From NCBI RefSeq assembly GCF_001724715.1, contig NZ_MEFG01000019.1, forward strand, positions 1 to 64,000: a stretch of 64,000 nucleotides of DNA, in the 5' to 3' direction. The position numbers were made by a program, and so were the translations under genes. The notes below the pieces were generated by a model that searched no databases, had not been told where the DNA came from, and was given only the letters and a program-made list of their open reading frames with translations. Below are positions 1-64,000 of the stretch, in pieces (position 1 is the first letter of the stretch; each line of letters opens with the position of its first letter). The DNA comes from Sphingomonas sp. SCN 67-18. GTDB lineage: Bacteria; Pseudomonadota; Alphaproteobacteria; Sphingomonadales; Sphingomonadaceae.

Positions 1-84
1 GCCATAGCGCGCGACGTCCGCCACAAGATCGAACAGCTGTTCCGGGCTGTAGGGAAGCTGGCGGGTTTCGCTGTGGCGCGGCAT
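1..84 (-). CDS. COQ10/RatA-family ubiquinone-binding START-like protein, 5' fragment
   Basis: Only the first 28 codons are inside the window; the gene continues past the left edge. The reading begins MPRHSETRQLPYSPEQLF and goes on to LVADVARYG, the typical N-terminus of the SRPBCC/COQ10 family. Members bind coenzyme Q and assist respiratory electron transfer; the same family is sometimes called RatA. The start codon lies one base after the lipA stop (TGAcATG), so it is co-transcribed downstream of lipA, a pairing common in Alphaproteobacteria. The family assignment rests on a short stretch plus context. Confidence 0.75.
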   Translation of the reverse strand, partial: MPRHSETRQLPYSPEQLFDLVADVARYG

Positions 85-85
85 G

Positions 86-1006
86 TCAGGCCTTGGCGAG
101 CTTGGCCTCGCGCGCTGCGCGCATCCGCTCGAAATCGTCGCCGGCATGATAGCTGGACCGGGTGAGCGGCGACGATGCGACCAGCAGGAAGCCCTTGGCC
201 CGCGCGATCGCGGCATAGGCGTCGAAGCTCTGCGGGGTGACGAAATCGATCACCTTGGCGTGGCGCGGCGTGGGCTGCAGATATTGGCCCATGGTGAGGA
301 AATCGACATCGGCCGAGCGCATGTCGTCCATCACCTGATGCACCTCCAGCCTTTGCTCGCCCAGCCCCAGCATCACGCCCGATTTGGTGAAGATGGACGG
401 ATCGTGCCGCTTCACGCTCTCCAGCAGGCGCAGCGAGGCGTAATAGCGCGCGCCGGGCCGGATGGTGGGGTAAAGCCGGGGCACCGTTTCCAGATTATGA
501 TTATAGACGTCCGGCCGCGCCGCGACGATCGCCTCGACGGCGGCCTGCGCCTTGTTGCGGAAATCCGGCGTGAGGATCTCGATGGTTGTGCTGGGCGTCG
601 TGCGGCGCAGCGCCTCGATCACCTTGACGAACTGGCTGGCCCCGCCGTCGGGCAGGTCGTCCCGGTCCACCGAGGTGATGACGATATGTTCAAGCCCCAG
701 TTCCGCCGCCGCGTCCGCGGTGTGCTGCGGCTCCAGCGGGTCGACCTTGCGGGGCATGCCCGTCTTGACGTTGCAGAAGGCGCAGGCGCGGGTGCACACA
801 TCGCCCAGGATCATCACCGTGGCGTGCTTCTTCGTCCAGCACTCACCGATATTGGGGCAGGCCGCCTCCTCGCACACCGTGGCGAGGTTCAGCCGGCGCA
901 TCAGCGCCTTGGTTTCCGAAAAGCCGACGCTGGTCGGTGCCTTGACCCGAATCCAGTCGGGCTTGCGGATGCGCTCGGGGCGGCTTTGCGGGTCGGCTTC
1001 GCTCAT
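86..1006 (-). CDS. lipA: Lipoyl synthase
   Basis: Radical-SAM enzyme that inserts two sulfur atoms into octanoyl groups on lipoyl domains, the last step of lipoate cofactor synthesis in the cytosol. The 306-residue protein shows both cluster-binding sets: C45-x4-C50-x5-C56 for the auxiliary [4Fe-4S] cluster and C71-x3-C75-x2-C78 for the radical-SAM cluster. The open frame extends further upstream, but the start at 1006 (MSEADPQSR) gives the normal family length, and the extra N-terminal residues are Arg-rich and unlike the family. The COQ10-like gene follows one base later. Nothing looks truncated. Confidence 0.96.
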
Positions 1007-1095
1007 GCCGCCCAGATAGCGATGAAGCGCGGGACTTGCCACCCCCGCCCTCACCCGGCATTTCGCGGGCACACACAATAATTGGGGACTCGCAC

Positions 1096-1734
1096 ATGAC
1101 CGACTATACGAACCTGCTCGCCGGGTATCGGAGATTCCGGGAAAACGGCTGGGCCAAGCAGCGCGGGCGCTGGGCGGAACTGTCGGAAGGGCAGCATCCC
1201 CGCACCATGGTGATCGCCTGTTCCGACAGCCGCTGCGACCCCGCCGAGATATTCGACACGTCTCCGGGCGAGATCTTCGTCGTCCGCAACGTCGCCAACC
1301 TGGTGCCGCCCTATGAAGTGGGCGGCGGACGGCATGGCGTGTCGGCAGCGCTGGAATTCGCGGTGATGGAGCTTGAAGTGCGCGACATCGTGGTGATGGG
1401 CCACGGCATGTGCGGCGGCTGCGGCGCATCGCTCAGCCAGTCCTTCCGCGACGCCAAGCCCGGCGAAGGCGGGTTCATCGCCCACTGGATCGACCTGCTG
1501 GACGAGGCGCGCGAGCGGATCGTTGCGGAGCATGGCGACGATGTGCACGGCCCCGCGCGCCGCGCGATGGAGCATGAGACGGTGCGCGTCGGCCTGACCA
1601 ACCTGCGGACCTTTCCCAACATCGCCAAGCGCGAGTCGCTGGGGCTGGTGACGCTGCATGGCGCCTATTTCGCGATTTCGGACGGCATCCTTCATTTGCT
1701 TGACGAAAAGACCGGGACGTTCGAACCTGCCTGA
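1096..1734 (+). CDS. Beta-class carbonic anhydrase
   Basis: Interconverts CO2 and bicarbonate in the cytosol. The 212-residue protein carries the complete zinc site of beta enzymes: CSDSR with C42 and D44 (R46 pairs with the Asp), then H103 and C106 in GHGMCGGC. The start at 1096 is chosen because GGGGA lies 6 bases upstream and the frame before it encodes a Pro-rich, non-homologous stretch. It is divergent from lipA with about 90 bases between them, which should hold both promoters. The DoxX gene follows after 21 bases, so the two may be co-transcribed. Confidence 0.94.
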
Positions 1735-1755
1735 CCGCATTATCGGGAGGGTATG

Positions 1756-2142
1756 ATGCCAAACCAGTTCCAGGCCATGGCGCCGCGTCTGTTAAGCCTG
1801 TTGCGTATCGTCTCCGCGCTGCTGTTCTTCGCGCACGGCACGCAGAAGATATTGGGTTTTCCCGCGTCGGACATGCACCCGGCGATGTGGAGCCTGCCGT
1901 GGATCGCGGGCATATTGGAACTGGTGGGCGGCGGTCTGCTGCTGATCGGGCTGTTTTCCCGACCCGTCGCCTTCATCCTGTCCGGCCAGATGGCTGTCGC
2001 CTATTGGATCGCCCATGCGCCGCAATCGCCCTATCCGTCCCTGAACGGCGGCGATGCGGCCATCCTGTTCTGCTTTGTCTTCCTCTACATCGCGGCCGCC
2101 GGGCCGGGGCCGTGGAGCGTGGATGCAGGGCGCGGGCGCTGA
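1756..2142 (+). CDS. DoxX-family integral membrane protein
   Basis: Small (128 residues) four-helix inner-membrane protein of the DoxX family. Visible features are an N-terminal helix with the conserved FAHGTQKI segment, a Pro-rich turn, a second helix with a LELVGGGLLLIG core, a third around SGQMAVAYW, and a last C-terminal helix. Family members are linked to thiosulfate oxidation or redox homeostasis, but most, including this one, have no defined substrate. Two ATGs are adjacent; the second (1756) is preferred because GGAGG at 1746-1750 is then 5 bases away. The next gene starts one base after its stop. Confidence 0.85.
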   Translation: MPNQFQAMAPRLLSLLRIVSALLFFAHGTQKILGFPASDMHPAMWSLPWIAGILELVGGGLLLIGLFSRPVAFILSGQMAVAYWIAHAPQSPYPSLNGGDAAILFCFVFLYIAAAGPGPWSVDAGRGR

Positions 2143-2143
2143 C

Positions 2144-2899
2144 ATGCCCAATGGCCGGGACGCATCGAGCGGCAATATTGCCCTGCTGATCGACGCGGAC
2201 AATGCGTCGCCCGATGCGCTCGACCCCGTGCTGACGGTGCTGGCGGAGCTGGGCACGGTGAATGTGCGCCGCGCCTATGGCAATTGGAGTAAGCCGCAGC
2301 TGAAACGCTGGTCGGACATGACCCACCGCCACGCCATCGAACCGCAGCAGCAGTTCGACATCACCAAGGGCAAGAACGCCACCGACATGAAGATGACCAT
2401 CGACGCGATGGACCTGCTGTTCCGCGGGCGCGTCGACGGGTTCGGTATCATGTCGAGCGACAGCGATTTCATGCCGCTGGCAATGCGGATCCGCCAGGAA
2501 GGGCTGCCGGTCTATGGTTTCGGCAACCAGAAGACGCCCGAGGGTTTCCGGCAGGCCTGCACCCGCTTCATCGACGTCGACGTGCTGGCGACCGCTGTCG
2601 AGCAGGACGAGATCGGCGGCGCGGCCGAGCCTGATCCGGCCAAGGCCGAGAATGCGGAGTCGAAGCCAAGGCTGGACGATGAGTTGATCAAGCTGCTCGG
2701 CGCGGCCTTCAAGGCGTCCAAGCGGGACGAGCGCGGCTATGCCAGCCTGTCCGAAATGGGCCAGCGCGCGGGCAACCGCTCATCCTTCGACGCCCGCAAT
2801 TACGGTTTTTCCCGCCTGTCGGAACTGATCGACGCGATCCCGAATTTCGCGACCGAAAAGCGGGAAGGCGGCGCGGTCTATGTGAAAAGGGTGCGCTGA
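2144..2899 (+). CDS. NYN-domain (LabA/DUF88-like) RNase-like protein with OST-HTH domain
   Basis: A 251-residue cytosolic protein in two parts. Residues about 10-150 form a PIN-like NYN domain with its acidic residues in LLIDADNA near the start, KGKNATDMKM in the middle and SSDSDFMPLAMRI later, the pattern of metal-dependent RNases. The C-terminal ~70 residues fit an OST-HTH/LOTUS module (LIKLLGAAFKAS to GAVYVKRV), a winged-helix RNA-binding fold. Together they suggest an RNA-processing or RNA-decay function with an unknown target. The start at 2144 is one base after the doxX stop; an in-frame ATG at 2123 is a realistic alternative. Confidence 0.85.
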   Translation: MPNGRDASSGNIALLIDADNASPDALDPVLTVLAELGTVNVRRAYGNWSKPQLKRWSDMTHRHAIEPQQQFDITKGKNATDMKMTIDAMDLLFRGRVDGFGIMSSDSDFMPLAMRIRQEGLPVYGFGNQKTPEGFRQACTRFIDVDVLATAVEQDEIGGAAEPDPAKAENAESKPRLDDELIKLLGAAFKASKRDERGYASLSEMGQRAGNRSSFDARNYGFSRLSELIDAIPNFATEKREGGAVYVKRVR

Positions 2900-2930
2900 G
2901 CCACCCTCCCCCGCGCCTGCCCGCTTCGCC

Positions 2931-4610
2931 TCAGCGGGTCAGCTTCTTGTACGTCACCCGGTGGGGGCGATCCGCCTCGTCGCCCAGGCGGCGGCGCTTG
3001 TCTTCCTCATAGGCCTCGAAATTGCCTTCGAACCATTCGACATGGCTGTCACCCTCGAAAGCGAGGATGTGCGTCGCCAGCCGGTCGAGGAAGAAGCGGT
3101 CGTGGCTGATGACGACGGCGCAACCGGCGAAATTTTCAAGCGCTTCTTCAAGCGCGCGCAGCGTCTCCACGTCCAGATCGTTGGTCGGTTCGTCGAGCAG
3201 CAGCACGTTGCCGCCCCGGCGCAGCATCTTGGCCATGTGGACGCGGTTGCGTTCACCGCCCGACAGCTGGCCGACCTTTTTCTGCTGGTCGGTGCCCTTG
3301 AAGTTGAACGCGCCGACATAGGCGCGCGTCGCCACCTCATGCTTGCCGAAGGCGAAGCGATCCAGCCCGTCCGAAATCTCTTCCCAGACATTCTTGTCCG
3401 GGTTGAGATGGTCGCGGCTCTGGTCGACATAGCCGAGCCTCACCGTCTCGCCGACCTTGATCTCGCCGCCATCCGGCTGTTCCTGCCCGGTGATCAACTT
3501 GAACAGCGTGGTCTTGCCCGCGCCGTTCGGCCCGATGACGCCGACAATGCCGCCCGGCGGCAGGTTGAAGCTCAGATCGTCGAACAACAGCTTGTCGCCA
3601 TAGCTTTTGGTGAGGTTCTTCGCCTCGATGACGTTGCCGCCCAGCCGTTCGGGCAGCTGGATGAGAATCTGCGCCGCGCCGGGGCGGCGATCCGCCTGCT
3701 TCTCGACCAGTTCGTCGAACGCACGGATGCGCGCCTTGGATTTGGTCTGGCGCGCCTTGGGGGATTTGCGGATCCATTCCAGCTCTTCCCGGATCGCCTT
3801 CTGGCGGCCTTCTTCCTCGCGATCCTCCTGTTCCAGCCGCTTGGCCTTGCCTTCCAGCCAGCTGGAATAATTGCCCTCGAACGGAAGGCCCCGGCCGCGA
3901 TCCAGCTCGAGCACCCAGCCGACGACATTGTCGAGGAAATAGCGATCGTGGGTGACGAGGATGACGTTGCCCGGATAGTCGATCAGATGCTTTTCGAGCC
4001 AGGAGACGCTTTCCGCGTCGAGATGGTTGGTCGGCTCGTCGAGCAGCAGGATTTCCGGCTTTTCCAGCAGCAGGCGGCACAGCGCCACCCGGCGCTTTTC
4101 ACCGCCCGAGAGATTTTCGACGCTGGCGTCGCCCGGCGGGCAGCGCAGCGCCTCCATGGCGATCTCCAGCTGGTTGTCCAGCGTCCAGCCGTCCACGGCG
4201 TCGATCTTTTCCTGCAGGTCGCCCATTTCGGCGAGCAGCGCATCGAAATCGCAATCCTCGGGCGGATCGCCCATGATATTGGAAATCTCGTTGAAGCGAT
4301 CGACCAGGTCGGCCACCGGCCGCACCCCGTCCATCACATTTTCCTTCACCGTCTTGTTGGGGTCCAGATTCGGCTCCTGCGGCAGATAGCCGACGCGAAT
4401 GCCCTCCGCCGCCCAGGCTTCCCCGGAAAATTCGGTGTCGTAGCCCGCCATAATCTTCATCAGCGTGGACTTGCCCGCGCCGTTGACGCCGATGATCGCG
4501 ATCTTGGTGCCCGGCAGGAACTGCAGGTGAATGTTGTTGAGCACGGGCTTGCTGGCGCCCGGAAAGGTCTTGGTCAAACCTTTCATCACATAGCTGTACT
4601 GCACCGCCAT
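2931..4610 (-). CDS. ettA: ABC-F translation factor, energy-dependent translational throttle protein EttA
   Basis: A soluble twin-ATPase that binds the ribosomal E site and gates the first elongation steps according to the ATP/ADP level. The 559 residues match EttA in length. Domain 1 has Walker [10 protein letters not shown] (41-49), the signature LSGGEKRRV and Walker [13 protein letters not shown] charged linker with the conserved [11 protein letters not shown] segment follows. Domain 2 has [18 protein letters not shown] and [11 protein letters not shown]. There are no membrane segments, which excludes a transporter. It is monocistronic and convergent with the NYN gene; the long open frames opposite it are codon-bias shadows. 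Confidence 0.96.
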
Positions 4611-4704
4611 GGGTGGAAAACTCCGTCGTCAGATCGAGGCTGGAAAGGGCGTCGCCCTAACGCAGCGCGGCCGTGTTGGCAAACCTGGGGATGCCGGTTA
4701 ATCC

Positions 4705-6063
4705 ATGTGGATGAGAAAGCTGATCCTTCTTGCGCTGCTCGCGCCCGCCGCCGCCTTCGCCACCACGCCGGACAAGACCGCATCGCTCCGCGACGCGGCG
4801 CTGAAGGACGATGTGGCCTGGGACATTGTCGAAGGCCTGACGACGGAGGTCGGCCCGCGACTGGCCGGCACCGAGGCGGAAGCCCGCGCACGGACATGGG
4901 CCGTCGCCCGGTTGAACAGCCTGGGTTTCAAGAATGTCCGCATCGAACCCTATCAGATGCCGGTGTGGGTGCGCGGCATCGAAACCGGCGAGATTATCGC
5001 CCCCTTCCCCCACAAGCTGGCGCTGACCGCAATCGGCAACAGCGGCGCCACCCCCGCCGCGGGCCTTGAGGCCGAAGTCGTCCTGTTCCGCACCATCGCC
5101 GATCTCGAGGCCGCACCGGACGGCAGCCTGAAGGGCAAGATCGCCTATGTCGGCAACGCCATGAAGCGGGCACAGGACGGATCGAGCTATGGCTATTATG
5201 GCAAGGCGCGCTTTGCCGGGCCGAACATCGCGGCGAAGAAAGGTGCTGCGGCCATCGTCATCCGCTCCATCGGCACGGACAATCACCGCGTGCCGCACAC
5301 CGGCAACACCCGCTTCGACGAAGGCGTGGCGGCGATACCGGCCGCCGCCCTCTCCGTGCCGGATGCGGAAAACCTGGAGCGCGTGTTCGCGCGCGGCAAG
5401 GCGGTGCGGATGAAGCTGGTGCTGACGCCGCGCAACATCGGCACCCAGGAATCGGGCAATGTCATTGCGGAAGTGCCCGGCAGCGACCCCGCCGCCGGCG
5501 TGATCGTGGTCGGCGGGCATCTCGACAGCTGGGATCTCGGCACGGGCGCGATCGACGATGCAGCCGGCGTCGCCATCACCGCCGCCGCCGCCAAGCGGAT
5601 CATGGATGCAGGCACGCCGCGCCGGACCATCCGAGTCGTCTGGTTCGGATCCGAAGAAGTCGGCGGCTATGGCGGGCGGGATTATCTGCGCCGTCATGGC
5701 GGCGAACCCCATGCGCTGACCGGCGAGAGCGATTTCGGCGCGGATCGCATCTGGCGGTTCAATGTGACGGTCAACGACGCAGCGAAGCCGGTTGTCGACC
5801 GGATCGAGGCGGCGCTGGCCCCGCTGGGCGTGACGCGCGGCGATGAACCCGCCACCGGCGGCGCGGACATCCGCCCGCTGGTGAGCGCTGGCGTGCCGGT
5901 TATCGACCTGAATCAGGACGGAACCCGTTATTTCGACATCCACCACACGGCCGACGACACGCTCGACAAGGTGGACCCGGAACAGCTTCGCCAGAACGTC
6001 GCGGCCTGGACCGCGATGCTCGACGTGGCCGCCAACGCGCCCGAAGCTTTGGGCAAGCAATAG
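4705..6063 (+). CDS. Secreted M28-family zinc metallopeptidase
   Basis: Predicted periplasmic or outer-membrane-associated aminopeptidase/carboxypeptidase-like enzyme (M28 clan). It has an N-terminal signal peptide (MWMRKLILLALLAPAAAFA), then a protease-associated domain, then the two-zinc catalytic domain. Candidate ligands and catalytic residues are visible: H272 and D274 in GGHLDSWD, the IDDAAG aspartates, E317-E318 in WFGSEEVGG, D343 in GESDFG, and H413/H414 in DIHHTADDT. The set is complete, so it should be active. Length (452 residues) is normal. There is no strong ribosome-binding site; ATG 4711 is an alternative start. It appears monocistronic. Confidence 0.92.
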   Translation: MWMRKLILLALLAPAAAFATTPDKTASLRDAALKDDVAWDIVEGLTTEVGPRLAGTEAEARARTWAVARLNSLGFKNVRIEPYQMPVWVRGIETGEIIAPFPHKLALTAIGNSGATPAAGLEAEVVLFRTIADLEAAPDGSLKGKIAYVGNAMKRAQDGSSYGYYGKARFAGPNIAAKKGAAAIVIRSIGTDNHRVPHTGNTRFDEGVAAIPAAALSVPDAENLERVFARGKAVRMKLVLTPRNIGTQESGNVIAEVPGSDPAAGVIVVGGHLDSWDLGTGAIDDAAGVAITAAAAKRIMDAGTPRRTIRVVWFGSEEVGGYGGRDYLRRHGGEPHALTGESDFGADRIWRFNVTVNDAAKPVVDRIEAALAPLGVTRGDEPATGGADIRPLVSAGVPVIDLNQDGTRYFDIHHTADDTLDKVDPEQLRQNVAAWTAMLDVAANAPEALGKQ

Positions 6064-6190
6064 GCGCGGCGCCGCCATCCCATATGGTTGAACAACAGTT
6101 TAGCGTTGACGCTGCATGTTTCCGCGCTATTGCGGACGACTGCGACGGCGCTCGGGCCGGCCGCAACAAATTGCTTTGGGAGCAACACGA

Positions 6191-6466
6191 ATGAAGAAGC
6201 TTAGCTTTGTTCTGGCTGCCGCCGGCCTGATGACCTTGGCCGCGTGCCAGTCGCCTGCTGCGGAAAACGCCGAAAACGCCGGTGAGAACGCCGCTGCGGC
6301 GATCGACAACGCTGCCGAAAACCTGGAAGCGGCCGCCGACAACGCGACCACCGATGCCGGCGCTGCCGCGCTCGACAACGCTGCCGACGCTGCGCACAAC
6401 GCGGCGGACAACGTTGCCGCTGCCGCCGACAACGCGGCTGCCGCGGTCGACGCTGCCAAGAAGTAA
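6191..6466 (+). CDS. Small Ala/Asn-rich putative lipoprotein
   Basis: A 91-residue protein whose start is set by GGGAG at 6178-6182. The first ~20 residues form a lipoprotein signal ending in a lipobox (LAAC, then Q), so Cys20 should be lipidated and the protein anchored in a membrane. The remainder is low-complexity: Asn recurs about every 7-11 residues in units resembling NAAxNAAxAAD, which predicts a long amphipathic, probably coiled helix. Similar small lipoproteins are common in sphingomonads without known function; an Lpp-like or entericidin-like structural role is only a guess. A strong terminator follows. Confidence 0.7.
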   Translation: MKKLSFVLAAAGLMTLAACQSPAAENAENAGENAAAAIDNAAENLEAAADNATTDAGAAALDNAADAAHNAADNVAAAADNAAAAVDAAKK

Positions 6467-6512
6467 TTCGCCGACGCCGCGTTACGGCGCGGTTCGCTGA
6501 AATACGAAAGAA

Positions 6513-6541
6513 GGGTGGTCCCTCGGGGCCGCCCTTTTTTT
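6513..6541 (+). terminator. Rho-independent terminator after the Ala-rich lipoprotein gene
   Basis: Nine-base-pair stem (6513-6521 with 6526-6534, including two G-U pairs), CTCG tetraloop, then seven T residues (6535-6541). It lies 47 bases after the stop codon. Confidence 0.9.
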
Positions 6542-6628
6542 CATGCTCCGGCCTCATTCTAAAAGCCGTGGCCGATCCCGGTCATTTGTGGCACATCGAG
6601 GCGTCGCGTTTTTGTGGGGAGAATGGGC

Positions 6629-7039
6629 ATGGTGACGCGGATCGTTACAGCAGCGGGCTGCATGATGCTGGCCGCCGCCAGCGCGCCGGGCATGGCGCAG
6701 ACCGCGGAGGATGCGCGCGCCTATCGCCAGATGATCGGCGCTTCCATCGTCAGCGATATCGTGCGGGAACGGCAGGCCGACCGCGACGCGCAGCGATACC
6801 CCTATGCCACCGCCGATATGGGCGACATCCGCAGCGCCGCTCAGGCGAGCGCCGCCTGTGGCGCGGAAGCGGTCATCGAGGCGGGCCAGGGCGCCAGGCT
6901 TGCCGGCCAGCCGGTCGCCGCCAGCATGGCCACCGGCTGGGAAGTGGAAGGCCATGTCAGCGCCGCCGCCGACGGCCGCACCACGCCCTTCATCTGTTCC
7001 GTCCGCAACGGATCGGTCAGCGGATTGCTGCTCAAATAG
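6629..7039 (+). CDS. Hypothetical exported protein
   Basis: I do not recognise this protein. It is 136 residues with a clear signal peptide (VTRIVTAAGCMMLAAASAPGMAQ, cleavage expected after AQ), so the mature form of about 112 residues is periplasmic. The mature part holds two Cys residues (ACGAE and FICSV), which could form a disulfide, and no transmembrane segment. GTG 6614 and ATG 6623 are in frame, but ATG 6629 has the best spacing (7 bases) to GGGGAG. Two tRNA genes on the other strand follow, so it is probably monocistronic. Confidence 0.6.
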   Translation: MVTRIVTAAGCMMLAAASAPGMAQTAEDARAYRQMIGASIVSDIVRERQADRDAQRYPYATADMGDIRSAAQASAACGAEAVIEAGQGARLAGQPVAASMATGWEVEGHVSAAADGRTTPFICSVRNGSVSGLLLK

Positions 7040-7054
7040 GCGGATATCGCGAAA

Positions 7055-7134
<80 letters not shown>

Positions 7135-7195
7135 GACGGCCGGGCCTTAGCGGCTGATCCGTTCCGCTGGCAACCGGAAACTATGGCGCGCACGG

Positions 7196-7267
7196 TGGGC
7201 CCGGAGGGATTCGAACCCCCAACCTAGCCGTTATGAGCGGCCGGCTCTACCATTGAGCTACAGGCCC
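7196..7267 (-). tRNA. tRNA with anticodon CAT, probably tRNA-Ile2 (otherwise elongator Met)
   Basis: The cloverleaf on the minus strand is complete: acceptor GGGCCTG with CGGGCCC (one G-U pair), D stem GCTC/GAGC, anticodon stem GGCCG/CGGCT around CTCATAA, T arm GGGGG/CCCTC. It lacks initiator features such as a C1-A72 mismatch. The acceptor stem resembles alphaproteobacterial isoleucine tRNAs more than elongator methionine tRNAs, so the CAT is probably converted to lysidine-AU to read AUA. No CCA is encoded. The Ile/Met choice is tentative. Confidence 0.85.
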
Positions 7268-7332
7268 CGCCGTGGCGCCGGACGGCGATAGCGGAGCGCC
7301 CTTGCGCATGGCAAGCGCGCTCGTGCCTTCTT

Positions 7333-9051
7333 TCAGCGTTGTTCCTCGATACCCGCGGCCGACGCGGCCGGGCCGGGCAGATTCAGCACGAACCTGTCTT
7401 CCTCTATCGACAGCCGCCCGCCCACCGCATCGGCGAGATTGCGGACGAGGCGGAGTGCGAAACCCAGGCCGAGCACGGGCGCTTCCGGCCAGTCACCGTC
7501 CGGGCTGTAGCCGGGATCGAGCAGCGCGCGCTCGTCGCGCCCGGCGATCGCCCGGGTGCGGCCGATCTCGAAGCGCAGCCGGTGGGGATCAAGCGGATCG
7601 ACATCCAGCGTCACCGGCACATTCTCCCCCTCCGACGCGAGGCCGATGGAGGAGGAAAGCAGGCGCGAGAACATGCGCTCGACGGATACGGGATCGGCCT
7701 CGATGGCAGGCAGATCATCGGCGATTTGCGGCGCGAGGTGGATCGCGCGTTCCTGCGCCAGTGGCGCCATGTCGCCGCATAGATCGCGCAGCAAGGCGGC
7801 GCCATCCACCCGCCGCGGCTCAAGCGGCAGCGCGCGGGCGTCCAGCTTGGCGGCGGTATCGAGATCGTCCACCGCGCCCAGCAGGCGCTGTGCCTCGGCC
7901 AGGATCGCGGCGGCGCGCGACCGGTAATCGGCGGCGGCTGGCCCCAATATCTGGCGGTCGATCATCTCGGCGAAACCGATGATCGCGCCCAGCGGCGTGC
8001 GGATCTCATGGACCAGCTGGCGCAGCGACTCGGCCGGCATGTTGGAACCGTAGAGACCGGTCGATGCCGGCTCCGCCTGCTCGTCCACGCGCGGGCGGCG
8101 GGCGGTGCAACGATAGCCGGTGAAGCGTCCATTGCCGCTGTCGAAAAAGGGCACGCCGGAAATACGCCACGCGCCCGAAAGCGCACCGGCACCGCCGATG
8201 GTCAGCCGCGCATCGCGAAACGGGGCGCGGCGGCGGAAGGCGCCGGCGGCGTGGCCGTCCACGCCATGTTCCCGGCTTTCCGCGGCGGCGGCCAGCGACA
8301 GGCCGATAATCGCCCCGCGTTGCGCCGCATCGCTCCAGACGATCGATCCGTCCCATGCAGTTTCGAAGCGGAAGGCTTCATCCCCCGATTGCGTGCCGCC
8401 AACCGGCGCGGGCGGCGCGGCGAAGGGCACACGATCCCGCCGGAAAGCCTCGATGCGCGCCACCAGATCGGCAATGCGCGGTGGATGGTGCAACGGAGTC
8501 GAGTCGGCGGGAGGGATATCTTCCGGCACGGCGGCGACAGGCGTTTCCGACCCCGTTTCCGTTTCCGGCGCTGCAATGGTGAAATCGGCCGATCCGAAGC
8601 TCGCCAATGCGCGCGTCACTGCCGGGGTGAGGTCCCTCCGATGTCGCAGCAGGCCGCGTGCGGTGGGCGAGAAGAGCGGGATCAGTTCCAGCCAGGCATC
8701 GTCGGCCAGCGAGACGGTGGCGATGAGCGGCGCCGCGACGGCCGCGCCATCCTCCGCGAAATAGGCGACGAGATCGGCCGGCGGCGTGTGGCGGGCGAGC
8801 GACGCGCCGACGCCCCGTCGCTGGTCCACCGGCACATCAGCCCGCCATTCGCGGAGCATCTGATAGGCGACGTCGCGCGAGTCGGCCGCATGATCGAGCC
8901 TGCGCTGTGCGATCAGGTCGACAAGCTGGCGCCACGCCGCCGCCCGCGCCGCGGAATCGCGGATCGGGTGCGCCAACACCGTTGCCAACATGTCATCGAA
9001 CCGCACGCTTGTCTCCGGGATCGCGCGATCATCCTGCGGCGCGACCCTCAT
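7333..9051 (-). CDS. Sensor histidine kinase-like protein with degenerate ATPase domain
   Basis: About 572 residues, apparently soluble (no clear membrane helices). The N-terminal half is a poorly conserved helical region followed by a PAS-like stretch (FETAWDGSIVWSD). Next is a typical phosphoacceptor HisKA box, LVHEIRTPLGAIIGF, with H348. The C-terminal HATPase_c-like domain is odd: the expected N-box asparagine is replaced by a Ser run (LLSSSIGLAS) and no DxGxG G1 box is visible, although a GLGFALRLVRNLA segment resembles the G2 box. There is no adjacent response regulator. The start is placed at 9051 to leave promoter room for the divergent Lrp gene; earlier in-frame starts reach 9180. 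Confidence 0.8.
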   Translation of the reverse strand: MRVAPQDDRAIPETSVRFDDMLATVLAHPIRDSAARAAAWRQLVDLIAQRRLDHAADSRDVAYQMLREWRADVPVDQRRGVGASLARHTPPADLVAYFAEDGAAVAAPLIATVSLADDAWLELIPLFSPTARGLLRHRRDLTPAVTRALASFGSADFTIAAPETETGSETPVAAVPEDIPPADSTPLHHPPRIADLVARIEAFRRDRVPFAAPPAPVGGTQSGDEAFRFETAWDGSIVWSDAAQRGAIIGLSLAAAAESREHGVDGHAAGAFRRRAPFRDARLTIGGAGALSGAWRISGVPFFDSGNGRFTGYRCTARRPRVDEQAEPASTGLYGSNMPAESLRQLVHEIRTPLGAIIGFAEMIDRQILGPAAADYRSRAAAILAEAQRLLGAVDDLDTAAKLDARALPLEPRRVDGAALLRDLCGDMAPLAQERAIHLAPQIADDLPAIEADPVSVERMFSRLLSSSIGLASEGENVPVTLDVDPLDPHRLRFEIGRTRAIAGRDERALLDPGYSPDGDWPEAPVLGLGFALRLVRNLADAVGGRLSIEEDRFVLNLPGPAASAAGIEEQR

Positions 9052-9182
9052 ATCCCTCGATAGCGCGCGGCGGTCCGCCGTGACAGTGCCCAATTCGGCA
9101 CGTTGCAATGTGGGACAATTGCTTTTGCCAGCAATTTTATTATCATCGTGATTACGCATATATTCGGAAATAATCGACACCT

Positions 9183-9662
9183 ATGGTTACACCCTCGCTA
9201 GACGCGATTGATCTGCAGATTCTCGATGCCCTCCAGAATGACGGGCGAATGACCAATGTCGATCTGGCGGCCCAGGTGGGGCTGACCGCCCCGCCCTGCC
9301 TGCGCCGGGTGCGCGGGCTGGAGCAGGCCGGGGTCATCAAGGGTTATCACGCCACGCTAGACCCGCTGGCGCTGGGTTTCGGCATCAGCGTGTTCGCGCT
9401 GGTCAGCCTGCGCAGCCAGGCGGAATCGGACCTGAAGGCGTTCGAGGAGCATGTGGCGGAGCTGCCCCAGGTCCGCGAATGCCATATGCTGAACGGCGAG
9501 ATCGACTTCATCCTGAAGATCGTCGCGGCCGACCTGCAGGCGTTTCAGAGCTTTTTGACATCGGAACTGACCACCGCGCCCAATGTCGCGAGCGTGAAGA
9601 CGTCGCTGACCATCCGCACGTCGAAGGACGTGCCGGGCGTGCCCATTCCCGACCACGCCTGA
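9183..9662 (+). CDS. Lrp/AsnC-family transcriptional regulator
   Basis: A 159-residue regulator of amino-acid metabolism genes. The N-terminal winged helix-turn-helix spans about residues 5-60 (DAIDLQILDALQNDGRMT, VDLAAQVGLTAPPCLRRV). The C-terminal RAM/ligand-binding domain contains the characteristic VRECHMLNGEIDFILKIV strand-helix segment. It is divergent from the histidine kinase gene, with an AT-rich stretch at about 9120-9180 as the likely shared promoter region, where such regulators often bind their own promoter. A bidirectional hairpin terminator follows. The effector is not deducible. Confidence 0.93.
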   Translation: MVTPSLDAIDLQILDALQNDGRMTNVDLAAQVGLTAPPCLRRVRGLEQAGVIKGYHATLDPLALGFGISVFALVSLRSQAESDLKAFEEHVAELPQVRECHMLNGEIDFILKIVAADLQAFQSFLTSELTTAPNVASVKTSLTIRTSKDVPGVPIPDHA

Positions 9663-9670
9663 CAAAGAAA

Positions 9671-9698
9671 CGGCGGGGACAAGCCCCGCCGCTCTTTC
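9671..9698. terminator. Bidirectional terminator between Lrp and TPR-like genes
   Basis: Perfect eight-base stem (9671-9678 with 9684-9691, loop ACAAG). On the plus strand it is followed by CTCTTTC; on the minus strand by TTTCTTTG. The flanking genes converge here. Confidence 0.75.
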
Positions 9699-9717
9699 AC
9701 CTTCGCTGAAGGGCCGG

Positions 9718-10977
9718 TCAGCCGCGCTGATTGAGCCACAGCATCCAGAACTGGGCCAGCTCGGCGCGGGGACCGGTGACCGCCTGGAAAGCGGTGCGCG
9801 CTGCATCCGCCTGGCCGCTGCGCGCCAGCGCGATGCCGAGCCGGGTGTTCGCGACATTTGCGTCGACACCGCCTTTTTCGAGGGCGAGGCGGTACATTTC
9901 CACCGCCTTGGCATCTTCGCCATAGCCCAGATAGGCGTCGGCGGTGCCCATCGCGACCTTGCCGTCCTTGGCGGCGGCGGCCTGCTTGTCCGCGCCGACC
10001 AGCGACGCCTTGTCCCCCGCGATGCGGGCGTTGGCGGCGCTCAGCACGTCGGCCAGAGCGCGGTTGGTGCCGTCGAACACCGCCAGCGCGCGGCCTTCGT
10101 CGACCACGGCCTTGGCTTCGCCCGGCAGGCCGCGTTCGGACGCGTTCTGCGCATATTCGTAATAGTCGCGCTCGCTGCCCAGCGACTTGGTGAGCCGCAT
10201 CAGGCGGAACAGATCAAGCGTGGTGGCATTGTCGAGGTTGCTGCCGTCGCGATAGACGACCAGCGCGCTGCGCCAGTTCTCCGCCGTGGGATATGCCTCC
10301 ACCAGCATGCGCGTCCACTTCATCGCTTCCGGCTGCGACTTCTCGCGATAGGAGACGGAGGCCGCGCGCGAATACCAGTCCTGCGGGGGCGTCTTGCCGG
10401 CCGCCTTATCCGAGGCGATTGCGCGCTCGACCTGGGCGAGGCCCTGCGGCACCTGCTTGCTGTTGAAATAGGATTCGGCGAGCAGCAGATAGACGTCCGC
10501 TTCCTTGAAGCCGCCGGCTTCCGCCGCGGTGAGCGCGGTGATCGCCGTCGCGTAATCCTTATCCTTGTACGCGAAATTGCCCTTGTAGAAGTTCATCTTG
10601 GCAAGATCGTCCGCCGGGCCGACATTGGCGGCGACGAAATCGTTCACCGCGCGCTTCTGCATCGCCTCGTCCTTGGTGTTGGACCCGATCATCAGACGCA
10701 CCTGGGCGGTGGCGTATTTTTCGTCCGGGGTGGAGGCGGCCTCGTCCATCGCCGGCAGGGCGGCGGCGGCGGCGGCGTAATCCTTGGCGCCCAGCGCCTT
10801 GGCGGCCTCGCCATAGGGCTTGCGGAACTTGGCGCCCAGCTTTGGCTGATAGGCTTCCGGCTGCTTGGCGGCCTCTTCCTTCTTGTTCTTCTGCGCCACA
10901 GCCGGCGACACCAGCGCCAGACCGGATACACCCAGTGCAAGGGTGACGCCCAGCGCGAGCTTTGAAACCAATTTCAT
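9718..10977 (-). CDS. Exported TPR-like repeat protein of unknown function
   Basis: A 419-residue protein with a cleavable signal peptide (hydrophobic core LALGVTLALGVSGLALV, cleavage after VAQ). The mature part is helical and rich in Ala, Asp and Lys, with several degenerate tetratricopeptide-like helix pairs, for example around NFYKGNFAYKDKDYATAIT and near the C-terminus in DAYLGYGEDAKAVEMYRLA. Such proteins usually scaffold periplasmic complexes; no partner is suggested by context. GAGGAGG lies 6 bases before the ATG. Monocistronic and convergent with the Lrp gene. Function unknown. Confidence 0.75.
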   Translation of the reverse strand: MKLVSKLALGVTLALGVSGLALVSPAVAQKNKKEEAAKQPEAYQPKLGAKFRKPYGEAAKALGAKDYAAAAAALPAMDEAASTPDEKYATAQVRLMIGSNTKDEAMQKRAVNDFVAANVGPADDLAKMNFYKGNFAYKDKDYATAITALTAAEAGGFKEADVYLLLAESYFNSKQVPQGLAQVERAIASDKAAGKTPPQDWYSRAASVSYREKSQPEAMKWTRMLVEAYPTAENWRSALVVYRDGSNLDNATTLDLFRLMRLTKSLGSERDYYEYAQNASERGLPGEAKAVVDEGRALAVFDGTNRALADVLSAANARIAGDKASLVGADKQAAAAKDGKVAMGTADAYLGYGEDAKAVEMYRLALEKGGVDANVANTRLGIALARSGQADAARTAFQAVTGPRAELAQFWMLWLNQRG

Positions 10978-11168
10978 CTCTGCCTCCTCAAAGGAATCCC
11001 GTCCAGACCGTCGGCGCGGCCTTCCAGAGCCTAGCTAATCTCCGTCGGGAACGCGCACAACCCGTTCCGCATGGCGACGCAAGTGCAGAGTCGGCGCTGA
11101 ACCGGCGTTGAACGCCAGAATGATTGTTCTTGGCGATGAAGCGTTGAATGGGCTAACCGCGGCTGAAT

Positions 11169-11924
11169 ATGCTTGCCATTCTTTCCCCCGCGAAAACGCT
11201 CGATTATTCCAAGCCGCTGCCGCCGCTGGTCGAGACAGCCCCTCGTTTCGAAGGCGAGTCCACCGTGCTGGCCAGCGCCGCGGCGGAGCTGTCCGCCGCG
11301 CGGCTGAGCGAGATCATGGGCATTTCCGACAATCTGGCGACGCTCAATGCCGAGCGTTACGCCAATTTCGCCAGCCTGCCGACAAGGCCGGCGATCTTCG
11401 CCTTTGCCGGCGATGTCTATGTGGGGTTCGACGCGCACAGCCTTGACGAGGCGGCGATCGATTTCGCGCAGAACCATGTCCGGATCCTGTCGGGCCTATA
11501 CGGCCTGCTCCGCCCGCTCGATTCGATTCGCCCCTACCGCCTTGAAATGGGCACGAAATGGGCGCCGGGCCGGGGCGATCTCTACGGCTTCTGGGGCAGC
11601 CGGATCAGCGATCTGCTCGCCAGCGACCTTGCGGCGGAGGGATCCAACGTCATCGTCAACCTGGCCAGCCGCGAATATTGGGGCGCGGTCGAGTCGGTGC
11701 CGCCCGCCGGGGCGCGGATCGTCACCATCGATTTCCGCGACAACGGGCCAAACGGCCTGCGCTTCAACAGCTTCGCCGCCAAGCGCGCCCGGGGCATGAT
11801 GGCGCGCTACATCAGCGAGCACCGCCTCGCCGATGTCGAGGCGCTCAAGGGGTTCGACAACGACGGCTACGCCTATGATCCGGACGGATCGGACGCGACC
11901 AGCTGGCGCTTTGTCCGCGGATAG
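11169..11924 (+). CDS. yaaA: Peroxide stress protein YaaA (DUF328)
   Basis: A 251-residue cytosolic protein of the YaaA/DUF328 family, which in E. coli limits free iron and DNA damage during H2O2 stress. Diagnostic segments include MLAILSPAKTLDY at the N-terminus, RILSGLYGLLRPLD, YRLEMGTKW and the C-terminal KRARGMMARYI. Length matches the family. The ribosome-binding site is weak. It lies 126 bases upstream of gyrA on the same strand; co-transcription cannot be decided from sequence. Confidence 0.93.
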   Translation: MLAILSPAKTLDYSKPLPPLVETAPRFEGESTVLASAAAELSAARLSEIMGISDNLATLNAERYANFASLPTRPAIFAFAGDVYVGFDAHSLDEAAIDFAQNHVRILSGLYGLLRPLDSIRPYRLEMGTKWAPGRGDLYGFWGSRISDLLASDLAAEGSNVIVNLASREYWGAVESVPPAGARIVTIDFRDNGPNGLRFNSFAAKRARGMMARYISEHRLADVEALKGFDNDGYAYDPDGSDATSWRFVRG

Positions 11925-12050
11925 CGCGCCAGCGACATTTTCGTCCCGGAAGCTTGGATTTTGCGGGCCGGAACGGCGTGCAGGGGTGGCATTGCCGATA
12001 CCCATGCGCTAGGGTGACGGCCATCAAACACACAGCCTGAAAGTCCTGCC

Positions 12051-14759
<2,709 letters not shown>

Positions 14760-14785
14760 TCGCGGCCGCAGCGGGGAAACAGCCA

Positions 14786-15826
14786 ATGGGTGCAGGCGGG
14801 TTGGATGTGCTGGACGGGCTCGATCGGCTGCGGTTGCTGGACGGCCCAACGCCGATCCAGCGCCTACACCGGCTGGAACGGCAACTTGGCCCCGCGCTCG
14901 GCGGCACGAGGCTGTATGTGAAGCGTGACGACCAGATGGCTCTGGGCGGCGGCGGCAACAAGCTGCGCAAGCTCGAATTCCTGCTCGGCGCGGCGGTGCG
15001 CGAGGGGTGCGATACCTTCATCACCACCGGCGGAGTCCAGTCCAACCACGCCCGCTTGAGCGCCGCCGCCAGCGCCTATGCCGGGCTGGCCTGCGAACTG
15101 GTGCTCGCCCGCGTCGTCGCCCGTGACGACCCCAGCTATCGCCGCAACGGCAACATCCTGCTCGACGGCCTGTTCGGCGCGACCGTCCACGAGCTGGACG
15201 GCACGGCGGACACCCTCGCCTTCGCCCATGAGCGCGCCCGCGCTCTGAAGGCGGAGGGCCGTAGCGCCTATGTCGTCGGCGTCGGCGGATCATCCCCGCT
15301 CGGCTCGCTTGGCTATGCGGACTGCGCGCGCGAGATCACCGCGCAGGAGGCGGCGCTTTCCGAACGGTTCGAGAAGATCGTCGTCGCCAACGGCAGCGCG
15401 GGCAGCCATGCCGGGCTTGCAGCCGGTTTCGCGGCGATGGGGCAGGATCCGGCCCGTGTCCGCTCCTTCACCGTGCTCGCGCCCGAGCAGGACGCCCGGC
15501 GCACGACGACCGTTCTGGCGCAGGACATATTGGCCCTGCTGGGCGCGCAGGCGGAGATAAGGCCGGACAGTATCGACGTGAGCGGCGCGGAGCGCGGCGA
15601 AGGCTATGGCATTCCCACCGCCGCGATGCTGGCGACGGTGCGCCTGATGGCGCGGACGGAGGGATTGTTGCTGGACCCGGTCTATAGCGGCAAAGCCTTT
15701 GCCGGCTTCCTGTCCGATGCCTGCAACGGCGCCTATGGCGAAGGAAAAGCAGCGCTTTTCGTGATGACGGGCGGCGTGCCCGGCCTTTTCGCCTATCAGC
15801 CGGCGTTCGAAACCGACGCATTTTGA
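14786..15826 (+). CDS. D-cysteine desulfhydrase / ACC-deaminase-family PLP enzyme
   Basis: A 346-residue fold-type II pyridoxal-phosphate enzyme. The cofactor lysine is recognisable in LGGGGNKLRKLEFLL near residue 55, and TTGGVQSNHAR is the typical substrate/cofactor loop. Family members convert D-cysteine to pyruvate, sulfide and ammonia, or open 1-aminocyclopropane-1-carboxylate; the YVVGVGGSSPLG segment and lack of the ACC-deaminase specificity tyrosines I can recall favour D-cysteine desulfhydrase, but specificity is not certain. It lies 26 bases after gyrA and could be read through from it. Confidence 0.85.
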   Translation: MGAGGLDVLDGLDRLRLLDGPTPIQRLHRLERQLGPALGGTRLYVKRDDQMALGGGGNKLRKLEFLLGAAVREGCDTFITTGGVQSNHARLSAAASAYAGLACELVLARVVARDDPSYRRNGNILLDGLFGATVHELDGTADTLAFAHERARALKAEGRSAYVVGVGGSSPLGSLGYADCAREITAQEAALSERFEKIVVANGSAGSHAGLAAGFAAMGQDPARVRSFTVLAPEQDARRTTTVLAQDILALLGAQAEIRPDSIDVSGAERGEGYGIPTAAMLATVRLMARTEGLLLDPVYSGKAFAGFLSDACNGAYGEGKAALFVMTGGVPGLFAYQPAFETDAF

Positions 15827-15873
15827 GGCGGGTAAACGCTCCGGCGGCTAGACTTTGGCAATATAGTCGGGTT

Positions 15874-16025
15874 AAGGCCGTGGCATGACGTCGCACCGCG
15901 GCCTTCTCCTGCTACGACTTACGCGCCCTTAGGCGCGCGATATCGCTTGCCCCGCACGGGTGCAGGCCACGGCGTCTAAGGGTCAGCCCGCCCATGACTG
16001 ATCACCCTGCTGGAGAAGGAGCAGG
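15874..16025 (+). promoter_or_regulatory. Putative leucine attenuation region upstream of leuA
   Basis: Several competing pairings surround the leader peptide. AAGGCCG (15874-15880) can pair with CGGCCTT (15899-15905) inside the leader ORF, whereas the overlapping GCCGTGGC (15877-15884) can pair with GCCACGGC (15966-15973). A tight CGCGCC/GGCGCG hairpin (15922-15937) covers the leader stop codon. CCTGCT/AGCAGG (16006-16025) forms a hairpin with the leuA ribosome-binding site GGAGAAGG in its loop. No U-tract terminator is evident, so control may act on translation rather than termination. Confidence 0.5.
15885..15932 (+). CDS. leuA leader peptide (LeuL-like)
   Basis: A 15-codon open frame reading MTSHRGLLLLRLTRP, ending at TAG 15930-15932. 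Five of fifteen codons are leucine, four of them consecutive (CTT CTC CTG CTA), a composition expected of a ribosome-sensed attenuation peptide rather than a functional protein. It lies 97 bases upstream of the leuA start and inside a region of mutually exclusive stem-loops. Leader peptides of this type before leuA are known in proteobacteria. No strong ribosome-binding site is seen. Confidence 0.7.
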   Translation: MTSHRGLLLLRLTRP

Positions 16026-16029
16026 TTCC

Positions 16030-17574
16030 ATGACCGATACCGTACTGATTTTCGACACCACCTTGCGAGACGGGGAGCAATCCCCCGGCTGCTCGATGAA
16101 CCTGGAAGAAAAGCTGCGTGTCGCCGCGCAGCTGGAAACGCTGGGCGTCGACATTATCGAGGCGGGTTTCGCCATTGCCAGCGAGGGCGATTTCGAGGCG
16201 ATCGTCGCCGTCGCGCGCCAGTGCGAGCGCGCCACCGTGGCCAGCCTGGCCCGCGCCGCCATTCCCGACATCGACCGCGCCTGGGAAGCGGTGCAGCATG
16301 CTCGCGCGCCGCGCATCCACAGCTTCATCGCCACGTCGCCGCTGCACATGAAGGTGAAGCTGGCGATGGAGCCGGACGCGGTGCTGGAGCGCATCCGCCA
16401 GACCATATCCCACGCCCGCAACATCTGCCCCGACGTGGAATGGTCCGCCGAGGACGCCACCCGGTCCGATCGGGATTTCCTGGCCCGCGCCATCGAAATC
16501 GCCATCGACAGCGGCGCACGGACGATCAACCTGCCCGATACCGTCGGCTATGCGACGCCGGAAGATTATGCCGCCATGTTCCGCGAGATGATCGAGCGGG
16601 TGCCGAACAGCGACAAGGCGGTGTTTTCAACCCATTGCCATAATGACCTTGGCCTGGCCGTCGCCAACTCGCTGGCGGCGGTGGCGGCCGGCGCGCGGCA
16701 GGTGGAATCGACGATCAACGGCATCGGCGAGCGCGCGGGCAATGCCGCGGTCGAGGAAATCGCGATGGCGATCAAGGTCCGCCGAGACGCGCTGCGCGTG
16801 GCGACCAATGTCGTCTCGACGGAAATCACCCGGTCCAGCCGGCTGGTGTCCGGCATCACCGGCTTTGCGGTACAGCCCAACAAGGCGATCGTCGGCGCCA
16901 ACGCCTTCGCGCATGAAAGCGGCATCCATCAGGACGGGATGCTGAAGGATTCGTCCACTTACGAGATCATGACGCCGGAGAGCGTCGGCCTGACCCGGTC
17001 CAGCCTGGTGATGGGCAAGCATAGCGGCCGGGCCGCCTTCAAGGAAAAGCTGAAGGAGCTGGGTTACGAACTGGGCGACAACGCCTTTCAGGATGCGTTC
17101 GTGCGCTTCAAGGCGCTGGCCGACGCCAAGAAAGCGGTGTTCGACGAGGATATCGTCGCACTGGTCGACGACGAGGTGCTGCGCGGCCACGACAATATCC
17201 AGGTGCGCGATGTCGAGATCCATTGCGGCACCAAGGGGCCGCAGCGGGCGATCCTGACCCTCGCCATCGACGGCGCGGAAAAGACGGTGACGGCGACGGG
17301 CAACGGCCCGGTCGATGCGCTGTTCAAGGCGATCCGCGAACTGGTGCCGCACGACAAGGGCACGCTGCAACGCTATGAAGTCCACGCCGTCACCGGCGGA
17401 ACCGACGCGCAGGCGGAGGTTTCCGTGGTGCTGAGCGAGGACGGGCGCAGCGTGCGCGGCACCGGCGCGCATCAGGACACGCTGGTCGCCAGCGCGCGCG
17501 CCTATGTGAATGCGCTCAACAAGCTGACGGTGAAGCGCGGACGCGCGCCGTTGCGGGTGGCGGAGGCCGGTTGA
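16030..17574 (+). CDS. leuA: 2-isopropylmalate synthase
   Basis: Condenses acetyl-CoA with 2-ketoisovalerate, the first committed step of leucine synthesis. The 514 residues show the DRE-TIM catalytic barrel (FDTTLRDGEQSPG at the N-terminus, metal-binding HCHNDLGLA, GIGERAGNA) and a C-terminal LeuA regulatory dimer domain (from about 390), the site of leucine feedback inhibition. The start at 16030 follows GGAGAAGGAG; an in-frame upstream ATG at 15994 would add 12 residues but lies before that site. Expression is probably governed by the leucine-rich leader peptide upstream. The next gene is 61 bases downstream. Confidence 0.96.
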   Translation: MTDTVLIFDTTLRDGEQSPGCSMNLEEKLRVAAQLETLGVDIIEAGFAIASEGDFEAIVAVARQCERATVASLARAAIPDIDRAWEAVQHARAPRIHSFIATSPLHMKVKLAMEPDAVLERIRQTISHARNICPDVEWSAEDATRSDRDFLARAIEIAIDSGARTINLPDTVGYATPEDYAAMFREMIERVPNSDKAVFSTHCHNDLGLAVANSLAAVAAGARQVESTINGIGERAGNAAVEEIAMAIKVRRDALRVATNVVSTEITRSSRLVSGITGFAVQPNKAIVGANAFAHESGIHQDGMLKDSSTYEIMTPESVGLTRSSLVMGKHSGRAAFKEKLKELGYELGDNAFQDAFVRFKALADAKKAVFDEDIVALVDDEVLRGHDNIQVRDVEIHCGTKGPQRAILTLAIDGAEKTVTATGNGPVDALFKAIRELVPHDKGTLQRYEVHAVTGGTDAQAEVSVVLSEDGRSVRGTGAHQDTLVASARAYVNALNKLTVKRGRAPLRVAEAG

Positions 17575-17593
17575 CCCCGGCCTGCCCATCGCC

Positions 17594-17630
17594 CCCGGCC
17601 GCCGGCGGACCCTGTGTTCCGGCGGCCGGG
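17594..17630. repeat. Strong GC-rich inverted repeat after leuA
   Basis: Perfect 12-base arms (17594-17605 and 17619-17630) separated by 13 bases. No T-run follows, so it is not a classical terminator. It may act in factor-dependent termination, in mRNA 3'-end protection, or to occlude the start region of the gene beginning at 17636. Confidence 0.6.
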
Positions 17631-17635
17631 CGGCG

Positions 17636-18142
17636 ATGACCCGGGGGCGCTTCATCACCGTCAGCGACCGGATGCAAAGCGGCTATCGCTACCGGCTGGA
17701 CGCGCCGATGGGGCAGGATTTCGCCCCGGATTTCCAGCCGGCGCTCACCCCTGCCCAGATGCTGGAAATGGGCGTTTTCGAAGGCAGATATTGCAACGAT
17801 TGCAGGGATGAGCTGCCCGCCGCCTGGTTCGCCGGGGCGAAGATTGCCGAGCGGGCGGACCCCGCGCTCAATTTCTTCGGCGTGAAAAGCCGCCAGCCCC
17901 TGCGCGTCTGGCGGGAAAAGGGCTGGATCCACGGGCCGGACCCGCGCGGCTGGTTCCAATGGTATTGCCGTTATTTCATGGGCCGACGCCTGCCCGATAT
18001 CGACGCGATACAGATCAAGCGGTGGCGCGCCTTTTCGCGGCATGCCGGGCAGGTTCGCGCCCATTGCGTCCCCGGCGACATATTCTGCCGGCCGCGCCAG
18101 CGCCAGGCGCTGCTGCAATGGGCGCACGACCCCTTCATCTGA
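17636..18142 (+). CDS. Conserved hypothetical protein, Trp/Arg-rich with a CxxC pair
   Basis: I do not recognise a named domain. The 168-residue basic cytosolic protein begins MTRGRFITVSDRMQSGY and contains RYCNDCRDELP (a CxxC pair), then an aromatic-rich segment (GWIHGPDPRGWFQWYCRY) and RRLPDIDAIQIKRWR. The string of conserved-looking Trp and Arg residues suggests nucleic-acid or metal binding, though this is speculation. The start is uncertain: the strong inverted repeat lies immediately upstream and no clear ribosome-binding site is seen. It converges with mutL. Confidence 0.6.
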   Translation: MTRGRFITVSDRMQSGYRYRLDAPMGQDFAPDFQPALTPAQMLEMGVFEGRYCNDCRDELPAAWFAGAKIAERADPALNFFGVKSRQPLRVWREKGWIHGPDPRGWFQWYCRYFMGRRLPDIDAIQIKRWRAFSRHAGQVRAHCVPGDIFCRPRQRQALLQWAHDPFI

Positions 18143-18166
18143 CGGCGTTCGGCCGCCCGGCCCCTT

Positions 18167-19918
18167 TTACTTCCGCCCGAACAGCTTCTCGATATCGCCA
18201 TGCGCCAGCTTCACCCAGGTCGGGCGGCCGTGATTGCACTGGCCGCTATGCGGGGTGACCTCCATTTCGCGTAGCAGGGCGTTCATTTCCGCGACCGACA
18301 GCACCCGCCCTGCCCGCACCGAGCCGTGGCAGGCCATGGTCGCGGCGACATGATCGAGCCGTTCCTTGAGGCTGAGCGCCTGGTCGAAAGCGGCCAGTTC
18401 GTCGGCCAGATCGGCCACCAGCCCCTTTATATCGCCGCTGCCCAGCATGGCGGGCGTGGCACGGACGAGCATGGCGGCGGGGCCGAACCGTTCCAGCTCC
18501 AGCCCGAATTCGGCCAGTTCCGATATCCGCGCCTCCAGCCTGTCGCAGGCGCTTTCCTCCAGCTCGACGACTTCGGGTAGAAGCAGCGCCTGCGCCGCCA
18601 CCGCGCCGCCCTCCATTGCCCCGCGCATCCGTTCCAGCACCAGCCGTTCATGGGCGGCATGCTGGTCGACGATGACAAGCCCGTCCTCCGCCTCCGCGAC
18701 GATATAGGTTTTCGCCACCTGCCCGCGCGCCACGCCGAGGGGATAGGAAATCGCCTCCGGCGGCGGGGCATAGGCCGGCTCGCTGCGCGCCATGGGCGGG
18801 GCGATGAAGCTGGTCCGCCGGTCCCACACGACATGCTGGCTCGCGGCAGGCGACCGCTGGCCTTCCGCCGGCAGGAGCGGCGCTTCGCTCTGCCACGCGC
18901 CAAGTGCTGCTTCCGATGGGCGCTGGACGCTGCGATGGCCGGCCTCGTCGAGCGCGCGGCGCAGGCCGCTGACGATCATGCCGCGCACCAGCGCCGGATC
19001 GCGAAAGCGCACCTCGGTCTTGGCCGGGTGGACGTTCACGTCGACCATGTCCGGCGGCACGTCCAGGAAGAGCGCGACCACCGGATGCCGGTCCCGTGCC
19101 AGCACGTCGGCATAGGCGCCGCGCACCGCGCCGACGAGCAGCCGATCCTTCACCGGACGGCCGTTCACGAACAGATATTGATGGTCCGCCACGCCGCGGT
19201 TGAAGGTGGGCAATCCGGCCACGCCGCCCAACATGATCCCCTCGCGCGCGAGATCGACAGCGACGCTGTTTTCCGCAAGCGCCCGATCGGTCAATGCCGC
19301 GACCCGCGCCGGGCGGTCGTCGCCGGGCTGGACGGACAGCGCCTTGCGCCCTTCATGCTCCAGCGTGAAGCCGATATCCGGGCGCGCCATGGCGAGGCGG
19401 CGGACGGCATCCACGCAGGCGGCATATTCCGACCGGGCCGAGCGCAGGAATTTGCGCCGCGCGGGCACCCGCTCGAACAATCCTTCCACCCGGATTCGCG
19501 TGCCCGGCGGCAACGCGGCCGGCCCTTCCCGCTCGACCGCGCCATTGTCCACCGCCCGCATCCATCCGTCTGCGCCGCGCACCCGGCTTTCCAGCGTCAG
19601 CCGCGCGACGCTGGCGATGGACGGCAGCGCCTCGCCGCGAAAACCGAGGGTGGAAACCGCCTCGATGGCGTCATCCGGCAGTTTGGAAGTGGCGTGCCGT
19701 TCCAGCGCCAGCGCCATTTCGGCAGGCGCCATGCCGCAGCCGTCGTCGATCACCTCGATCAATTCGATGCCCCCGGCGGACAGGCGCACGGCGATGCGCG
19801 CCGCGCCCGCATCGATGGCGTTCTCCACCAATTCCTTCAGCGCGCTGGCCGGTCTTTCGACCACTTCACCGGCGGCGATACGATTGACGAGATGCTCTGG
19901 AAGGCGGCGTATTGACAT
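18167..19918 (-). CDS. mutL: DNA mismatch repair protein MutL
   Basis: GHKL-ATPase mediator of mismatch repair. The 583 residues carry the N-terminal ATPase motifs IRRLPEHLVNRIAAGEVVERP, ELVENAIDAGA with the Mg-coordinating Asn, DDGCGM and TLGFRGEALPSI. The transducer domain has KTEVRFRD. The C-terminal dimerisation domain includes DQHAAHER and ends in the CNHGRPTW segment. No DQHA-x2-E-x4-E endonuclease set could be fully confirmed by eye, though DQHAAHERLVLE partly fits. Monocistronic; divergent from mreB. Confidence 0.95.
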   Translation of the reverse strand: MSIRRLPEHLVNRIAAGEVVERPASALKELVENAIDAGAARIAVRLSAGGIELIEVIDDGCGMAPAEMALALERHATSKLPDDAIEAVSTLGFRGEALPSIASVARLTLESRVRGADGWMRAVDNGAVEREGPAALPPGTRIRVEGLFERVPARRKFLRSARSEYAACVDAVRRLAMARPDIGFTLEHEGRKALSVQPGDDRPARVAALTDRALAENSVAVDLAREGIMLGGVAGLPTFNRGVADHQYLFVNGRPVKDRLLVGAVRGAYADVLARDRHPVVALFLDVPPDMVDVNVHPAKTEVRFRDPALVRGMIVSGLRRALDEAGHRSVQRPSEAALGAWQSEAPLLPAEGQRSPAASQHVVWDRRTSFIAPPMARSEPAYAPPPEAISYPLGVARGQVAKTYIVAEAEDGLVIVDQHAAHERLVLERMRGAMEGGAVAAQALLLPEVVELEESACDRLEARISELAEFGLELERFGPAAMLVRATPAMLGSGDIKGLVADLADELAAFDQALSLKERLDHVAATMACHGSVRAGRVLSVAEMNALLREMEVTPHSGQCNHGRPTWVKLAHGDIEKLFGRK

Positions 19919-19932
19919 GCCTTATCGTCTAG

Positions 19933-21096
<1,164 letters not shown>

Positions 21097-21109
21097 GGCG
21101 CGCCAGGGC

Positions 21110-21991
21110 ATGGCGCCACCCGGCAACAGGCGCCCCGGATACTCCCGCAAGGCGCAATACGGCCTGTTCTTCGGCTATGTCGCGGCGGTGACCGGGGCGT
21201 TCATCGCCCTGCTCCTGCTTGCGGCGGCGATTTTCGACCCACAGGGCTTTGGCGCGCTTCGTGGCGTGGTGAGCGACGCCACGGCGCCGGTCTCATCCGC
21301 GGGGCGCGGCGCGGCGCGCGGCGCCGGGTCGCTTGGTGAGCGGATCGCCGCCTATATCGACGCCGGCTCCAAGAACCGGGCGCTGAACGCCGAGGTGGAG
21401 GAGAACCGCACCGCGCTGATCGAGGCGCGGGCGATCGCCTATGAAAATGCCCGGCTCAAGCGGATGCTGCGCCTCGTCGAGCAGAAACCCGAACCGATCG
21501 TCTCGGCCCGGCTGGTGAGTTCTTCGGCCAGCAGCAGCCGCCGCTTCGCCATATTGAACGCGGGCCGCACCAACGGCGTGGCGGTGGGCCAGCCGGTGCG
21601 CGCGCCGGAGGGGCTGATCGGCCGGGTGGAGGCGGTGGGCGGATCGACCGCGCGGGTCATGCTGCTGACCGACGGGGGCATGGTGATCCCGGTGCGCCGG
21701 GCGGACGACGGGCTGCCCGCCATCTCCACCGGCACCGGCGACGGCGGGCTGGACATCCGGCCGCTGACCACCGGGGCCAACCCGTTCAAGCCGGGCGACG
21801 TGCTCGTCACCTCGGGCACCGGCGGCGTCTATGCGCCGAACATACCGGTGGCGATCATCACCCGCGTCTCGGGCGACGGCGCGACGGGCCGTCCGCTCGC
21901 CAACCCCGGCCGCATCGACTTCGCCATCGTGGAACCGCCCTTCCAGCCAGAGGCGGCCGCCCCCGCCCCGACGCCCCCGGTCGCGCCATGA
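21110..21991 (+). CDS. mreC: Rod shape-determining protein MreC
   Basis: Bitopic inner-membrane protein linking MreB to the periplasmic elongation machinery. It has a basic cytosolic N-terminus, one transmembrane helix (about residues 22-42), a short coiled region (NAEVEENRTALIEARAIAYENARLK) and the periplasmic two-beta-barrel domain with ARLVSSSASSSRR, GRVEAVG and VLVTSGTGGVY. The C-terminus is a Pro/Ala tail. It starts 13 bases after mreB, and its stop overlaps the mreD start (ATGA). Confidence 0.94.
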   Translation: MAPPGNRRPGYSRKAQYGLFFGYVAAVTGAFIALLLLAAAIFDPQGFGALRGVVSDATAPVSSAGRGAARGAGSLGERIAAYIDAGSKNRALNAEVEENRTALIEARAIAYENARLKRMLRLVEQKPEPIVSARLVSSSASSSRRFAILNAGRTNGVAVGQPVRAPEGLIGRVEAVGGSTARVMLLTDGGMVIPVRRADDGLPAISTGTGDGGLDIRPLTTGANPFKPGDVLVTSGTGGVYAPNIPVAIITRVSGDGATGRPLANPGRIDFAIVEPPFQPEAAAPAPTPPVAP

Positions 21992-22503
21992 CCCGCATCA
22001 TCGCGATGGACGCCAGTCCGCTGACGATGAGCCTGCGGGCGCGCATGGTGCCGATCGTGTCGACCATGCTGGCCTCCATGCTGCCGCTGGCTCCGGTCGT
22101 CTCCACCGCGCCGCTGGTGCCTCCCGCCGGGCTGCTGATGCTGCTCGGCTGGCGGCTGTTGCGGCCGGAGCTGTGGCCGGTGTGGGTGGCCCTGCCCTTC
22201 GGCCTGTTCGACGATCTGTTCAGCGGCCAACCGCTGGGCAGCGCGATGCTGACCTGGACGCTGGCTTTCATCGGCATAGACCTGTGCGACCGCTGGCTCG
22301 TCTGGCGCGATTACTGGCAGGAATGGTTCATCGCCGCATCCTGCATCGCCTTTTGCATGATCGCGGCCTTCCTGATTGCCATATCCACGGGCGGCGGAGG
22401 CTATATACTGATCATCGTGCCGTTGCTGTTCGCATCCATCCTGCTCTTTCCGCTCGCCGCGCGGCTGTGCGCGACGCTGGACCGCTGGCGGCTGATGCGA
22501 TGA
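21988..22503 (+). CDS. mreD: Rod shape-determining protein MreD
   Basis: A 171-residue polytopic inner-membrane protein of the elongasome with about five hydrophobic helices. The FGLFDDLFSGQPLGSAML segment is typical of MreD. Position between mreC and the PBP2 gene, with four-base overlaps on both sides, supports the call. The sequence itself is poorly conserved, as usual in the family. Confidence 0.9.
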   Translation: MTRIIAMDASPLTMSLRARMVPIVSTMLASMLPLAPVVSTAPLVPPAGLLMLLGWRLLRPELWPVWVALPFGLFDDLFSGQPLGSAMLTWTLAFIGIDLCDRWLVWRDYWQEWFIAASCIAFCMIAAFLIAISTGGGGYILIIVPLLFASILLFPLAARLCATLDRWRLMR

Positions 22504-24482
22504 AGCGCAAGAGCGCGCGGGTCGTCACGGAAGCGTCGCAGTCCTTCAGTTTCACGCGCAGGGCGATGATCCTCAGCGGCGCGCAGATCGGCCTTGGCGC
22601 GCTGCTGGCCGGGCGGATGGGTTGGCTTTCCATCGCCCAGAACGAGCGGTACCGGCTGCTGGCCGAAAGCAACCGCGTCAACCTGACGCTGATCCCGCCA
22701 AGGCGCGGCTGGATCGTCGACCGCTACGGCAAGCCGCTGGCGATCAACCGCACCGATTTCCGCGTCGACATCATCCCGGACAGGATGAAGGACGCCGACA
22801 GGACCATCGCCATGCTGCGCGGGCTGCTTGGCCTGTCGGACGACGAGATCGCCCGGATCCGCACCGACCTGGATCATGCGCGCGGATACCAGCCGGTCCA
22901 GGTCGCCGAAAATCTGGATTGGGAACGCTATGCCGCCGTCAGCGTGCGGCTGAACGAGCTGCCCGGCGTCGCGCCCGCGCGCGGTTATTCCCGCTATTAT
23001 CCCGCCGGCGCGGCGGTGGGCCATCTGATCGGCTATGTCGGCGCCGCCTCTGCCGAGGAATATGAGGAAAGCCGCAACCCGCTGCTCATCACCCCCGGTT
23101 ACAAGATCGGCAAGGACGGCATCGAGAAGACGATGGAATCGGTGCTGGCGGGCAAGCCCGGCGCGCGCCGCACCGAGGTGACGGCACGCGGCAAGCTGGT
23201 CCGCGACCTTGCGACCCGGCCGGATGTGAGCGGCAAGACGCTCAACCTCACCATCGACGCGGGGATGCAGGAATATGCTGCGCGCCGGCTGGGCGATCAG
23301 TCCGGCTCCATCGTGGTCATGGACTGCGAGACCGGCGAGCTGCTCACCATGGCGTCCATGCCCTCGTTCGACCCGAACAGCTTTTCCGACGGCATCAGCC
23401 AGATGGAATGGGGCATGTTGTCGCAGGACGATCATGTGCCGCTGCGCAACAAGGTGCTGAAGGGCCTTTACCCGCCGGGATCGACAGTGAAGCCGATGGT
23501 CGCGCTGGCGCTGATGGGGGCGGGCATCGACCCTGAACGGACCACGACGTGCACCGGCCAATATCGGCTGGGCAGCGGCCGGTTCCACTGCTGGAAGCGC
23601 GGCGGCCATGGCACGGTCAACATGGCCAAGGGCATTTACCAGAGCTGCGACGTCTATTTCTATCATTTCGCGCTGGAAGCGGGGATCGACGCGATCGCTA
23701 CGATGGCGCACCGGCTGGGGCTGGGCGAATCCTTTCCCCTGCCCCTGCCCTCGCAAAGCTATGGCACCGTGCCGGACACCGCCTGGAAAAAGCGGAAATA
23801 CGACAAGCCCTGGCAGCAATATGACACGGTCAACGCGACCATCGGCCAGGGCTACATGCTGTCCAACGTGCTGCAGCTGGCCGTCATGGCGTCACGCATC
23901 GCATCCGGCCGCGCGGTGATGCCCACCATCGTGCGCAAGCCGCTGGTGACGCCGGCCGAGCACCTGCCCATTCCGCCCGAACATCTCGCCTATGTCCGCC
24001 AGGCGATGAGCGACGTGGTGAACGGGCCGGGCACCGCGGGGCGCGCGCGCCTGCCGTTCCCGGACATCAAGGTGGCGGGCAAGACCGGCACCGCGCAGGT
24101 GCGCCGCATCACCATGGCGGAACGTGCCGGCGGCGTCCGGTCCAATGAAAGCCTGCCGTGGAAGTTCCGCGACCATGGGCTGTTCATTGCCTTCGCGCCG
24201 ATAGAAAAGCCCCGTTACGCCGCCGCCGTCATCATCGAGCATGGCGGCGGATCCGGCGCGGCATATCCGGTGGCGCGCGACGTGCTGACCTATGCGTTCG
24301 ACAAGGCCAAGGCGCTGGAGGTGCTGGACGGGCTGGAAAAACAATGGGGCGGCGATATCGCCACGCGGATGGCCGCGAAGGCCGCCGCCTACCGCGCCGC
24401 CCGGTCCGCCCCGGCAGCGCCCGCGCCCCCGCCGACCCCCACGCCTTCGCCCACCACCGACGCGCCGGACAACCCGGAATGA
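22500..24482 (+). CDS. mrdA: Penicillin-binding protein 2 (elongation-specific transpeptidase)
   Basis: Class B penicillin-binding protein that cross-links peptidoglycan during elongation, working with RodA. The 660 residues comprise a short cytosolic tail, one membrane anchor (about 20-45), a pedestal domain containing RGWIVDRYGKPLA, and a transpeptidase domain with catalytic Ser328 in PGSTVKPM, an SCDVYFY region (SxN-type motif), and KTGTAQ beginning at Lys528. The C-terminus is Pro-rich. It starts inside the mreD stop (ATGA) and its own stop overlaps rodA, indicating translational coupling. Confidence 0.96.
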   Translation: MKRKSARVVTEASQSFSFTRRAMILSGAQIGLGALLAGRMGWLSIAQNERYRLLAESNRVNLTLIPPRRGWIVDRYGKPLAINRTDFRVDIIPDRMKDADRTIAMLRGLLGLSDDEIARIRTDLDHARGYQPVQVAENLDWERYAAVSVRLNELPGVAPARGYSRYYPAGAAVGHLIGYVGAASAEEYEESRNPLLITPGYKIGKDGIEKTMESVLAGKPGARRTEVTARGKLVRDLATRPDVSGKTLNLTIDAGMQEYAARRLGDQSGSIVVMDCETGELLTMASMPSFDPNSFSDGISQMEWGMLSQDDHVPLRNKVLKGLYPPGSTVKPMVALALMGAGIDPERTTTCTGQYRLGSGRFHCWKRGGHGTVNMAKGIYQSCDVYFYHFALEAGIDAIATMAHRLGLGESFPLPLPSQSYGTVPDTAWKKRKYDKPWQQYDTVNATIGQGYMLSNVLQLAVMASRIASGRAVMPTIVRKPLVTPAEHLPIPPEHLAYVRQAMSDVVNGPGTAGRARLPFPDIKVAGKTGTAQVRRITMAERAGGVRSNESLPWKFRDHGLFIAFAPIEKPRYAAAVIIEHGGGSGAAYPVARDVLTYAFDKAKALEVLDGLEKQWGGDIATRMAAKAAAYRAARSAPAAPAPPPTPTPSPTTDAPDNPE

Positions 24483-25591
24483 GCAGCAACTCCATCATCC
24501 CGCGTCCGCTGGCCCAGCTGCCCTGGCGGCTGCTGTTGCTGGTGATGGCGATCGGCGGGTTCGGGCTGGTCATCCTCTATTCCGCCGCCGGCGGCAGCAT
24601 GTCTCCCTGGGCGCAATCCCAGGGGGTCCGCTTCCTCATCTTCCTCGTGGTGGCGATCCTCCTTTCGCGCTTCCGCGAATCCTTCTGGCAACAGCTCGCC
24701 TTTCCCGCTTACGGCATCATCCTGGTGCTGCTCACCGTCGTCGAACTGGTCGGCGTGGTTGGCGGGGGCAGCCAGCGCTGGCTCGACCTGGGGGTGATCC
24801 GCCTCCAGCCGTCCGAATTGATGAAGCCCTGCATCGTCCTTGCCGTCGCGCGTTTCTACGCGCTGCTGCCGCCGGGCGAGACGCGCAGCTGGACCGCGCT
24901 CTGGCCCACCGCGCTGCTGATCGGCGTGCCCGCCGCGCTGGTGATGCTCCAGCCCGATCTCGGCACCGCGCTGATGATCGTCGCCGGGGGGATGACGGTG
25001 GCCTTCCTTGCCGGCCTGCCGATCCGCCTGTTCGTGGGCGGCGCACTGGCCCTTGCCGCGCTGCTGCCGATCGCGTTCAGCATGATGCACGATTATCAGC
25101 GCAACCGGATCCTCATCTTCCTCAATCCGGAAAGCGACCCGCTGGGCACCGGCTATCATATCAGCCAGTCCAAGATCGCGATCGGATCCGGCGGGCTGTT
25201 CGGCAAGGGGTTTCTGAACGGCACGCAGAGCCATCTCGATTATCTGCCCGAAGGCCATACCGATTTCATCTTCGCCACCATGGCGGAAGAATGGGGTCTG
25301 GTCGGCGGGCTGCTCCTCATCCTCGCCTTCATGGCGCTGATCCGCTGGGGCATCGGCGTCGGCATCCGCGCCGAATCGCGCTTCGCCAAGCTGACCGCGG
25401 CCGGCCTCGCCACCACGATCTTCTTCTATGTCGCCATCAACTTGATGATGGTGATGGGCCTAGCGCCCGTCGTCGGCATCCCCCTCCCCCTCGTTTCCTT
25501 CGGCGGATCGGCGATGATGACGGTGATGATCTGCGTCGGCATCCTGATGTCGCTGGACCGCCAACCCCACCAGCGCGGAAATTTTCTCTAA
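24479..25591 (+). CDS. rodA: Rod shape-determining protein RodA, SEDS glycosyltransferase
   Basis: Peptidoglycan polymerase of the SEDS family, partner of PBP2. The 370-residue protein has about ten membrane helices. Characteristic segments are the GGSQRWLDLGVIRLQPSELMKP loop, LQPDLGTALM, and the large periplasmic loop with FLNGTQSHLDYLPEGHTDFIF containing the catalytic Asp region. The C-terminal helices end in the SEDS-typical GIPLPLVSFGGSAMM. It overlaps mrdA by four bases and is the last gene of the rod operon. tRNA-Lys lies 82 bases downstream. Confidence 0.96.
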   Translation: MSSNSIIPRPLAQLPWRLLLLVMAIGGFGLVILYSAAGGSMSPWAQSQGVRFLIFLVVAILLSRFRESFWQQLAFPAYGIILVLLTVVELVGVVGGGSQRWLDLGVIRLQPSELMKPCIVLAVARFYALLPPGETRSWTALWPTALLIGVPAALVMLQPDLGTALMIVAGGMTVAFLAGLPIRLFVGGALALAALLPIAFSMMHDYQRNRILIFLNPESDPLGTGYHISQSKIAIGSGGLFGKGFLNGTQSHLDYLPEGHTDFIFATMAEEWGLVGGLLLILAFMALIRWGIGVGIRAESRFAKLTAAGLATTIFFYVAINLMMVMGLAPVVGIPLPLVSFGGSAMMTVMICVGILMSLDRQPHQRGNFL

Positions 25592-25673
25592 CAACTGTTT
25601 GCATCCGGCAAAAACCATGCTAGCCGGCACGCCGCAGCCGAGAAGCGATCGCGCTTCCCCACCGGCATCATGT

Positions 25674-25749
<76 letters not shown>

Positions 25750-25836
25750 AAATCTCAAGAAAATACCGTAGTTTACGCTGGAATAGGGATTGCTCTTATA
25801 CGGCGCCCTGTGATTGTGTAAGAGTTGTGGGATAAT

Positions 25837-25886
25837 GCGGAGTTGATCTGCTGTCCGTCATTGGGTTCGAATCCCACATCCTCCGC
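25837..25886 (+). other. tRNA-like remnant downstream of tRNA-Lys
   Basis: GCGGAG (25837-25842) pairs exactly with CTCCGC (25881-25886), and a near-perfect T arm (TGGGTTCGAATCCCA) precedes the second arm. The spacing is only about 50 bases and no anticodon arm can be drawn. This looks like a tRNA (possibly serine-type 3' half) that lost its centre, or an attachment-site scar left by recombination. It is not a functional tRNA. Confidence 0.35.
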
Positions 25887-25902
25887 TATCAAATGATATA
25901 AG

Positions 25903-26156
25903 TTAGCAAGCGTCCCGATCGGACGGCACATACAACTGGCCGTCACCCCAACCGGGCGGCAGATCTAAGTCATACTGCGCCGCGTAGGTGAGCCTCCCCG
26001 ATTTATACAGGTCGCTTTCCATCAACTCGGAGTGGACGGTCTTCATTGCCGACATCAGCGCCTGAACGCTGTCCACGCCGCAGGTGGAGCGCCGCTGAAT
26101 ACGATCAGGCCAGTGCCGCTTTCAAATTCGCGCTCAACAAAAAGATCGTCGCCCAT
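25903..26156 (-). pseudogene. Frameshifted fragment of a small DUF6968-like protein gene
   Basis: On the minus strand a reading starting MGDDLFVEREFESG continues in one frame to about 26055, while the neighbouring frame resumes a protein-like reading (GVDSVQALMSAMKTVHSE, then ESDLYKSGRLTYAAQYDLDLPPGW) up to a TAA at 25903. The second part resembles the conserved GVDxVQAL core of small DUF6968-type proteins, as I remember them. The two halves are out of frame and no intact start exists, so this is probably decayed. Together with the tRNA-like remnant it fills the 550-base gap between tRNA-Lys and the catabolic cluster; the rest of that gap shows nothing. Confidence 0.4.
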
Positions 26157-26301
26157 TTGGCTATAATTACATGAAAAAAATTCACGGCAAAGAGCATCGT
26201 TTTCGTAGCAACACCACGCACTTGGGGGCACAGGATGCCAACAGCGTCGGGGCCGAAAGATGGTCCCCCCATCCCCCGCCCCAGCCCTGTTCCCTAACCC
26301 A

Positions 26302-27441
26302 TCACCGCGGTTCGCCGTGGGTCCGCACGGTTTCCCCTTCATGCGTTTCGCGGTCTTCGACCAGGTGGCCGAGGGCGCGGAGGGCGGGGGCGTCGGTTAC
26401 GGAATAGAGCACGGAATCCCGGCTGCCGTTGCGGTGGCTGTACCAGTGCCAGCCCGGAACGACGATCACGTCGTTGCGCTGCCAGTTGAGCTCCACGCCG
26501 CCGACCACGGTGGTGCCGCTGCCTTCCAGGCAGACGAAGATGCGGGAGGCCGTGCTGCGCTGCTCCAGCGTGCGTTCATTGGGGCGCAGCATCTGCATGT
26601 ACACGCCAAGCGTGCGCAGCACGCTGCCGCCCGTTTCCGGGCTGTAATATTCCACCATGATCCCGTCATGCGGCGATCCGTCGTCGTCGCGGAGCCGTTC
26701 CAGCAGCGCGCGGGTGGGTTCATATTTATAGAGGAAGCGCGGCGATCCGCTGCCCCGGGCAACGCGGTGAGACACCCAGTCCGGCCGCACGCCGCCGACG
26801 CCATAGGCATTGGCGGACCAGTCCGTGCGCGGCCTGACCGTCTGGAATTTCTTGGCGATGCGCTGGCCTTCCTCAATCTCCGCATAGTCGTTGAAGAAGA
26901 AATTGGTGCCGAGCATCTTGGTGAAGGGCACGTCCAGCGTGTCGAACCACATCACCGGATCGCTGCCCTCATTGCCGGTTTCATGCCATGCGCCGCTGGG
27001 GTTGGTGACGACGTCGCCGCGCTCCAGCACGCTCTTGTCGCGCTCCACCGTGGTGTAGGCGCCCGTCCCTTCAAGCATGACGCGGGTCGCCGCGCCGACA
27101 TGGCGGTGGACCTGCGACAATTCGCCCGGCGGGATGATCTGCACGCCGCCGAACAGCCGGCGCGTGATCAGCCCGCTGCCGGGCAGGCCGGGGTTTGAGA
27201 ACATCAGGTTGCGGCGGTCCGCCTCCTCGATGGGGATGATCTCGGTCGCGGCGAAACCCAGCGGCGAAAAGTCCGCGTAGCGCCAGATGCCGGGCTTTTC
27301 CGGCACATGCGGCTCGAACTGCTCGAAATCATGCTTGATCTTCCAGAATCCGACAATGTCCTGCTCGGCAAGCGCGCTGCTCAGCCCGTCCCGATCGGTG
27401 ATCTGGTCAGCCGCAACGGCCTTCATGATATTCGCGGACAT
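26302..27441 (-). CDS. Gentisate 1,2-dioxygenase-like bicupin
   Basis: A 379-residue two-cupin protein of the gentisate/1-hydroxy-2-naphthoate ring-cleaving dioxygenase family, which opens the aromatic ring between the carboxyl- and hydroxyl-bearing carbons using Fe(II) and O2. The N-terminal cupin retains the 3-His site: H112 and H114 (QVHRHVGAATR) and H153 (GAWHE). The C-terminal cupin lacks a comparable His pair and is probably structural. The start is set by GAGGAG 7 bases upstream of ATG 27441. It is the last gene of the minus operon hydrolase-transporter-dioxygenase; the exact aromatic substrate is unknown. Confidence 0.85.
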   Translation of the reverse strand: MSANIMKAVAADQITDRDGLSSALAEQDIVGFWKIKHDFEQFEPHVPEKPGIWRYADFSPLGFAATEIIPIEEADRRNLMFSNPGLPGSGLITRRLFGGVQIIPPGELSQVHRHVGAATRVMLEGTGAYTTVERDKSVLERGDVVTNPSGAWHETGNEGSDPVMWFDTLDVPFTKMLGTNFFFNDYAEIEEGQRIAKKFQTVRPRTDWSANAYGVGGVRPDWVSHRVARGSGSPRFLYKYEPTRALLERLRDDDGSPHDGIMVEYYSPETGGSVLRTLGVYMQMLRPNERTLEQRSTASRIFVCLEGSGTTVVGGVELNWQRNDVIVVPGWHWYSHRNGSRDSVLYSVTDAPALRALGHLVEDRETHEGETVRTHGEPR

Positions 27442-27491
27442 CGTCCAACTCCTCAGCTTCAAATAATAAAGTCACGCGCATCGCCGGCGCG

Positions 27492-28775
27492 CTATCCCTC
27501 TACCGGCCGGCGCGGCGCCATCAGCAGCGCGATCAGGCTGACGCCCCCGCATGCGGAGAGATAGAGACCAACGGGCAGCAATCCACCCCGTTCCGCCATG
27601 CTCTGCGCGAAAAACGGCGCCAGCGACCCGCCGGCGATCGCCCCCAGGTTGAACGCCATCGACGCGCCGGTGTAGCGCACCCGCGCCGGGAACAGGCTGG
27701 GCAGCCATGCGCCGAGCGGACCGTAAGCCAGACCCATGCACAGCAGCGCGACGGAAAGCTGGATGAACACCAGCCCCAGCGAGCCGCTGTCCATCAGCGG
27801 CTTCATCAGCGGCCCGGCGATCAACAGCGTGCCCAGGCATCCCCAGATCAGCACGGTGCGCTGGCTGAACCGATCAGAGAAAATGCCGGACAGGATGATG
27901 CCCACGGCCAGGAACACCGTCGCGCCAATCTGCGCGATCAGGAACTCGCTGCGCCCATAGCCGAGGGTCGTCGTGCCGTAACCCAGCAGGAAGGCGGTGG
28001 TGATGTAATAGATGGCGAAGCAGCAGATGCCGCCCAGCGTGCCGAACATCACGCCGGGCAAATGGTTGCGGAACACGCTGGCGATGGGCACCGCTTCCGG
28101 CGGCGCTTCCTTGAGCGCAGCCGCGAAGGCGGGTGTCTCGGTAAGTTTCAGCCGCACCCACAGGCCGATGATGACCAGAAAGGCGCTGCCCAGAAAGGGA
28201 ATGCGCCAGCCCCAATCCATCATCTGCTCCGCCGAAAGGCCCATGCCCAGCAGCAGGAACACGCCGTTGGCCGTGATGAAGCCGATCGGCGCGCCCAGCT
28301 GCGGCACCATGCCATAGCGTCCGCGCCAGCCATTTGGCGCATTCTCCACCGCCAGCAGCGCCGCGCCGCCCCATTCGCCGCCAAGCCCCAGGCCCTGGCC
28401 GAGGCGCAGGATGCAGAGCATCAGCGATGCGGTCCACCCGATATCCTCATAGGTGGGCAGGAAGGCGATGAAGAAGGTCGATCCGCCCATCAGCAGCAGA
28501 GATGCCACCAGCGTCGCCTTGCGGCCCACCCGGTCGCCGAAATGCCCGAACAGGATCGCGCCCACCGGCCGGGCGATGAAGGCGAGCGCCAGGCTGGCAT
28601 AGGCGGCCAGCAACTGCGCCGAGGGCGAGGATGCCGGGAAGAACAGCGGGCCGAAGAACAGGCTGGCGGCGGTCGCGTAGATGAAGAAATCGTAGAACTC
28701 CACCGATGTGCCGACCAGACTGGCCGTCAAAACCTTGCGCTGTTCCCGCCCCAGCGGCGCAACGTCATTGTGCAT
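27492..28775 (-). CDS. MFS transporter, metabolite:H+ symporter type
   Basis: A 427-residue, 12-helix inner-membrane importer. It shows the MFS signature after helix 2 (GHFGDRVGRKATLV), the RLGQGLGLGGEWGGAAL segment of the metabolite:H+ symporter subfamily (ShiA/PcaT/ProP relatives), and a second loop GIFSDRFSQRTVLIWG after helix 8. Subfamily members import dicarboxylates, shikimate, protocatechuate and other aromatic acids. Its place between a ring-cleavage dioxygenase-like gene and a fumarylacetoacetase-family gene (gaps about 50 bases each) suggests it imports the aromatic acid handled by them. Confidence 0.9.
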   Translation of the reverse strand: MHNDVAPLGREQRKVLTASLVGTSVEFYDFFIYATAASLFFGPLFFPASSPSAQLLAAYASLALAFIARPVGAILFGHFGDRVGRKATLVASLLLMGGSTFFIAFLPTYEDIGWTASLMLCILRLGQGLGLGGEWGGAALLAVENAPNGWRGRYGMVPQLGAPIGFITANGVFLLLGMGLSAEQMMDWGWRIPFLGSAFLVIIGLWVRLKLTETPAFAAALKEAPPEAVPIASVFRNHLPGVMFGTLGGICCFAIYYITTAFLLGYGTTTLGYGRSEFLIAQIGATVFLAVGIILSGIFSDRFSQRTVLIWGCLGTLLIAGPLMKPLMDSGSLGLVFIQLSVALLCMGLAYGPLGAWLPSLFPARVRYTGASMAFNLGAIAGGSLAPFFAQSMAERGGLLPVGLYLSACGGVSLIALLMAPRRPVEG

Positions 28776-28824
28776 CTTCCCTGCCCCTCCTGAATGCCCG
28801 CCGGCGAGATCGCTGCGCGATTTG

Positions 28825-29673
28825 CTAATCGAGAATGTTGCTCAGCCTCCCCAGGCCGTCGATCTCCACGGTCACACGGTCACCGCGCGACAGGTAACGG
28901 GGCGGCTTGAAACCGATGCCCACGCCCGCCGGCGTGCCGGTGGCGATGATGTCGCCCGGAAACAGCGTGATGCCGGCCGAAAGCGCCTCGATGAGCGTCG
29001 GAATGTCGAAAATCAGGTCGGACGTGTTGGCATCCTGCCGCAATTCGTCATTCACCCAGCAGCGGACGTTGAGATTTTCTACGTCCACCGCGTCCGCCGT
29101 GACCAGATACGGTCCCATCGGGCAGAAGGTGTCGAGCGATTTGCCGATCAGCCACTGTTTGTGGTCCGCCTGAAGATCGCGCGCCGTCATGTCGTTGACG
29201 ATCATATAGCCGAAGACATGGCTGTAGGCGTCCGCCTTGCGGATGCCGCGCCCGCCCTTGCCGATGACCAGCGCCAGCTCCGCCTCATAATCGATCTTGT
29301 CGCTGACGCCGGTGGGGTAGAGCATCGGCGCCTCGTTGGCGATCACGCAGTCGGGCAGCTTGGAAAAGATGATCGGCGCGGTCGGAATCGTCTCGCTCTC
29401 GTCCTTGGCGGAACTGTCGAAGCCGCTCTGGGTGAATTCCCTGGCGTGGGCGTGGTAATTCTTGCCGACGCAGAAGATGTTGCGTTCCGGCCGGGGGATC
29501 GGCGCCAGCAGCGATGCCGATGACAGCGGCACGCCTTCGCCCGAAACCTGCGGACGCGCGCCCGACCGGATCACCGACAGCATGTCGCTGCCCAGCGGAA
29601 AGGCCCTGCCCGCTTTCTCGTCGATGATCGCGGCGACGGCTGCGCCGTCCAGACTGATCGTTGCCAGCTTCAA
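28825..29673 (-). CDS. Fumarylacetoacetate hydrolase-family protein (maleyl/fumarylpyruvate hydrolase-like)
   Basis: A 282-residue enzyme of the FAH superfamily, which cleaves C-C bonds of beta-keto acids with a divalent metal. The metal and catalytic segments are present: VGKNYHAHARE, the acidic triad region in DYEAELALVIGKGG, and the C-terminal GDIIATGTPAGVG. With a gentisate-dioxygenase-like enzyme in the same operon, hydrolysis of maleylpyruvate or fumarylpyruvate to pyruvate is the simplest role. The start is TTG with GGGAG 6 bases upstream. First gene of the minus operon, with a sigma-54-type promoter about 190 bases upstream. Confidence 0.88.
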   Translation of the reverse strand: MKLATISLDGAAVAAIIDEKAGRAFPLGSDMLSVIRSGARPQVSGEGVPLSSASLLAPIPRPERNIFCVGKNYHAHAREFTQSGFDSSAKDESETIPTAPIIFSKLPDCVIANEAPMLYPTGVSDKIDYEAELALVIGKGGRGIRKADAYSHVFGYMIVNDMTARDLQADHKQWLIGKSLDTFCPMGPYLVTADAVDVENLNVRCWVNDELRQDANTSDLIFDIPTLIEALSAGITLFPGDIIATGTPAGVGIGFKPPRYLSRGDRVTVEIDGLGRLSNILD

Positions 29674-29862
29674 TTCAATCTCCCACGGTACGGTAAAGGC
29701 GCGGCGAGCGCGCCGAAAACGGGTTGCGGCTTGTCGGCGGCATGGGGGAAAGCGGGAAGCGAACGGGGCTCGCCCGTTGCGAAGGCCATCAGCGGCTGCA
29801 GCGCACGCTTCATCCCGGCTTCCTCCCCCGACCCGCTTTTTTGCGGTGTCCGTTCAATCCCA

Positions 29863-29878
29863 AGCACGGAACGTGCCA
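29863..29878 (-). promoter_or_regulatory. Sigma-54 (-24/-12) promoter for the hydrolase-MFS-dioxygenase operon
   Basis: On the minus strand TGGCACG-N4-GTGCT matches the TGGCACG-N4-TTGCW consensus except at one position of the -12 box; the invariant GG and GC dinucleotides have correct spacing. A UAS-like inverted repeat (29934-29947) lies 55 bases upstream of the -24 element. Expected transcription start is near 29851. Confidence 0.75.
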
Positions 29879-29933
29879 CGCCGCCGCCGCCCGGAAATGC
29901 GCTGATCGGCCACCCTGGCCGGCAAATATTGCT

Positions 29934-29987
29934 GTCACCTTTGTGAACCCGCCGCGCCAAAGAGGAGGCATAGGTAACAATTTTCCG
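29934..29987. promoter_or_regulatory. Paired upstream activator sites between divergent sigma-54 promoters
   Basis: GTCAC-CTTT-GTGAA at 29934-29947 and a degenerate GTAAC-AATT-TTCCG at 29974-29987 match the GTNAC-N4-GTNAC-type repeat found in two other intergenic regions of the cluster. They sit between two outward-facing sigma-54-type promoters, 55 bases from the minus one and 58 bases from the plus one. The likely ligand is the Fis-type HTH of the activator encoded at 38028-39779. Confidence 0.6.
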
Positions 29988-30045
29988 GGCTGCCCCGCCG
30001 CGGCGGAAGCCGCCTGCATCGGCATAACCGGGCAATGCTTTGGCT

Positions 30046-30061
30046 TGGCACAGTCCATGCT
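30046..30061 (+). promoter_or_regulatory. Sigma-54 (-24/-12) promoter for the first beta-propeller/DUF1080 operon
   Basis: TGGCACA-N4-ATGCT on the plus strand, with the invariant GG and GC at the right distance. Expected start near 30073, which leaves a 5' untranslated stretch of about 250 bases before the beta-propeller gene. That stretch contains a possible small ORF at 30105. Confidence 0.65.
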
Positions 30062-30104
30062 TCGGGAAATCCGAATCCGCAAAAGCGAGATCGGGGGAGA
30101 ACAA

Positions 30105-30248
30105 GTGGCAGACATGATGGCGCATGACGACTGCCTGGTCTGCCGCACGGCGCGCCCCGCGACAGCGGCCCCGCTTATTCCCCTATCGACCGTTCGCCAG
30201 ATCAGCCCGCAACCATCCTCCCCGCGTGGACGGCCGCCCTACCCGTGA
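30105..30248 (+). CDS. Possible small ORF (47 aa) in the leader of the beta-propeller operon
   Basis: A GTG start has a strong GGGGGAGA 5 bases upstream, and the frame encodes 47 residues beginning MADMMAHDDCLVC with a CxxC pair and a Pro/Ser/Arg-rich tail. It lies directly downstream of the predicted sigma-54 start site. I recognise no family, and the tail looks non-globular, so it may be a leader ORF or spurious. The remainder of the 652-base gap between 29674 and 30325 holds the two promoters, the activator sites and an AT-rich stretch just before 30326. Confidence 0.3.
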   Translation: MADMMAHDDCLVCRTARPATAAPLIPLSTVRQISPQPSSPRGRPPYP

Positions 30249-30325
30249 AATTCCCGGTCCTCCGCGCGTTCATGCGGCGGTAATCGGCTATAAATCATAA
30301 CATATATCAAAGAGAAGGATATCAA

Positions 30326-32116
30326 ATGAAGTTGCGCACAGCCGCCCTTTTCATTGCATGTTCCGCGCTTTCCACCGCTGCCATGGCGCAAGCGGGCAAG
30401 GCCCCCGCGGTCAACAAGCCGATCGCCCATAACGACCCCGGCCGCTCCGGCTGGAACCCGCTCGAGACCAAGCTGACCCCCGCCACCGTGGGCAGCGCCG
30501 ATTTCGGCCCGGTCTGGTCCTCGCCGCAGCTCGACAGTTTCGAGAACACGCCGCCGCGCCTGTTCTCGGCGCCGCTTTATCTGCAGTCGGTCAAGATGAC
30601 CGGCGGCGCGCATCGCGGCAAGACCTTCCCTGTTACCTTCGTCACCACCACCACCGGCTATGCCTATGCGATCAGCACGGCGGCGGTCGGCGGCGTTGCG
30701 CCCGGCACCATCCTGTGGCGCACCCGGCTTACCGAAACGCCGTGCAACAAGGGTACGCTCGGCAATTACGGCACCGGCGTCATCGACATGAAGGCCAACC
30801 GTTTCTACGTCACCAGCTGCAGCAGCGCGAGCGGCGAGAATCTGTGGAGCGCCCACGCGCTCGACCTGCGCAGCGGCCAGCAGCTTCCCGGCTGGCCGGT
30901 GGCGCTGAGCCAGGCGGTGATCGACCAGCCCTCGCTCAACCGCAACGGCAAGCGCACCTGGCAGCTGGGCAAGAAATATCGTTATGTCCAGCGCGGCGCG
31001 CTGGTGCTGAACGGCGACGGATCGCGCCTCTATCTCGCCTTCGGCGCGGACGCCGTGGGCTGGATGCTGGTGCTCGACGTGCCGAGCCGCAAGGTCGTCT
31101 CCGCCTTCTCGGCCACGCCCGACGACGTGCAGGACGGCGGCGGCATGTGGGCCCAGGGCGGCCCCGCGCTCGACGAGAAGGGCCGGCTCTACGTGTCCAC
31201 CGGGTCCAACCTGCAGGACGGCATCAACCTTGGCCTGGAGAGCATGCACCCGGACAAGCAGAACAACTGGTCCCACTCCATCCTGCAGTTCGAGGACAAC
31301 CGGACCAACGGCCTGACCCTGACCGGCAGCTACACCCCCTATAATTATTGCCAGGCGGGCAAGGCGGATATCGACATCGGCAGCAGCCCGGTGATCACCG
31401 TCAACCTGCCGGCCGGCACGTCGCAGACCACCAACCTGCTGGTTCTCGGCGGCGGCAAGCAGGGCGTCATCTACCTGCTCGACCGCGACAAGATGCCGGG
31501 CAGCCTGACCCAGCGCCAGGCCTGCGCGCTCGATCCGGCGACCGACCTGTCGCTGCTGGCGCCCGAACCGCAGCCCGAATGGAAGCGGCGCGGCCCGATC
31601 AGCCTGTTCAAGCCGTTTTCGGATGAATATGGCGCGTTCGACCAGGCCAAGAGCCGCACCTCCGCGTCCTATTATCGCGATGCGAAGGGAGACACCTACA
31701 TCTACGTCAGCGGCGCCAGCAAGAAGGGCGAGAATTTCAACACCAGCGCCCCGCCCAGCCTCGCCAAGGTGAAGGTGGTCGCCAGCCCCAACGCGCCGGC
31801 CCATCTGAAGGTCGACAAGCTGGAGATGAAGACCACGCTGCACAATGCCGGATCTCCGGTCATTTCCAGCAATGGCGGCAATGACGCGATCGTGTGGGTG
31901 GTGGACCAAAACGCCGCGCGCACCGTCAGCCTCTATGCCGCCAAGCCGCCCCAGCCCATCCTCTACGCGTTCGACGCGGTCACGCTCGACACGATCTGGA
32001 AGAGCCCGGAAGGCGAGCTGGCGACGACCGGCAACTACAGCGAAGTCACCGTCGCCAACGGGCAGGTGCTCGTCGGCACCGACCGCATCCAGGCCTATGG
32101 CCTGAAATCGAAGTAA
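30326..32116 (+). CDS. Exported quinoprotein-like beta-propeller protein
   Basis: A 596-residue protein with a signal peptide (MKLRTAALFIACSALSTAAMAQ). The mature part reads as a BamB/PQQ-enzyme-like beta-propeller with repeated blade elements such as TTGYAYAIS, GSRLYLAFGADAVGWML, LYVSTGSN, LVLGGGKQGVIYLLDRD and VLYAFDAVTLDTIW-like strands near the C-terminus. I cannot identify the vicinal Cys pair or the PQQ-binding acid set of true quinoprotein dehydrogenases, so catalytic activity is unproven. It is clearly paralogous to the minus-strand protein at 35912-37738 (shared SSPQLDSF, PRLFxAPLY and DIDIGSS blocks). First gene of an operon with three DUF1080 genes. Confidence 0.75.
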   Translation: MKLRTAALFIACSALSTAAMAQAGKAPAVNKPIAHNDPGRSGWNPLETKLTPATVGSADFGPVWSSPQLDSFENTPPRLFSAPLYLQSVKMTGGAHRGKTFPVTFVTTTTGYAYAISTAAVGGVAPGTILWRTRLTETPCNKGTLGNYGTGVIDMKANRFYVTSCSSASGENLWSAHALDLRSGQQLPGWPVALSQAVIDQPSLNRNGKRTWQLGKKYRYVQRGALVLNGDGSRLYLAFGADAVGWMLVLDVPSRKVVSAFSATPDDVQDGGGMWAQGGPALDEKGRLYVSTGSNLQDGINLGLESMHPDKQNNWSHSILQFEDNRTNGLTLTGSYTPYNYCQAGKADIDIGSSPVITVNLPAGTSQTTNLLVLGGGKQGVIYLLDRDKMPGSLTQRQACALDPATDLSLLAPEPQPEWKRRGPISLFKPFSDEYGAFDQAKSRTSASYYRDAKGDTYIYVSGASKKGENFNTSAPPSLAKVKVVASPNAPAHLKVDKLEMKTTLHNAGSPVISSNGGNDAIVWVVDQNAARTVSLYAAKPPQPILYAFDAVTLDTIWKSPEGELATTGNYSEVTVANGQVLVGTDRIQAYGLKSK

Positions 32117-32171
32117 TCCGTCCAGACAAGGCGCCGGCCCGCGCGGCCGGCGCCCAAGAAGGAGCCGCTTC

Positions 32172-32990
32172 ATGATCTTCCGCCGCCAGCGCCGCGCGCC
32201 GTTAGCCGCCCTCGCCCTGCTTGTTATCGGGATGGCGGCAGCGCCGCTCGCCGCCGAGCCGGCAGCGCCGCCCGGCTTCACATCGCTGTTCGACGGCAAG
32301 ACGCTGAACGGCTGGCGGGGCGACCCGGCGCTCTGGTCGGTGCGCGACGGCGTGATCGACGGCGGATCGGACGAGCCGGTCAAACATGCGACCTATCTGA
32401 TCCACGAAGGCAATTTCGCGGACTTCGAACTGCACTTCAAATATCGGTTCATCGCAGACGGCAATTCCGGTTTCCAGATCCGCAGCCGCGTAATCGACGA
32501 GGCCAAGTTCGACGTCGCCGGATACCAGGCCAATGTGGTGCCGCCCGGGCAGAATGTCCGTTTCGCCATGCTTTACGACATGGTCGGCCGCAGCGAGATC
32601 GCGCTGCTCAGCGAAAAGGTCGAGATTTCGGAAGAGAATGGCAAGGTCAAGCGGGTGATCAGCGGATCGGTGAACCCGATCCAAACCATCCTCAGCTCCT
32701 ACAAGCCCTATCCCGAATGGAACGACTATGTCGTCATCGCCTATGGCAACCGCATCATCCATGTCGTGAACGGCTATCTCGCCGTCGACGCGGTGGACCT
32801 CAATCCCGCCGGCGCCAGGGACGGGGTGCTCGCCCTCCAGCTCGATTTCGGATCGGCGATGCGGGTGCAGTTCAAGGACATCGCCGTCAAGCGGCTCACC
32901 GCCGCGCCGGACATAAGCGGCCGTTTCCAGACCATTGCCGGGCCGCCGCAGACCACGCCGGAAATCCCCCGCCGCCCGCCGCATAAATGA
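32172..32990 (+). CDS. Exported DUF1080 protein (3-keto-disaccharide hydrolase family), copy 1
   Basis: A 272-residue protein with a signal peptide ending near AAPLAA, followed by one concanavalin-like DUF1080 domain. Family landmarks are GFTSLFDGKTLNGWRG, the strand FELHFKYRF, NSGFQIRSR, YPEWNDYVVIAYGNR and IHVVNGYLAVD. Characterised members of this Pfam family act on 3-keto-glycosides, cleaving the glycosidic bond after C3 oxidation of the sugar. AAGGAG precedes the ATG by 8 bases. It is 55 bases behind the beta-propeller gene and 46 bases ahead of copy 2. Substrate is unknown. Confidence 0.88.
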   Translation: MIFRRQRRAPLAALALLVIGMAAAPLAAEPAAPPGFTSLFDGKTLNGWRGDPALWSVRDGVIDGGSDEPVKHATYLIHEGNFADFELHFKYRFIADGNSGFQIRSRVIDEAKFDVAGYQANVVPPGQNVRFAMLYDMVGRSEIALLSEKVEISEENGKVKRVISGSVNPIQTILSSYKPYPEWNDYVVIAYGNRIIHVVNGYLAVDAVDLNPAGARDGVLALQLDFGSAMRVQFKDIAVKRLTAAPDISGRFQTIAGPPQTTPEIPRRPPHK

Positions 32991-33036
32991 CAATTTACCG
33001 CGCCCGCACCTGCCGGCGCATGAGAGGAAGAACGAC

Positions 33037-33906
33037 ATGACTATCCGCCACAAGGCCTTTTGGACGATCGCCGGGTCCGCGATCGCCATCGCTTTGGCTC
33101 CCGCAGCCCTCCATGCCCAGGCAGCGCCCGTGCCCGAAGGCTTCACCGCGCTGTTCGACGGCAAGACGCTCAACGGCTGGCACGGCAACACCAAGGTCTG
33201 GCGGGTCGAGGACGGCGCGATCACCGGCGGCACCGAAAGCCCGATCGATGCCAACACCTTCCTGATTTACGAACGCCCCTATGGCGATTTCGAGGTCCGC
33301 TTCAAATATCGCTGGCAGACGCCGGAAGGGAATAGCGGCTTCCAGTTCCGCAGCGGCCAGATGGAGGGCGATTACGTCCTCACCGGGCTGCAGGCGAACG
33401 TAACCCCCATAGACGTGCCGCCGGATCGTTACGGAATGCTCTACAATGAAACCGGCGACCGGCAGGAAATGGTGATGCTGGGTCAGCGCGCGGAGATCAC
33501 CCGGCGCAGCGCCAACGGCATGGGCACCGGGCGCGTCGTCCGCACCGTGAAGGAAATGGTCAACGACCGCGCCGCCATCCTGAAAACGATCAAGCCCTAC
33601 CCCGAATGGAACGAGGTGGTGCTGATCGCCTATGGCAACCACATGGTCTCGGCCATCAACGGCATGCTGGCCTTCGACGCGCTGGACAATGATCCGGTCG
33701 GCAAGCGGGACGGCCTGTTCGGCCTGCAAGCCCACAAGGGCCCAGTGATGAAGGTCCAGTTCAAGGACATCGTCGTCAAGCCGCTGACCGCCGCGCCCGA
33801 CCTGGAAGGGCGCTTCAAGAGCACGGTCAGCCCGGCGCCGGAACCGAGGCAAACCTACAAGGATTCGACGCGCGCCGCGATGCCGGACGTCGCCCTGCCC
33901 CAATAA
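33037..33906 (+). CDS. Exported DUF1080 protein, copy 2
   Basis: A 289-residue paralogue of copy 1 with its own signal peptide (cleavage near ALHAQ) and a complete DUF1080 domain: GFTALFDGKTLNGWHG, FEVRFKYRWQ, NSGFQFRSGQ, a YGMLYNETGDRQEM block, and YPEWNEVVLIAYGNH. It has a C-terminal extension (YKDSTRAAMPDVALPQ) also seen in the minus-strand copy (YKDSTKVNLPD), so these two are probably the closest relatives. The start at 33037 is chosen for the signal peptide and a GAGAGGAAG site. Third gene of the plus operon. Confidence 0.88.
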   Translation: MTIRHKAFWTIAGSAIAIALAPAALHAQAAPVPEGFTALFDGKTLNGWHGNTKVWRVEDGAITGGTESPIDANTFLIYERPYGDFEVRFKYRWQTPEGNSGFQFRSGQMEGDYVLTGLQANVTPIDVPPDRYGMLYNETGDRQEMVMLGQRAEITRRSANGMGTGRVVRTVKEMVNDRAAILKTIKPYPEWNEVVLIAYGNHMVSAINGMLAFDALDNDPVGKRDGLFGLQAHKGPVMKVQFKDIVVKPLTAAPDLEGRFKSTVSPAPEPRQTYKDSTRAAMPDVALPQ

Positions 33907-34002
33907 TCATCCGCGCCCGTCGCCGCGCCCCGGCGCGCTGGCGGGCACTTCCCCCGGCACCGGCAACAGCCGGGCCGACATAAGTTGCAAGGAGAGTAGT
34001 TC

Positions 34003-34885
34003 ATGACCCCCCGGACCTTTCGGAAACGCTGCCTGAGGGCGATCGCGATGACGGCGGCAATCGCCGCCGCCCTGCCCGCCGCAGCCCAGGCAGCCGACGC
34101 GCCGGCCCCGGTGCCCGCCGGCTTCACCTCGCTGTTCGACGGCAAGACGCTGAACGGCTGGCGTACGCGACGGCGCCATCACCGCCAGCTCGGCGGAAGG
34201 ATTGAAATACAACACCTTCCTGATCCTCGATAAGCCCTATACGGATTTCGAGATCCGCTTCAAATATCGCTTCGCCACGGCGCAGGGCAATTCGGGCCTG
34301 CAGATCCGCAGCGGCCAGACCGACGGCAATTACGTGCTGGGCGGCATGCAGGCGAACATCATTCCCGCCAATTTCACCGATTGCGGCCTGCCTTCCTGCG
34401 GCGAGGAACGCTTCGGCATGCTCTATGAGGAACTGAACCGGCTGGAGCTGGTGCTGCTGGGCCAGAAGGCGACGATCACGCGCCGCCAGTCCAAGACCGG
34501 CGGCCCCGGCCAGGTCGTCCGCACAATCACGGGTACGACCAATTCGCGCGCGGACATCATCAAGGCCGTGAAGCCTTACCCGGAATGGAACGAGGATATC
34601 GTGATCGCCCATGGCAATCGCATCATCCACATCATCAACGGCTATGTCGCTTTCGACGCCACGGACAATGACCCGCTGCGCACGATGAGCGGGCTGATCG
34701 GCATCCAGGCCCATGCCGGCCCGCCCAGCACGATGCAGTTCAAGGATTTCGTGATCAAGCCGCTGACGGCGATGCCGGACATTGCGAGCCGCTTCATCAG
34801 CAAGCCGGAAACGGCGGCGGAGCCGGAGCGCGTCTATCGCACCATCGAGTTGAAGACCGAAGCCGGTCCTTACGTGGCGCCCTGA
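34003..34885 (+). pseudogene. DUF1080 protein gene, copy 3, disrupted by a small deletion/frameshift
   Basis: The first part (from 34003) encodes a signal peptide and GFTSLFDGKTLNGWR, then runs out of frame to a stop at 34233. The other frame picks up at VRDGAITASSAEGLKYNTF around 34163 and continues intact to 34885. Compared with copies 1, 2 and 4, about seven residues plus two bases (roughly 23 nt) are missing exactly between NGWR and VRDG. An internal start at 34202 would give 227 residues without a signal peptide. A natural deletion is likelier than a base-calling error because a multi-base block is absent. Confidence 0.75.
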
Positions 34886-34910
34886 CCTCCACCGGTGGTG
34901 GAATGGTCCA

Positions 34911-34947
34911 CGGCCCGCGAAGCTGGTGCTTCGCGGGCCGTTTTTTT
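34911..34947 (+). terminator. Rho-independent terminator ending the plus DUF1080 operon
   Basis: Perfect 13-base stem (34911-34923 with 34928-34940), TGGT loop, followed by seven T residues. It lies in the 82-base gap where the two mirrored operons converge. Confidence 0.95.
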
Positions 34948-34967
34948 AAACCATCACACTGGCGGGA

Positions 34968-35849
34968 TCATTCGGGATCGTTGACCAGCGTGTCCGGCAG
35001 GTTGACCTTGGTCGAATCCTTGTAGGACACGATCGGCGTGTTGAGCGTGACCGGCTTGGTGATGAACCGGCCGGTGATGTCCGGGAAGCTCGTCAGCGGC
35101 TTGATGACGATGTCCTTCATCTGGATCCACATCGCCGGCCCCTTGTGGACCTGGATGCCGATCAGGCCGTCCTTCAGGCTCATCGGATCATTGTCGGTGG
35201 CGTCGAACGCCATATAGCCGTTGATCGCATAGACCATGCGGTTGCCATGGACGATCAGCACATGCTCGTTCCAGCCCGGCGCCGGATTCACCTTGCTGAG
35301 AATCTCGGTGCGGTCGTTGACCATGCCGGTCACGGTGCGCACGATGCGCCCCTGTCCGCCGCCTGCCGCCTGGGCGCGGGTGATGGTGGCCTTCTGGCCC
35401 AGCAGCACCATTTCCTGCTTCTCGCCGATTTCGTCATAAAGCATGGCGAAACGCTCGCGTGACTTGGGCAGCGGCGTGATGTTCGCCTGCGGTCCGGCCA
35501 TGAAGAAATTACCGCCAATGTCGCCGCTGCGGAACTGCAGGCCGGAATTGCCGACTTCCTCCAGGAAGCGATATTTGAAGCGGATCTCGAAGTTCGCATA
35601 AGGCTTGTTCAGGATCAGATAGGTGTTCTTGTCGATCGGCTTATCCGAACCGCCGGTGATGGCGCCGTCGCGCACGGAGAACACGGTGGGGTCGCCGCGC
35701 CAGCCGTTCAGCGTGGTGCCGTCGAACAGCGAGGTGAAGCCGGCGGGCACGGGGGCCTGCTGGGCATAAGCCGGCGCCAGCGGGCTGGCCATGATCGCAA
35801 GAAACGTCAAATATCGCATGGTGGTCTTGCTACGAACCCTGGCTGTCAT
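34968..35849 (-). CDS. Exported DUF1080 protein, copy 4
   Basis: A 293-residue protein with a signal peptide (MRYLTFLAIMASPLAPAYAQ core, preceded by a basic stretch) and a full DUF1080 domain: GFTSLFDGTTLNGWRG, FEIRFKYRF, NSGLQFRSGD, ERFAMLYDEIGEKQEMVLLG-like block, and the C-terminal YKDSTKVNLPD also present in copy 2. ATG 35849 has GGGAG/AAGGAA directly upstream; an in-frame ATG at 35864 precedes it. It is 62 bases downstream of the second beta-propeller gene, the same order as on the plus strand. Confidence 0.88.
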   Translation of the reverse strand: MTARVRSKTTMRYLTFLAIMASPLAPAYAQQAPVPAGFTSLFDGTTLNGWRGDPTVFSVRDGAITGGSDKPIDKNTYLILNKPYANFEIRFKYRFLEEVGNSGLQFRSGDIGGNFFMAGPQANITPLPKSRERFAMLYDEIGEKQEMVLLGQKATITRAQAAGGGQGRIVRTVTGMVNDRTEILSKVNPAPGWNEHVLIVHGNRMVYAINGYMAFDATDNDPMSLKDGLIGIQVHKGPAMWIQMKDIVIKPLTSFPDITGRFITKPVTLNTPIVSYKDSTKVNLPDTLVNDPE

Positions 35850-35911
35850 TTCCTTCTCCCTCATCGGTTTGATACTGTCGTGGTCCCTGCTCTTGCGGCA
35901 GAATAGCGGCC

Positions 35912-37738
35912 CTAATCGTTGCGCAGGCCGAACGCCTGCAGCCTGTCCGTGCCGACCAGCGCAATGCCGTCGGCCACCGTCGCCTCATTATATTTGCCCG
36001 ACGTGAACAGCTCCCCTTCCGGGTTTTTCCAGAGCAGCTTGAAGCTGAGCGCGTCGAACGCGTAGAGCACCGGCTTGGGCGCGGCATCGCCGTAGAGATT
36101 GGCAGTGCGCGGCGCGTTGTTGTCCAGCACCCAAACGATCGCATCCTTGCCGCCATTGCTGGTGATCACCGGCGATCCGGGGTTCTTGAAGGTCTGCGTT
36201 TCCTCAAGCCCGTCGACGCGCAGGAAAGCGGGCTTGCCAGGGTTGGTCACCACCTTCACCCGGGCGAGACCGGGAGGCGCGTCGAGGGTCAGGTTCTCGC
36301 CGATCTTCTTGCTGCCGCTGACATAGAGATAGCTCGTGCCCCTGGCATCGCGGAAATAGGCGGCGGTACTGCGGCTCTTTGCCTGGTCGAACGCGCCCAG
36401 ATTGTCGGAATAGGGCTTGAACAGGTTGATCGGCCCGGGCTTGCCGAATTCAGGCTGCACGTCCGGCGCCAGCAGCGACTTGTCCGTGGTGGAATCGTCG
36501 CTGCACGGCTGGCGCCTGGTGAGGCCGCCGGGCATGTGATCGCGGTCCAGCAGGTAGATATTGCCCTGCTTGCCGCCGCCCAGCGTCAGCAGGCGCCGGG
36601 TGCTGCTGGTGCCCGCCGGCAGGTCGAACGCGACCACGCCGCTGCTGCCGATGTCGATGTCCGTCTTGGACGCCTGGCAGTAGTTGAACGGCGTGTAGGT
36701 GCCGGTCAGCGTCAGGCCGCGCTCGCGGTCGTCGGCGAACTGGAGGATCGATTGCCCCCATGCGCCGTCGCATTCCGGGCATACGCCCTCAAGCCCGTAC
36801 AGGCGGCCGGGGATCAGGTTCGCGCCCGACGACACGTGAATGCGGTCGTCGGCGTCGATCGCGGGGCCGCTGGACGCCCAGAAGCCGCCCTGTTCCTGCT
36901 GGTTGGCCTGGATGGAGGAAAAGGCCGTGGCGACCTTGGCGGTCTGCGTGTCGACCGCGATCAGCCAGCCCACGCCGTCCGGCCCGAAGGCCAGGTACAG
37001 GCGCGATCCGTCCCCGTTCAGGTTCAGCGCCCCGCGCTGGGTGTAGCATGGGGTGCGGCACACCGCGCGCTTGCCGTCCGACGAAAATCCGTTCTTGTCG
37101 TCCGTCTCGGCAACCCATTTGGTATCGCCGTTCCGGTTCATCCCCGGCTGGTTCATCGTCTCCGCGTCGATCTTGACCGGCCAGCCGGGCACGTCCTGCC
37201 CGCTGCGGATGTCGAGCGCGTGCACCTGCCACTGCGGCTCGCTGCAGCTCGTCACATAAAGGCGGCCGGTTTTCGGGTCGATGATCGGCGTGCTCAGGTT
37301 GCCCTGCGCGCCCTTGGTGCACGGATTGTCCGTCAGCCGCGTCCGCCACAGGATGGTGCCCGGCTGGACGCCGTTGGCGGCCGCGGCGGCGATGGCATAG
37401 GCATAGCCGGTGGTGGTGACGACGAAGGCGACCGGGAAGCTCTTCCCGGCATGATCGCCGCCCTCCATGGTCACCGACTTCATGTAGAGCGGCGCGGCGA
37501 ACAGGCGCGGCGGCATGCCGTTGAAGCTGTCCAGTTGCGGCGAGGACCAGATCTGGCCGAACTTGCCGCTCGCCACATTCTGCGGCGTCAGGCGGCTTTC
37601 ATGGTCGTTCCACCCGGTCCGCTGGGCATCGTTATGATAAGTGAGCTTGTCGACCGGAGAGGTTGGTACGCTCTGGGCATAACCGTTGGTGGAAATCGCC
37701 GCCAGGACGGTGAATACGCTTACAGCCCAAAGCTTCAT
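35912..37738 (-). CDS. Exported quinoprotein-like beta-propeller protein, second copy
   Basis: A 608-residue paralogue of the protein at 30326-32116. The start at 37738 gives a proper signal peptide (MKLWAVSVFTVLAAISTNGYAQ); the frame is open much further upstream but that part is not protein-like. Blade motifs include TTGYAYAIAAA, GRLYVTSCS, SRLYLAFGPDGVGWLIAVD, LTLGGGKQGNIYLLDRDHM and VLYAFDALSFKLLW. Unlike the first copy it has an extra Cys-containing insert (AVCRTPCYTQRG) and a CPECDG loop, possibly disulfides. It heads the minus operon with DUF1080 copy 4. A PQQ cofactor is possible but not shown. Confidence 0.75.
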   Translation of the reverse strand: MKLWAVSVFTVLAAISTNGYAQSVPTSPVDKLTYHNDAQRTGWNDHESRLTPQNVASGKFGQIWSSPQLDSFNGMPPRLFAAPLYMKSVTMEGGDHAGKSFPVAFVVTTTGYAYAIAAAAANGVQPGTILWRTRLTDNPCTKGAQGNLSTPIIDPKTGRLYVTSCSEPQWQVHALDIRSGQDVPGWPVKIDAETMNQPGMNRNGDTKWVAETDDKNGFSSDGKRAVCRTPCYTQRGALNLNGDGSRLYLAFGPDGVGWLIAVDTQTAKVATAFSSIQANQQEQGGFWASSGPAIDADDRIHVSSGANLIPGRLYGLEGVCPECDGAWGQSILQFADDRERGLTLTGTYTPFNYCQASKTDIDIGSSGVVAFDLPAGTSSTRRLLTLGGGKQGNIYLLDRDHMPGGLTRRQPCSDDSTTDKSLLAPDVQPEFGKPGPINLFKPYSDNLGAFDQAKSRSTAAYFRDARGTSYLYVSGSKKIGENLTLDAPPGLARVKVVTNPGKPAFLRVDGLEETQTFKNPGSPVITSNGGKDAIVWVLDNNAPRTANLYGDAAPKPVLYAFDALSFKLLWKNPEGELFTSGKYNEATVADGIALVGTDRLQAFGLRND

Positions 37739-37879
37739 CTCATGCTCTCCACGCTTGCGCCCTTTGCCTTGCGCCCCGCCCCGGCGGAATGGCCCTGGCC
37801 TTCCTGTGGGTTCGCGGATGTGCGCCGGATGGGCGACATGTCCTCCGGTCCGTCTTCGCGGCCTTGTGACTTTTATGAA

Positions 37880-37895
37880 TGCACAGGCCGTGCCA
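37880..37895 (-). promoter_or_regulatory. Sigma-54 (-24/-12) promoter for the second beta-propeller/DUF1080 operon
   Basis: Minus-strand TGGCACG-N4-GTGCA: perfect -24 box, one mismatch in the -12 box. The UAS-like repeat at 37950-37963 is 54 bases upstream. Predicted start near 37868, leaving about 130 bases of leader. Confidence 0.75.
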
Positions 37896-37949
37896 AACCT
37901 CAAATGCGATGAAATCCGCACCCTATACGCTTTTGCCGTAGATTTGACT

Positions 37950-37963
37950 GTCACTTTTGTTAC
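37950..37963. promoter_or_regulatory. Upstream activator site (GTCAC-TTTT-GTTAC)
   Basis: Inverted repeat matching the perfect site at 39875-39888 with one base change. Additional GTGAC half-sites occur at 37967-37971 and 37988-37992. It lies between the minus sigma-54 promoter and the start of the activator gene (64 bases away), so it could also allow the activator to regulate its own expression. Confidence 0.6.
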
Positions 37964-38027
37964 CCTGTGACATCGGCATCCCGATAAGTGACAGCCGAAG
38001 CGGGAGAGATTTGAGTGCGAGTACAGT

Positions 38028-39779
38028 ATGCATAGCATCGTCCGGAACCTCACGAAGAGCGCGAAGCAGAACGGATCGCCCATCCTCGCCGTCTCGGCGG
38101 GGTCGGGCCAGATCGCCCAATATGCGGTCGAAGCCGGTGCCGACCTGCTGCTCGCGCTGAACGCTGGCCTGTATCGCAGCCTGGGCCATGGCTCGCTGGC
38201 CTCCCTGCTCGCTTATGGCAATGCCAACGACCAGACCGAAGAGCTGCTGCGCCGCCATATCCTGCCCAATGCCGGCGGATTGCCGGTGGTCGCCGGGGTG
38301 ATGGCCAGCGATCCGGGGATCGAGCTGGATCACCGCCTCGCCCACCTGAAGCGGCTGGGCGTGCACGGCGTGACCAACTGGCCGACAGTGGGTTTCATAG
38401 ACGGCAAGATCCGCGATGCATTCGAGGAGGACGGCTACGGCCTGTCGACCGAGATCGAACTGCTCAGCCGCGCCCGCCAGCAGGGCATGGCCACCTTCGC
38501 CTTCGTGCTGAACGTGGAGGATCTGCGGCGTTTCGCGGCCGCCGGCGTGGACGCCTATATCATTAACGCGGGGCTGACGCCTCAGCAGTTCGCGCTGGGC
38601 GACCGGCGGGACATGCTGCAGGATTCGCTGATCCACATCAACCGCATGGTGGCGGCGCTGGACTCCTCTGCGGGGCGGCCGCTGTGCCTCAGCTATGGCG
38701 GCCCTTTCACCGACGTGGAGGATTTCGGCACGCTGTTCCGCCAGGCCAAGGTGGACGGCATCGCCGGTGGTTCGGTGTTCGAGCGCCTGCCGGTGCAGGC
38801 CATCACTTCCAACTTCGTGCGCCGCTGCAAGGCGCTGCGCATCGGCAACCCCGATCTCAGCGGCGCGGGGCGGCCGGAGATATTGGGCCAATCCGCCGCG
38901 TTTCTCGACATGGTGACGACGATCGAGCGGGTCGCGCCGTTCGACGCCAATGTCGTCATCGAAGGGGAAACCGGCGTCGGCAAGGAATTGGCCGCAAGCC
39001 TGATCCACGAGCTCAGCCCCCGCTCCGCGCAGCCCTTCATCACCCTGAACTGCGGCGCCATCCCGTCCGGGTTGCTCGAAAGCGAGCTGTTCGGCCATGA
39101 ACGCGGATCGTTCACCGGCGCGGACCGGCGGCGGATCGGCAAGTTCGAGCTTGCCAACCGGGGCACGCTGCTGCTCGACGAAATCGCCGATCTCAGCCCG
39201 GCGGCGCAGGTGGCGCTGCTCCGCGTGCTCCAGCAGCGCGAGGTGGTTCGCGTCGGCGCGGACAAGCCCATCCCGCTCAACGTGCGCGTCATCGCCGCGA
39301 CCAACCGATCGCTGGCCGATCTGGTGCGGGAGGGGAAATTCCGCTCCGACCTTTATTATCGCCTCAGCACCGTCACGCTCAGCATCCCGCCGCTCAGGGA
39401 AAGGCTGGACGATCTGCCGGTGCTGGTCGGCGCGTTCCTGCAGAAAACGGCGGCGGAACTGGGCATCCCCGCCCTCTCCGTCGACGAGCATTTCGAAGAG
39501 GAGATGGCGCGCCATAGCTGGCCCGGCAATATCCGCGAATTGCTGCAGGTCATCTCGCGCGCCGCCATCCTCGAGGACGGGCCGATTTTGCGCGGGCTGC
39601 ACTTCCACCCGGACAGCGGACCCAGACCGTATATTTCCGGCAACGCGCAGGCGCGCCGGGTCAGCGTGGAGGATATCCACCGGGCGATCGAGCGGGCCGG
39701 CGGAAACAAGAGCGTCGCCGCCGCCGCGCTGAAGATCAGCCGGAAAACCCTTTACGCGAAACTGGATGCGCATCCCTGA
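38028..39779 (+). CDS. Sigma-54-dependent activator with N-terminal PEP-hydrolase-like TIM-barrel sensor
   Basis: A 583-residue bacterial enhancer-binding protein. Residues about 15-275 form a TIM-barrel domain of the phosphoenolpyruvate-hydrolase family, alignable with the enzyme at 41252-42091 (shared GADLLL, [14 protein letters not shown], PTVGxIDG, YGGP/HGGP and SxxERLP blocks). Residues about 290-530 are the AAA+ domain: Walker A GETGVGKE (313-320), sigma-54 contact loop GSFTGA (360-365), LLLDEIADL as Walker B. The last ~40 residues are a Fis-type HTH (KSVAAAALKISRKTLYAKL). The barrel replaces the usual GAF/PAS/receiver sensor. It probably activates the four -24/-12 promoters of the cluster. 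Confidence 0.9.
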   Translation: MHSIVRNLTKSAKQNGSPILAVSAGSGQIAQYAVEAGADLLLALNAGLYRSLGHGSLASLLAYGNANDQTEELLRRHILPNAGGLPVVAGVMASDPGIELDHRLAHLKRLGVHGVTNWPTVGFIDGKIRDAFEEDGYGLSTEIELLSRARQQGMATFAFVLNVEDLRRFAAAGVDAYIINAGLTPQQFALGDRRDMLQDSLIHINRMVAALDSSAGRPLCLSYGGPFTDVEDFGTLFRQAKVDGIAGGSVFERLPVQAITSNFVRRCKALRIGNPDLSGAGRPEILGQSAAFLDMVTTIERVAPFDANVVIEGETGVGKELAASLIHELSPRSAQPFITLNCGAIPSGLLESELFGHERGSFTGADRRRIGKFELANRGTLLLDEIADLSPAAQVALLRVLQQREVVRVGADKPIPLNVRVIAATNRSLADLVREGKFRSDLYYRLSTVTLSIPPLRERLDDLPVLVGAFLQKTAAELGIPALSVDEHFEEEMARHSWPGNIRELLQVISRAAILEDGPILRGLHFHPDSGPRPYISGNAQARRVSVEDIHRAIERAGGNKSVAAAALKISRKTLYAKLDAHP

Positions 39780-39874
39780 TGCAAGGCGGCGGGACGGGCC
39801 TGTCGATGCCCGCCCCGCCAATCGCCGGGCGCCTGAAATGGATTGTCACCTTCAAGCCGGCATCGGGCACTGCG

Positions 39875-39888
39875 GTAACAAAAGTTAC
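39875..39888. promoter_or_regulatory. Upstream activator site, perfect inverted repeat GTAAC-AAAA-GTTAC
   Basis: Perfect 14-base palindrome in the intergenic region between the activator gene and the Tm-1-like operon, 55 bases upstream of the -24 box at 39944. A second half-site (GTCAC-CTTC) starts at 39845, 30 bases further upstream, about three helical turns, consistent with cooperative binding of activator dimers. Confidence 0.65.
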
Positions 39889-39943
39889 AACTGAAAAGCC
39901 TGTCAAAGCTCCCAACCTGCCCCATCTCCATCGAATTTGGCTT

Positions 39944-39959
39944 TGGCATGGTCCGTGCA
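39944..39959 (+). promoter_or_regulatory. Sigma-54 (-24/-12) promoter for the Tm-1-like/PEP-hydrolase/ThuA operon
   Basis: TGGCATG-N4-GTGCA with one mismatch in each box and correct GG-GC spacing. Predicted start near 39970, 36 bases before the first gene of the operon. Confidence 0.7.
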
Positions 39960-40005
39960 TTGCATTGAACACGAGCCTGCACAGACGGGCTAGGGAGGAT
40001 CGAGA

Positions 40006-41226
40006 ATGGGCAATCTGGCACCAGTTTACGTTTTCGCCACGCTGGACACCAAGCTTGAAGAAGCGAATTTCCTTGCAGAAGCGATGCGGGGCGAAGGCGT
40101 TCCCGCCGTCCTGATCGACGTCGGCACCTTGAACCCCCCGATGGCGGAACCGGGCATCGACCGGAAGACCGTCGCCTCATTCCATCCCGACGGCGTCGAT
40201 GCCGTGCTTGGCCTCAACGATCGCGGCGCCGCCGTGACCGCGATGAGCCGCGCGCTGCGCAGCTTCATGGTCGACGCCTATCGCGCCGGCCGCTGCTCCG
40301 GCGCCATCGGCCTTGGCGGCACCGGCGGCACGGCGATGATCGCCACCGCCATGCGCGGCCTGCCGATCGGCTTTCCCAAGCTGATGGTCTCAACCGTCGC
40401 GAGCGGCGACACCAGCAGCTATATCGGCACCAGCGACATCACCATGATGTTCTCCGTCGTCGACGTCGCCGGCCTGAACCGCGTGTCGCGCCAGATCTAT
40501 CGCAACGCCGCAGCTGCCATTGCGGGCATGGCCCGCCTCGAAGCGCGCGACAATGACAGCCAGCGCGCCGTGGGCATGACCATGTTCGGCGTCACCACCC
40601 CCTGCGTCACCGCGGTGCGCGAAACGCTGGAAAAGGACGGGCTCGACATCCTGGTCTTCCACGCCACCGGCGTCGGCGGCCGCGCCATGGAGGAACTGGC
40701 CGGCAGCAACATGCTGGACGGCGTGATCGACGTGACGACCACGGAAGTGGCCGACGAGGTGGTGGGCGGCGTGTTCGCCTGCGGCCCGGCGCGCTTCGAC
40801 GTCATGCTGGAACGGCGGATGCCCTATGTCCTCTCGCTCGGCGCGCTGGACATGGTCAATTTCGGCCCGGTCGACAGCGTCCCGGAGAAGTTCCGCAACC
40901 GCAAGCTCCATGTCCACAACAGCAGCGTCACGCTGATGCGGACGAATGTGGAGGAAAATATCGCCTTCGCTCAGTGGATCGCGCGCAAGCTGAACGCTCA
41001 TCCCGAAAGCGGCTTCACGCTGCTCATCCCCGAAGGCGGGGTTTCCGAACTCGACAAGCCCGGCAACCCCTTCCACGACGTGGAAGCCGACCAGGCCTTG
41101 TTTACCGAGATAGAAAAAGCGGTGATCCAGGGACCGAACCGCAAGATCGTGCGCTATCCGCATCATATCAACGACCCTGCTTTCGCAGCCGCTTTAGTCG
41201 CTGAGTTCAATAACATCACACGATAA
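40006..41226 (+). CDS. Tm-1-like ATP-binding domain protein (UPF0261)
   Basis: A 406-residue cytosolic protein of UPF0261, named after the tomato resistance protein Tm-1. It shows the N-terminal [17 protein letters not shown] strand-helix, a Gly-rich nucleotide-binding region ([14 protein letters not shown]), [17 protein letters not shown], and a second Rossmann-like half with [14 protein letters not shown] and the C-terminal LLIPEGGVS. Biochemical function is not established for bacterial members. In Tm-1 this domain is fused to a C-terminal PEP-hydrolase-like barrel; here the matching barrel is the next gene, 25 bases downstream, which supports a two-subunit enzyme. Confidence 0.9.
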
Positions 41227-41251
41227 TAAGTATTTTATATTTGGAGGCTCC

Positions 41252-42091
41252 ATGCGCTGGAAACGTGAGGAAATTGTTGCACGGTTTCGTAAGAAGATTG
41301 CGGAACGCAGGCCGATTGTAGGAAGCGGCGCGGGCACCGGCATTTCTGCGAAATGTGCCGAACAGGGCGGCGCGGACCTCCTGATCATCTACAATAGCGG
41401 CCGGTTCCGCATGGCGGGCCGCGGCTCGCTCAGCGGCCTGCTCGCTTATGGCAACGCCAACGACATCGTTCTGGAAATGGGCAAGGAAATCCTGTCCATC
41501 GTCGAGGACACGCCCGTGCTGGCCGGTGTGAACGGCACCGATCCCTTCCTGCTGACCGACCGCTTCCTGCGCGAGATCACGGAAATGGGCTTTGCCGGGG
41601 TGCAGAATTTCCCGACCGTCGGCCTGATCGACGGATCCTTCCGGCTCAGCCTTGAGGAAACGGGCATGAGCTACAGCAAGGAGATCGATCTGATCGCGGC
41701 CGCCAACGCCGCCGACCTGCTGACCACGCCCTATGTGTTCGACGTCGAACAGGCGCGCCAGATGACCCGCGCGGGCGCGGATATCGTCGTCGCCCATATG
41801 GGCCTGACCACCGGCGGGCAGATCGGCGCCAAGACCTCGATGAGCCTCGACCAGGCGGCCAAGCTGGTCAACGAGATCATCGACGCTGCGCGCGGCGAGC
41901 GTTCCGACGTCATCGTCCTGTGCCATGGCGGCCCGATTTCCTCGCCGGCCGACGTCAAGGTGATGCTTGAAGCCTGCCCCACCGTGGACGGTTTCTACGG
42001 CGCGACCTCCATGGAGCGCCTGCCCGCCGAAACCGCGATCACCGAGCAGGTGCGGACTTTCGCCAGCCTTTCACTGAAGGGAAAATCATGA
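41252..42091 (+). CDS. Phosphoenolpyruvate hydrolase-family TIM-barrel enzyme
   Basis: A 279-residue single-domain TIM barrel of the PEP_hydrolase family. Notable blocks are [21 protein letters not shown] near the N-terminus (with a Cys the regulator lacks), [41 protein letters not shown] and [11 protein letters not shown] at the C-terminal phosphate-type loop. The reaction is not established for the family. TGGAGG lies 4 bases before the ATG. The stop overlaps the ThuA-cupin start by four bases. It is the enzyme-like paralogue of the N-terminal domain of the sigma-54 activator at 38028. Confidence 0.88.
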
Positions 42092-43377
42092 CCAATTGCC
42101 AGCCCCCCCGGCAGCCTGTCTTGGTGACGCGTTCGCGCGTCACCAAGATTTTTACTGCAATGGCCGTCAGCCTCTTCGCGATCAGCGGCACGGCAGCCAT
42201 GGCCGCCCAGCCGACGATCGTCCTGATCGGCGGGATGAAGCCGGGGCAGCCGGTTGGCGAACATGATTATCCCGATGGCGTTCTGAAGATCGAACGCCTG
42301 ATCAAGGCATCGCCCGATTTCGCGAAGCTCAACCCGGTCGTGAAGGCTTTCCCGATCGGTTTTCCGAAGAACCTGGCGGAGCTGGACGACGCCAGCGTCA
42401 TCCTCTTTTACTTCGGTACGGATCGCGGCCCCAATGGCAGCACCAACCCGCTCGAGGACCCGTCGATCAAGCAGCATCTGACGACGCTGATGGATCGCGG
42501 CGTCGGGCTGGTGGCGCTCCACCAGTCCTTCACCCTGCCGAGCAAGACCAGCGCGGCCGCCAAGCCGTTCCAGGACTGGCTCGGCGCTTCGCGGGTCGCG
42601 GTGACCGATTATTCCATGGAAGCCGCGCCGCTGACCGTTACCGCCAAGACCCACCCGGTCGCCAATGGCGTGAGCGATTTCAACTATCTGGACGAATTTT
42701 ATTCGGCGATCGACTTCGCGCCGAAGGTTAATCCGATCCTCAGCGCGCGCACCCATGTGCAATACACCACCGGCGGCAAGCCTGTGTTCCAGGACCCCGC
42801 CAAGGACCGCGTGATCGCGTGGACGCATGAGCGGGCCAATGGCGGCCGGGCTTTCGGCTTCGGCGGCGGGCATTATCTCGCCAGCTTCGACCAGCCGCAG
42901 GTCCGCAAAATGGTGCTGAACGCCATATTGTGGGCCGCCAAGGCGGACGTGCCGCAGGGCGGCGTGAACACCACCATCCCCTACACCCGGCAACCTGGTG
43001 AACCGCCCCAGGCGCAACCGGCTTACCGCGTCGTCCTGCGCGCCAACGAGGTGAAGCCCGAGCCGCAGTCCTGGGGCATGCTGAAGTGGTTCGCATCGCG
43101 GGCGCTGGGCAACTCGACGAAAATGACCACCGGCGAAGCCACCGTGGCCGTCGGCAAGGCCAATCCGGTGCACTGGCACCCGAACACGGATGAAGTCCTG
43201 CACGTCGTCAGCGGTCACATCATGCACCGCGTCGGCGATCAGGAATATGAAATGCGCGCCGGGGACACCGTCGTCATCCCCGAAGGGACCCGGCACAACG
43301 CGCGCAATATCGGCACGGAAGATGCCGTACTGGCGATCTCGTTTAACTCGGCGGATCGCTATACTATCGGTGAGTAG
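42088..43377 (+). CDS. Exported ThuA-domain/cupin fusion protein
   Basis: A 429-residue protein with an N-terminal signal peptide (hydrophobic [17 protein letters not shown]). Residues about 45-290 form a ThuA-like glutamine-amidotransferase-fold domain ([36 protein letters not shown]). ThuA proteins belong to trehalose/3-keto-sugar metabolism. Residues about 325-420 form a complete single cupin with metal-ligand-type [11 protein letters not shown] and GTRHNARN. This fusion and its export are unusual: characterised ThuA is cytosolic. Its start overlaps the PEP-hydrolase-like gene, so it is translationally coupled to two cytosolic proteins. Last gene of the operon. Confidence 0.85.
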
Positions 43378-43396
43378 TTTTATTACGAAGGTAAGA

Positions 43397-43538
43397 GGTA
43401 ATAATTATAATGATTCTTTCAAAGAACTGATTCATTTCAAATAATTTATTACCATAATTACTTGAGATGATTTCAATATCGGAGGTTGTTCCGGCAAACG
43501 TGTTTTGCCGGTGGGCGAAGTTTTGCCCGAGCTTTTTA
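43397..43538 (+). repeat. AT-rich inverted repeat and tandem hairpins upstream of the TonB receptor gene
   Basis: In the 172-base AT-rich gap after the ThuA-cupin gene, GGTAATAATTAT (43397-43408) is nearly complementary to ATAATTTATTACC (43441-43453, one bulged T). A GC-capped hairpin follows (43491-43498 with 43504-43511, loop CGTGT). Next come a short GGGC/GCCC pair (43513-43528) and a run of five T (43534-43538), directly before the GGAGG of the receptor gene. The last hairpin may terminate upstream transcription or modulate receptor translation. Confidence 0.5.
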
Positions 43539-43549
43539 TGGAGGGGAAT

Positions 43550-46480
43550 ATGAACTATCGATCTCATCGTAGGGAATATCTGAGGTCCGCGGCGGCCATC
43601 GCGTTGCTGCTGGGCGCGTCCTACCCGCTTCATGCGCAGACCGCACCGGACGATCAGGCCGATCAGGCGCCGTCCGCACCGTCGACGGCGTCGGAAGTCG
43701 ATAATTCCGGCCCCGATATCATCGTGACGGGTTCCAGCATCCGCGGCGCACCCGCCGTCGGCTCGAACCTGATCAGCATCGGCCGCGACGCGATCGAGGA
43801 TAACGCCGTTCAGACCGTTCAACAGCTGCTGAAGACGGTTCCGGCGATCTGGGGCGCCAACGCGATCGGCCAGGGCGGTTTTGCCGCCAACGATTCCGCG
43901 GGCGCATCCGTGCCGCAGATCCACGGCCTCGGCGGCTCCAACAGCTCGTCCACGCTGGTCGTGATCGACGGTCACCGTTTCCCGCTGACCGGCATCATCC
44001 GCAACCTGCCGGACCCCAACTTCATCCCGCCCAACGCCATCGAGCGCGTTGAGGTGCTGGCCGAAGGCGCGTCCTCCATTTACGGTTCGGACGCCGTCGC
44101 CGGCGTGCTCAACTTCATCACCCGCCGCAAGTTCAGCGGCGTGGAAGCCGGCGCGCAATACGGCTTTGGCGACGACTACAAGACCTGGAGCGCCAATATC
44201 GCGTTCGGCCAGCGTTGGGACGGCGGCGGCATGTCGCTGTTCTATAACTATTCGGATCGCGGCAACCTCTATGGCGGCGACCGCCCGAAGACATGGGCAG
44301 ACCAGCGCGCGCGCGGCGGCAGCAACTTCGGCAACTATAACTGCTCGCCCGCCACCACCTCTGCCGGCGCCCAGGCGGACGCGCCGTGCGAACAGAGCAA
44401 ATATACCGACATCGCGCCGCAGGAACGCCGTCACTCGCTGATGGTCAAGCTCGATCAGGAAGTCGGCGATCGCCTCACCCTGAACGGCGACGTGGTCTTC
44501 TCGAGCCGCACCAACAAGCAGCGCAACTCGGTGACGATCGCGTCCAGCACGGGCGCCACCCCGGCGAACCAGCTGGTCACGGCCCGCGCTTTCGGCCCCG
44601 GCTATGCCAATGCGGCGCAGGTCAACCCGTTCTACACCGGCACGGGCACCACGCAGACGATCCGCTTCGACGCCAACGAGCTGTTCCCGGACGGCGCGCT
44701 GACGACCGGCCTGAGCGAGACCTTCTACGGCTTCGGGCAGGCGGAATATAAGCTGAGCGACGCATGGCGCCTGACCGGCTTCGTCATGGCGGGCGTCAAC
44801 ACCGCCAAGACGACGATCACCGGATCGCTTTGCCAGAGCTGCCTGTTGCTGGCGCTGAACGGCACCACCAACGCCAATGGCGACCTGACCCAGCCGTCCA
44901 TTCCGAACACGACCATCCTGGTGACCAACGTTCCGCTGACCACGGCCAACGCCGTCGACGTGTGGAACCCGCGCGCCACCAACCGGACGTCGCCGGAAGT
45001 GCTCGCCCGTCTGCGGGACTCGCGCAACTATCAATCGGCCCGTCAGGTCATCCAGCAGTATAATCTGAAGCTGGACGGCTCGCTGTTCGAGATCCCGGCA
45101 GGCGAAGTGAAGGTCGCCCTCGGCGCGGACATGACGAAGTATAATATCGACACCGAAGTGGTCGAGCCGAACAACACCGGGCCGTCGAGCACCGGATCGA
45201 GCTACAACGCCTTCAAATATCTGCGGACGGTGAAGTCGCTCTACGGCGAAGTGCTGATCCCGCTGATCTCGCCGGAAATGGACGTGCCCTTCGCCCGCAA
45301 GCTGGATATCAACATCTCGGGCCGGTACGATCACTACAGCGATTTCGGCAACATCTCGAACCCGAAGTTCGCCGCGACCTGGGAAGTCGTGGAAGGCCTC
45401 AAGATCCGCGGCAACTACGCCACCTCGTTCGTGGCGCCGCAGTTCTCCACCTACGGTCCCGACGTGCTGAGCGGCATCGACGGCCGCAGCGTGGATACCT
45501 TCTTCGGGCCGCAGAACGGCACGCTCAACGTGCCGCTCGACAAATATCCCGAAGCGCGTGCGATCCCGGGCTGCGACACCGTGGGCCAGGTCACCTGCGT
45601 GCTCGGCACGGCCGCTATCGCCGGCATGCGTCTCGACGGCGCCAATCCGGACGTGAAGCCGTCGACGGGCATGACCTGGGCAATCGGCGCCGACATCGCG
45701 CCGGTGGCTCTGCCGGGCCTGACCGCGAGCATCACCTACTGGCACACCAGCCTGAAGGGCACGAGCGGTTCGCCGCCGCTGTCGATCGTGATCAACTCCG
45801 ACGCCTTCCACGATCTGCTGACCATCTACCCGAGCGGCGCGACCGCGGCGGAGATCGAGGCTTATCGCGGCGGCCGCCGGCAGCGTTCTCCGCTCAGCTC
45901 CGGCCCGATCTACTTCGGCTTGGATTTCCGTAACTTCAACGTCTACACCGTTTATGTCGAAGGCATCGATTTCGATGTCCACTACCGGCACCGGTTCGAC
46001 TGGGGTTCGATCCGCGGCGGCGTGGCCGGCACCTACAAGACCAAGTTCGACCAGACGGCCGCGGCCGGCGAGCCGGTCTTCAGCGTGCTGAACCGCAACC
46101 GCTTCAACGGCACCTTCCCGTCGATCCAGACCGAACTGCGTGCCGATATCGGCATCGATGTAGGCCCGGTCTCGGCGGCGTTGTTCGCCAACTATACCGG
46201 CGGCTACACCTTCTGGGGCAGCACCGCGCTCAACCCGGTGACGTCATCGGGCGGCATCCCGAACGGCGGCGGCGACAAGGTGAAATCCTACACCACCTTC
46301 GACGCCAACCTGACCTACAAGTTCGGCGACATGCTGCCGGGTGACCCCAGCGTTTTCGTACAGGTCAACAACCTGTTCGATGCCTACCCACCGTTCGTCA
46401 ACATTGCCTCGGGTTACGACAACTTCGTCGGGTCCCCGATGGGGCGGGTCGTCAATGTCGGCCTGCGCCTGAAGTTCTGA
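43550..46480 (+). CDS. TonB-dependent outer-membrane receptor
   Basis: A 976-residue active-import porin. It has a signal peptide (about 1-30, ending YPLHAQ), a periplasmic plug domain from about 55 (DIIVTGSSIRGAP, VQTVQQLLKTVPAIWG, VEVLAEGASSIYGSDAVAG), and a 22-strand barrel ending in VNVGLRLKF with the C-terminal Phe needed for BAM assembly. The NNLFDAYPP segment is the usual penultimate hallmark. There is no obvious N-terminal signalling domain. The start at 43550 follows GGAGG by 5 bases. In sphingomonads such receptors often import oligosaccharides or aromatic glycosides; the neighbours suggest the same here. Confidence 0.93.
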   Translation: MNYRSHRREYLRSAAAIALLLGASYPLHAQTAPDDQADQAPSAPSTASEVDNSGPDIIVTGSSIRGAPAVGSNLISIGRDAIEDNAVQTVQQLLKTVPAIWGANAIGQGGFAANDSAGASVPQIHGLGGSNSSSTLVVIDGHRFPLTGIIRNLPDPNFIPPNAIERVEVLAEGASSIYGSDAVAGVLNFITRRKFSGVEAGAQYGFGDDYKTWSANIAFGQRWDGGGMSLFYNYSDRGNLYGGDRPKTWADQRARGGSNFGNYNCSPATTSAGAQADAPCEQSKYTDIAPQERRHSLMVKLDQEVGDRLTLNGDVVFSSRTNKQRNSVTIASSTGATPANQLVTARAFGPGYANAAQVNPFYTGTGTTQTIRFDANELFPDGALTTGLSETFYGFGQAEYKLSDAWRLTGFVMAGVNTAKTTITGSLCQSCLLLALNGTTNANGDLTQPSIPNTTILVTNVPLTTANAVDVWNPRATNRTSPEVLARLRDSRNYQSARQVIQQYNLKLDGSLFEIPAGEVKVALGADMTKYNIDTEVVEPNNTGPSSTGSSYNAFKYLRTVKSLYGEVLIPLISPEMDVPFARKLDINISGRYDHYSDFGNISNPKFAATWEVVEGLKIRGNYATSFVAPQFSTYGPDVLSGIDGRSVDTFFGPQNGTLNVPLDKYPEARAIPGCDTVGQVTCVLGTAAIAGMRLDGANPDVKPSTGMTWAIGADIAPVALPGLTASITYWHTSLKGTSGSPPLSIVINSDAFHDLLTIYPSGATAAEIEAYRGGRRQRSPLSSGPIYFGLDFRNFNVYTVYVEGIDFDVHYRHRFDWGSIRGGVAGTYKTKFDQTAAAGEPVFSVLNRNRFNGTFPSIQTELRADIGIDVGPVSAALFANYTGGYTFWGSTALNPVTSSGGIPNGGGDKVKSYTTFDANLTYKFGDMLPGDPSVFVQVNNLFDAYPPFVNIASGYDNFVGSPMGRVVNVGLRLKF

Positions 46481-46490
46481 CGGTGGGGGT

Positions 46491-46537
46491 GAGCCGCGGC
46501 CGGGGTTTTGACCTCCCCCAGGTGCCGGTCGCGGCTC
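46491..46537. repeat. Inverted repeat after the TonB receptor gene
   Basis: Arms 46491-46503 and 46525-46537 form a 13-base stem with a single G-T pair around a 21-base loop. No T-run follows, so it may be a processing or factor-dependent termination hairpin between the receptor gene and the DUF1097 gene. Confidence 0.55.
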
Positions 46538-46576
46538 ATTGAATATGAAAACAGCAGGTGAAGGATCAAAAAAGCC

Positions 46577-47044
46577 ATGAAGAATCTGTCTGCTCTCGCG
46601 CTCACCGCGCTCATCGCTGCAGTATCAAGCGTAATCTGTGCCCGCTTGCAGATCCCGGTGTGGATCATGTTCATCGGCTGGATCGGCTTCATCGCCGGCG
46701 GAGCGCAGGCCAAGACGGCCCTTCCCACCTATGTCAGCGTCATCCTGGGCGCGATCCTGGGCGGCGGCGGCGCGCTGATCATCTCCAGCGGCGGAGAGGG
46801 GCTTGGCGACCTGTTCCTGTTGATCGGCGTTTTCGTGATCGTGCTGGTGGCGCTGCTGGCGCAGTTCATACCCTTTGCCAACGCGGTCATCGGCTATTTC
46901 GTGGGCATGACGACATTCTTCGCATCCGGCCTGCCCATCCAGATGTCGACCTGGATCATCATCGCCGCCGGCATCGGCATCGGCATCGCGTCTGGCCTGG
47001 GGGCAAGCCTGCTGTCGGCGCGACTGACCAGGGCAAATGCATAA
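46577..47044 (+). CDS. DUF1097-family integral membrane protein
   Basis: A 155-residue inner-membrane protein with about five hydrophobic helices and very few charged residues, matching the DUF1097 (YcdZ-like) family: PVWIMFIGWIGFIAGG, VILGAILGGGGALI, ANAVIGYFVGMTTFFA and a Gly-rich last helix. Function is unknown; related small proteins are sometimes found beside transport systems. It follows the receptor gene by about 100 bases and precedes two cytochrome c genes. AAGGA lies 12 bases upstream of the start. Confidence 0.82.
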   Translation: MKNLSALALTALIAAVSSVICARLQIPVWIMFIGWIGFIAGGAQAKTALPTYVSVILGAILGGGGALIISSGGEGLGDLFLLIGVFVIVLVALLAQFIPFANAVIGYFVGMTTFFASGLPIQMSTWIIIAAGIGIGIASGLGASLLSARLTRANA

Positions 47045-47109
47045 GTTCGTTCAAGTCACGCTAAGGTAACACACGCCATAAGCTGACGCAGGGTATTAGG
47101 AGTGCGTCC

Positions 47110-47436
47110 ATGTTGAAAAGAAGTCACCTCTGCGTCCTGGCAGCTACCGTAGCATTGGCTTTCTCAACCGGGCTGACCGCCCAAGAAACGAAGGAAGATC
47201 CCGGCAAGGCGCTGGTCGATCAGCGCTGCACCGTGTGCCATGAGATCACGACCATTAATTCCCAACATCTTAGCGAAAGCGGGTGGAAGGAAATCGTTGA
47301 TCGCATGGTCCTTTATGGAGCGCAGGCGAATGACGAAGAGCAGGCCTCGATCCTCCATTATCTGACGACCACTTATGGGGCCGCTTCCGTGTCCTCCGCG
47401 TCTCCCGTCCACGCTGCGGCCAAGCCGCAGCCTTGA
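47110..47436 (+). CDS. Small exported c-type cytochrome
   Basis: A 108-residue protein with a signal peptide (cleavage near GLTAQ) and one haem-attachment motif CTVCH in the mature N-terminus. The sequence VDQRCTVCHEITTINSQHL followed by SGWKEIVDRMV is characteristic of short haem-binding domains found with quinoprotein or amine dehydrogenases; Met in DRMVLYG is a possible sixth ligand. The C-terminus is Ala/Ser/Pro-rich. In this cluster it could accept electrons from an exported dehydrogenase, with the beta-propeller proteins as candidates; that link is inference. Confidence 0.85.
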   Translation: MLKRSHLCVLAATVALAFSTGLTAQETKEDPGKALVDQRCTVCHEITTINSQHLSESGWKEIVDRMVLYGAQANDEEQASILHYLTTTYGAASVSSASPVHAAAKPQP

Positions 47437-47532
47437 CGGGACAGGCAGTCCGCTTGCCTTAGCGCAGCGCCACGGAAGCCCCCTGCCGGGTCGCCAGTCA
47501 GTTCAGAACAGACTTGGAAGGGACAATATTCC

Positions 47533-47844
47533 ATGACGTTAGCTACCGAGACCATCCAGAACCAGGAGCGGGCGCCGCAGCACGTGTTCCGGCCCGGCAA
47601 CCGGGCCGGCCACGCCCCGCAATATGGCAATGGCAACATCATCCATACGGACAATCCGCGGCTGAGCTATGTCCACCCGCGCACGGTGGAGAAACTGGGC
47701 GGCAAGCTGCGCGCGCAGACCGCCGAATGCGTGATGAACACGTTCGGCATCAGCGTGAACACCTGGGTGAAAATGCGCAAGGGCATGCCGATCCGCAAAT
47801 CCGTGGCCGAACGGCTGTTGAAGCGTTTCGAGATGGACCTTTGA
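47533..47844 (+). CDS. Small protein with HTH-like C-terminus, unknown function
   Basis: I do not recognise a named family. The 103-residue protein has no signal peptide. The N-terminal half is polar and Asn/His-rich (RPGNRAGHAPQYGNGNI). The C-terminal ~45 residues (ECVMNTFGISVNTWVKMRKG followed by PIRKSVAERLLKRF) read like a helix-turn-helix in which the second helix begins at SVNTWVK, and Arg/Lys richness fits DNA binding. Its stop overlaps the TTG start of the next cytochrome gene, so the two are translationally coupled. A regulator of the electron-transfer genes is one option. Confidence 0.6.
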   Translation: MTLATETIQNQERAPQHVFRPGNRAGHAPQYGNGNIIHTDNPRLSYVHPRTVEKLGGKLRAQTAECVMNTFGISVNTWVKMRKGMPIRKSVAERLLKRFEMDL

Positions 47845-48236
47845 GCCGCGCGCCCCTGGCCATCGTCGCGTTGCTGGCGGCGCAGGCGTCCGCCGTCCAT
47901 GCGGAGGCCGCCCTGGACGCGGCCAACGGCAAGAAATTGTTCGTCAAATGCGCGCTGTGCCACAATGCGGACAGCCCGGCGGCGAAGCTTGGCCCTTCCC
48001 TTCAGGGCATCGTCAACCGCAAGGTGGCGATCGTCGCCGGCTATGCCTATTCACCGGCGATGAAGGCCGCGAGCCTCAGTTGGACGAAGCAGAATCTCGA
48101 CAAGTTCATCACCGCGCCTGGCAAGATGATCACCGGCACCAAGATGGTGTTCGCCGGCATCGGCGCAGCGAATGAACGCGCCGACATCATCGCCTATCTC
48201 GAATCCGTCTCCGCGCCGGCCCGGAAGCCGCGCTGA
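47841..48236 (+). CDS. Class I cytochrome c (c2-like)
   Basis: A 131-residue periplasmic cytochrome. The TTG start at 47841 overlaps the previous stop and gives a compact signal peptide ending VHAEA. The mature protein shows GKKLFVKCALCHN (haem motif CALCH), LGPSLQGIVNRKVA, YSPAMKAASLSWTKQNLDKFI and GTKMVFAGI with the axial Met, the full order of a soluble class I cytochrome c. It is probably a mobile carrier between the cluster's dehydrogenase activity and the terminal oxidase. It converges with ilvE; only 6 bases separate the stops. Confidence 0.9.
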   Translation: MSRAPLAIVALLAAQASAVHAEAALDAANGKKLFVKCALCHNADSPAAKLGPSLQGIVNRKVAIVAGYAYSPAMKAASLSWTKQNLDKFITAPGKMITGTKMVFAGIGAANERADIIAYLESVSAPARKPR

Positions 48237-48242
48237 ACCGCC

Positions 48243-49328
48243 TCAGCCGACGCGGTGCAGCCAGTTACGGCTGTCCGTCCGGCTTCCCCGCTGAATGCCG
48301 ACAAGCGCCTCGCGCAGCTGCGCGGTGACCAGTCCCTCACCGCCATTGCCGATGGTGAAGCTGCCCCCGGCCGACCGGACCTCGCCGATCGCGGAAACCA
48401 CCGCCGCCGTGCCGCAGGCGAATGTCTCGCGCAGCCGCCCGCTCGCCGCATCGGCCGCCCATTGATCGAAGGCATAGGGTGTTTCGGACACCGTCATCCC
48501 GGCCTCGCGCGCCAACTCGATGATCGAGGCGCGGGTGATGCCCGGCAAAATGGTCCCGCCCAGCGGCGGCGTGACGATCGATCCGTCATCCATCACGAAG
48601 AAGATGTTCATGCCGCCCAGTTCCTCGATCCAGCGGTGCTCGACCGCGTCGAGAAAGACCACCTGGTCGCATTCGTGGCGGATCGCCTCGGCCTGCGCCA
48701 CCAGGCTGGCCGCATAGTTGCCGCCGCACTTGGCCGCGCCGGTGCCGCCCCGCGCCGCGCGGGTATATTGATCAGAAACCCAGACTGTCACCGCCTTGCG
48801 TCCGCCCTTGAAATAGGGGCCGACCGGGCAGGCGATGACGCAGAATATATATTCGGACGCCGGCCTGACCCCGAGGAAGGTCTCGCTGGCGAACATGAAG
48901 GGGCGCAGATAAAGGCTGCCATCCCCGCCCGGGATCCAGGCGCCGTCGATGGCGACCAGCGCGTCCACGGCCTGCAGGAACAGCGCCTCCGGCAAGGCGG
49001 GCATCGCCATCCGCTCAGCGGATTCGGCGAAACGCCGGGCGTTTTCCGCCGGGCGGAACAGCGCCACCGCGCCATCCTCCGTCCGATAGGCCTTCATGCC
49101 CTCGAATATCTCCTGGGCGTAATGCAGCACGGCGCAGGCGGGATCGAGCGAGAAAGGACCGCGCGGACGTACCTGAGCGTCGTGCCAGCCGAGCCCGGCG
49201 CTCCAGTTGATCGTCACCATATGGTCGGTGAACGCGCGCCCGAACCCCGGATCCGCCAAAATCCCGTCCCGTTCGGCCGTAGGAACCGGGTTGTCGTTAC
49301 GGGTGATCGCGAAGGTGGCGCTGTCCAT
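48243..49328 (-). CDS. ilvE: Branched-chain amino-acid aminotransferase
   Basis: PLP-dependent fold-type IV aminotransferase carrying out the last step of Ile, Leu and Val synthesis with glutamate as donor. The 361-residue protein has the active-site lysine in GGTGAAKCGGNYAASL and the cofactor loops RPFMFASE and EELGGMNIFFV; the long type (about 360 residues, HYAQEIFEGMKAYR) matches eukaryotic-like BCATs common in Alphaproteobacteria. A GTG three bases before the ATG is an alternative start. It marks the return to core genes after the catabolic cluster. Confidence 0.94.
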   Translation of the reverse strand: MDSATFAITRNDNPVPTAERDGILADPGFGRAFTDHMVTINWSAGLGWHDAQVRPRGPFSLDPACAVLHYAQEIFEGMKAYRTEDGAVALFRPAENARRFAESAERMAMPALPEALFLQAVDALVAIDGAWIPGGDGSLYLRPFMFASETFLGVRPASEYIFCVIACPVGPYFKGGRKAVTVWVSDQYTRAARGGTGAAKCGGNYAASLVAQAEAIRHECDQVVFLDAVEHRWIEELGGMNIFFVMDDGSIVTPPLGGTILPGITRASIIELAREAGMTVSETPYAFDQWAADAASGRLRETFACGTAAVVSAIGEVRSAGGSFTIGNGGEGLVTAQLREALVGIQRGSRTDSRNWLHRVG

Positions 49329-49438
49329 CACTGCACTTTCTCAAGGTCAAGGCGATTGCTGTTCATGCCCTATGCCGACAGCGCAGGGGATGAAAAGGGT
49401 CGCGGGAAAAATTTCTGGAAAGGCAGGGCGGCAAGGCC

Positions 49439-50083
49439 CTAGCGCCGGATGCCCAGCAGCCATGGTTTGGGCCGCCCCGTCGGCTTCGGCGTCCCGTCCA
49501 GCCGGCGCGCGGTGATGATGCTCACCGGGCGGCGGATCATCTGCCCCTTCATTGCGCCCGATCCGCCAGCGGTGGGCAGGGCAAGGATGCGCCGCACCGT
49601 CGCCATGCCGGATACGACACGGCCGAATGCGGCATAGCCTTCATAATCGCCGCGCGCATCCATGTTCGGGGTCGCGCCGACCGTCAGGAAGAAATTGCCG
49701 CCGGCCGAGTCCGCCTCGCTGCGCCGCGCCATGGATATCGTCGCATCGAGATGGCTGATCCCGGTGCGGGTGGTGGGTTCATGCGAAAAGGGCGGCAGGA
49801 TGCGGCGCGCATCCGTGCTGATACCGCCCTGGATGAAGCCGTAGCGCGGATCGGTCTTGCGCCGCGCGGCGCGGTAGAAGCTGGTGCCGTCGAAACGCTC
49901 GTCATCGACATAGGCGAGGAAATTGGCGCTGGTCTTTGGCGCGCGCCGGGTATCGAGCGCAACGACGATCGGCCCCTCCGACGTCACGATGCGCACCCGC
50001 ACGATGCCCGCGGACTGGGCAAGGGTCGGTGCCGCCGTCACCATGGCGGCCAGTGCGGCGATCAAGGCAAGGAAAAGACGCAT
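49439..50083 (-). CDS. Exported cyclophilin-type peptidyl-prolyl isomerase
   Basis: Periplasmic folding catalyst of 214 residues: signal peptide (MRLFLALIAALAAMVTAAPTL) and one cyclophilin domain. Domain landmarks are IVVALDTRRAPKTSANFLAYV, FDGTSFYRAARR with the catalytic Arg region, YGFIQGG, and GGNFFLTVG. Residues usually forming the cyclosporin pocket are partly replaced, as in many bacterial exported forms. A GTG at 50092 would add three residues. The C-terminus carries a basic tail (PKPTGRPKPWLLGIRR). Confidence 0.9.
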   Translation of the reverse strand: MRLFLALIAALAAMVTAAPTLAQSAGIVRVRIVTSEGPIVVALDTRRAPKTSANFLAYVDDERFDGTSFYRAARRKTDPRYGFIQGGISTDARRILPPFSHEPTTRTGISHLDATISMARRSEADSAGGNFFLTVGATPNMDARGDYEGYAAFGRVVSGMATVRRILALPTAGGSGAMKGQMIRRPVSIITARRLDGTPKPTGRPKPWLLGIRR

Positions 50084-50159
50084 CGGCGACACGAAACTCG
50101 ACAGGAAAGCTCCGGCGCGGCGCTAAAGCCTCGGTCGCCCGCCTGCAAGTTCCTTGTCT

Positions 50160-51194
50160 TCAGGCTGCCAGCAGCGCGGCCTCGTCGCTGAGATGCGGCC
50201 TGAGCCCCGCCAGAAACTGGTCGGTGCAGCTTTCCCAGTCATAGAGGCGCGCGGCGGCGGCGCAGGCGGACGCGTCCGCCGTCAACGCCCTGCCGATGGC
50301 CACGGCCAGATCGTCATGCAGCGCGCCGATGGCTGCGTCGCCGATGACGTCCAGCGGCCCGCGCACCGGATAGGCCGCCACCGGCACGCCGCTGGCCAGC
50401 GCCTCGATCATCACAAGGCCGAACGTGTCGGTCAGGCTCGGGAAAACCAGCACGTCCGCCGCACGATAGGCCGCCGCAAGCATATCGCCGTGCAACGCGC
50501 CGAGGAAATGGGCTTCGGGATAGGCGCGCTGCAACCGCTCCCGCGCCGGCCCGTCGCCGACGATCACCTTTGCGCCCGTCACCCGGGCGTCGAGAAACGC
50601 CTCGATATTCTTTTCCACCGCCACCCGGCCGACATGCAGCATCACCGGGCCTTCAAGGTCCGCCAACAGGGGATAAAGCGGCCCATGCGGCGAGAATTGC
50701 GCCAGGTCCACGCCGCGCGACCAGCGGTGGGTGCGGGCGATGCCCCTGCCCCGCAGCTCGTCGATCAGCCCGTCCGTCGCGGCGAAAACGGCGGCCGCCG
50801 GGCCGTGGAAGCGGCGCACCGCCGGCCAGAACCAGTCCGCGGGCAGGCCGGTGCGCAACGCCAGATATTCGGGAAAGCGCGTGTGGAAGGAGGTGGTGAA
50901 CGGCATGGCCTTCGCCAGGCACCAGCGCCGCGCGGCCCAGCCCAGCGGGCCTTCCGTCGCGATATGCACCGCGTGCGGGGCAAAGGCGTCCAGACGCCGC
51001 TCCACCGCGCGGCGGCACTGCACCGCCATGCGGATTTCCGGATAGCCCGGGCAGGCGATGGTGGTGAACTGATCGGGCGTGACCAGCTCCACCGGGTGCC
51101 GGCGGCGGCGCAGGCAGGCGATGGTCGCCTGCAGCGTGCGGACCACGCCGTTGACCTGCGGCGCCCATGCGTCGCTGACCAGCGCGATCCTCAT
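50160..51194 (-). CDS. GT4-family glycosyltransferase
   Basis: A 344-residue retaining glycosyltransferase of GT-B fold. The N-terminal domain starts IALVSDAWAPQVNGVVRTLQ, typical of enzymes related to mannosyl- or glucosyl-transferases for glycolipids. The C-terminal nucleotide-sugar site has VGDGPARERL, LHGDMLAAAYRAADVLVFPS and EALASGVPVAAYPV. Its start overlaps the metallophosphoesterase stop by four bases, so the pair is coupled. This pairing recurs in Alphaproteobacteria and points to envelope lipid or glycolipid synthesis; acceptor and donor sugar are not determined. Confidence 0.9.
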   Translation of the reverse strand: MRIALVSDAWAPQVNGVVRTLQATIACLRRRRHPVELVTPDQFTTIACPGYPEIRMAVQCRRAVERRLDAFAPHAVHIATEGPLGWAARRWCLAKAMPFTTSFHTRFPEYLALRTGLPADWFWPAVRRFHGPAAAVFAATDGLIDELRGRGIARTHRWSRGVDLAQFSPHGPLYPLLADLEGPVMLHVGRVAVEKNIEAFLDARVTGAKVIVGDGPARERLQRAYPEAHFLGALHGDMLAAAYRAADVLVFPSLTDTFGLVMIEALASGVPVAAYPVRGPLDVIGDAAIGALHDDLAVAIGRALTADASACAAAARLYDWESCTDQFLAGLRPHLSDEAALLAA

Positions 51195-52117
51195 GCCGGC
51201 ACCATCGCGCGGGGCGCAGCCTTGTCGGCGTTCTTCGCCAGATTTCTGGCCCTGGCGGCCCAGTCCACTATTTCCATGCGCCCGTCGGCATGTTCGGCCA
51301 GCGCCGTGCAGCTCTCCACCCAGTCGCCGTCATTATAATAGACGATATCGCCGAAACGGCGGATCTCGGCGGTGTGGATATGGCCGCACACCACGCCGTC
51401 CACGCCCCGTTCCGCCGCCGCATGGGCCACCGCCTCCTCGAAGGAGGAAATGAAGGACACGGCGTTCTTGACGCGCTTCTTCATATGCGCCGCCAGCGAC
51501 CAGTAAGGCAGGCCGAAGCGGCGGCGCACCGCGTTGAACAGCGCATTGCCCTTCAGCAGCAGCGTGTAGGCCGAGTCCCCGAGGAAGGCGAGCCAGCGGG
51601 CATAGAGCACCACCGCGTCGAAGGCGTCGCCATGGACGACCAGCAAGCGCCGCCCGTCTGCGGTGACGTGGATATCCTCGGCGCGCAACTCGATGCCGCC
51701 GAATTCCAGCCCGACATAGTCGCGGAAAACCTCGTCATGATTGCCGGGGACATAGACGACGCGGGTGCCGATATGGGCGAGCTTCAGCAGGCAACGGACC
51801 ACGTCGTTATGGCGTTCGGGCCAGTACCAGCCCTTGCGGATCCGCCACCCGTCAATGATGTCGCCGGCCAGGTACAGCGTCTCGCACTCGATGGAGCGCA
51901 GGAAATCGAGCAGCAGGTCCGCCTTGCACCCCGATGTGCCCAGATGAAGGTCGGAAATCCAGACCGTGCGGAAGGAAAGCCGCGCCCGCGCGCTATCCCG
52001 CCCGCTGCCCGTGGCGATCCAGTCCGGCAATGGGCCGCGCACCAGATCGTTCCTGTTGCGGCCCGGCATTTCCCGGCGGCGGCGGGCTTCCGCCGGCCGA
52101 TGTGCTGAGGATGGCAT
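51191..52117 (-). CDS. Metallophosphoesterase, UDP-2,3-diacylglucosamine diphosphatase (LpxH)-like
   Basis: Up to 308 residues. The metallophosphoesterase motifs are complete: WISDLHLG, GDIIDGW, VPGNHDE, VVHGDAFD and CGHIHTAE, with LpxH-like features such as the RWLAFLGDSAYTLLLKGN helical region. LpxH relatives cleave UDP-diacylglucosamine in lipid A synthesis; the coupled glycosyltransferase makes an envelope lipid substrate likely. The start is uncertain: ATG 52117 gives an Arg-rich extension, and ATG 52069 would begin at PGRNRNDLV, closer to usual family length. Confidence 0.85.
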   Translation of the reverse strand: MPSSAHRPAEARRRREMPGRNRNDLVRGPLPDWIATGSGRDSARARLSFRTVWISDLHLGTSGCKADLLLDFLRSIECETLYLAGDIIDGWRIRKGWYWPERHNDVVRCLLKLAHIGTRVVYVPGNHDEVFRDYVGLEFGGIELRAEDIHVTADGRRLLVVHGDAFDAVVLYARWLAFLGDSAYTLLLKGNALFNAVRRRFGLPYWSLAAHMKKRVKNAVSFISSFEEAVAHAAAERGVDGVVCGHIHTAEIRRFGDIVYYNDGDWVESCTALAEHADGRMEIVDWAARARNLAKNADKAAPRAMVPA

Positions 52118-52236
52118 GTCCGTTATCGCCCCCCGACAATGCGGAAACCGGAGCGGTGTCCGCCTGGCCGGGGCGTTAACCCACGATCAAGACAGCGGGA
52201 TAACGGTTGCGTGTCGGTTCTGTGAAATCGCCCGCA

Positions 52237-52659
52237 TCAGAGCAGCGCGTCGAGCAGGCCGATCAGCGGTTTGTCCGCCGGGGGCATGTCCAGCCCGTGC
52301 AGTTCCACCGGGCGCACCCAGCGCAGCGCACTTGCGTCCAGCGCGCGGGGAATGCCGCGCCATTTTCGGCAGACATAGAGCAGCAGGACGAGATGCCGCG
52401 CGCCCAGCGACTCGCTGGCGAAACCTGCGGGGGCAAGGCAGGCATGGTCGGTATCGATGCCCAGTTCCTCGGCCAGTTCGCGGATCAACGCGCGCTCGGG
52501 CGTCTCGCCGCGCTCCACCTTGCCCCCCGGAAACTCCCACAATCCCGCCATTGCGCGGCCAGCGGGACGCTGCTGCACCAGCACCCGGCCGTCAGTATCG
52601 ATCAACGCGACGGCAACCACGAATAAATAGTCCAGATCGGTTCGATCGGGCCCGGGCAT
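52237..52659 (-). CDS. MutT-type 8-oxo-dGTP diphosphatase (Nudix)
   Basis: A 140-residue Nudix hydrolase that sanitises the nucleotide pool. The Nudix box is complete (GGKVERGETPERALIRELAEE ending EELGI, spacing G-x5-E-x7-RE-x2-EE). FPGG precedes it, and RWVRPVELHGLDMPPADKPLI is the usual MutT C-terminus. ATG 52659 is preferred over the GTG at 52665 because AAGGAAG is then 5 bases upstream. Confidence 0.9.
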   Translation of the reverse strand: MPGPDRTDLDYLFVVAVALIDTDGRVLVQQRPAGRAMAGLWEFPGGKVERGETPERALIRELAEELGIDTDHACLAPAGFASESLGARHLVLLLYVCRKWRGIPRALDASALRWVRPVELHGLDMPPADKPLIGLLDALL

Positions 52660-52730
52660 AAGCACTTCCTTAACCAGCCTGTCGGTAATTCCTGTTCAAT
52701 TGGACGACGAAGCGGATCGGAGCCAGTGGA

Positions 52731-52904
52731 ATGTATAACATCGCCATCAGGCTGATGGCCTGTCGTCGTGCCGCGACGGCCATCGAATATGGCCTCGTGG
52801 CGTGCATGATATCGCTCGCCATCATCAGCGCGCTCACCGCCTTTGCGGATGCCGGCGTGGGCATGTGGAACGACATCTCCACAAAGGTAGCCGACGCTGG
52901 GTAA
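52731..52904 (+). CDS. Flp/Fap-type pilin, divergent copy
   Basis: A 57-residue pilin-like protein of the tight-adherence (Tad) type. It has a short basic leader (MYNIAIRLMACRRA), the class IVb motif ATAIEYGLVA and a following hydrophobic helix with a C-terminal polar tail (GVGMWNDISTKVADAG). The prepilin cleavage position holds Ala where Flp pilins normally have Gly, so processing by the Tad prepilin peptidase is in doubt. It lies 141 bases upstream of a canonical flp gene. No other tad/cpa genes are in the window, which is common because pilin genes can be detached. Confidence 0.8.
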   Translation: MYNIAIRLMACRRAATAIEYGLVACMISLAIISALTAFADAGVGMWNDISTKVADAG

Positions 52905-53045
52905 ACCGCGCGTTAATGCCGATTCTTCCTCCCGTTTAAGCTTTTCGAAACCAGCATTGCCTATGCCGGCCCATGCCGACCTCTACGGAACACAAAGGGA
53001 GGTTGGCCGGGTAGCTGACGTATATTTGGATCAAGGAGACCGAAC

Positions 53046-53207
53046 ATGAAGTTGATGCGCAAGATTCTCGGCAACAAGAAGGGTGCCACCGCGATCGAAT
53101 ACGGCCTGATCGCCGCTCTGATCGCTGTCGCCGCCATCGGTGCGATGGGCAGCCTCGGCAACCAGCTGAAGACGACCTTCAACAATGCAACGGATGCGAT
53201 GAAGTAA
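53046..53207 (+). CDS. Flp/Fap-type pilin
   Basis: A 53-residue pilin subunit of Tad pili. The leader MKLMRKILGNKKG ends in the Gly expected before the cleavage site; the mature protein begins ATAIEYGLIAALIAVAAIG, the canonical Flp motif with Glu5 and Tyr6. AGGAG is 7 bases upstream of the start. A strong terminator follows 52 bases after the stop, consistent with an abundant monocistronic message. Assembly genes are not in the window. Confidence 0.92.
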   Translation: MKLMRKILGNKKGATAIEYGLIAALIAVAAIGAMGSLGNQLKTTFNNATDAMK

Positions 53208-53258
53208 TCGACGGCGGAAACGCCTTGATTGCTTGAGCATCGCTCATGGCAGAAGAGA

Positions 53259-53291
53259 CCGGGCGGTGGGGGCTTCCACCGCCCGGTTTTT
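53259..53291 (+). terminator. Rho-independent terminator after the flp pilin gene
   Basis: Perfect 11-base stem (53259-53269 with 53276-53286), loop GGGCTT, then five T residues. It separates the pilin gene from convergent accA. Confidence 0.95.
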
Positions 53292-53296
53292 AATGC

Positions 53297-54244
53297 TCAG
53301 AGCGCGCCCATCGCCAGGAACTTGCTGCGTCGGTCCGCCCGGACGGCGTCCGGTGAAAGACCGGAGAGCGAATCCAGCGCGTCGCCGATGACCGATCCGA
53401 GCATGTCGATGGCCGCCGCCGGATCGCGGTGCGCGCCGCCCATCGGCTCCGGCACGATCCGGTCGATCACGCCCAGCCGCTCAAGATCGGCCGCGGTCAC
53501 CTTCATCGCCTCGGCCGCGTCGGGCGCACGATCGGCCGTCCGCCACAGGATCGAGGCGCAGCCTTCGGGCGAAATCACTGAATAGACGGCATGTTCGAAC
53601 ATCAGGATGCGATTGGCGGCCGCCAGCGCCACCGCGCCGCCCGATCCGCCTTCGCCGACGATCGCCGCAACCATCGGCACGCCGAGCGCGAGACATTGCT
53701 CGGTGGAGCGCGCGATCGCCTCCGCCTGCCCCCGCTCCTCGGCCTGAACGCCCGGGAAAGCGCCTGACGTGTCCACCAGCGTCACCACCGGGATGTTGAA
53801 GCGATCCGCCAGCTGCATCAGCCGGATCGCCTTCCTGTACCCCTCCGGTTTGCCCATGCCGAAATTATGGCGCAGCCGGCTGGCGGTATCGTCGCCCTTT
53901 TCATGGCCGATCACCATGACGCGGCGCCCGCCGAGACGGCCCAGCCCGCCCAGGATCGCCTGATCGTCGGCAAAGGCGCGGTCGCCGGCCAGCGGCATGA
54001 AATCGTCGATCAGCCGCGCGACATAATGGCGGAAATGCGGGCGCTCCGGGTGGCGGGCCACCTGCGTCTTCTGCCAGGGCGTCAGCCTGGCATAGGTGTC
54101 GCGCAGCAGCTTGTCGGATTTCGCCTGGAGCCGCGCCACCTCCGCATCGATGTCGACAGGTCCGGAATCGGCGGTTTCCCGCAATTCGGTGACACGCGCC
54201 TGCAATTCGGCGATCGGTTTTTCAAAGTCGAGAAAACTGGTCAT
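53297..54244 (-). CDS. accA: Acetyl-CoA carboxylase carboxyltransferase subunit alpha
   Basis: Alpha subunit of the carboxyltransferase that makes malonyl-CoA for fatty-acid synthesis. The 315-residue protein shows [18 protein letters not shown] at the N-terminus, [16 protein letters not shown], the crotonase-like oxyanion segments [11 protein letters not shown] and [12 protein letters not shown], and [14 protein letters not shown]. Length is normal. It is downstream of xerD on the same strand with a 34-base gap and may share its transcript. Confidence 0.96.
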
Positions 54245-54278
54245 GTGCGCGCGGAATTAGGCGCAGCCGCCCCGCGCG

Positions 54279-55196
54279 TCAACGCGTGCCGTCCTGCGGC
54301 GCATCCGCCAGCGGGTGACGGCTGTTGACCAGTTCCACCAACCGGCGGCTGTCGACATGGGTATAGATCTGCGTCGTGGCGATGTCGGCATGGCCCAGCA
54401 TCGCCTGCAGGGCGCGCAAGTCCGCCCCGCCTTCCAGCAGGTGCGTGGCAAAGGCATGGCGCAGCACATGGGGGCTGACCCGTTCCGGCGGGACGCCTGC
54501 ATCCGCCGCCAGTGCCTTCACCATCTGGTAGAGCCGGATGCGGCTGAGGTGGTTGCGCCCGGACGGGAACAGCCATGGCGAGTCCGCCGCAACATGCGCC
54601 CGCCACGCCGCCACCGCGGCCCGTGCCCGGTCCGACACCGGTACCAGCCGCTCGCGCCCGCCCTTGCCCTTCAGGATCAGGAACGGCCGGTCGGCCGCCA
54701 CCGCATTGCGCGGCAGGGACACAAGCTCCGTCGCGCGCAAGCCCGATCCGTAAAGCAGCTCGATCAGGGCCGAGAGGCGCAAGGCATCACCATCCGTATC
54801 GCCATCCGAAGACGCGATGCGCCGGCCGATCTCGTCGAACAGCCGGGCCATGTCGCCATGGTCGAGCACATGGGGCAGCGGGCGGACGGCGGTGGGGCGC
54901 GGGAGCGCCGGACCCGGATCGTCCTCGCGCAGCCCTTCTTCCACCAGAAAGGCGTAGAAGCGCCTCAGCGCAGCCGCCTTGCGCGCCACGGTGGATCGGG
55001 CCAGCGGCCGCCATTCATCGCCCAGCCGCGCCAGCGCCGCCGCATTTGCCTCCGCCAGCCCGCCGTTTAGAACGGCCGATGCGCCCATCAGGTCGGTGCG
55101 ATAGGCGGTGACGGTATTGGCCGCCGCCCCCGCCTCCGCCGTCATCATCTCCAGAAAACGGTCGATCAGCCGGACATCCTGGCCGCCCGCGCTCAC
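54279..55196 (-). CDS. xerD: Tyrosine recombinase XerD
   Basis: Chromosome-dimer-resolution recombinase acting at dif with XerC. The 305 residues comprise the N-terminal SAM-like core-binding domain and the catalytic domain with the conserved Arg in YGSGLRATELVSL, Lys in KGKGGRERLV, HVLRHAFATHLL, and the LGHADIATTQIYTHV segment carrying the last His and the Tyr nucleophile. The GTG start overlaps the previous gene's stop (GTGA). It sits between aroK and accA as in other Alphaproteobacteria, so it is the housekeeping enzyme, not a phage integrase. Confidence 0.93.
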   Translation of the reverse strand: MSAGGQDVRLIDRFLEMMTAEAGAAANTVTAYRTDLMGASAVLNGGLAEANAAALARLGDEWRPLARSTVARKAAALRRFYAFLVEEGLREDDPGPALPRPTAVRPLPHVLDHGDMARLFDEIGRRIASSDGDTDGDALRLSALIELLYGSGLRATELVSLPRNAVAADRPFLILKGKGGRERLVPVSDRARAAVAAWRAHVAADSPWLFPSGRNHLSRIRLYQMVKALAADAGVPPERVSPHVLRHAFATHLLEGGADLRALQAMLGHADIATTQIYTHVDSRRLVELVNSRHPLADAPQDGTR

Positions 55197-57019
55197 GACC
55201 GCGAAATGGCCTCCGCCGCGATCATCCGGGCCTCGGCCTCATGGCCGACACGGCGCAGCGCGGAGACGATCTGGTAGAGGAAAGCGGGCGGCACCCGCCG
55301 CCAGTCGCGCGTCTGCATCCCCGTGGCGGCGATCAGCGCCACGGTGGCGGGCTGGTTGTCGCGCGCCGCCTGCTGGATGGCGCGGGTCCAGCTGTTCTGG
55401 ACGCCCAGGCCAACGCCATGGGCACGGTTCATCTCATCGGCATCGGCGGCCGATATCCGGCCGAGACCGGCCAGCGCGGCAATCACGAAGCGCACCTTCG
55501 CCTGCCCCTCATCGTCCTGCGCCTTGGCATAGCCGTCCACACGCGCCGCGCCGAGATCGACCACCCGGCGGGACGCGCCGACCGCAAGCAGCGCCCAGGC
55601 GTCATCGCCCGCCCGCGCGCCATTCGCCACCTCGGCCCAGCGTTCCGCCGTGGTGTCGAAGCCGGCGGTCAGCATGGCGGCGATCAGGTTGCGCGCATCA
55701 TCCGCATAATCCGCATTGGGCACGATCCGCGCCGCCGCGCGCGCGGTCAGCACCAGCCGGGCATAGCGTTCGCGCGGATCGGTCGGCTCGCTCCACAGCG
55801 CGCGCAGCGCCGTCATCCGGTTGTTCGCATCGCCCATATAGGCCTGCCGCAGCCGGCCTGCGGTCGAACCCTGCACGTCGGCGGAATCGGTGGCGTCGAA
55901 CAATGCGCCATAAAGGTCGATATAGGCCGCGCTGGAAAAGACGCCCAGGGTTGCCGCCCAGGACGCGGGGCCGACGCGCTTGTCCACGCTCAGCATCGGC
56001 GCGCGCGCCTGCCAGGCCTGCACATGCGGCCCGACGGTAGCGAACAGCGCGTCCGGAAGCGCGACATCGGTGGCGTTGGCAAGGCCGAAGCGCCAGGCGG
56101 TCATCTGGTTGACGCCATCCCACTGGATGGTCACCGCGCGCCGCCCGTTGATGCCCGCGCCCACCACCTTCTCGGCCAACAGCACGTCTATGCCGCCGCT
56201 GCCGCCGCCCCGCCGCGCGCCGTCGATCAGCGCGCTGGCCGTGCCCGGCTCGCCCGCCAGGCCGGCGCACATCGCCCGGGCCAGCATCCACGCCCGCGCA
56301 TTGCCGGGCACGGAATCGGCCAGTGGGCACATCGCCGCAGGATCGGCATTGGCCAGCGCGGACTGCATGGCCACCTGGAACAGTTTCGGCGTGAAACGAT
56401 CGACGTCCACGCCCTGGACGAGCAGGCGCGCCGAATCCGCCTCACCCATGCGGAGCAGCAGCCAGGCGCGTTCCGCCACCCAATCAGCGCCCGCCACGCC
56501 GCGCGGCGCCGCCGTCTGCGTCAACAGCGCCCGGCGCAGCAGGATGGAGCCCCAGCGCGACGCCACCGGCGCTTTCATCCGCCGCATCAGGATGGAGAGA
56601 TACCGGCCCCGCGCATTGCCCCAGCTATCCGTGCCGAGCCCGCCATTGCCGCTGTTCAGCACGCCGACGAAGGACGGCGAGCGGCGTGCGGCCTGCGGCA
56701 GGTCATATGGCTCTAACTCGGCCGTCTGCGCTTCCTCCGCTTTTGCCTCGTCGGTCAGTTCGGTCGGCAGGTCCGCCGGCAGGCCGGAGCCGAGATCGGG
56801 CAGCAGATCGACCGGCGGGCGCGCGGGTGCCGTGGGCGCGGCCGCGGGCCGCCCGGGGGTTGCCGCGGGCGTTGGAGCCGGCGCAGGCGCCGGATCGCCG
56901 AAACCGGGCGGCAGAATGGATTCCGGACGTTCCTGACCAAGCGCGGGGATCGCGATCGCGGCGACCGCGACCAGCGAAACCGCACCAAGGATGACTCGCC
57001 TACTGCGCGAGCTTTTCAT
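55193..57019 (-). CDS. Large exported Ala-rich repeat-helical protein, unknown function
   Basis: I do not recognise a characterised family. The 608-residue protein starts with a signal peptide or anchor (MKSSRSRRVILGAVSLVAVAAIAIPALGQ), followed by a Pro/Ala-rich linker (about 40-80) and a long helical domain whose spacing resembles degenerate TPR/Sel1-like helices, e.g. AWLLLRMGEADSARLLVQG and ARAGDDAWALLAVGA. It is probably periplasmic. It overlaps xerD at its end and a 45-residue membrane protein gene at its start, so the three form a coupled operon. Sphingomonad genomes carry similar hypothetical proteins beside xerD. Confidence 0.7.
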   Translation of the reverse strand: MKSSRSRRVILGAVSLVAVAAIAIPALGQERPESILPPGFGDPAPAPAPTPAATPGRPAAAPTAPARPPVDLLPDLGSGLPADLPTELTDEAKAEEAQTAELEPYDLPQAARRSPSFVGVLNSGNGGLGTDSWGNARGRYLSILMRRMKAPVASRWGSILLRRALLTQTAAPRGVAGADWVAERAWLLLRMGEADSARLLVQGVDVDRFTPKLFQVAMQSALANADPAAMCPLADSVPGNARAWMLARAMCAGLAGEPGTASALIDGARRGGGSGGIDVLLAEKVVGAGINGRRAVTIQWDGVNQMTAWRFGLANATDVALPDALFATVGPHVQAWQARAPMLSVDKRVGPASWAATLGVFSSAAYIDLYGALFDATDSADVQGSTAGRLRQAYMGDANNRMTALRALWSEPTDPRERYARLVLTARAAARIVPNADYADDARNLIAAMLTAGFDTTAERWAEVANGARAGDDAWALLAVGASRRVVDLGAARVDGYAKAQDDEGQAKVRFVIAALAGLGRISAADADEMNRAHGVGLGVQNSWTRAIQQAARDNQPATVALIAATGMQTRDWRRVPPAFLYQIVSALRRVGHEAEARMIAAEAISRS

Positions 57020-57137
57020 TCGGCACGACCTTCTCGACGCGGACCGGCGCCTGTTCGGTGTCCATCCCGGCGAGCACGAACAGCCCCCCGACGACGATCG
57101 CGATGATGAGCAGCACTATGACGAGCGAACGGGACAT
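57000..57137 (-). CDS. Small single-pass membrane protein (45 aa)
   Basis: An overlooked short frame: MSRSLVIVLLIIAIVVGGLF is a clear transmembrane helix, followed by a polar periplasmic tail (AGMDTEQAPVRVEKVVPNEKLAQ in two halves). AAGGAAAA precedes the ATG by 3-4 bases. Its stop lies 20 bases inside the next gene (start 57019), the arrangement of a translationally coupled pair. It is the first gene of the operon with the 608-residue protein and xerD, divergent from aroK. Function unknown; a membrane anchor or adaptor for the larger partner is plausible. Confidence 0.7.
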   Translation of the reverse strand: MSRSLVIVLLIIAIVVGGLFVLAGMDTEQAPVRVEKVVPNEKLAQ

Positions 57138-57218
57138 GATTTTCCTTGTCTCACCGGTTCAACGGGAACCCCGGGCCTTTTGCCCGACGCCACGCCAGTC
57201 TGTATAGCCCCCGCGGCC

Positions 57219-57758
57219 ATGCATAACGAAGTCTCCCCCCGAACCGCCCCGGCAAAGCGCCCGATCGTCCTGGTCGGCCTGATGGGCGTCGGCAAATCCA
57301 CGGTCGGCAAGCGCCTGGCAAGCCGCCTGAATCTTCCTTTCGTCGATGCCGATCAGGAGATTGAGACAGCGGCGGGCATGACCATCGCCGAGATATTCGA
57401 GCGATTCGGGGAGGCCCACTTCCGCGATGGCGAACGGCGGGTGATATCCCGGCTGGTCGACGGACGGCCGAAAGTGATCGCCACGGGCGGCGGCGCGTTC
57501 ATGAACGACGAGACCCGCGCGCTCATCCTCGCGGAGGCGACGGCGGTGTGGATCAATGCGGAGCTGGACACGCTGGTCGAGCGGATCGGCCGGCGCGGGC
57601 ATCGCCCACTGCTCAACAAGGGCGATCCGCGCGCCATTCTTGGTGACCTCGCGGCGGCGCGCAATCCCGTCTATGCGCTGGCGCCGATCCATGTGATGAG
57701 CCACCCGGCGCCGCATGAAGCGACCGTCGATGCGATAATGGAGGCGTTGCGCAAATGA
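57219..57758 (+). CDS. aroK: Shikimate kinase
   Basis: Phosphorylates shikimate at O3 in aromatic amino-acid synthesis. The 179-residue NMP-kinase fold has Walker A GLMGVGKST, the shikimate-binding DADQEIE and FRDGERR segments, the GGG motif in ATGGGAFM, and the lid RPLL. The start at 57219 gives a 14-residue lead before the P-loop strand. Its stop overlaps aroB (ATGA), forming the conserved aroK-aroB operon. Confidence 0.95.
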   Translation: MHNEVSPRTAPAKRPIVLVGLMGVGKSTVGKRLASRLNLPFVDADQEIETAAGMTIAEIFERFGEAHFRDGERRVISRLVDGRPKVIATGGGAFMNDETRALILAEATAVWINAELDTLVERIGRRGHRPLLNKGDPRAILGDLAAARNPVYALAPIHVMSHPAPHEATVDAIMEALRK

Positions 57759-58855
57759 CCGTGGTCAGGGTCGATCTGGGTGAGCGCGGCTATGACATCG
57801 CGATCGAATCCGGCGCGCTGGCGCGGGCGGGCGCGCTGCTGCGCCCCTATGCGCGCGGCCGCCTGATCGTCATCACCGACTCCAATGTGGCCGAGGCCCA
57901 GCTGCCCCGGCTGGTCGCCGCGCTGGCGGCGGCGGGCATCGCCGCGGAGCCGATCGTGCTGCCGGCGGGCGAGGCGACCAAAAGCTGGGCGCAGCTTGAG
58001 CAACTGGCGGACCGGCTGCTCGATCTGGGCGTGGAGCGCGGCGACCATGTCGTCGCGCTGGGCGGCGGCGTGATCGGCGATCTGGTGGGCTTCACCGCCT
58101 CGCTAGTGAAGCGCGGCTGCGGCTTCGTGCAGGTGCCGACCACGCTGCTCGCGCAGGTGGACAGTTCCGTCGGCGGCAAGACCGCGATCAACACCCGCGC
58201 TGGCAAGAACCTGATCGGCGCATTCTACCAGCCGTCCTTCGTGCTGATCGATCCCGACGTGCTGGACACGCTGCCCGCGCGCGACGTGCGGGCCGGCTAT
58301 GCCGAAGTCGTCAAATATGGCCTGATCAACGACGCCGCCTTCTTTGCCTGGTGCGAAGCCAATGCCGGACGGCTGCTGGCTGGCGATGCGGACGCCCGCG
58401 CCCATGCCATCGCGCACAGCGTTGCCGCCAAGGCAGGCATCGTCGCCGCTGACGAGCGCGAACTGGCGGATCGCCGCGCGTTGCTCAACCTCGGCCACAC
58501 TTTCGGCCATGCGCTGGAAGCGGAAACCGGCTTTTCGGACGCACTGCTGCACGGCGAGGCGGTGGCCGCCGGCATGGCGCTCGCCTTCCGCTTTTCCGCC
58601 GCGCAGGGGCTTTGCACGCAGGACGACGCCGACCGCGTCGGCGCCCACCTGCGCGCCATCGGCCTGCCGGACGGGCTGGCCGCCGCGGGCGTCGCCGCCG
58701 GTGGCACGGCGCTGGTCGCCCATATGGCGCATGACAAGAAAATGGCGGGCGGCCGCCTGCCCTTCATCCTGGCACGCGGCATCGGCGATGCCTTTGTCGA
58801 CAAATCCGTGTCGCTGGACGATGTCGCGGCGTTTCTCGACCGCGAACGGGCCTGA
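57755..58855 (+). CDS. aroB: 3-Dehydroquinate synthase
   Basis: NAD- and metal-dependent cyclisation of DAHP to 3-dehydroquinate. The 366 residues show GGGVIGDLVGFTAS for NAD, TTLLAQVDSSVGGKTAIN, the zinc-binding Glu/His set in AEVVKYG, LNLGHTFGHALE and LHGEAVAAGM, and HDKK near the C-terminus. Full length. It is coupled to aroK and convergent with the DUF423 gene two bases beyond its stop. Confidence 0.96.
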   Translation: MTVVRVDLGERGYDIAIESGALARAGALLRPYARGRLIVITDSNVAEAQLPRLVAALAAAGIAAEPIVLPAGEATKSWAQLEQLADRLLDLGVERGDHVVALGGGVIGDLVGFTASLVKRGCGFVQVPTTLLAQVDSSVGGKTAINTRAGKNLIGAFYQPSFVLIDPDVLDTLPARDVRAGYAEVVKYGLINDAAFFAWCEANAGRLLAGDADARAHAIAHSVAAKAGIVAADERELADRRALLNLGHTFGHALEAETGFSDALLHGEAVAAGMALAFRFSAAQGLCTQDDADRVGAHLRAIGLPDGLAAAGVAAGGTALVAHMAHDKKMAGGRLPFILARGIGDAFVDKSVSLDDVAAFLDRERA

Positions 58856-58857
58856 AT

Positions 58858-59205
58858 TCAGCGCCGGAAGCCCCGCGCCGCGATCCAGATCCACCCGCCG
58901 ATCATCGCCGCCCCGCCGATCGGCGTGACCGCCCCCAGCCAGCGCGGCGCGCCCAGCGCTATCGCATAGAGCGTCGCCGCGAACAGCATCGCCCCGGCCA
59001 GCAGCAACGCCGCCGGCCCCTCGCCCGTGCGCCGCCCGCCGAGCGCGATCACCGCCACGGCGTGGACCAGCTGATAGGATGCGCCGGTACGCAGCCAGTC
59101 CGCCGCCGCACCCTCCGCGCCATGCGCGCCGAATGCGCCCGCCGCCACCGCCAGCGCGGCGGAAAGCGCCGCCCAGGGCAACAGCCGATCATGCTCCGCC
59201 GTCAT
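58858..59205 (-). CDS. DUF423-family small membrane protein
   Basis: A 115-residue inner-membrane protein of DUF423 (YgdD-like) with four hydrophobic helices. The diagnostic GAFGAHG motif lies after helix 1, YQLVHAVAVIAL in helix 2, and TPIGGAAMIGGWIW near the end. Function is unknown. Its start overlaps the antiporter stop by four bases, making it the last gene of the radA operon. Confidence 0.88.
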   Translation of the reverse strand: MTAEHDRLLPWAALSAALAVAAGAFGAHGAEGAAADWLRTGASYQLVHAVAVIALGGRRTGEGPAALLLAGAMLFAATLYAIALGAPRWLGAVTPIGGAAMIGGWIWIAARGFRR

Positions 59206-60959
59206 CGGCGGCTCGCGGGTTCATGCGGCAGATACATCATGTCCATCGCGGCCCTCAGATCGCCGGTTTCGCTCTGCGCGGCAAGCCGGTCCAGGTCGCG
59301 CTTGCGATATTCCGCCTCGGCGGCCGCGGCTTCATCCTCGTCGATCTCGAGCGCGGCCATCGCCTTGCGCGCGAGCCGGATGGCGGATTCATGCACTTCG
59401 CGCACCGCCCCGGCCACCGGCGCGCCGGCGATCCGCATCGCATGACGCCGGTCATAGAGGCGCACCAGCAGCGCCGCCTTGGGAAAGGCATCCGCAATGC
59501 CGCGCAACGCCTCGCCGCCGAAAGCGGACTCGTCGTGGCAAAAGAGCAGGAGCTGCGCCTCCTCCGCGCCGGCCAGCCGCAGCAGGTCTATGCGCGTGCC
59601 GTCGCCATAATAGACCTTCATGCCATAGGCCGCGCTGACGTCGATCTGTTCCGCGTCCGAATCAATCACCGTCACGGACAGGCCCTGCGCGGTCAGCATC
59701 TGGCTGACGGTCTGGCCGAAGCGGCCATAGCCGACCACGATGGCGCTGGCGCCGTCCGCCGCCTCCGGCCCGTCCAGGTCGGTCCGCAGCCTCGTCCTCT
59801 CGCTGCGGAAACGCCTGCCGAACGCCATAAGGAACGGCGTCGTCGCCATGGAGAGGGTGACGACCGCGCCGAACAGGCTGGCCGCCTCCGGCGCGATCAG
59901 CTGGGCGTCCTTCGCCTGCGCGAACAGCACGAAGCCAAATTCGCCGCCCTGGCTCAACAGCAGGCCAAGGCCAAGCGCCTCGCGCCAGCCCATGCCGAAC
60001 AGGCGGCCCAGCCCCAATATGATCGCCGTCTTGATGACGATCAGTCCCGCCGCCATGCCGATGACGAATACCGGGCGATCGGCAATGGCGTGCAGGTCCA
60101 GCATCATGCCGACCGCGATGAAGAACAGGCCGAGAAGGATGGAGCGGAACGGCTCGACATCCGCCTCCAGCTCATGCCGATAGGGGGAATCGGCCAGCAT
60201 CACCCCGGCGATGAACGCGCCCAGCGCGGTCGACAGGTGCAATGCCTCCATCAGCGCCGCGCTGGCCAGCACGGCGAACAGCCCGGCGGCGACGAACAGT
60301 TCGCGCTCGCCCAGCCCGCCGATCAGGCGGAACAGCGGATTGAGGACATAGCACCCGGCGCAAACGAGGCCGATGATCGCGCCGACGGTGTAGAGCGCCA
60401 GCATCCACCCCGGCGGCGCGCCCGGATCCGGCGGCGCGCGCGACAGGGCGGCGATGATGGTGATCATCGGCACCAGCGACAAATCCTGGAACAGCAGTAC
60501 GGAAAACGCCCGCTCGCCAAAGGGCGTTCGCAGCCGCCCGGCGGATTGCAGCATCGGCAGCACCTGCGCGGTGGACGACAGGGCCAGCGGCAGGCCCAGC
60601 GCAATCGCTGCCGCCGCAGAGAATTCCGTGGCGACGAAGATCATCGCCGCCACCGCCGCGCCGCACAGCATCACCTGCGAGACGCCAAGGCCGAAAATGT
60701 CGCGCCGCAGCCGCCACAACCGGCTGGGCGTCAGTTCCAGCCCGACGAGGAACAGCAGCAGGGTGATGCCGATTTCGGCAAAATCCATCTTGCTTTCGGC
60801 CCCGCCCTCCAGCCCGAGCACCTCGGGGCCGATCAGCACGCCCGCCACCAGATAACCCAGCACCGCGCCAAGCCCGAGCCGGCGGAACAGCAGCACGAAG
60901 GTGAGCGCCGCGCCCAGCAGGATCACGCCGTCGATCAGCGCGACGCCGCCCGTTTCCAT
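59202..60959 (-). CDS. CPA2-family K+/H+ antiporter (KefB/KefC-like) with TrkA-N domain
   Basis: A 585-residue cation:proton antiporter. Residues 1-385 contain about 12 membrane helices with LLFLVGLELTPSRLWRLR, the LGLPLALSSTAQVLPML ion-binding helix, and STALGAFIAGVMLADSPYRHEL. Residues about 405-530 form a cytosolic Rossmann TrkA-N domain (VVGYGRFGQ, VIDSDAEQ, YYGDGTR) for nucleotide gating. In Kef proteins this domain senses glutathione adducts; key glutathione residues cannot be judged by eye. The start overlaps the previous stop (TGATG), and the stop overlaps DUF423. Confidence 0.92.
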   Translation of the reverse strand: METGGVALIDGVILLGAALTFVLLFRRLGLGAVLGYLVAGVLIGPEVLGLEGGAESKMDFAEIGITLLLFLVGLELTPSRLWRLRRDIFGLGVSQVMLCGAAVAAMIFVATEFSAAAAIALGLPLALSSTAQVLPMLQSAGRLRTPFGERAFSVLLFQDLSLVPMITIIAALSRAPPDPGAPPGWMLALYTVGAIIGLVCAGCYVLNPLFRLIGGLGERELFVAAGLFAVLASAALMEALHLSTALGAFIAGVMLADSPYRHELEADVEPFRSILLGLFFIAVGMMLDLHAIADRPVFVIGMAAGLIVIKTAIILGLGRLFGMGWREALGLGLLLSQGGEFGFVLFAQAKDAQLIAPEAASLFGAVVTLSMATTPFLMAFGRRFRSERTRLRTDLDGPEAADGASAIVVGYGRFGQTVSQMLTAQGLSVTVIDSDAEQIDVSAAYGMKVYYGDGTRIDLLRLAGAEEAQLLLFCHDESAFGGEALRGIADAFPKAALLVRLYDRRHAMRIAGAPVAGAVREVHESAIRLARKAMAALEIDEDEAAAAEAEYRKRDLDRLAAQSETGDLRAAMDMMYLPHEPASRR

Positions 60960-61396
60960 CAGCCGTCGCCCCGCGCCACGGCCTGCGCCGCCGCCTCCGC
61001 CACCGCCTCGAAGGCAAGGCGGATGGAGGCATGGCGCGCGCTGTGCGACAGGGCCGGCGCGAATACGTCCAGCCCCGGCCAGTCGCCGGGGTCCGCGCGC
61101 GTGCCGGCCAGCCAGCCGGTCAGCGCGTCGCGCGCGGCGTCCAGTTCCGCCGGCGTGCGGCCGATGGCGTGGCTCGCCATCAGATTTGCGGAGGCCTGCC
61201 CCAGCGCGCAGGCGCGCACATCCTGCCCCAGCGCGGCGACCCGCCCTTCACCGTCCATGCGGACGTCCACAGTCACCCGGCTGCCGCACACCGGCGATCG
61301 CCGCTCCGCGCTGCCTTCAGGATCGGCCAGCCGCTCGCCATGCGGAATGCTGGCCGCCAGGCGCAGGATGGTGACGTTGTACAGCGGCGCGTTCAT
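60959..61396 (-). CDS. NifU/SufU-like iron-sulfur scaffold-type protein
   Basis: A 145-residue cytosolic protein with the IscU-like fold signature: RSPVCGSRVTVDVRMD (first Cys), RACALGQASANLMA (second Cys), and a C-terminal SARHASIRLAFEAV segment where the usual third cluster Cys is His. Loss of the third Cys suggests altered metal binding or a non-scaffold function. Such proteins are annotated as iron-sulfur scaffold in sphingomonads. It lies 28 bases after cvpA and overlaps the antiporter gene by one base. Confidence 0.8.
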   Translation of the reverse strand: MNAPLYNVTILRLAASIPHGERLADPEGSAERRSPVCGSRVTVDVRMDGEGRVAALGQDVRACALGQASANLMASHAIGRTPAELDAARDALTGWLAGTRADPGDWPGLDVFAPALSHSARHASIRLAFEAVAEAAAQAVARGDG

Positions 61397-61424
61397 CGAT
61401 GCGCGTCCTCATGCGCGAACAGGA

Positions 61425-61967
61425 TCAGGCTTTGCCGGGGTCAACCGGCTCCCCATCGGGCAGGTCCATCCGGCGCTGGTTCATATAATCGACCAGCGCC
61501 TTGCCGCTGGCGCTGAGCAAGGGATAGGTGCGCGATTCGCGGACCCATTCGGGCCGTTTGGTCGCGCCGCCGTTCACCGTATCCAGCACCATCGTGACCA
61601 GCAGGAACAGCAGGGTTGAAAAGATCAGCCCCTTCACCGCGCCGAAACCGAGGCCAAGCACCCGGTCCACCGGGCCAAGCACCGACTGGCGAGTGCGGGC
61701 GCCGAGCGAGCGGGCGAGGAACTTGCCCAGGAAAAAGGTGATGCCGAACACCAGCACGAAGGCCAGCACGGCCGCGCCCGCCGCGGTACCGATGGTCGGC
61801 GCCAGCGCGTCGGACACCGGGCTGTGCAGGAATTTCACCGCCACGACCGCCAGCACCCAGGCGATCAGCGACAGCGCCTCGGTGACGAAGCCCCGGAGGA
61901 AGCCAAGGATCGCGCCCCCGCCGACAAGCAGGATGACGATGATATCGAGGCCGGTGAGCGCTGCCAT
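61425..61967 (-). CDS. cvpA: CvpA-family membrane protein
   Basis: A 180-residue inner-membrane protein of the CvpA family, with four helices (GLDIIVILLVGGGAILGFLRG, SLIAWVLAVVAVKFL, VLAFVLVFGITFFLGKFLAR, LIFSTLLFLLVTMVL) and the conserved GPVDRVLGLGFGAVKG loop. CvpA was found through colicin V production and is now linked to envelope homeostasis. It starts 9 bases after radA and continues into the scaffold-like gene. Confidence 0.9.
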   Translation of the reverse strand: MAALTGLDIIVILLVGGGAILGFLRGFVTEALSLIAWVLAVVAVKFLHSPVSDALAPTIGTAAGAAVLAFVLVFGITFFLGKFLARSLGARTRQSVLGPVDRVLGLGFGAVKGLIFSTLLFLLVTMVLDTVNGGATKRPEWVRESRTYPLLSASGKALVDYMNQRRMDLPDGEPVDPGKA

Positions 61968-61976
61968 ATGCGACCG

Positions 61977-63350
61977 CTAATCGCGCCCGAGCATATGGTC
62001 AACGAGGCTTGCGAGCGTGGCGTAGCGGGCAAGCGCCATGCCGCCGCCATCGTCGGTGGAGCCGCCGGGCACCAGCGCGCGGGAAAAGCCCAGTTTCGCG
62101 GCCTCTTTCAACCGCAACGCGCCGTGCGCGACCGGCCGGACCTCGCCGGACAGCGCCACTTCACCGAACGCCACCGTGTCGGACGACACCGACCGCTCGC
62201 TGAGCGCGGAGACGAGCGCCGCCGCCACGGCCAGATCCGCCGCCGGATCGGTGACGCGGTAGCCCCCCGCGATGTTCAGATAGACTTCGGCCGTTGAGAA
62301 GCTCAGCCCGCAGCGCGCCTCCAGCACCGCCAGGATCATCGCCAGCCGGCCGCTGTCCCAGCCCACCACGGCGCGCCGGGGCGTAGCCCCGCTGGCCAGC
62401 CTTACGGTCAGCGCCTGTATCTCCACCAGAACCGGCCGCGTCCCTTCCAGCGCCGGAAAGACGACCGCGCCGGTCACCGACTCGCCCCTGTTGGTCAGGA
62501 ACAGCGCGGAAGGGTTGGCGATCTCGCCCAGCCCGCCTTCCGCCATCGCGAACACGCCGATCTCGTCCGTGCCGCCGAAGCGGTTCTTGATCGCGCGCAG
62601 GATGCGGTACTGGTGGCTGCGCTCGCCCTCGAAGCTCAGCACCGTGTCCACCATATGCTCCAGCACGCGCGGCCCGGCGATCGACCCATCTTTGGTGACG
62701 TGGCCGACCAGCACCAGCGCGGTGCCGCGCTCCTTGGCGAAGCGGATCAGCTCCTGCGCCGATGCGCGGACCTGGCTCACCGTGCCCGGCGCGCCTTCGA
62801 TAAGGTCGCTGTGCATGGTCTGGATCGAATCGATCACCAGCAGCGCGGGCGGCGCGCCCTGCCCCAGCGTGGTCAGGATATCGCGCACCGACGTGGCGGC
62901 GGCCAGCTGCACCGGCGCCTGTCCCAATCCCAGCCGGCGCGCCCGCAGGCGCACCTGATCCGCCGCCTCCTCGCCGGAAACATAGGCCACCGCCAGCCCG
63001 CGCTGGGCGAGCTTCGCCGCCGCCTGCAGCAGCAGCGTCGATTTGCCGATGCCGGGATCGCCGCCGATCAGCGTCGCTGACCCGGAAACGAACCCGCCGC
63101 CAAGCGATCGGTCCAGCTCCGCAATCCCCGTGCCCATCCGCTCCGGCAGGGCCACGTCCGCGTCCAGCCCGACCAGCTCGACCGCGCGGCCGCCGCTTTG
63201 CAGGTCATGCTTGGCCCGAAACGGCGTCACCGCGCCGCCGGCTTCCTCGACCAGCGTGTTCCATTCCCCGCAATCCACGCATTGCCCCGCCCATTTGGAC
63301 GCAACCGACCCGCAGGCCTGGCAGACATAGCGTTTCTGGAATTTGGCCAT
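61977..63350 (-). CDS. radA: DNA repair protein RadA
   Basis: RecA-like helicase that extends strand exchange at recombination intermediates. The 457-residue protein has the N-terminal C4 zinc finger (CQACG and CVDCGEW), Walker A GGDPGIGKSTL, the RadA-specific KNRFGG motif and a C-terminal Lon-like domain (DLAVAAALVSALSERSV). ATG 63350 is chosen over the GTG six bases upstream. It is the first gene of a five-gene operon running leftwards to the DUF423 gene. Confidence 0.95.
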   Translation of the reverse strand: MAKFQKRYVCQACGSVASKWAGQCVDCGEWNTLVEEAGGAVTPFRAKHDLQSGGRAVELVGLDADVALPERMGTGIAELDRSLGGGFVSGSATLIGGDPGIGKSTLLLQAAAKLAQRGLAVAYVSGEEAADQVRLRARRLGLGQAPVQLAAATSVRDILTTLGQGAPPALLVIDSIQTMHSDLIEGAPGTVSQVRASAQELIRFAKERGTALVLVGHVTKDGSIAGPRVLEHMVDTVLSFEGERSHQYRILRAIKNRFGGTDEIGVFAMAEGGLGEIANPSALFLTNRGESVTGAVVFPALEGTRPVLVEIQALTVRLASGATPRRAVVGWDSGRLAMILAVLEARCGLSFSTAEVYLNIAGGYRVTDPAADLAVAAALVSALSERSVSSDTVAFGEVALSGEVRPVAHGALRLKEAAKLGFSRALVPGGSTDDGGGMALARYATLASLVDHMLGRD

Positions 63351-63437
63351 CGTCACGCCTCTATGCCTTGCCCGGGAGAGAAGCCAAGGCCATTTGCGTT
63401 ATGTCCCTGGAAAGGGATGAACTGCTAAGGAAGATGG

Positions 63438-64000
63438 GTGATCCTCGTCGCCAGCTATAATATGCGCAAGGCCATCGGCACCGACCGGCGCAGGAAACCG
63501 GAACGGGTGCTGGACGTGCTGGCGGAGATCGATGCCGACGTCGTGGCGCTGCAGGAGGCGGACCGGCGTTTCGGCGCGCGGGCCAGCGCCCTGCCGCATC
63601 ATCTGATCGACGAGCACAGCGCCTACAAGCCGGTTCCGTTCGCCATGCGCGCGGGCAGCATCGGCTGGCACGGCAATGCCATATTGGTGCGTAAGGACAT
63701 CGAGATCACCCATTGCGAGGCGCTGCACATCCCGGCGCTGGAGCCGCGCGGCGCGGTGGTGGCGGATATCCGCGCCAAGGGCGTCGCCATGCGGATCGTC
63801 GGGATGCACCTGGACCTGTCCGGCCTGTGGCGGCGACGGCAATCCCACGCCATCCTCAACTATCTGGCCCAGCGTGACACGCAACTGCCCACAGTGCTCA
63901 TGGGCGACCTCAACGAATGGAGCGCCGCCAGCGGCTGCCTGCGCGATTTCGCCCGCGATTTCACCTTCGCCCATTGCGGGCGCAGCTTCCATTCGCGCCG
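63438..64000 (+). CDS. Endonuclease/exonuclease/phosphatase-family protein, 3'-truncated by the window edge
   Basis: The GTG start at 63438 (AAGGAAG about 4-5 bases upstream) opens a frame that runs beyond the right edge; 187 complete codons are visible. EEP-fold motifs are present: the first strand VILVASYNMRKAIG with the metal-adjacent Asn, LQEADRRFG with the catalytic Glu, IVGMHLDLSG, and MGDLNEW with the Asp/Asn pair. Family members are Mg-dependent phosphodiesterases acting on DNA, phospholipids or small substrates; the group without a signal peptide in sphingomonads is uncharacterised. Divergent from radA. Confidence 0.85.
   Translation, partial: MILVASYNMRKAIGTDRRRKPERVLDVLAEIDADVVALQEADRRFGARASALPHHLIDEHSAYKPVPFAMRAGSIGWHGNAILVRKDIEITHCEALHIPALEPRGAVVADIRAKGVAMRIVGMHLDLSGLWRRRQSHAILNYLAQRDTQLPTVLMGDLNEWSAASGCLRDFARDFTFAHCGRSFHSR

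Follow-up and report, generated by a model that had tools for sequence, protein, structure and literature searches.

Oxidation first and cleavage afterwards is a mode of glycoside breakdown that many bacteria appear to use, and few types of dehydrogenase are known for it. In the periplasmic lactose/3-keto-glycoside route of Caulobacter, a DUF1080 protein is proposed to act after the C3 dehydrogenase, LacABC, and the genes lie side by side (PMC9007349). Agrobacterium beta-elimination clusters (AtOGE; PMC10628242) follow a similar oxidize-then-eliminate logic on plant glycosides; there, unlike here, elimination is carried out by a Mn-dependent TIM-barrel enzyme, and elimination and hydration are separate steps in the pathway studied. 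The locus described here lies in a window (the whole stretch of DNA analyzed) of 64,000 nucleotides from Sphingomonas sp. SCN 67-18, and is best read as a new version of the LacABC-DUF1080 route. Periplasmic oxidation of a glycoside, with DUF1080 proteins acting next, would be common to both, and the genes are again adjacent. In contrast to Caulobacter, this genome has no PF13618 gene, a propeller with cytochrome c stands in the place of the dehydrogenase, and a dedicated sigma54-type control would serve duplicated, convergent modules. A propeller-cytochrome protein strictly tied to DUF1080 is a testable candidate for a missing dehydrogenase type.

The mirror-image arrangement described in the earlier note is real: one propeller gene and three DUF1080 loci on the plus strand (P1-D1-D2-D3) face a DUF1080 gene and a second propeller gene on the minus strand (D4-P2), converging on a terminator-like element.

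30326..32116, plus strand: P1, exported beta-propeller protein, 596 aa (open reading frame and signal peptide read from the sequence)
32172..32990, plus strand: D1, DUF1080 (PF06439; Pfam 120 bits against a cut-off of 26.8; QLD motif; own clade, 100/100)
33037..33906, plus strand: D2, DUF1080, putative catalytic His present (Pfam 119 bits; model pLDDT 75)
34003..34885, plus strand: D3, DUF1080 pseudogene (frame translations; DNA alignment with the intact S. colocasiae copy)
34910..34947, plus direction only: terminator-like hairpin, 14 bp stem and T-run
34968..35864, minus strand: D4, DUF1080, putative catalytic His present (Pfam 104.5 bits; QVH motif)
35912..37738, minus strand: P2, second propeller (59% identity to P1; S. 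colocasiae orthologue, 77%)

P1 and P2 are 59% identical, which indicates duplication, as had been claimed, and not chance resemblance. The terminator, previously placed at 34911-34947, is borne out as a hairpin (34910-34941), while its T-run, which reaches 34947, serves the plus direction alone. Likewise, the three plus-side DUF1080 copies exist as loci, but the third is not intact. Alignment with the intact S. colocasiae counterpart reveals a 23-bp deletion in D3 between 34162 and 34163 that shifts the frame, leaving the signal peptide and N-terminus in one frame and the remainder in another; D3 is a pseudogene in the window genome as assembled. With 23 bp missing from the assembled sequence, it can be ruled out that D3 is intact or that sequencing slipped by a single base; reads could still reveal an assembly error.

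All four DUF1080 loci score far above the PF06439 cut-off (82-120 bits vs. 26.8). The predicted structure of D2 (pLDDT 75) matches 4jqt, 9fbe, and 8tda with VIA Z scores of 20.3, 18.9, and 18.1, respectively (18-20 when 8rr2 is included), and shares its fold with the solved 3-keto-glycoside eliminase/hydratases (8rr2, 9fbe, 8tda, 8v31; BT2157), for which Z is about 18-19. The same fold is found in CBM66. Because 9fbe differs from 8rr2 by a His to Asn change at the QDHG motif, this His is taken, from sequences only, to be the putative catalytic residue; it is present in the D2, D3, and D4 types, and is replaced by Asp in the D1 types. Compared with the known family, the proteins here comprise several tandem subtypes, one with Asp for His, and are associated with propellers.

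The earlier note had interpreted the tandem copies as a local three-fold expansion, and this is contradicted by the trees. P1, P2, and the principal subtypes of DUF1080 are old paralogues that all have counterparts in S. colocasiae, and D1 forms a deep, separate lineage (a clade of its own, 100/100). A local tandem expansion is rejected since the subtypes predate the species split, and D3 is broken here; the copies are old, differentiated subtypes and not recent redundant ones. The C-terminal YKDST extension, thought to be special to copies 2 and 4 and to mark the inversion history, belongs to a Y[KR]D tail carried by 11 of the 19 DUF1080 relatives; the tail is ancestral, so the argument drawn from it fails. 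That duplication preceded inversion is nevertheless plausible on other grounds: a MAG carries a single P1-type propeller and five DUF1080 genes, all in one direction, in a comparison where the tree of the MAG DUF1080 genes has poor resolution and the change is unrooted as to its direction.

The propellers themselves have diverged into two subtypes, both kept in two species, in agreement with the proposed specialization. Cys-containing inserts were said to distinguish them, and this applies in part: P2 has two extra Cys pairs, of which CRTPC adjoins a 16-residue insert, whereas CPEC is a substitution with no insert, and four Cys are common to both proteins (P1 numbering 140, 165, 342, and 400). 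Both extra pairs also occur in the S. colocasiae P2. P1 has four close homologs and several distant ones. Plasmid relatives, at merely 23-28% identity, were set aside; the two inspected sit away from DUF1080 genes.

An AlphaFold model of the propeller (five-sequence input) is poor (pLDDT 47.7), and supports, at low confidence, an eight-bladed, BamB-like propeller fold for P1. Foldseek returned a mixture of propellers, among them cytochrome cd1 nitrite reductases, and VIA-align placed designed propellers and BamB among the top matches. PQQ dehydrogenases are missing among the structural matches listed for this low-confidence model, an observation that is not counted against a PQQ reading. Because of the quality of the model, no cofactor site was mapped. 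The predicted fold, the weak PQQ_2 similarity via distant relatives, and a cytochrome c fusion in sister proteins recall the PQQ-binding-like and quinohemoprotein beta-propellers; in contrast to these, P1 and P2 have no match above cut-off to the Pfam PQQ domains, an insertion near residues 392-445 is specific to the subfamily, and the genome lacks PqqE. The PQQ_2 cut-off is passed only by a distant relative (L035), and the best match in a PDB sequence search has an E value of 0.78. A direct assignment as a PQQ enzyme was therefore rejected. No PqqE gene scores above cut-off in the four propeller genomes (the same model is positive in 32 of 190 alphaproteobacteria), so the propeller would have to rely on scavenged PQQ or on a different cofactor.

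These features bear on whether the propeller is catalytic. It could be a binding protein or scaffold, similar to BamB, that collects the glycoside at the TonB receptor and passes it on to DUF1080, with the oxidizing enzyme elsewhere in the genome. We consider this unlikely, while giving it some weight: the low-confidence model has BamB among its top structural matches, no PQQ biosynthesis was found in the four genomes, distant relatives are annotated only as PQQ-binding-like, and in C7 and G627 the propeller gene directly adjoins that of the TonB receptor. Against a non-catalytic role, a CxxCH cytochrome is fused to the C-terminus of three of eight propellers (twice in C7, once in G627), with a free cytochrome c gene in the window cluster and the S. 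colocasiae clusters. Seven close propellers share 183 invariant positions, many of them charged. Furthermore, neither the window genome nor that of S. colocasiae has a match to the LacABC-type small subunit (PF13618), so the oxidation there calls for a different dehydrogenase, which also argues against a passive propeller; the PF13618 matches in G627 and G784 lie elsewhere in those genomes. The cytochrome fusion is hard to explain if the propeller were itself a lyase splitting the oxidized (or unoxidized) glycoside, leaving DUF1080 only to hydrate the glycal product. Such a division is improbable, even given the separate steps described in PMC10628242 and the hydratases among solved DUF1080 proteins, as the titles of 8rr2 and 9fbe (eliminase/hydratase) suggest that DUF1080 may perform both. 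A redox enzyme is the role that we infer for the propeller. Tentatively, and at somewhat less than even chances, we propose that these propellers are a new kind of glycoside (C3) dehydrogenase that is linked to cytochrome c and based on neither FAD nor NAD. Such an enzyme would be dedicated to the DUF1080 eliminase/hydratases, and its duplication would have given two modules, each with its own substrate, that share a single sigma54-type activator with a PEP-hydrolase-like TIM-barrel sensor.

The synteny survey proposed in the earlier note finds propeller and DUF1080 together in four sphingomonad genomes. Close propellers occur in just 4 of 397 genomes of the family, while DUF1080 is above cut-off in 34 of 199 genomes. 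In the four propeller genomes, 17 of the 19 DUF1080 genes sit in propeller clusters and every propeller has a DUF1080 gene no more than a few kb away, supporting the suggestion that the two act as a unit; distant propeller relatives are not near DUF1080 genes. The module is one half of a ~21-kb cluster with four transcription units, whose gene order is conserved in S. colocasiae. Its remaining features are:

26302..27462, minus strand: gentisate-1,2-dioxygenase-like cupin, below the equivalog cut-off
27492..28775, minus strand: MFS metabolite/H+ symporter
28825..29673, minus strand: FAA-hydrolase (FAAH) family protein (Pfam; PDB relatives)
29863..29878, minus strand: sigma54 -24/-12-like site TGGCACGTTCCGTGCT before the FAAH operon
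29933..29979: TGTYAC half-sites (29933, 29974), candidate activator-binding region between FAAH and P1
30046..30061, plus strand: sigma54-like site TGGCACAGTCCATGCT before P1
37880..37895, minus strand: sigma54-like site TGGCACGGCCTGTGCA before P2
37949..37993: TGTYAC half-sites (37949, 37958, 37967, 37988), candidate activator-binding region between P2 and the regulator
38028..39779, plus strand: regulator, PEP-hydrolase-like TIM barrel, sigma54 AAA domain (Pfam PF00158), and Fis HTH
39844..39880: TGTYAC half-sites (39844, 39875), candidate activator-binding region before UPF0261
39944..39959, plus strand: sigma54-like site TGGCATGGTCCGTGCA before the UPF0261 operon
40006..41226, plus strand: UPF0261 protein
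41252..42091, plus strand: PEP-hydrolase-like TIM-barrel protein
42088..43377, plus strand: exported ThuA domain and cupin protein
43547..46480, plus strand: TonB-dependent receptor
46577..47044, plus strand: DUF1097 membrane protein (order conserved in S. colocasiae)
47110..47436, plus strand: exported monoheme cytochrome c (CTVCH)

We give even chances to the view that this cluster, under sigma54 control, cleaves glycosides oxidatively in the periplasm, the propeller acting as a dehydrogenase linked to a cytochrome and DUF1080 as an eliminase/hydratase. A glycoside would enter via the TonB receptor and be oxidized by a propeller, most likely at C3, with P1 and P2 serving different substrates; both the oxidized position and the substrate are putative. 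Electrons would pass to the c-type cytochrome, encoded separately here and fused to the propeller C-terminus in sister clusters. The 3-keto-glycoside could then be eliminated and/or hydrated by D2, D4, and, in a changed role, D1, freeing the aglycone. This may here be a gentisate-type phenol, which the MFS carrier would import and the dioxygenase and FAA hydrolase would cleave. The presence of these two genes in the same putative regulon, along with the CBM66 example, would also fit a cluster that oxidizes phenolic compounds and not sugars, with DUF1080 proteins as carbohydrate-binding or ordinary hydrolytic accessories. That is quite improbable, given that the clusters of C7 and the compact one of G627 retain propeller, DUF1080, and receptor with no gentisate-type (aromatic) genes in the stretches read, and that the putative catalytic His is retained in most DUF1080 copies.

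Glycoside cleavage by this cluster would be under the control of the regulator at 38028-39779, a dedicated activator that probably acts through the sigma54-like sites. Four such sites precede the four operons, out of only six genome-wide (mean of 0.08 in shuffles), for a pattern refined after the sites had been inspected. Eight of the 15 TGTYAC half-sites in the window fall in the three control regions, and a standard sigma70 promoter scan found nothing. The regulator translation contains a GSFTGA loop. Its TIM-sigma54-Fis fusion and the loop motif also occur at L014, L015, and L060 (the scan of other TIM loci covered GAFTGA plus variants), and the fusion is found in 0 of 29 other alphaproteobacterial TIM loci. 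The cluster appears conserved and jointly controlled, in rare sphingomonads, and its own activator and promoter sites make the substrate findable. The fifth genome-wide sigma54-like site lies 390 bases before a receptor gene that adjoins a DUF1080 gene on C13.

The mirror-image block lies on contig C19 of a 3.22 Mb sphingomonad-type genome whose named relatives are Sphingomonadaceae, and consists of two beta-propeller genes and four copies of DUF1080 (PF06439), all of which far exceed the Pfam cut-off for that family:

30326-32116, + strand: P1, propeller, followed by the DUF1080 genes D1, D2 and a third copy, D3
34910-34947, + direction only: terminator-like hairpin (14-bp stem and T-run) between the converging sides
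34968-35864, - strand: D4, DUF1080, converging with P2 on the plus-strand genes
35912-37738, - strand: P2, propeller, converging with D4 on the plus-strand genes

The layout proposed in the earlier note, three DUF1080 copies on the plus side facing one on the minus side, holds in outline: P1-D1-D2-D3 converges on D4-P2, and the propellers are 59% identical. The terminator placed between the two sides is also present, although its T-run stands at the end in the plus direction only. The finding is real, but one of the four DUF1080 copies is broken: frame translations put the D3 start (34003) and N-terminus in one frame and the remainder in another, and alignment to the intact gene of Sphingomonas colocasiae locates a loss of 23 bases between 34162 and 34163. 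Because the rest of D3 is still an open frame, with a dN/dS against S. colocasiae similar to that of neighboring genes, the break looks recent, or a fault of assembly. A frameshift also appears to affect mag_c (L032 1254-3019), one of five DUF1080 genes in tandem in a metagenome-assembled genome (MAG), and may be an error given low contig coverage.

Close relatives of the propeller are rare, found in 1 of 196 genomes sampled from the order and in 4 of 397 sampled from the family, with distant matches only in the rest of the class. The four genomes are the window genome (which has two further propellers on contig C7), S. colocasiae, the MAG, and a member of a fourth genus (G627). DUF1080 genes lie near every propeller in all four, and propeller clusters hold 17 of their 19 DUF1080 genes, the exceptions being on window-genome contigs C13 and C4. 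Of 199 family genomes, 34 have DUF1080 above the cut-off, most of them lacking a close propeller, and DUF1080 is missing from the two genomes with distant propellers (G512 and G469); therefore, the propeller implies DUF1080, while the reverse does not hold. We have high confidence that the two proteins act together.

The surrounding cluster extends from ∼26.3 to 47.4 kb, and its gene order is preserved in S. colocasiae. To the left are a gentisate-dioxygenase-like cupin, an MFS carrier and an FAA hydrolase; to the right are the regulator, UPF0261, a TIM-barrel protein, a ThuA-cupin, a TonB receptor, DUF1097, and a cytochrome c. The G627 cluster is more compact and comprises the regulator, UPF0261, TIM, ThuA and DUF1080 genes, a propeller carrying a fused cytochrome c, and a TonB receptor. 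The C7 loci are a second, duplicated version of the propeller-DUF1080 system: their propeller-cytochrome c genes (L016 9225-11354 and L017 2475-4574) are 81% identical, and each is followed by TonB receptor and DUF1080 genes. Three propellers thus carry a fused cytochrome c; in the window and S. colocasiae clusters it is encoded by a stand-alone gene. UPF0261 and TIM-barrel gene pairs, as at 40006-42091, also occur beside several TIM loci in alphaproteobacteria without close propellers.

The propeller tree separates P1 proteins (from the window, S. colocasiae, and the MAG) from P2 proteins (from the window and S. colocasiae), with good support for each group; the proteins from C7 and G627 fall outside both. 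In the DUF1080 tree, support is 100/100 for a clade of the D1 types from the window, S. colocasiae, and C7, and 98/96 for a clade of the D3 types from the window, S. colocasiae, the MAG, and C7; resolution is poorer for D2 and D4 types, with the S. colocasiae counterpart nearest to each window copy. These groupings indicate that the duplications are older than the split between the window genome and S. colocasiae. Two contig ends of the MAG appear to be halves of a single propeller gene. There, one P1-type propeller precedes five DUF1080 genes with a common direction, and the FAA hydrolase gene comes next. Because those five genes run one way, an inversion separates the convergent layout of the window and S. 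colocasiae from the MAG arrangement, the direction of change being unrooted. Compared with the window and MAG, S. colocasiae carries the regulator gene in the opposite orientation (L014 17569-19359).

A model of D2 (pLDDT 75) matches structures of 3-keto-glycoside eliminase/hydratase and 3-keto-2-hydroxy-glucal hydratase. Two solved eliminase/hydratase structures, 8rr2 and 9fbe, differ in sequence at the His of QDHG, and because Asn replaces it in the 9fbe glycal complex, we infer that this His is catalytic. It is kept in D2, D3, and D4 types; D1 types have Asp, so a different role is probable for D1. For Caulobacter, it has been proposed that a DUF1080 protein acts once the dehydrogenase LacABC has oxidized lactose at C3 (PMC9007349). 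Unlike that route, no LacABC-type small subunit (PF13618) was found in the window genome or S. colocasiae; the obvious candidate for the oxidase is the propeller together with its cytochrome c. A low-confidence model, together with distant relatives that have a PQQ_2 match or are annotated as PQQ-binding-like, suggests an eight-bladed BamB/PQQ-like fold; the subfamily is marked by four Cys and an insertion near residues 392-445. PqqE was not found in the four propeller genomes, though the same model was positive in 32 of 190 alphaproteobacteria, so the propeller would need PQQ from outside the cell or a different cofactor. The module is best read as an oxidize-then-cleave glycoside system with a candidate new dehydrogenase, in which the propeller and cytochrome c would oxidize the glycoside before the DUF1080 proteins cleave it; we give this whole mechanism about an even chance.

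In the regulator (38028-39779), a sigma54 activator is fused to a PEP-hydrolase-like TIM barrel related to the gene at 41252, so that a catabolic-type domain apparently serves as the sensor. All four clusters have this fusion, which was not seen at any of the 29 further alphaproteobacterial TIM loci examined. Sites matching TGGCAYRNNCNRTGCW, near the -24/-12 sigma54 consensus, precede all four transcription units in the right orientation, and the mirror image thus reads as two operons, each with its own promoter-like site and probably under one activator. Four such sites occur in the window against 0.08 expected (six genome-wide), and three control regions hold 8 of the window's 15 TGTYAC half-sites against 0.27 expected. 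These statistics are weakened by the fact that both patterns were refined once the sites had been seen, but relatives, where repeats similar to the half-sites also occur, provide independent support. The remaining two sigma54-like sites are:

L018 (contig C13) 14426 and 9908-14036: fifth site with the DUF1080-TonB receptor pair that carries it, 390 bases upstream of the receptor gene, which adjoins the C13 DUF1080 gene
Contig C14 78655-78670: sixth site

Given the same site before its receptor gene, the C13 pair probably belongs to the regulon.
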